IMG/VR virus record: IMGVR_UViG_3300033994_001782
Coordinates: 1-21,397 of that record
DNA length: 21,397 nt
Reading direction: 5' to 3' (one strand)
From: a virus
Below are positions 1 to 21,397 of the stretch, in pieces. The position numbers and the translations under genes were made by a program. The notes below the pieces were generated by a model, which was not told the DNA's origin, did no database searches, and was given only the letters and a program-made list of their open reading frames with translations. Numbering within the stretch: the first letter of the stretch is position 1; each line of letters opens with the position of its first letter.

Positions 1-145
1 GTGTAGGGCTATAAGCAAGAGGAACTTTCATCACACTAACTGTATTGTCAGAGTCATTCGTGTGTTTGATATTGATATTATTGAACAAAGTTCCAAAAGA
101 AACAATTGTCCTCCTCAATATCTCGTGATAAAAATACTCAAACAT
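1..145 (-). CDS. 15: gp15-like tail completion / sheath-terminator protein, 3' partial
   Basis: Only the first 48 codons are visible; the gene continues past the left edge. The reading starts at an ATG (145-143) and opens MFEYFYHEILRRTIVSFGT. The pattern MF-x-YFY...RR......LF-x-NI-x-IK, followed by KVPLAY, closely matches the start of T4 gp15 as I recall it. T4 gp15 forms a ring on top of the tail tube and sheath and joins the finished tail to the neck of the filled head. It directly follows gp14, as in T4. There is no clear Shine-Dalgarno sequence, but a late-promoter-like octamer lies 22 bases upstream. Identity is confident from the N-terminal match plus synteny; nothing can be said of the rest. 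Confidence 0.88.
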   Translation of the reverse strand, partial: MFEYFYHEILRRTIVSFGTLFNNINIKHTNDSDNTVSVMKVPLAYSPT

Positions 146-167
146 TTGTCAGGAAAATATGATATAC

Positions 168-175
168 TATTTATG
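168..175 (-). promoter_or_regulatory. Candidate T4-type late promoter upstream of gp15
   Basis: On the minus strand the octamer is CATAAATA, one base from the T4 late promoter TATAAATA. Its TAA is the stop codon of gp14. It ends 22 bases before the gp15 ATG. The same octamer occurs at two other gene boundaries here (2419-2426 and 12602-12609) and I saw it nowhere inside the genes. Assignment is by motif and position only. Confidence 0.5.
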
Positions 176-1556
176 GTGTTCCGAATGGATTAGTTTCTGA
201 GAAATCAAGAATCTCATCAGATGCAATTTCAATATTGTCATTGTCCGCATATGGATCTACAATATTGTCTCTATTAATCAATCTTACTTCATAAGAAGCG
301 CCTGACAAGGAACCGACAAGTACATCTCCATTAACAAAAGATCCAGTAATATTTGATACTTCTAATGTATTAGTAGTGGAATCCCATTTTCTTACAAGAC
401 CTTTTGTGCCACTAATACTACCAGTCACAGTTTCATTATATTGATAATCTCCCGATCCTGAAGAATATGGTGAAGAAATTGTAACAGTTGGAGTTTGTGT
501 ATATCCAAGTCCAGCATTAGTGATGTAGATTGCTGTTACTATTCCTGTAGGACTAATGTAAGCTTTACCAGTCGCAGTAACACCAGTTCCAGGACCACTG
601 AATGTAACTGTAGGTGGATTGGAATAACCACCTCCACCATTGGTAATGGTGATTGGACCAATTACACCATCACCGATTATTGTTGTTGCAGCAAATCCAG
701 CACCACCTCCACCAACAACAACTACAGAAGGTGGAACTGTATATCCACATCCAGGATTAATCAGTTCAATACCTTGAACTTTAAAATTTTCCGCAAGACC
801 GTTACAATCTATTAGATCTCCAATCAAAGTAGCAATTCCAACAGCCGTAGTTCCACCAACAGGTGCTGAAGAAAATGCCACTCTTGGTCTGGAAGTGTAT
901 CCATTACCTCTGTTGGAAATTTTTACAAATCTCACTCCACCTGTCGTGCAAATTCCACTGACAGTTGCAGAAGCTGTTACACCAGCACCTACTACAGTAA
1001 GAGTTTGGATATATCCTTCTCTTGAAACATTATCATCAATTTCATCTACTCCAGTATCAAGAACTTCATCTTCATATCTAAAGAGTTCACATCTCAGTTC
1101 ATAAACATAAGTTTTTTGGAGTTGATAAAAAGGTTTCTCATGTTCTACAAATTTAATTTCAAACAATCTATCTCCAAGAGGAAACCAAATTAAGTCTCCT
1201 TCTTTTGGTCTTGTAGATAGTTTTACATCTGGAAGATTTTTTATTAATGGAGAGATATAAGTTTCAAATCTTTCCTTTGATATAATTAAATTTAAATCAT
1301 TGAGTGGTTGAACGCCAAACTTTGATAGAATAGTTCCTTGACCCTCATATCCATCATAAGTATCCACATAAGCTTCTATTGGATATGCATTATCAAACTT
1401 TGATTCGATTACTTCTTTTATTACTGTCCTTTCAGTGACATATTTACGAGGCAAATAATAAACTTCTACTCCATACATACGGAGTTGTTCATTTACTAAA
1501 TTCTGAATCAATGATTGCTCTGATTTTGATCCCTGAAGAAAAAATGGATTTAACAT
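171..1556 (-). CDS. 14: gp14-like neck protein, enlarged by inserted repeat modules (461 aa)
   Basis: gp14 is part of the T4 neck, which with gp13 seals the DNA-filled head and gives the tail its docking site. Residues about 1-170 match the family: YGVEVYYLPRKYV, then DGYEGQGTILSKFGV, then RPKEGDLIWFPLGDRLFEI and PFYQL, each recognisable in T4 gp14. The short acidic end (SDEILDFSETNPFG) also resembles the T4 end. Between these lie about 235 extra residues: four Gly-rich GY...P units (about 192-369) and two 'G...G..SG' units (about 372-428). T4 gp14 is about 256 aa, so the extra length is the insert. I chose the ATG at 1556 (MLNPFFLQGS), one base after the gp13 stop (TGATATG). A TTG at 1565 would add three residues and overlap gp13, and is less likely. 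No Shine-Dalgarno is visible; translation is probably coupled to gp13. Confidence 0.9.
   Translation of the reverse strand: MLNPFFLQGSKSEQSLIQNLVNEQLRMYGVEVYYLPRKYVTERTVIKEVIESKFDNAYPIEAYVDTYDGYEGQGTILSKFGVQPLNDLNLIISKERFETYISPLIKNLPDVKLSTRPKEGDLIWFPLGDRLFEIKFVEHEKPFYQLQKTYVYELRCELFRYEDEVLDTGVDEIDDNVSREGYIQTLTVVGAGVTASATVSGICTTGGVRFVKISNRGNGYTSRPRVAFSSAPVGGTTAVGIATLIGDLIDCNGLAENFKVQGIELINPGCGYTVPPSVVVVGGGGAGFAATTIIGDGVIGPITITNGGGGYSNPPTVTFSGPGTGVTATGKAYISPTGIVTAIYITNAGLGYTQTPTVTISSPYSSGSGDYQYNETVTGSISGTKGLVRKWDSTTNTLEVSNITGSFVNGDVLVGSLSGASYEVRLINRDNIVDPYADNDNIEIASDEILDFSETNPFGTP
276..443 (-). repeat. Two 'G...G..SGA..V' modules inside gp14
   Basis: Two units in tandem: YNETVTGSISGTKGLV, a W-D-S-x-T-N-T-L-E-V link, then FVNGDVLVGSLSGASYEV. 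The pattern is roughly [Y/F]..GE.V.G..SGA.A.V followed by D..T..L.V. The same pattern occurs in the DUF4815 protein (8273-8445, 9455-9575), in gp8 (11370-11480) and in the giant protein (17457-17618). It looks like a short beta-hairpin or SH3-like unit; this is inference. Confidence 0.6.
450..983 (-). repeat. Four Gly-rich 'GxGY...P.V' units inside gp14
   Basis: The units are centred on NGYTSRPRVAF, CGYTVPPSVVV, GGYSNPPTVTF and LGYTQTPTVTI. The tyrosines are spaced about 52, 39 and 41 residues apart. Between them lie 'G..A.A.....G.V..I.ITN.G' links, so each unit is about 40 residues of alternating strand and glycine turn. This is not collagen: there is no Gly-X-Y triplet run. Similar units occur in gp8, the DUF4815 protein and the giant protein. 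Confidence 0.75.
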
Positions 1557-1557
1557 A

Positions 1558-2397
1558 TCATCCAATCATGTCTAGAGGTGGAAGTTCATAAGTGTTGGAC
1601 ATTTTTTCCATAATCATATCAAGTTCTTTTTGTCCATCATCATAGATTTGTCTACCATTCAATTCAACACCACCAGGAAGTTTTACTCCTTGGAACTTCA
1701 TTAAGTTTTGTCCCCACTGCTTTTTGATCAGAGCAGTCAAATACATCTTTAAGAATGAATCGTTCCAAACCCTAGAATAATCACTTGGATCTAGGGTCCT
1801 ATAACAATCAATGATCAGGTATGTTCCCTCTTTAATAGAACCCCAATCAATGTCCAAATATAACCTATCTTGTCTCTTATTGAATCTAATTTGCTTCTGA
1901 GTTGTAAGTAAAAACTCAATATCTTGAAGATATGTCTTTACCATTGCATAAGTGAGAAGTTCAGTTGATCCCCAGTAGTAAATATCGTTGAGGAAAAGCT
2001 GATACTTCACACTAAACATATTATTAGTAAGGGTGTTTGTTCCGTCAAAGTGGAATATCTTATTAACACCAATAACTGAAGGTGGAATTTGAAGATAGTT
2101 GCCACCTTCATAAAAATTAAACTGAGTTGTCAATCCAACATTATGATCTACAGTTATTGTGCTGATACCAACTCCAGAAGTAGGTTGGGATTTGCCTCGG
2201 TTAACATCATCATCAGTAATCTTATATTTTAAAAATGTAGGATAAACTCCATCAAAATGCCTTTCTTGGAAGAATTGGACTGCATCATCTACCAAGTCTT
2301 CAATTTGTTCATCGGCGACATTTATTTCCAAAACTGGAGCACCCAGTTTCCTCTTGCAGTAATCAATTAACTCTTGTCTAGATGATGGTTGTGCCAT
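1558..2397 (-). CDS. 13: gp13-like neck protein (279 aa)
   Basis: With gp14 this forms the neck between the portal and the tail, where it closes the packaged head. The start MAQPSSRQELIDYCKRKLGA, followed by the helical INVADEQIEDLVDDAVQFF, is typical of gp13 in marine T4-like phages. Later landmarks are QLFLNDIYYWGSTELLTYAM, RFNKRQDRLYLDIDW and a C-terminal amphipathic helix (QKELDMIMEKM). At 279 aa it is close to the T4 protein (about 309 aa) and, unlike gp14, shows no repeat insert apart from a short GVGISTITVDH loop. A GAGGGG Shine-Dalgarno-like run lies about 11 bases before the ATG, with a late-promoter-like octamer just upstream. The gene ends one base before the gp14 ATG, so the two are probably translated in fixed ratio. 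Identity is confident from sequence pattern and gene order. Confidence 0.9.
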   Translation of the reverse strand: MAQPSSRQELIDYCKRKLGAPVLEINVADEQIEDLVDDAVQFFQERHFDGVYPTFLKYKITDDDVNRGKSQPTSGVGISTITVDHNVGLTTQFNFYEGGNYLQIPPSVIGVNKIFHFDGTNTLTNNMFSVKYQLFLNDIYYWGSTELLTYAMVKTYLQDIEFLLTTQKQIRFNKRQDRLYLDIDWGSIKEGTYLIIDCYRTLDPSDYSRVWNDSFLKMYLTALIKKQWGQNLMKFQGVKLPGGVELNGRQIYDDGQKELDMIMEKMSNTYELPPLDMIG

Positions 2398-2418
2398 TTA
2401 TCCAATTACCCCTCAAGG

Positions 2419-2426
2419 TATTTATG
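2419..2426 (-). promoter_or_regulatory. Candidate T4-type late promoter upstream of gp13
   Basis: The minus-strand octamer is CATAAATA, with its TAA forming the stop codon of the 128-residue protein gene. It lies 21 bases before the gp13 ATG, with a GAGGGG ribosome-binding-like run in between. It would start a neck transcript covering gp13, gp14 and gp15. Called by similarity to TATAAATA and by recurrence at gene boundaries. Confidence 0.5.
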
Positions 2427-2808
2427 GTGCTGATGATATTCCAGGAATTACCAAAACATTTCCACTTGCAATTCTATAGACTGTAGATCCAGAGCTTACA
2501 AGAATATCGTAGACATACCTCCCCTCTGATAAAGATCTTGTCTGAGTGGATCCAAGAGAAATATCAAACTTTCCTCCAGTAGCACTAGTAAATCCTACTG
2601 TAAGAGTTGCTGCTGCATAAGAAGAGGAACCAATAGAAACACTCTTGGCTATCTGCGATGATCCAGTCCACCCATTAAAATTGAAAGCAGATCCTGATGT
2701 AGTCTTTACAGTGAAACTATCTTTAAAAGTTGCTCCAGTGTTGATTACTAGATTTACTCCGTAAGCAACACCAGAGGTTGGATCAAAAGTAATTGAATGA
2801 GTTGCCAT
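2422..2808 (-). CDS. Small all-beta virion protein of unknown role (128 aa)
   Basis: I recognise the type as a small putative structural protein of marine T4-like phages but cannot name a T4 counterpart. It opens MATHSITFDPTSGVAYG and continues with alternating beta strands rich in Ser, Thr and Gly. There is an 'F.F.GWTGSSQIAKS' stretch and an EGRYVYDILVSSG...Y strand pair near the end. The layout recalls the beta-sandwich N-domains of baseplate upper or fibre-anchoring proteins, but that is a weak resemblance. There is no signal peptide, membrane segment or cysteine. It lies just before gp13, where T4 carries wac (the neck whisker), so a neck-associated or decoration role is possible. Its ATG shares one base with the stop of the upstream 54-codon gene (TAATG), indicating translational coupling. 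Confidence 0.7.
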   Translation of the reverse strand: MATHSITFDPTSGVAYGVNLVINTGATFKDSFTVKTTSGSAFNFNGWTGSSQIAKSVSIGSSSYAAATLTVGFTSATGGKFDISLGSTQTRSLSEGRYVYDILVSSGSTVYRIASGNVLVIPGISSAP

Positions 2809-2972
2809 TAGAATTTAGATACAACTTCTTGCTGTTTGAGATATAACTTGATATAAGACTTTGCGTAGTTCTTAAGAACTTCAATATCATCTACACTATC
2901 TATATCTCTAGAAAGTTTCTCATATTCAAACATCTTATTGACATCCTCTAATTGTATTTGATCAGGATTCAT
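2808..2972 (-). CDS. Small helical conserved-type protein, unknown function (54 aa)
   Basis: Reading the minus strand from an ATG at 2972 gives 54 codons ending in TAA at 2808. The protein starts MNPDQIQLEDVNKMFEYEKL, continues through an acidic SRDIDSVDDIEVL stretch and ends YIKLYLKQQEVVSKF. It looks like two or three amphipathic helices without cysteines or membrane segments. The start overlaps the previous gene as ATGA and the end overlaps the next gene as TAATG, and a TTGAGGAA Shine-Dalgarno-like sequence precedes it. These junctions support it being real despite its size. I recall similar short proteins in marine T4-like phages but know no function. It could be an assembly chaperone or a minor virion protein; that is a guess. 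Confidence 0.75.
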   Translation of the reverse strand: MNPDQIQLEDVNKMFEYEKLSRDIDSVDDIEVLKNYAKSYIKLYLKQQEVVSKF

Positions 2973-3187
2973 TTTGATAAGTTCCTCAATAAGTCTTTGA
3001 TTTCGCTTAAATCATTCTTTATACTATCAAGTTCACTCTCCAAGTTTTGTATTCTTTTTGACTCTTCTACTTTTCTTTTATAAGAATCAACATACTTTTT
3101 ATAATTTTCATAATCAGTGTTTACAATCCCATTAGAGTAAGTATCTCTAACGAGATTGTTTTTATCTTTTACTTTTAAGTATTCCAT
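2969..3187 (-). CDS. Small coiled-coil protein, unknown function (72 aa)
   Basis: The protein starts MEYLKVKDKNNLVRDTYSNG and ends in a charged helix with heptad spacing of Leu and Ile (about residues 38-70, NLESELDSIKNDLSEIKDLL). A parallel coiled coil, and hence an oligomer, is likely. The ATG at 3187 lies one base after the stop of the DUF4815 gene (TAATATG). An ATG at 3214 would add nine residues but overlap that gene, so the shorter form is preferred. No strong Shine-Dalgarno is present, which fits reinitiation after the upstream stop. Position near the site of T4 wac and the coiled coil make a fibre- or neck-associated role conceivable, but there is no direct sequence match to fibritin. 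Function unknown. Confidence 0.75.
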   Translation of the reverse strand: MEYLKVKDKNNLVRDTYSNGIVNTDYENYKKYVDSYKRKVEESKRIQNLESELDSIKNDLSEIKDLLRNLSK

Positions 3188-3188
3188 A

Positions 3189-6100
3189 TTATGGTGTTGG
3201 TTTAATAGTTGCAATAGCTCTCAATTGTTTTACCATTGGAGGTGTTGCTTGGTTTTCCGATGCCATTACAATTTTGATAGAGAATGCATCAAACTCTGGA
3301 AGATCATCTACAGTGTATTCATAATCTTTAAATGATCTATCTGAAGTTTGATCTACTTTTCTATCAGAGGAACCATCATTAAGAGATTCGTCAATAATTC
3401 TTCTAATTCCCTGACCATCAACTCTATAATTTGAATATCCTGGGAACAATTCATAGTTTTGTGAAACTTCAGGAGCATCAGTTCTAAAAAGTCTGTAAAG
3501 AACTCTAATATCATTTTGTGTGTTTCTGCTAGCACTTAATAGAACCTTCAATGAATTTGCTGGAATTTTCAATCTTACTGGTTTTGAAATGTAGATCGTT
3601 GAGTGATCATCATCAAAAAGACTTCTAGTATTATCAGTAGTTGCATAATTTGCATTTTCGCCAATTCCATTTGGATTATTGACTAAGTTACTCGTCAAAA
3701 TAGTAGATGTCTTAATAGTATCAATAACTGGCGACACCAATGAATTCGTTGTTTCAAACACAAATTCCATAGTAAGAGACTTGGAACCTGGAGAATTTTG
3801 AATATTCCTCTCCTCATTTACTCTAGAACAAACAAGTCTTGGAGTAGGGAGATAGTTTATCTCACCAATTTCAATTGGTTGGAATCCAGAATCTGCGAAA
3901 GAATCTTCATTTCCACCAACACTAGTTCCAGTAAATGTTCTCAATCTACCATTCAAAGTAGTTCCTCCAGGAACAATATTGGCAAAAGTTGGGGTTATTG
4001 CTTCAAACTGTATATTACTGGTAATGTTAGTTCCGGATCTTCCTTTTTGGACAGTCTCTAAGAAATAAAGATCATTAGTTCTATCAACTCCAATACTAGT
4101 ACCCTCAAAATCAGTTGCACCCATTTCAATCTTAATGTGATAGCTGTTCAATTCTGTTGGATGAACTGTTTGATCAACTAAAGAAAGATTATGAACCTTG
4201 TTAATTCTTCTTAAGGAAATACCATTAAACTCATATTTTTCTACTGGTGATCCAGCTGGGTAAGTAAACTGAGAAACTTGAGTTCCATCAACTCCTCTTT
4301 GTGAGATTGTAAGAGTATTCGCAGCTACACTAGTATATTCAAAAACTTCATATCCAATCAAAGCATATCCAGGATTTAATGCACTTACTGGCAATCCTTC
4401 AAAAATCTCAAATCCAGTAGAATCATCAAGAGTTACTGACAATCCTCCTTGTTCTAATTCTGTAATTGTATCTGCAAAATCCCCATCAAAAGTAGGTCTC
4501 ATCTTAGATATTTGAACATAATTCTCTGGAGAATGCATTCCATGATTTGGTTGGTAAATCTTCATATGAAGACCAGTATTGTACTGATCAACATTGATAC
4601 TTGAAATTGTGACTGATGGTCCAACAACAGTTGTAATTCCTGAAGAATTAATATAAGAGATTGTTGTTAAACCGACAGAGAAAGTTCCCTGAACATTATC
4701 AATAACAAAAGTATTATTGGATGCAATGGATGTTACTTGGAACTGAGCTCCAAATCCACTATTAAGACTTGAACTCTCTGGAATTGAAAGTATATCACCT
4801 AAAACATAGTTATTTCCTCCATTTGTAATGGTAATCGTAGAGACTTGTTGATTTCCATCAATAATTAGAGTAGCTTCAGCGCCAAAACCAACACCAGTCT
4901 GAGTTTGTAATGCAACACCAGTATATGTTCCTGTACTATAACCAGTACCAACATTAGTGACGGAGGCTCCAGTTCCTATAGTAATACTTCCACCAATAGC
5001 AACTAATGTTCCTGTTGCAGATCCTTGAACCAAAGATGCTCCAGGAACTACATTAGTAGAATCAAAACCAGTAGATCCGAGACCTACAACAATTTTTCTA
5101 GAAAGAGGTAATAGTTGATTAGCTCCTGTAACAGCTACCTTTTTATTTGATAATGCAAGATCTGGATTAAAGAATCTTACAAGACCCTGATCTACAAAAT
5201 CTGCTCTATAAAGTTTGTATCTAAGATCTTCTAACTGAGCTGGAGACCAAGTTGATCCATTTTGAGATTTGAACAAACTTCCCAAAGTATACTGTTGAGA
5301 AACTTTAATTCCTGTGTAAATATCATTTTGTCCAAGTTCTGATATGAACACTCTATAATTTGGGCTTCCCGAGAGAAGAACCATAGCATACTCTGAGCTT
5401 TGTTGAGATCCAATAGGAGATTGTCTTGTCTGAATTTCTCTAGGTCCATTTAAGTAAACGGGAGATGGGAATCTAATCCTGGTTGGAATTGTTCCATCTG
5501 TAGATACATTTACTTGATCTGGTTCTAAAGTAACTTCGGAGAAGGGAACTGTCAAAGTGCTGGGAACGCCAGCAATCATTGGTCTGATTTGGAAAGTAAC
5601 TGGAATAGAATCATCTTTTGTTTCGAAGAAAATATCACAAGATGTTATGAAAATACCAGAATCTTCCCGAACATAGAATGATTGTGCAAGGGGATCCCAC
5701 AGTTCCCATTGACCACCACTACCAGGAACAAAATTAACATCAGAAGTTAATGTTGTTTTATTTGTGATGGTGGTTACATTTCTTACTCTTTCGGGAATAA
5801 TTGTAATATCTCTAGTTGTTGTAATTGTCAATTCTTCAACATTTATGATTCCTGATGATGAATATTCTGCTTGTGCTGAACTTTCATTGATTCTGGAGTT
5901 GGCAATAAATTCGTCAAATATTTGATCAAGATTGTTTAGATCTGGTGTATCAATAACAGTAAATGTATTTTGACCATTAGTCCATTTTGGATTTCCAATA
6001 ACTTTTGGATTTGGAATGAACAAGGATCCTAAAAGTCTTCCTGCACTATCTGAAACCAATCTTACTCTTGTAACTCTAGCGACCGCTCCTGAAGATGATC

Positions 6101-9100
6101 CAATAAGAGTCATCTCTGGTCTTACCAATCCAAAATATTCAGTTTCTGATGGCAACTGTAAAGCTCTAGTATCTACATTTAAGAAGGTAGATGACTCACT
6201 ATAATCATCTGGGATTGACTGCTGAGTATATGGATTTAATGTAAAAATATCTGGTTTAGAAACAAGAATTGGATCCTGAGGAAGAACTTCGCCTGTAGTA
6301 AAGTCTACAACAGGAACTGGATTTGTTATTGATGGTGGATTTGATCCATCAAATGGACCAGTTTTGTGATTGGGTTTACAAACTCTAAAAGATACTTTGG
6401 TTTCAGTATCAAAAGGACCACTAGTTACTGTTTCTCCTATTTCAAATTTGCCAGAAATCATTTCAATTTCAACTAGTTTTGGAACTACATAGTTGCTTAC
6501 ATCTATACCCTCAAAGAAAGGATAAAATCTTGTAACAGGTCTCAATCCTCTTACATCAAATTCAATATTTCTACTTCTAACAAATCTTACAGGCTCTGTA
6601 TAATTTGAAATTGAATTTGAAATTGTCTCTTCTGTTAATATTTCTGGTGGTATAATAACAGTTGATTGTGTAGTTTCTGTAGTTTCCTCAATATTATCTT
6701 CTACCGTAACAGTCCCCCTTGGATTAGAAAGATCAATATCGACTACCACAAATCCAGCAAAAGCGGGAACATTGTCTAATCTATTAAAGAAAGATCTTGC
6801 AGCATCTGGTGGAAGTATTCTACTTATAATATTTCTATCGTCTTGTGATACTTGACCATAATTAACTTCCAAACGTAATCTGTCTGTACCATCGTAAAAA
6901 CCAATTTCACCTTGCCTATTGCTGCCACCAGCAGCTCTACGTTGTAACCTATTATTATCCAAATTGACAGGAACCCCACCAATTGTTTTTACATCAGAAA
7001 GAATATTTCTTACAGTTTCAATCCAAATGTTTGGATCAACTCCAAACTGAGCATTTGCCTCATCTTGACTAACCCTTTCATCAACCACAACATTTTCAGT
7101 TACTGTTACATTTTCGTCTGGAAGAATTTGAGTAAATTCATTTACAACCATATTATTAACAGTTCTAAATTCTTCTTCAATCCAAGAATCAATTGGTGGA
7201 TTTAGTTGAATGATTCCTTCCCAATATCTAACCAAAAATGGAGTTACACTTTCTGTTTTTGTTGCATATGGTTGTTCATAATATAAGACTTCATTGTAAT
7301 CAAGGGTAATCAAATCTCCAGTTTTTCTAATTCCTGGAGATCCAAGATCGGTAACGTAACTCTGATCAACATTTGGTTTAAATGTCTGACCTACTCCCAA
7401 AATAGCTTCGGAACCAAGTTGTAAATCAATTAGTGTGGTGTAATTTCTTGGTCTAAGAGCCCCTTTACTTGTATCTATTGCAGATCTAAATGAACGATTT
7501 GTGACATCTTGATATTCTTGGCTCATAAAGTTATCAACAAAGAATCCACACTTGAACCTATCTAAACCAGTTTCAGCATCTTTGATGACTAAGTTTTCAG
7601 TCTTAGTCTCCAACATTGTAAGAGTAGTATACTTTTCAAGCCTTTGAATTCTATCTTCAAGTTTAGAGATATCTGACATTCGATATCTCTTATGAATACT
7701 CATATCCACTGCAACATTTTTTACGTTATATGTGTAAGGTGGAACATATATAGTTGCAATGTCCAAAGTATTTGATTTATTCTTTGGAATAATCGGAATA
7801 TTATCTGGTTCACCTTGAATAATCTCAAACAATCCATCAGTTCTTAGGATAACTTTATCAATTCTTCCAACATAATAAGTGTAATTTAATGTAATATTTT
7901 CTCCTGGAGCAAGAATATATTCTGAGTATTGGCCATCAACATCAAAGTTTCTTGAGTCAAACTCAAATGGAGATCTAGTTGATGAATTAAAAGAACCAAC
8001 TCTAGGCCTTATATCAACAAAATCAGTTAATCTTACATTCCCATAATAAGAAACATCATACTTAAAGTTTTCTTGGCTATAACTATTAACTGTTATAAAT
8101 TCTCCAGTGTCCGAAGGATCGATTGTATAGTTTTGGAATATAACTCTTAGTTTTCCTTTTGGTTCGGCAACGTTTCTTTTTCTTACAATTCTTGAATAAT
8201 CATAATATGTTGATCTTTGTCCATCATCAAGAGAATAATTATTGGAAATATTTTTGCTTCCTCTTAACTTAGAATTAACAACAGCTTGAGTGGATGATTC
8301 TTTACCAATAATAGCCTCACCAATACTAAAATTAAAAGTGTTTAGATTTACATATTCCAACTTATTGGAATCTACCTTATTAATTACAATAGCTACGGCA
8401 CCAGATGACTGTCCTTTTATTTGCTCTCCAACAATAAAATCAGCATTGCTGTTTGATGGTCCACTAAAACCACTTAGAGTTAAGTTTGGAAGAACAGGAT
8501 CCGAAATATCCTCAGATTCAAAAATAGCTAAAAATCTAACAGCGTCCGGAACACCAAGACTTATTTGTTTGTCCTGAACCCTTGTTCCATAGATTGGACT
8601 ATAAGTAAGTCCATCATTAAGAGTTGTGGATCCAATTCCGGAAGAAGTCAGTTTTGAATTAGAAATTATGACTGAGGAAGTTTTATTGAATTTCTTTGAC
8701 TTTGAACTTGCTCCTGTATTTTTTACTGTAGCAATAATTTCATAATTTCCCGAAGACTTGGAAAGATTTGAAAGTGTTACTGTTTTTCCTGTAGTTTCCA
8801 ATAAAAATTGATCACGTCTTAAAGGTTCATAATTTCCATCTGGATATGAGAGAACATATCTATCTTCATCAAATGATTCAAAGAAAATGTCAGTGTCTTC
8901 TGATGGAATTGTTACTGAAATTGTATTACTTGAGAAAGATCCCGTGAAAGTTCTTCTTTGAATTACTTCATTTTCAGCAAAATCTAAGGTGGCGATATTT
9001 TTATCACCAAGTCTTGTCATTAAAGACTTAGTTCCTGAAATATTAGATTCAATTTTTACAATATTTGTTACATTTTGATTGATGTTTGATAAAGCCCCAT

Positions 9101-11027
9101 TACAAACACCAGTTACTGTAGTAATACCCTGAACCTCAAAGAAAGTTCCACCAAGACTCACATTAGTTACTTTATTGTAAATTGGGTCACTTCCAAATGA
9201 AGAGTATGAAATAATATCTCCCGGTTTTATCAATTTTACAAAATTCTTATCTAATCCCGCAGAAACAGTGCTAATTCCACTACTAGAAGCGGTTATATTA
9301 AAAGTTGATCCCGGACTTGCAATGTATGATTTTTTACTTAATAATAAGTCAGCATTAAATGTAGATATTCCTGTTTGAGAATATATTGATTTAATATCTC
9401 TGATTGAGTAGTCTGTTACAGAGTTAATCAATCGAGAATCGTCAATTCCATTTATAGAAATGGGCTCGTTTTCTAAAAATTTACCACTAACTTGATATAA
9501 TGTTAAAGAATCTACTCCTGCATCAGTATTTGATACTAAATATCCCGAAGCATTACTTCTCTTTCCTTCAATAAAGGCTGGAGTTGATAGTGTACTTGTA
9601 AATGAGGTTGTTAACCCAATAGTGGTATAAGTTTGAATATCAAACAATCTTAATTCAAACCTACTTGTATTATCAACATAACTAGTCTCTGGAATAAAGT
9701 CATAGACTCTAGCGTATCCAATTGTTGTTCCAGCTGCGATATAAGCATCGGAACCAATTCTAGAATCCATCAAACTGACCACGGAATCAGTTCCCAATCC
9801 TGGATTTACTGATCCATAAACATTATTAACGATGCACAAAGATCCTGAATTGTAAGATACTGACTGAGTATCTGATTTTTTGGTTGTTCTTGCTTTCGGA
9901 ACATCCAATAAGGTTGCAGCTATAGTTTCAACATCAAATCCTTGAACATATGCTTTTCCTGGTCCAATTTCATAGACCATTAAATCTTCTGATGGAATAT
10001 TTCCTTGAGCTGTTCTTTGATTCTCAAAAAACATCCCATCAGAAAGAGTTTTATCGTTTAAAGAATCTCTTACAAAAAGTGTAAATGGTTTTACGAAATA
10101 ATCTCCAGATTCATCATAAGTTCTTCTAGCTAATTGTTCTCTTAAAATATTATACTGTGGGTTTTCATCAAAAAACTGAGGAATACCTCCTTGAACTCTT
10201 AAAATTTCAACAAAAGAATCAGTTTGATTATCATCAATTTCTTTCTTCGATAATACCAGTTCCAACTTAAATCTGTCCGCACCAGGAGCTGCATAATTAG
10301 AGAATCCCTGAGCATTGTCAAAAAGTGTTGGATCTTCATAAGCATTTACAATACTTTCCAGAACATCAAATCCAACCTTATATGAAGGATTAATGCCATA
10401 TTGATCTAACAAAATAGTCTGTTCACCAACTCTAGCAAAAGTTCCTCTTACAAAGTAAATACCAGGAGCTACAGAAACTGCTGAACCTTCAGCAGTTGCA
10501 TTCTGTGCAAGTGTGTTTGCAAATCCTTGTCCAGCTTGTATTGTTGACTGTCCATAAGTTACAGGAGTTTCCAATAAAAGAGTTTCACCATCACTAAAAA
10601 TCTTTACATCAAAATCTTCACCTCCACTTTGAAGATATTTAATATAAAGAGTATAGTTACCTCTTTCAGAATCAGTGTTAGTTAAAAGATATACTACTTC
10701 AGCAGTTACTCCACTACTTTGTCCTCTAATTTTTGATCCTAAAAGCTGATCAAAATATAATGAAATAGGAGCTCCATTATAGACAGGTTCAATTTGAATA
10801 GCATATAATGGTGATTCATATTTTAATTGCCCAGGAATTACAACAGATCCCTCTTTAAAAATATGAGTACCAAATCTTTCAATCTGAGTTTGATTGATTG
10901 ACTGAATTGTATTCAGTTCTCTAGCCTGGATCGGATATCCCGGTTTAAAAAGAACTTTATAATAATCTTTTTGGGGATCAAAATCGTCAAAGTATGGTGA
11001 GACGTTGAGATTAGTTTCCTGTGGCAT
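3189..11027 (-). CDS. DUF4815-type giant virion structural protein (2612 aa), probably baseplate periphery or fibre
   Basis: The N-terminus (MPQETNLNVSPYFDDF, then FKPGYPIQARELNTIQSI and FGTHIFKEGSVVIPG) is the characteristic start of DUF4815 proteins in marine T4-like phages. A coiled coil follows at about residues 1119-1147 (LEDRIQRLEKYTTLTMLETK). The conserved core includes DPLAQSFYVREDSGIFITS (about 1770) and GSLFKSQNGSTWSPAQLEDL (about 1911-1930). The C-terminus (FSIKIVMASENQATPP) is also typical. Inserted modules include GE...SGA units (about 860-920 and elsewhere), a Gly-rich GY block (about 2014-2080) and an RG..GT module (about 2195-2270). The family is structural; its exact place in the virion is not established here. 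It occupies the position of T4 genes 9-12, which suggests a baseplate-edge or fibre-connecting role (inference). It starts six bases after the gp8 stop with a weak AAAGAA Shine-Dalgarno and runs unbroken for 7.8 kb. Confidence 0.85.
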   Translation of the reverse strand: MPQETNLNVSPYFDDFDPQKDYYKVLFKPGYPIQARELNTIQSINQTQIERFGTHIFKEGSVVIPGQLKYESPLYAIQIEPVYNGAPISLYFDQLLGSKIRGQSSGVTAEVVYLLTNTDSERGNYTLYIKYLQSGGEDFDVKIFSDGETLLLETPVTYGQSTIQAGQGFANTLAQNATAEGSAVSVAPGIYFVRGTFARVGEQTILLDQYGINPSYKVGFDVLESIVNAYEDPTLFDNAQGFSNYAAPGADRFKLELVLSKKEIDDNQTDSFVEILRVQGGIPQFFDENPQYNILREQLARRTYDESGDYFVKPFTLFVRDSLNDKTLSDGMFFENQRTAQGNIPSEDLMVYEIGPGKAYVQGFDVETIAATLLDVPKARTTKKSDTQSVSYNSGSLCIVNNVYGSVNPGLGTDSVVSLMDSRIGSDAYIAAGTTIGYARVYDFIPETSYVDNTSRFELRLFDIQTYTTIGLTTSFTSTLSTPAFIEGKRSNASGYLVSNTDAGVDSLTLYQVSGKFLENEPISINGIDDSRLINSVTDYSIRDIKSIYSQTGISTFNADLLLSKKSYIASPGSTFNITASSSGISTVSAGLDKNFVKLIKPGDIISYSSFGSDPIYNKVTNVSLGGTFFEVQGITTVTGVCNGALSNINQNVTNIVKIESNISGTKSLMTRLGDKNIATLDFAENEVIQRRTFTGSFSSNTISVTIPSEDTDIFFESFDEDRYVLSYPDGNYEPLRRDQFLLETTGKTVTLSNLSKSSGNYEIIATVKNTGASSKSKKFNKTSSVIISNSKLTSSGIGSTTLNDGLTYSPIYGTRVQDKQISLGVPDAVRFLAIFESEDISDPVLPNLTLSGFSGPSNSNADFIVGEQIKGQSSGAVAIVINKVDSNKLEYVNLNTFNFSIGEAIIGKESSTQAVVNSKLRGSKNISNNYSLDDGQRSTYYDYSRIVRKRNVAEPKGKLRVIFQNYTIDPSDTGEFITVNSYSQENFKYDVSYYGNVRLTDFVDIRPRVGSFNSSTRSPFEFDSRNFDVDGQYSEYILAPGENITLNYTYYVGRIDKVILRTDGLFEIIQGEPDNIPIIPKNKSNTLDIATIYVPPYTYNVKNVAVDMSIHKRYRMSDISKLEDRIQRLEKYTTLTMLETKTENLVIKDAETGLDRFKCGFFVDNFMSQEYQDVTNRSFRSAIDTSKGALRPRNYTTLIDLQLGSEAILGVGQTFKPNVDQSYVTDLGSPGIRKTGDLITLDYNEVLYYEQPYATKTESVTPFLVRYWEGIIQLNPPIDSWIEEEFRTVNNMVVNEFTQILPDENVTVTENVVVDERVSQDEANAQFGVDPNIWIETVRNILSDVKTIGGVPVNLDNNRLQRRAAGGSNRQGEIGFYDGTDRLRLEVNYGQVSQDDRNIISRILPPDAARSFFNRLDNVPAFAGFVVVDIDLSNPRGTVTVEDNIEETTETTQSTVIIPPEILTEETISNSISNYTEPVRFVRSRNIEFDVRGLRPVTRFYPFFEGIDVSNYVVPKLVEIEMISGKFEIGETVTSGPFDTETKVSFRVCKPNHKTGPFDGSNPPSITNPVPVVDFTTGEVLPQDPILVSKPDIFTLNPYTQQSIPDDYSESSTFLNVDTRALQLPSETEYFGLVRPEMTLIGSSSGAVARVTRVRLVSDSAGRLLGSLFIPNPKVIGNPKWTNGQNTFTVIDTPDLNNLDQIFDEFIANSRINESSAQAEYSSSGIINVEELTITTTRDITIIPERVRNVTTITNKTTLTSDVNFVPGSGGQWELWDPLAQSFYVREDSGIFITSCDIFFETKDDSIPVTFQIRPMIAGVPSTLTVPFSEVTLEPDQVNVSTDGTIPTRIRFPSPVYLNGPREIQTRQSPIGSQQSSEYAMVLLSGSPNYRVFISELGQNDIYTGIKVSQQYTLGSLFKSQNGSTWSPAQLEDLRYKLYRADFVDQGLVRFFNPDLALSNKKVAVTGANQLLPLSRKIVVGLGSTGFDSTNVVPGASLVQGSATGTLVAIGGSITIGTGASVTNVGTGYSTGTYTGVALQTQTGVGFGAEATLIIDGNQQVSTITITNGGNNYVLGDILSIPESSSLNSGFGAQFQVTSIASNNTFVIDNVQGTFSVGLTTISYINSSGITTVVGPSVTISSINVDQYNTGLHMKIYQPNHGMHSPENYVQISKMRPTFDGDFADTITELEQGGLSVTLDDSTGFEIFEGLPVSALNPGYALIGYEVFEYTSVAANTLTISQRGVDGTQVSQFTYPAGSPVEKYEFNGISLRRINKVHNLSLVDQTVHPTELNSYHIKIEMGATDFEGTSIGVDRTNDLYFLETVQKGRSGTNITSNIQFEAITPTFANIVPGGTTLNGRLRTFTGTSVGGNEDSFADSGFQPIEIGEINYLPTPRLVCSRVNEERNIQNSPGSKSLTMEFVFETTNSLVSPVIDTIKTSTILTSNLVNNPNGIGENANYATTDNTRSLFDDDHSTIYISKPVRLKIPANSLKVLLSASRNTQNDIRVLYRLFRTDAPEVSQNYELFPGYSNYRVDGQGIRRIIDESLNDGSSDRKVDQTSDRSFKDYEYTVDDLPEFDAFSIKIVMASENQATPPMVKQLRAIATIKPTP
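4205..4445 (-). other. 'IG.E...Y.SV..NTLTI..RG..GT...INKVH' module in the DUF4815 protein
   Basis: Visible landmarks are GYALIGYEVFEYTSVAANTL, ISQRGVDGTQ, VEKYEF and ISLRRINKVHNL. A recognisably related module is in the neighbouring giant protein (15105-15350), with IKIGNEIMRINSV, VQRPWMGTGIS and DNIINFVH. This 'value, type, RG..GT' pattern is common in phage virion proteins; its function is unknown. Confidence 0.55.
4780..4985 (-). repeat. Gly-rich GY repeat block in the DUF4815 protein
   Basis: Two consecutive units, VTNVGTGYSTGTYTGVALQT and ITITNGGNNYVLGDILSIPE, joined by a GFGAEATL....Q.VS link. They match the units in gp14 and the giant protein in the order Gly-Tyr turn, strand, 'G..A.A' strand, 'V..ITI.N.G'. 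Confidence 0.65.
8273..8445 (-). repeat. Tandem GE...G..SGA modules in the DUF4815 protein
   Basis: Two units in tandem: FIVGEQIKGQSSGAVAIV, then a K..SNKLEYVNL link, then FSIGEAIIGKESSTQAVV. Single related units occur in the same protein at about 6010-6120 (LIGSSSGAVARV), 9455-9575 (IEGKRSNASGYLV) and 10685-10745 (IRGQSSGVTAEV). Confidence 0.6.
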
Positions 11028-11033
11028 AATTCT

Positions 11034-12584
11034 TTAGAATTGCAAAATGACTTTGATATCTTCTTTTTGATTAGATGATCTGGTTATCGAAGGTCTATTA
11101 TCGACGTAAATGATATTTCCAGAATATTTTTTAACTTCTGGATTAGACACACCAGATTCGAAGGATTGACCCAAGTAGTATGTTCTATTATTTATTACTG
11201 TTGATATACCTGTGAAGTTTGTATCAATAGATAAAGAGCTTGCTGTTCCTACGATTGCCGTAGTTCCACCTGTACTAATATTGGAAGTAAATCTATTGAG
11301 ACTGAATCCATAAGTTGGATTTGTTTTAGCAGTTCCATCTGTATTAAATCCAACAAGAGATTTATCTTGCCAATATTTCAAGACACCCGTATTTTGATCA
11401 TAAGAAATTACTCTACCAACAGCTGTAGATCCTACACCGATTGTTTGAATAATTTGACTGTCTGTGGGGAAAAATGCTGATTGAAAATTACCGGATAATT
11501 TTATTGCACCAACTGCACTTGCTTTATCTAAAGTTAAAATTGAAGATGAGTTGTATGCTTCTGGATTTTCTACAATTCCAACTCTTGCAATTTGATTTCC
11601 AGTGATAAAATCTGGGTTTTCTATATCATTCTCAATTCTAGAATAAACAATTACGTTATACGCACCAAGTTCTCTATAGATATCAGCTCCGTGACCACCT
11701 TGAGGAGGAATAATAACATCAAATGATGGAGATATAGAACCAGAAGGCACATTACCATCAACAATATCTACAGTTCCATAAGTATATCCCGATCCCCCTT
11801 TAGAAATTGTTACTGACTCGACTTTTGAATCGTTATTAATTGTGATCGTACATTCAGCTCCAGTACCATCACCTTTAATAGGAACTCTTGTATAAGTTTG
11901 ATTAGCAGTTCCAAGACCAACACCACGATTAGTTATCGTTACAATCTTCAACTGTCCACTGGTAGATGAATTATTTCTAACAGCAGCATTTTCTGTACTT
12001 GTTTCCCAGTTTTTAGGAACAGGAATAAAATTAACAGAATCAAACTTAATGATATCACTTGGTTTAATAGTATAGAGATATTTCCAAATATAACCATCAC
12101 CACTACTTCCAGCAGATCTTGGTTCTAAGTCAACAAAAGTAGGTTCATCTAGTGATGGTCTACCTTCTGGATTTTCGGGTGAAGTTCCATTATTCAGACA
12201 AATGTAAACTCTGAAATCACTATTGATCACATAATAATTTGCGGAATATAAACTAGTTGATCCAGAAGGTCTGGAAGTTCTATTTCTACTGATATCATGA
12301 CGATACATATCATAAGTAATTCCAGACTGCCAAGTGACCTTACGGACAACTTGCTTTACATCGTCTTCTCCAATTTTTTTGAGAGCAATCATTGTGTCCC
12401 AATAATCATTCTCTTGATCAAAATTGTCTATCGGGGCAGGAGGGAGTACATCCCAAGTTGGAGAAAAATCTGTTGCATTAGGAAGAGCCACAAAGGAATA
12501 ATAAGAATTCTCAGAAGAAGTTGCCGCAGAGACAAAGTTCTTAGCATTTAGTATTCTTAATTGGTCAGTTATAATTGCAGACAT
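11034..12584 (-). CDS. 8: gp8-like baseplate wedge protein with two inserted segments (516 aa)
   Basis: T4 gp8 is a baseplate wedge subunit of about 334 aa. Matching landmarks here are FRVYICLNNGTSPENP, then EPGDGYVWEYLF-like GSSGDGYIWKYLYTIKPSD (residues about 160-177), then ARVGIVENPEAYN (about 333-345). The C-terminus KYSGNIIYVDNRPSI...EDIKVILQF parallels the T4 end (HSGEMIYMENRPPI...). Against T4 there are two extra segments. The first, at about 205-285, is Gly-rich (GDGTGAECTITIN, KGGSGYTYG). The second, at about 346-475, includes a GVGSTAVGRVISYDQNTGVL unit of the SGA type. The start MSAIITDQLRILNAKNFV is typical of marine relatives. It follows the giant gene by 20 bases containing a late-promoter-like octamer and precedes the DUF4815 gene by six. 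The assignment rests on motif matches recalled from T4, strongest at the C-terminus, and on gene order. Confidence 0.85.
   Translation of the reverse strand: MSAIITDQLRILNAKNFVSAATSSENSYYSFVALPNATDFSPTWDVLPPAPIDNFDQENDYWDTMIALKKIGEDDVKQVVRKVTWQSGITYDMYRHDISRNRTSRPSGSTSLYSANYYVINSDFRVYICLNNGTSPENPEGRPSLDEPTFVDLEPRSAGSSGDGYIWKYLYTIKPSDIIKFDSVNFIPVPKNWETSTENAAVRNNSSTSGQLKIVTITNRGVGLGTANQTYTRVPIKGDGTGAECTITINNDSKVESVTISKGGSGYTYGTVDIVDGNVPSGSISPSFDVIIPPQGGHGADIYRELGAYNVIVYSRIENDIENPDFITGNQIARVGIVENPEAYNSSSILTLDKASAVGAIKLSGNFQSAFFPTDSQIIQTIGVGSTAVGRVISYDQNTGVLKYWQDKSLVGFNTDGTAKTNPTYGFSLNRFTSNISTGGTTAIVGTASSLSIDTNFTGISTVINNRTYYLGQSFESGVSNPEVKKYSGNIIYVDNRPSITRSSNQKEDIKVILQF
11370..11552 (-). repeat. 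SGA-type module inside gp8
   Basis: The segment contains the strand pair SQIIQTIGVGSTAVGRVI, followed by a D-Q-N-T-G-V-L-K-Y link. This is the same order as the gp14 and DUF4815 modules. It interrupts the stretch between the 'VENPEAY' and 'KYSGNIIYVDNRP' landmarks, which lie close together in T4 gp8. Confidence 0.5.
11748..11960 (-). repeat. Gly-rich GY repeat block inside gp8
   Basis: About 70 residues with LKIVTITNRGVGLG, GDGTGAECTITIN and VTISKGGSGYTYG. This is the same strand-and-turn order as the repeat units of gp14. It follows the conserved GDGYIWKYLY region of gp8. Confidence 0.6.
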
Positions 12585-12601
12585 TTTATGAGTTTTTTAT
12601 C

Positions 12602-12609
12602 TATTTATG
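12602..12609 (-). promoter_or_regulatory. Candidate T4-type late promoter upstream of gp8
   Basis: The minus-strand octamer CATAAATA overlaps the TAA stop of the giant gene and lies 17 bases before the gp8 ATG. No good Shine-Dalgarno lies in between, so a transcript from here would have a very short leader. It is one base from the T4 late promoter consensus and identical to the sites at 2419-2426 and 168-175. Confidence 0.45.
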
Positions 12610-15600
12610 AAACGTAATTGCGGTATTTGAGTGGATTATACCTTTGAACAGTAGGTGAAGTCGATACTCCAATCAATCCATTATTGTAGGAATTGAATTC
12701 TTTACCATCAATTCTTATAAAATCATGAATTCTTCCCCAACTATACTCACCATAGAAAGAACTATATCCAATACCGGACAACCCATTATAATCATCAACC
12801 CGTACTGTTACTTTTGCGACATAAGTTAAACCAATACCTAAGACATCAGTTTGTCCGATAGAAACAGATGCAACTTCATATACGTTATCAATAAATGTAG
12901 AACCAATACTTAGAGTAGCTCCACTTGGATAAATTGAAGTTAATCCATTTCCAACATTAGAGTTGAAGACTACGAAGTAATAACCAGTCTGTATTCCACT
13001 AATACCCGTAGTTGCAATTCCCACATTATTAATTGCGGTGTCTCTTAAGAATGAATTTTGTGGAATAAAGAGATCAAACACAACTCCATTAAAACCAAAT
13101 CCAACTGTAGTTTGGGCAATTCCCGTGATTACTCCAAAATCACCATCATAAGAAACAGTATCAATGACCTCTCTAGTAACTTCGGGAGAAGATATGAGAA
13201 CAATAGGTGGATTTGTGGTTGTATATCCAGTTCCTGGGTTAATAATACTTATCGAAGAAACTGTTCCACCAACAGATATTGTTGATGTTGCAGATGCTCT
13301 TTGAGTGGTTCCAAGTCCTACAGGATTTTCAATGATTACAACAGGATTTGTTGAATAACCAACTCCACCATCAGAAATAATAATCGATGATATAGTTCCT
13401 GCAACTGAAACAACAGCAGTAGCTGCAGCTGCAACTAAATGATCTTGTGAAGTAATTACAATCTTTTTCTGAGGTATCTCAGTTGTTCCATCTTGTAAAT
13501 ATTCATCAGCACTATCAAAGAATGTTTTAACACTCTCCACAAAGATTTGAGTTGATCCTACACTTACACTTTGAATAATATTTGATGTTGGATTGATCAA
13601 TGGTTCATAAAGAATTCTATCCTTAGAAATTTTCTGACCATTAATAATCTTATCTTCAGTTTGCCTGCACCAAATTACAGGTCTTGATAAAGTTTCATCT
13701 TGAGTGATTCCTGGACCAGGATAAACATTAGTTTCAGCAACATCTGTAGATATGATATCGGTTACAAGTCTAGAATTTTCTTTTAGACTTCCAATATCAC
13801 TATTAATTCTTAAAGTATCACCCTCTTTTACAGTTTCCAGTATATCAACATTTACAGTATCAACAGATCCAGTTCCTCTATAGAATAGAATCTTCGAGAA
13901 GTCTCCTTCTTTTGGTGCCTCATTAAATGTTATAATACTTCCACCATTGAAGGTATAAGAAGCATCAGGAACCTGTAAAACATCATTAATGAATATTAAA
14001 AGATTTGATTTTACTTCAATATTAGAACCCTTTTTAGCTCTAATAGTTGTCTGTTCACCATTAATCTTAATCGGGAAAGTCTTTCTTTGACCATCGAAAA
14101 GAGAATCTATCGGATCAATAACTTGAAGATCTCCAACAGTCCATCCAGTAAATTCATCTGTAAAGGTTCTATCCACAGAAATTTGGAATTCATTAAATGG
14201 TAATGAAGTATCTGTTGGAATTCCAGTTGTTCCACCAATTGCAACTGTTAGAATTTCACCTTGACCATATCCATAACCAGTGTTTCTAATTTCAAAAGAA
14301 ATTACACTGGATCCCTGTCCAACCACAATATCAGCGACCGCACCAGTTCCAATTCCACTAGAAACAGAACTATAAATCAGAGGAATATTTGAATAAGAAA
14401 GAGGATCATCAAAAATAACAATTGGAGGATTTGTAGAAGTATAACCAGTTCCTGGATTTGTGATTGCGATCCCAGTTACATGGCCATCGACTATGATTGC
14501 AGTTCCGACATATGTGATGTTTGGAGTTGCAGTACTAGACGTTGCTACTCCAACATTTACGGTTTGGATACCAGATCTATAACCAGATCCACTATTTCCA
14601 ATACTAATCTGTGAGATTGTTCCTGCAATAGAGACTGTTGCAGTTCCTCCTGCAGATACTAGAGGTTGATATCCAAAACCAGCAGTTGATCCAACAGAAA
14701 CTATTACTCCACCAAGAGGGATATTGCTGGTATTAATATCATATGAAGATGAAGTTGCAGTTCCAGTAAATGTTATTGAAGTAATTCCAGTGTTTTCTGA
14801 GAGATCATAGTCTCCTACAATTTGAACAGATCCAGGTCTTGATGGTCCTTGGAAAATATCATTGATTAGAACAATTGCATTACTTGTTGAGAATCCTGCA
14901 ATATTAGATCCATTGGATTTTAAAGTAAATGTATTATTAGTTCCGTTAAAGCCCGAGGAAATGTCATCGAAAATGTAATTGTATGAGTAAGGCTCAGAGT
15001 CGCCATTTACAAATCCAGACCTAATGAATGATCTTCCAGTAAAAGTAGAACGAGTTTCAATGCCAACAAAATCCCTACTATCTGGTGGATTGGTTACAGA
15101 TCCAATTGGAGTTAATCCATATGGAGCATGTACAAAATTAATAATATTATCTACGATGTTATAATCACCCTTAACTTTTGTTACTAAAGAGTGAGCTGGG
15201 TGAGTTGATATTCCCGTACCCATCCATGGTCTTTGAACTAATACCTTATTAGTTCCACCAATTCCAACTGAATTGATTCTCATAATCTCATTACCAATCT
15301 TTATCAAATCTCCACCAAAGAAAGATGTAATTCCAGATAAAGTGATTATACTATCAAAAATACCAATAGAACTTGATGCTTTGGATGTTATTGCAGTTGC
15401 AACAATTGGAGATTGAATTAAATTGTCAATTCCTATAATAACTCTTGAATTTTGATTAGTTGAAACAAATCTATGAGAAGTTCCAATTCCAACATGAGTA
15501 ATATCTAATACATTAGGTGGATTTCTAAGAGCATCTGAGGCAGAAGCAGCAACTCTAACGTTAAAATCATTACTCTTAACGATGTAAACCGAAGATGGTA

Positions 15601-18600
15601 ATTTATCAGTCGAACCTATTCCAGTAATATTTGTCGTTGCAATTCCAATAGCTGAAGTTGTTCCCGCTCCAGCGTAAGAATATAGTACTTTTTCACCAGT
15701 TACAAAGAAATTCTCTGGTATTGTAATTGTATTGTTAGTAATATCGACGATATCAGAATCACCACCATCAAAATATCTTTCAAAAATTGGTTTATTTTTG
15801 TGAGTTAAATTAAACTCTCTTCTAATATCAGTTTCAGCTCCTATATAGAAACCATATCCTGTTCTAATAAAAGCGTTTGTAAAATCGATAGTTCTATCAG
15901 GAATTTCTGAGTCAACTAAACCAATTGAATTCTGGTAAACTCTAACTTCAACATCAGTATCTGCATTCGCAGTGAATGTTAAATCTACAGTACCTGAAGG
16001 TCTTACGGTTGCACCTATGGATCCAATCGATGATCCAGTTTGCATGATTCCAAATTCCACAACGTAAGCATCAATATCGTCATCAACAACAACAACTTCA
16101 GAAACTTGATATTGATTATTTGTCAAGTCCTCAATACTTACGATATAATAAGATCCTTCATATGTTGAAGAATAAGATGATATTGTGGTAATTCCTGGGG
16201 TTGGAGTTGATGATATTGAAACATAACTTGATTCGATTCGTGAATTGTTGAATATTTCTGTACCCACTCCAACAGAGTCTGTACTTGATATTGATACTCT
16301 AACAGAATTCACATTAAATTGAACAGGAGTTGTATCATATGGAATTAGATCAATATTAATATTTGATCCAGAGTAGTATGCGTGATAGGTTCCAACCCCC
16401 AAAGATGAATATGGGTACAAATTAGCAGTATTGAGTTGGCCATAATCTTGAATCATAATGTCTGTTCCATCATGAAGTAATGTAATCTCATCAAACTCAT
16501 TATATGAAGAATCAGTAGCTCCAATTTGAACTAGGACTTTGGAAGATCTATAAGTTGATGCAATTCCAACAATAGTTGTTGCTGATGAAGTACCTGATGG
16601 AATAACGGTAGTTGCGGATCCTACAAAAACGGAATCTCCAAGATCTGTCGATCCAATAGAAACTATTGTGTCTCTAATATCAATAGAGATAGTATTGACA
16701 TCATAGTCATTAATAGCAGATTTGGTTGGATAGAAGAGAAGATTACCTTCTGATCCACTTATATTAAAATCAAAAGATCCTAAATTATCATAGCTGCTGC
16801 TATCTCCATATTGGTTGACATATCCATTAGAACCATCATGAATAAGAGAAACTAAAGATACTTGAACTTCGGATGTAAATCTTCTATCTTTGATAAATGT
16901 TAAGAATTTAAGAGATCTTGAATCTAGTCCAAAAGTATCAACAATACTAAATCTAGTGAATCTAGGATTGCTGTTAAATTCATCACTAATATCATCTATC
17001 AAAAGAACTCTGTTACCAACAGATTCAATATAATCCTGAAGAACTCTCGTTCCAAAAATTATTTCATCTGACTTAACATTTTCATCAATAGTAAAATTAT
17101 TTTCAGTTACTAAATCAAAATCATTGACGCAATTTAAGTCAATAAATGTGGAAAAGTCAGCTACACCAGTGACATCTCCAAAATTTTGATCGGTGTTAAT
17201 GCCAGATATAGTGGGAGAAGACTCTATGACCAAATCACTAAATTTCTTGAATCCTGCAGTATGGTTGAGATTATTTACTGGATTTTTCCAAGTGTCAAAA
17301 GGAATCTGTGATCTGAGGGAATATGAGAAATATTGATAGTAGTCATTATCAGGAACTCTTTGGAATTGGTTATCTAAGAAACCTGTTTCCTTTTTCCAAC
17401 CCTTTACTACTGTAGATCCTGATCCAACAACATAAGTTGCTTTAGTCTCAACCGCGTTTGAAATTAATCCTCTAGAAGTAGAAGTTCTACCAGTGATTAC
17501 ATTTCCAGAAGTAAAGGTATCAGAAGTTGAAACTTTTAAAGTTTCAGTAATTTCATTCCAATCTACAACAATTCCAACAGCATCATTTGCAAATACCTCT
17601 TCTCCCTTATTAAATGTGTTCTTTTCTAGGGAAATATCAAATATTGGGAAATGTTTTTGTGGTATAATTCTTCCCGAAGAAATTACTGGATTGAAAGTTC
17701 CAGGAACTTCTCCATCAATTAAATAATTTGATAAGTTATATGATACAGTAGCTCCAACACCACCAATATTGGGATCAGTATTGACTATTGTGAATAGTGT
17801 ATAGTTGTAACTTGAAGAGTTATAACCTCTTGCAGTTGTTGCAATACCGACACTTGTATTTTCTATAAGAACTTTATCTCCAATATTAAATGGGAAATCT
17901 TCTGGATCACTAAAACTGGATCCTAAAGTAACAACAACATCTTTGGAAGATGGGATAAATTGGATTGAACTAATACTAATTCCGTTACTATTATTTACTG
18001 GAATAATAGTCGGTGTTACATTGTTGATTGACTTTGTATTCTTAAGAACATCAACAGTTCTATCCTCAAGATTATATCTTAGATCAATATCGGATACTAT
18101 ATTATTTGTCAGACCATCTATAAGAATTAAATCAGGAGCTACTGAATAATTTCTTCCAACAGAAGATACTCCAATTGACTTGATTGATGATTGGGGAACA
18201 ATCTTCAATTTGTCTGGTAATTTTGATGTAGGTCTTAATGAATAATCACTAGAGTAATTAAACCCAATATCATCTATACTTGTTTTTAAAACTTTTCCAA
18301 TGTTATTTGTAGATACTTCTAAAATTTCACCGGATCCAAAATCTGATGTTATGCTATCAACTTCCGGTAAAGATGACAAATTAAGTCCTTCATAATTTAT
18401 CTTTATTGAATTAATTTCACCAAATGCATTTAATGAATTTGTAGTATATGAGATAGTTGAATTTGAAGAATCGTAGTCAAGTTTTTCTGGAGTTTCTGGT
18501 AAGATATATGTAAACGTGTTTGAAGTTACCTCATACACAGACTGTGATCCACTATAAAAACTTGGAACAATATCAATGGTGTTATAATTAACAACTTCAT

Positions 18601-21397
18601 TATCTACTACAATTTCTCTTTTTACTGAAGGAACTACACTTAAATTTGTTGGAGTTAATTTGTAATAAATTTTTCTTGGAGTAGAATCGTTTAATCTTAG
18701 TACTACATTTGCATTTGGATCAATACCAACTTTTCCATTTCTTTGTATTTCAACATTATTAGTATTTGTGAATTCAAATTCATATTTGAAGTCTGGATCA
18801 GTATAGAAATTTAAATTAAAAGCAGAATAAAGAACTCCATTATTTGTAAATGAAAGTGTTGGACTTGATACGTCAAAAATTAAAGTATTTTTATTTGTAA
18901 GTTCAACTAATGGATTTACTGGAGAAATAGATCCAGAAGAAGCAGAAGTGATGTTTATTTCATTTCTTTCAATTCTTGAAGAATAATAAAAACTATCTGA
19001 TAATTTAATAGTATTTTTATCTACAACTATTACATAGTAGATTGACTCATTCGATAATCCACCAGCTGGTGAAGTTGAAGTATAAATTACCTTTTGGCTA
19101 GTGTATAATCCATGATTTTCTATGGTGATAGTATTTCTCGCAGTATCTACATCTAAATTAGAAAAATCTAATTTATTGATGATAGATCTTCTGTTATGAT
19201 CATTATATGATATTGAAACTTGAGTGGAAATCCCTGAAATTACATTTAAGAAAATAGAATCACCAGTTCTAAGTCCGTGAGTTGATGCAGTAGAAACAGT
19301 TACTTCATTTCTAGTAACACTACCTCTTAAAATATTTTCATTGTTTGTAGTAAAACTATGAATTTCACCAGAACCAAAATTATTAAAGTATAAAAGATCA
19401 GCCGAAGTAGATATTCCAGAATAAGATCCTATGCTATTCAGTCCTACACGATAAGAACTAATACCAATTAGATCTGAAGTTATTCTAGTTGCATAAAAAA
19501 TTGAATTATCCGAAACTTGATATGAAGAAATTCCATCTGTCGATATCGAGATTTGAGTTCCTCCATTGGATGAATAAATTAGTTCATCCCCAGATATTAG
19601 TTGATGATTTGGTAAATAAATTGACCTTGTTGGAATAGAAATTTGAGTAATTCCAGCTCCAGGATTTGAGAATGATAATGTTGAAGTAATTCCTGGACCA
19701 GAAATTGTTCCAATTCCTATTGATTCCTCTGGATCAAAATAAATTTCTCTATTTTCTCTATCACTATAATCATTCTGTATATTTAAATTTAAATATAACT
19801 TCCTAGAAATTTCAGTTAGAGCTATTCCTGCAGAATAAGAAGAAATTCCACTTACATTATCAATATTCCTAAGAACTCTTATTCTGGAAGATGTTGGATC
19901 AATATTTAATACTTTTACCTTTTCTGTTAATATTTGATAAAAATCATTTTCTCTTATAACATCTTCAGAAAGATTACCAGAAACATTAAAATAAGTGACT
20001 AATCCGGTATAGCTTATTGATCCTATTCCGGAGAACACAACTAAACGATTTAGTGGGTTAGATACTCCAGAAACTTGTGGATTTTCCAGATCAGATGAGA
20101 ATCTAAAAATATCAACATCAGTAAAGTTATTGGTAGAAGTTGAAAGACCAACATATCTACTACCATTTTTTTTATAAAATTCTAAGTTTGTTAACTCTGA
20201 AGTCGCAACACTAACAGAAGTTACTGATTTTCCTTTAATTGATGAAACTTTTCCAGTTGGTCTTATTGATGACAAATCACTTTGATTAAAGACTATTGAA
20301 TCATTGATTTGATAATTTTGACCACCAGTTAATATTCCAACCGAACTTATAGTTCCCTTAGTTACAGATTTTACATGAGAGATTTGTTCTCTTATATTAT
20401 TGGGATTATCTAAGAACTTATATCCACTATTAGATTTTGTTATATTATATGGTGTAGTATTACGAATCCAGTTAGTTTCATTTATATTAATATCTGATTG
20501 ATTTGATGATTTTGAGAAATTAAATCTTTCTGGTTTGGATTTGTAAGTATTTCCGACAAAGTATGGAAATACTGGTGATTTATAATTTTCAAAAGGACCA
20601 ACAGAATCTACCTGACCATCACTAATAGTAGTAAAGTAAGCATAAACACCCTCTGGATATTCTGGAGTTACACAGAATCTTCCATTATGTTCGTCCAGAT
20701 CTCCACTGCCAAAAAATTCATAGTCCTCAATAAAGAATCCAGCTGGATATAAAGATGTACTGGGCCTATTTGGTTTCAGTTTTAACTGATAACCTGAAAC
20801 CATAGACCTTACAGAACCTCCAGTTATGGAAGTAAAACCATATGGACCATAGATTGGATTTCCATCATAAGCCCACCCAATAATAGGAGAGTGTGCATTA
20901 GAAACTACTTCTTTGCCATTAACTATTTGTAAATCTGGTTGATAAAAAATTTGACCATCTCTAAATCTTGATCCAAGAACTGAAGATCTTAATTTTCTTG
21001 GAGAATACAAGTGGAAATATTGTACCCCAAAACCAGAAAGACTATCTTCAATAATTCCATCATCTTCGGTAATTTGATTTGTTTGAACGAATCTACCAAA
21101 TAGATTGATCTTCCAAGATTTAGCATTGGATTCAAATTTGGCAGAAGATCCTGCAGGTATGACATCAATACTAGTGTCTGAACTTAGATATCCAAGACCA
21201 CCAAACACTATATTTACAGATAAAATAGATCCTTCTGAAATTACAGGAACTAATACAGCTCCAGAACCACTTCCATTGACAACTATTGTTGGTGGTGAAT
21301 TATAATTGATTCCTGGGTTATTAATGATAACATCAACAATAGATCCATTATTAATTACTGGAGTTATTTGAGCTCCCTCTCCTCTCAATAGAAGAAA
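12605..21397 (-). CDS. Giant modular virion structural protein with YHYH-like domain, 5' partial (at least 2930 aa)
   Basis: The reading frame is open through the right edge. The codons upstream of the TTG at 21388 are all sense codons, so that TTG is not a real start and the N-terminus is missing. The visible part is a mosaic: Gly-rich GY repeats (21149-21397), a YHYH-like domain (20625-21035), several HGL...TG modules (18990-19630 and 15535-15735), an SGA-type unit (17457-17618), three tandem copies of a 120-130 residue repeat (15890-16890) and an RG..GT module (15105-15350). It ends with two 'FNG...IND..Q' modules and two more GY blocks (14218-14663, 13185-13440), then STSPTVQRYNPLKYRNYVS. 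There is no enzyme signature, signal peptide or membrane segment. Its place just before gp8 is that of T4 gene 7, so a baseplate or fibre role is likely, but I see no firm gp7 match. Similar giant genes are known in marine T4-like phages. Confidence 0.85.
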   Translation of the reverse strand, partial: FLLLRGEGAQITPVINNGSIVDVIINNPGINYNSPPTIVVNGSGSGAVLVPVISEGSILSVNIVFGGLGYLSSDTSIDVIPAGSSAKFESNAKSWKINLFGRFVQTNQITEDDGIIEDSLSGFGVQYFHLYSPRKLRSSVLGSRFRDGQIFYQPDLQIVNGKEVVSNAHSPIIGWAYDGNPIYGPYGFTSITGGSVRSMVSGYQLKLKPNRPSTSLYPAGFFIEDYEFFGSGDLDEHNGRFCVTPEYPEGVYAYFTTISDGQVDSVGPFENYKSPVFPYFVGNTYKSKPERFNFSKSSNQSDININETNWIRNTTPYNITKSNSGYKFLDNPNNIREQISHVKSVTKGTISSVGILTGGQNYQINDSIVFNQSDLSSIRPTGKVSSIKGKSVTSVSVATSELTNLEFYKKNGSRYVGLSTSTNNFTDVDIFRFSSDLENPQVSGVSNPLNRLVVFSGIGSISYTGLVTYFNVSGNLSEDVIRENDFYQILTEKVKVLNIDPTSSRIRVLRNIDNVSGISSYSAGIALTEISRKLYLNLNIQNDYSDRENREIYFDPEESIGIGTISGPGITSTLSFSNPGAGITQISIPTRSIYLPNHQLISGDELIYSSNGGTQISISTDGISSYQVSDNSIFYATRITSDLIGISSYRVGLNSIGSYSGISTSADLLYFNNFGSGEIHSFTTNNENILRGSVTRNEVTVSTASTHGLRTGDSIFLNVISGISTQVSISYNDHNRRSIINKLDFSNLDVDTARNTITIENHGLYTSQKVIYTSTSPAGGLSNESIYYVIVVDKNTIKLSDSFYYSSRIERNEINITSASSGSISPVNPLVELTNKNTLIFDVSSPTLSFTNNGVLYSAFNLNFYTDPDFKYEFEFTNTNNVEIQRNGKVGIDPNANVVLRLNDSTPRKIYYKLTPTNLSVVPSVKREIVVDNEVVNYNTIDIVPSFYSGSQSVYEVTSNTFTYILPETPEKLDYDSSNSTISYTTNSLNAFGEINSIKINYEGLNLSSLPEVDSITSDFGSGEILEVSTNNIGKVLKTSIDDIGFNYSSDYSLRPTSKLPDKLKIVPQSSIKSIGVSSVGRNYSVAPDLILIDGLTNNIVSDIDLRYNLEDRTVDVLKNTKSINNVTPTIIPVNNSNGISISSIQFIPSSKDVVVTLGSSFSDPEDFPFNIGDKVLIENTSVGIATTARGYNSSSYNYTLFTIVNTDPNIGGVGATVSYNLSNYLIDGEVPGTFNPVISSGRIIPQKHFPIFDISLEKNTFNKGEEVFANDAVGIVVDWNEITETLKVSTSDTFTSGNVITGRTSTSRGLISNAVETKATYVVGSGSTVVKGWKKETGFLDNQFQRVPDNDYYQYFSYSLRSQIPFDTWKNPVNNLNHTAGFKKFSDLVIESSPTISGINTDQNFGDVTGVADFSTFIDLNCVNDFDLVTENNFTIDENVKSDEIIFGTRVLQDYIESVGNRVLLIDDISDEFNSNPRFTRFSIVDTFGLDSRSLKFLTFIKDRRFTSEVQVSLVSLIHDGSNGYVNQYGDSSSYDNLGSFDFNISGSEGNLLFYPTKSAINDYDVNTISIDIRDTIVSIGSTDLGDSVFVGSATTVIPSGTSSATTIVGIASTYRSSKVLVQIGATDSSYNEFDEITLLHDGTDIMIQDYGQLNTANLYPYSSLGVGTYHAYYSGSNINIDLIPYDTTPVQFNVNSVRVSISSTDSVGVGTEIFNNSRIESSYVSISSTPTPGITTISSYSSTYEGSYYIVSIEDLTNNQYQVSEVVVVDDDIDAYVVEFGIMQTGSSIGSIGATVRPSGTVDLTFTANADTDVEVRVYQNSIGLVDSEIPDRTIDFTNAFIRTGYGFYIGAETDIRREFNLTHKNKPIFERYFDGGDSDIVDITNNTITIPENFFVTGEKVLYSYAGAGTTSAIGIATTNITGIGSTDKLPSSVYIVKSNDFNVRVAASASDALRNPPNVLDITHVGIGTSHRFVSTNQNSRVIIGIDNLIQSPIVATAITSKASSSIGIFDSIITLSGITSFFGGDLIKIGNEIMRINSVGIGGTNKVLVQRPWMGTGISTHPAHSLVTKVKGDYNIVDNIINFVHAPYGLTPIGSVTNPPDSRDFVGIETRSTFTGRSFIRSGFVNGDSEPYSYNYIFDDISSGFNGTNNTFTLKSNGSNIAGFSTSNAIVLINDIFQGPSRPGSVQIVGDYDLSENTGITSITFTGTATSSSYDINTSNIPLGGVIVSVGSTAGFGYQPLVSAGGTATVSIAGTISQISIGNSGSGYRSGIQTVNVGVATSSTATPNITYVGTAIIVDGHVTGIAITNPGTGYTSTNPPIVIFDDPLSYSNIPLIYSSVSSGIGTGAVADIVVGQGSSVISFEIRNTGYGYGQGEILTVAIGGTTGIPTDTSLPFNEFQISVDRTFTDEFTGWTVGDLQVIDPIDSLFDGQRKTFPIKINGEQTTIRAKKGSNIEVKSNLLIFINDVLQVPDASYTFNGGSIITFNEAPKEGDFSKILFYRGTGSVDTVNVDILETVKEGDTLRINSDIGSLKENSRLVTDIISTDVAETNVYPGPGITQDETLSRPVIWCRQTEDKIINGQKISKDRILYEPLINPTSNIIQSVSVGSTQIFVESVKTFFDSADEYLQDGTTEIPQKKIVITSQDHLVAAAATAVVSVAGTISSIIISDGGVGYSTNPVVIIENPVGLGTTQRASATSTISVGGTVSSISIINPGTGYTTTNPPIVLISSPEVTREVIDTVSYDGDFGVITGIAQTTVGFGFNGVVFDLFIPQNSFLRDTAINNVGIATTGISGIQTGYYFVVFNSNVGNGLTSIYPSGATLSIGSTFIDNVYEVASVSIGQTDVLGIGLTYVAKVTVRVDDYNGLSGIGYSSFYGEYSWGRIHDFIRIDGKEFNSYNNGLIGVSTSPTVQRYNPLKYRNYVS
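13185..13440 (-). repeat. Gly-rich GY repeats, C-terminal block of the giant protein
   Basis: Two units: VSVAGTISSIIISDGGVGYS (then TNPVVIIENP) and ISVGGTVSSISIINPGTGYT (then TTNPPIVLISSP). They are about 45 residues apart and joined by a TTQRASATST link. Each shows 'G.[IV]..I.I...G.GY....P.V'. Confidence 0.75.
13870..14965 (-). repeat. Two copies of an 'F.G...TF..K.NG...IND..Q.P' module flanking GY repeats
   Basis: Copy one (about 14800-14965) has FNGTNNTFTLKSNGSNIAGF and IVLINDIFQGPSRPGS. Copy two (about 13880-14115) has FDGQRKTFPIKINGEQTTIR, LLIFINDVLQVPDASY and IITFNEAPKEGD. Such 'function, named output, tI.F..aP' modules are frequent in phage tail-fibre and baseplate proteins. The second copy is more complete. 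Confidence 0.55.
14218..14663 (-). repeat. Gly-rich GY repeats, middle block of the giant protein
   Basis: Three units: VSIAGTISQISIGNSGSGYR, VDGHVTGIAITNPGTGYTST and QGSSVISFEIRNTGYGYGQG. The spacing is about 45 residues. DNA at 14424-14456 matches DNA of the C-terminal block at 13206-13238 in 27 of 33 positions. Confidence 0.75.
15105..15350 (-). other. 'IG.E...I.SV..VLVQR..MGT...IINFVH' module in the giant protein
   Basis: Landmarks are SGITSFFGGDLIKIGNEIMR, VLVQRPWMGTGISTHPAHS and DYNIVDNIINFVHAPYG. It pairs with the related module of the DUF4815 protein at 4205-4445; both end in an 'IN.VH' strand. Confidence 0.5.
15890..16890 (-). repeat. Three tandem copies of a 120-130 residue repeat in the giant protein
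   Basis: Key lines are SEVQVSLVSLIHDGSNGYVN (copy 1), EITLLHDGTDIMIQDYGQL (copy 2) and SEVVVVDDDIDAYVVEFG (copy 3). Each is followed by a 'LG.......SG..NL.F.P' or equivalent strand set and a 'VN.I.I.I' strand. The HDG or DDD points lie near 16840, 16475 and 16085, a period of about 366 and then 390 bases. Copy 3 is the most diverged, having lost the His and Gly of HDG. Confidence 0.65.
17457..17618 (-). repeat. SGA-type module in the giant protein
   Basis: Two linked units, FNKGEEVFANDAVGIVVDWN and FTSGNVITGRTSTSRGLIS, separated by an E-T-L-K-V-S link. The order and spacing match the gp14 pair at 276-443. Confidence 0.55.
18990..19630 (-). repeat. HGL...TG modules in the giant protein
   Basis: Three successive units: SIYLPNHQLISGDELIYSS, VTVSTASTHGLRTGDSIFL and ITIENHGLYTSQKVIYTST (then YYVIVVDKNTIKLS). 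A fourth is near 15535-15735 (ITIPENFFVTGEKVLYSYAG, then VYIVKSNDFNVRVA). The pattern is 'I.I..HGL.TGD.V.Y......YYV..V..NTIKL'. Confidence 0.5.
20625..21035 (-). other. YHYH-like domain in the giant protein
   Basis: About 135 residues containing NAHSPIIGWAYDGNPIYGPY, then ITGGSVRSMVSGYQL, YPAGFFIEDYEF and LDEHNGRFCVTPEYPEGVYA. The 'H-S-P-x-[IL]-G-[WY]-A-x-D-G-x-P-I-Y-G-P-Y-G' core and the closing 'D.HNGR...TPEYP.G.YAY' are the hallmarks of the YHYH family as I know it. The YHYH tetrad itself is not present; FHLYS lies in roughly its place. Family function is unestablished. Confidence 0.75.
21149..21397 (-). repeat. Gly-rich GY repeats at the visible N-terminal end of the giant protein
   Basis: Two units: INNGSIVDVIINNPGINYNS (then PPTIVV) and ISEGSILSVNIVFGGLGYLS. 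They are separated by a GSGSGAVLVPV link. The block runs to the window edge, so more units may lie beyond it. Confidence 0.7.

Follow-up and report, generated by a model that had tools for sequence, protein, structure and literature searches.

Phage neck proteins seal the pressurised head and dock the tail, and they are hence expected to be constrained. In T4, gp14 forms a hexamer beneath the gp13 dodecamer, and its arm (residues 178-256) lacks order until the tail attaches, when it comes into contact with gp15; the gp13 tunnel is 44-56 Å wide, and residues 190-239 of gp13 bind fibritin (PMC12270204). The window analysed here is a stretch of 21,397 nucleotides, the whole of positions 1 to 21,397 of the IMG/VR virus record IMGVR_UViG_3300033994_001782. 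Its gp14 shares with T4 gp14 (PF11649; PDB 9lu4-9lu7 and 9mkb) the fold and sequence of the core, the 13-14 gene order and an arm that follows the barrel; however, T4 gp14 has a plain arm and a length of 256 aa, whereas the window gp14 carries in the arm a beta module of about 250 residues that is predicted to fold. The family profile PHROG 460, of 385 positions, already includes part of the insert, but it is annotated as head closure only, and its name and length miss the module and its size range. The gp14 proteins of S-SM2, P-SSM2, S-SM1, S-CAM9, S-SSM7 and Sf-FS3 share the core, the tail and the slot with the window protein and differ in the load that the slot carries. The fibritin whiskers of T4, the neck fibres of A-1(L) and the Milano collar possibly occupy the same site around the neck as the insert; however, all three are separate proteins on the upper neck ring or the sheath, whereas the insert lies within a protein of the lower ring. 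The insert-bearing proteins have carried the gp14 annotation for a long time, and no description of the insert was found in the openly licensed literature searched; PMC3037559 makes no mention of gp14, wac, whisker or neck.

The window gp14 and its inserted module

The gp14 gene is read on the minus strand from an ATG at position 1556 to a stop codon at 171-173, and its features are collected in Table 1. Residues 2-176 match PF11649 (T4_neck-protein) in Pfam (1.7e-30, 106.7 bits, cut-off 25), residues 2-167 align with residues 27-182 of T4 gp14 (3.7e-25), and phrog_460 (head closure Hc2), the best family, covers residues 2-328. In structure comparison, residues 28-162 of the moderately modelled core match the T4 gp14 chain 9lu6_M (Z 9.7, rmsd 4.6, 113 residues aligned), and the core also resembles other head-closure proteins, more weakly. 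The C-terminal end carries LDFSETNPFG, which is conserved across the marine group, and this C-terminal tail would correspond to the arm with which T4 gp14 binds gp15. The initial annotation had placed conserved T4 regions at both ends of the protein; the matches to PF11649 and T4 gp14 bear this out for the N-terminal end, but at the C-terminal end the likeness comes down to a short motif, judged by eye, in which the T4 end ...FESSPFD resembles the marine one. The gp13 gene lies directly upstream of gp14, the same adjacency as in the T4 gp14 family. A 128-aa gene on the minus strand at 2425-2808, before gp13 and where T4 has wac, matches phrog_1084, of unknown function, and phrog_3304, annotated for L-shaped tail fibre assembly.

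Table 1. Features of the window gp14 and of related genes in the window
Feature	Position	Strand	Basis
gp14 (head-closure Hc2 / neck protein), 461 aa + stop codon	171..1556	minus	phrog_460 5.7e-132
Conserved gp14 core, residues 1-176, including stopper beta-barrel	1029..1556	minus	PF11649; 9lu6_M match
Flexible linker, residues 162-180	1017..1073	minus	pLDDT ~45 in full-length model
Inserted all-beta module (predicted), residues 181-428	273..1016	minus	pLDDT 95.2, pTM 0.87 folded alone
GY unit 1, residues 205-244	825..944	minus	profile matches
GY unit 2, residues 259-296	669..782	minus	profile matches
GY unit 3, residues 297-336	549..668	minus	profile matches
GY unit 4, residues 337-372	441..548	minus	profile matches
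Two SGA half-units, residues 373-428	273..440	minus	SGA profile 87.5 bits
C-terminal tail, residues 431-461, ending NPFGTP	174..266	minus	motif kept in 459/462 gp14s
gp13 (head-tail adaptor Ad2), 279 aa	1558..2397	minus	phrog_211 4.2e-48
Three other long GY/SGA genes	12608-21397, 3189-11027, 11034-12584	minus	profile matches

The insert extends from about residue 177/181 to residue 430, and the window gp14 exceeds T4 gp14 by a net 205 residues. A large insert, first put at about 235 residues, is confirmed at a size of about 250, and its proposed make-up of four GY and two SGA units is likewise borne out. Profiles made for single GY units recognised the other units at 6.9-31.5 bits, with at least 10 bits in 11 of the 12 cross-comparisons and the lowest score for the GY3 profile on GY2 (6.9 bits); 200 shuffled inserts reached at best 7.9 bits against the GY profiles, and a chance origin of the repeats was rejected on this comparison. 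We interpret the SGA half-units as the latter portion of a beta-barrel interrupted by the GY units, an interpretation that draws on the barrel-only S-SM1 homologue and on a weak match of the insert to translation-factor barrels (aIF2 gamma domain III-like; best Z 5.9, 68-76 residues aligned). In those alignments the first and last aligned residues fall at opposite ends of the insert, as would fit a barrel divided by the GY units, but the score is too low to exclude a commonplace arrangement and too weak for such a barrel to be claimed.

A full-length AlphaFold2 model, built on an alignment of 81 sequences (A1), had a mean pLDDT of 79.3, with values mostly of 84-97 in the insert (residues 181-428), of about 50-65 in the tail (431-461) and, in ten-residue blocks, of 42-81 in the core, which is moderate only. 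When residues 178-434 were modelled alone by AlphaFold (alignment A3), an all-beta fold was predicted with the high scores given in Table 1, and a disordered insert is ruled out by this result. The models predict an autonomous folded domain on flexible tethers. A Foldseek search of the PDB with the insert-alone model returned no match at E <= 0.001, which does not imply that the fold is new. Furthermore, the window insert gave no match in Pfam, to LamG or to any other family, PF11649 being the only family matched by the whole gp14 at E up to 1, and nothing therefore indicates ligand binding by the window insert. Matches of the full-length model in a viral structure library included neck proteins, large virion proteins and many unnamed entries. 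Among them, BFVD A0A5S9C1A0 (Tenacibaculum phage PTm1, 619 aa) and A0A8S5LER9 (Myoviridae sp. ctBDS4, 590 aa) are enlarged neck/head-closure proteins; these two fold matches suggest that other phage groups may also have an enlarged head-closure protein.

Size classes and nested architecture among T4-like phages

In tblastn searches, the core was matched in 2357 phage records and the insert in 129, all of the latter named Synechococcus, Prochlorococcus, cyanophage or marine virus. Loci were collected from six scans of viral contigs and from named phages, giving 487 including the window, 486 of them with the core; 24 cut short at contig ends and the one without a core were dropped, leaving 462 full-length gp14s (374 distinct sequences) from T4-like phages, nearly all on marine contigs. 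These gp14s measured 252-1109 aa, with none, two or four GY units, or as many as 10. The queries were chosen by architecture, with the short set coming mainly from an insert-less query, so the counts that follow are not natural frequencies: GY units were found in 0/80 gp14s shorter than 320 aa, two in each of 83 at 320-420 aa, four in each of 239 at 420-500 aa, and 4-10 in the 60 longer than 500 aa (seven at 500-600 aa, eight at 600-700 aa, 37 at 700-800 aa and eight above 800 aa). A match to the SGA profile was present in all 382 GY-bearing gp14s and in none of the 80 short ones, and the C-terminal motif was kept in 459 of the 462, the exceptions being T4 and two loci that end in NPFADF. When profiles of insert-bearing and insert-less gp14s were aligned, the alignment spanned the core only. 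The core and the tail are kept while the occupant between them varies, and the insert thus behaves as a modular slot.

The comparison of gp14 lengths across marine T4-like phages called for in the initial annotation yielded stepwise GY classes. The same annotation had named, as a result that would count against it, an insert shared by most marine homologues and buried in the neck ring; most of those sampled do share the insert, at varying length, but nothing shows burial. An insert peculiar to the window phage was rejected on the 129 tblastn records and on the 382 of 462 gp14s with GY units. A strict host rule, in which the insert would mark a cyanobacterial host, was rejected as well, because S-SM1, P-SSM7, P-RSM6 and S-WAM1 have no GY units; the GY part is thus not required on cyanobacterial hosts.

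Architecture was compared in 20 gp14s, those of the window and of 19 named phages including T4. Neither GY nor SGA units were matched in T4 (256 aa), Melnitz (287 aa), HTVC008M (290 aa) and Mosig (272 aa), and an SGA match without GY units was found in S-SM1 and P-SSM7 (308 aa) and in P-RSM6 and S-WAM1 (291 aa). Two GY units were counted in S-RIM2, S-RIM8 and S-RSM4, four in P-SSM2, S-SM2, S-SKS1 and the window, eight in S-CAM9, and six together with a LamG region in Sf-FS3 and S-SSM7. ACG-2014f (L496, 492 aa) and S-CAM7 (L497, 487 aa) have two recognised GY units, a divergent C-terminal end and a long insert. The LamG family PF13385 was matched by Sf-FS3 gp14 in Pfam (E 2.9e-7, 31.2 bits, cut-off 27.6) and by 9 of 20 gp14s scanned as a set; the region lies inside the GY array of the Sf-FS3 sequence and is 48.8% identical in S-SSM7 by tblastn. 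This concanavalin-like LamG is placed at residues 322-448 of Sf-FS3 gp14 (L085), in a lineage that includes S-SSM7 and contigs L407-L444. Inspection by eye had raised the possibility of a LamG-like stretch in L247 and L218, which entered alignment A4 in part only, but Pfam did not confirm it.

Closely related pairs reveal how these parts are arranged. The cores of S-SM1 (308 aa) and contig L166 (388 aa) are 97.7% identical, and L166 has an additional GY pair of 80 residues; the SGA stretch is continuous in S-SM1, the GY residues of L166 fall within that stretch, and the GY array thus interrupts the SGA domain. Similarly, L238 and L197 have 94.9% core identity and differ by 191 residues in the GY array. 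Nesting is shown by these sequences; the order of the steps in time is inferred. In a core tree built with quick IQ-TREE (138 rows), in which long branches were flagged, the six architecture classes needed 13 changes, against a minimum of 5. The LamG class formed a single group with 99% support, with S-SSM7 labelled by its tblastn match and the contigs because they belong to the Sf-FS3 group. In alignment A1, identity to the window averaged 0.71 for the core, 0.49 for the insert and 0.57 for the tail. Among 107 pairs with 98-99% identical cores, which are not independent of one another, median identity was 94.1% in the insert and 97.2% in the tail, and five pairs differed by at least 20 residues in length. 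The insert evolves more quickly than the core, and relaxed constraint also fits this pattern. Altogether, these data place the window gp14 in a known family with a real, confidently folded and modular insert that is widespread and probably exposed.

Placement on the neck and competing explanations

The insert starts where the arm of T4 gp14 starts and ends before the conserved tail, and it should therefore exit the ring at the level of gp14 and gp15. Six copies with up to >800 extra residues cannot fit the channel through which DNA passes, and differences of 80 or 191 residues between near-identical cores make an essential buried layer implausible; such a range of slot sizes around a constant core is hard to square with burial, which makes outward projection the likeliest arrangement. 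The proposal that the insert should project outward thus agrees with an independent module, flexible linkers and a variable slot, and we infer from these that it likely does so near the gp14-gp15 junction.

The explanation that we consider probable is that of a T4-type head-closure protein in whose C-terminal arm a slot for exposed, outward-facing beta modules has arisen, flanked by the stopper barrel on one side and the tail-binding end on the other; these modules would form a surface collar or appendage. The modules are nested, with a small SGA domain, GY repeats within that domain and, in one lineage, LamG in the array. The six inserts would leave the neck as a ring of short appendages in which the GY repeats may serve as a rigid spacer, its length adjusted by whole units. 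The module could make weak contacts with the tail fibres, the top of the sheath or the cell surface, and it would be dispensable for head sealing. The insert may serve as a collar, in adhesion or as a passive module.

A somewhat doubtful alternative is a built-in collar, in which the module wraps the gp14-gp15 junction together with the top sheath ring and reinforces them with no free projection. The slot does sit in the arm that orders on gp15 in T4 (PMC12270204), and the Milano neck is described in PMC10491603 as covered by separate collar proteins. The lengths of gp15 and gp14 are correlated as well (Spearman 0.57 across 415 loci, uncorrected for kinship), with gp15 exceeding 330 aa in 151/415 loci, many of them insert-bearing; the insert could thus contact gp15 instead of projecting freely. 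However, the longest gp14s (1021-1109 aa) accompany a short gp15 (273 aa), and length changes by whole repeats between near-identical cores argue against a tight layer, which should be more constrained. In gp15 of the S-CAM9 type (e.g. L170), about 75 residues are inserted close to the C-terminus relative to the P-SSM2 gp15 in L088, and a profile search found GY or SGA units in 0/422 gp15s. This second ring protein of the neck-tail junction (tail terminator / sheath stabiliser) seems to have gained a module of its own.

Passive mosaicism, in which a promiscuous repeat shared by virion genes spreads and grows within a loop that tolerates it, without a function selected for at the neck, is unlikely. 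GY and SGA profiles also match window genes of at least 2930 aa, 516 aa (a gp8-like baseplate wedge) and at least 2612 aa, several of these matches being weak, and by family match the three genes belong with baseplate-wedge or virion proteins or with an uncharacterised family. GY units were found in 7/8 whole records scanned, the window record included, and at no place in T4. GY and SGA units are thus a shared set of building blocks for virion proteins in these phages, and gp14 has taken from it. This occurrence in other long genes of the same genomes and the repeated change of copy number on the core tree are both expected from passive expansion; however, the four-unit form is kept in 239/462 loci, and the insert has a confidently predicted fold and keeps 13 positions invariant in 81 sequences.

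The initial annotation had also suggested that the insert may act in place of T4 whiskers. In pairwise alignment with T4 gp13 (309 aa), the window gp13 has no counterpart of the fibritin-binding segment 190-239. Fibritin_C (PF07921) was detected in T4 and in 0/7 other phage records of the same scan, Melnitz among them, and in 0/8 further records in a scan that had no positive control of its own, hence in 0/15 non-T4 records in all. There are 1427 phage records matched by T4 wac; their ten commonest organism words, the tenth of which accounts for 28 records, do not include Synechococcus. A 2010 review (PMC2984593) already records the absence of wac from cyanomyoviruses; it also refers to an unpublished isolate from St Kilda that has whiskers. 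Among 410 loci with a full gp13, however, its length was 267-288 aa in every gp14 class but the short one, and there the median was 271 aa and the maximum, that of T4, 309 aa. Whisker loss does not track insert gain, because insert-less relatives of the Melnitz type also have a short gp13 and Melnitz itself has no Fibritin_C. With whisker fibres being a separate trimeric protein and the insert a domain of a ring protein, a functional replacement is highly improbable, and the suggestion is left unsupported.

With outward-facing modules as the preferred reading, a further and rather doubtful proposal is that, in marine T4-like phages, the lower neck ring forms a variable, exposed platform with six beta-repeat gp14 arms, bearing a lectin-like domain in some lineages, that touch envelope glycans or hold tail fibres, with their reach tuned by GY number and independently of the receptor-binding machinery of the baseplate. 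Despite the constraint expected of neck proteins, a single protein of the ring spans lengths of 252 to 1109 aa in related phages while its core and tail stay the same, and intermediate forms that still exist suggest in what way the additions were nested. If the module projects, very abundant ocean phages would have, in the neck, a variable surface that has been overlooked.
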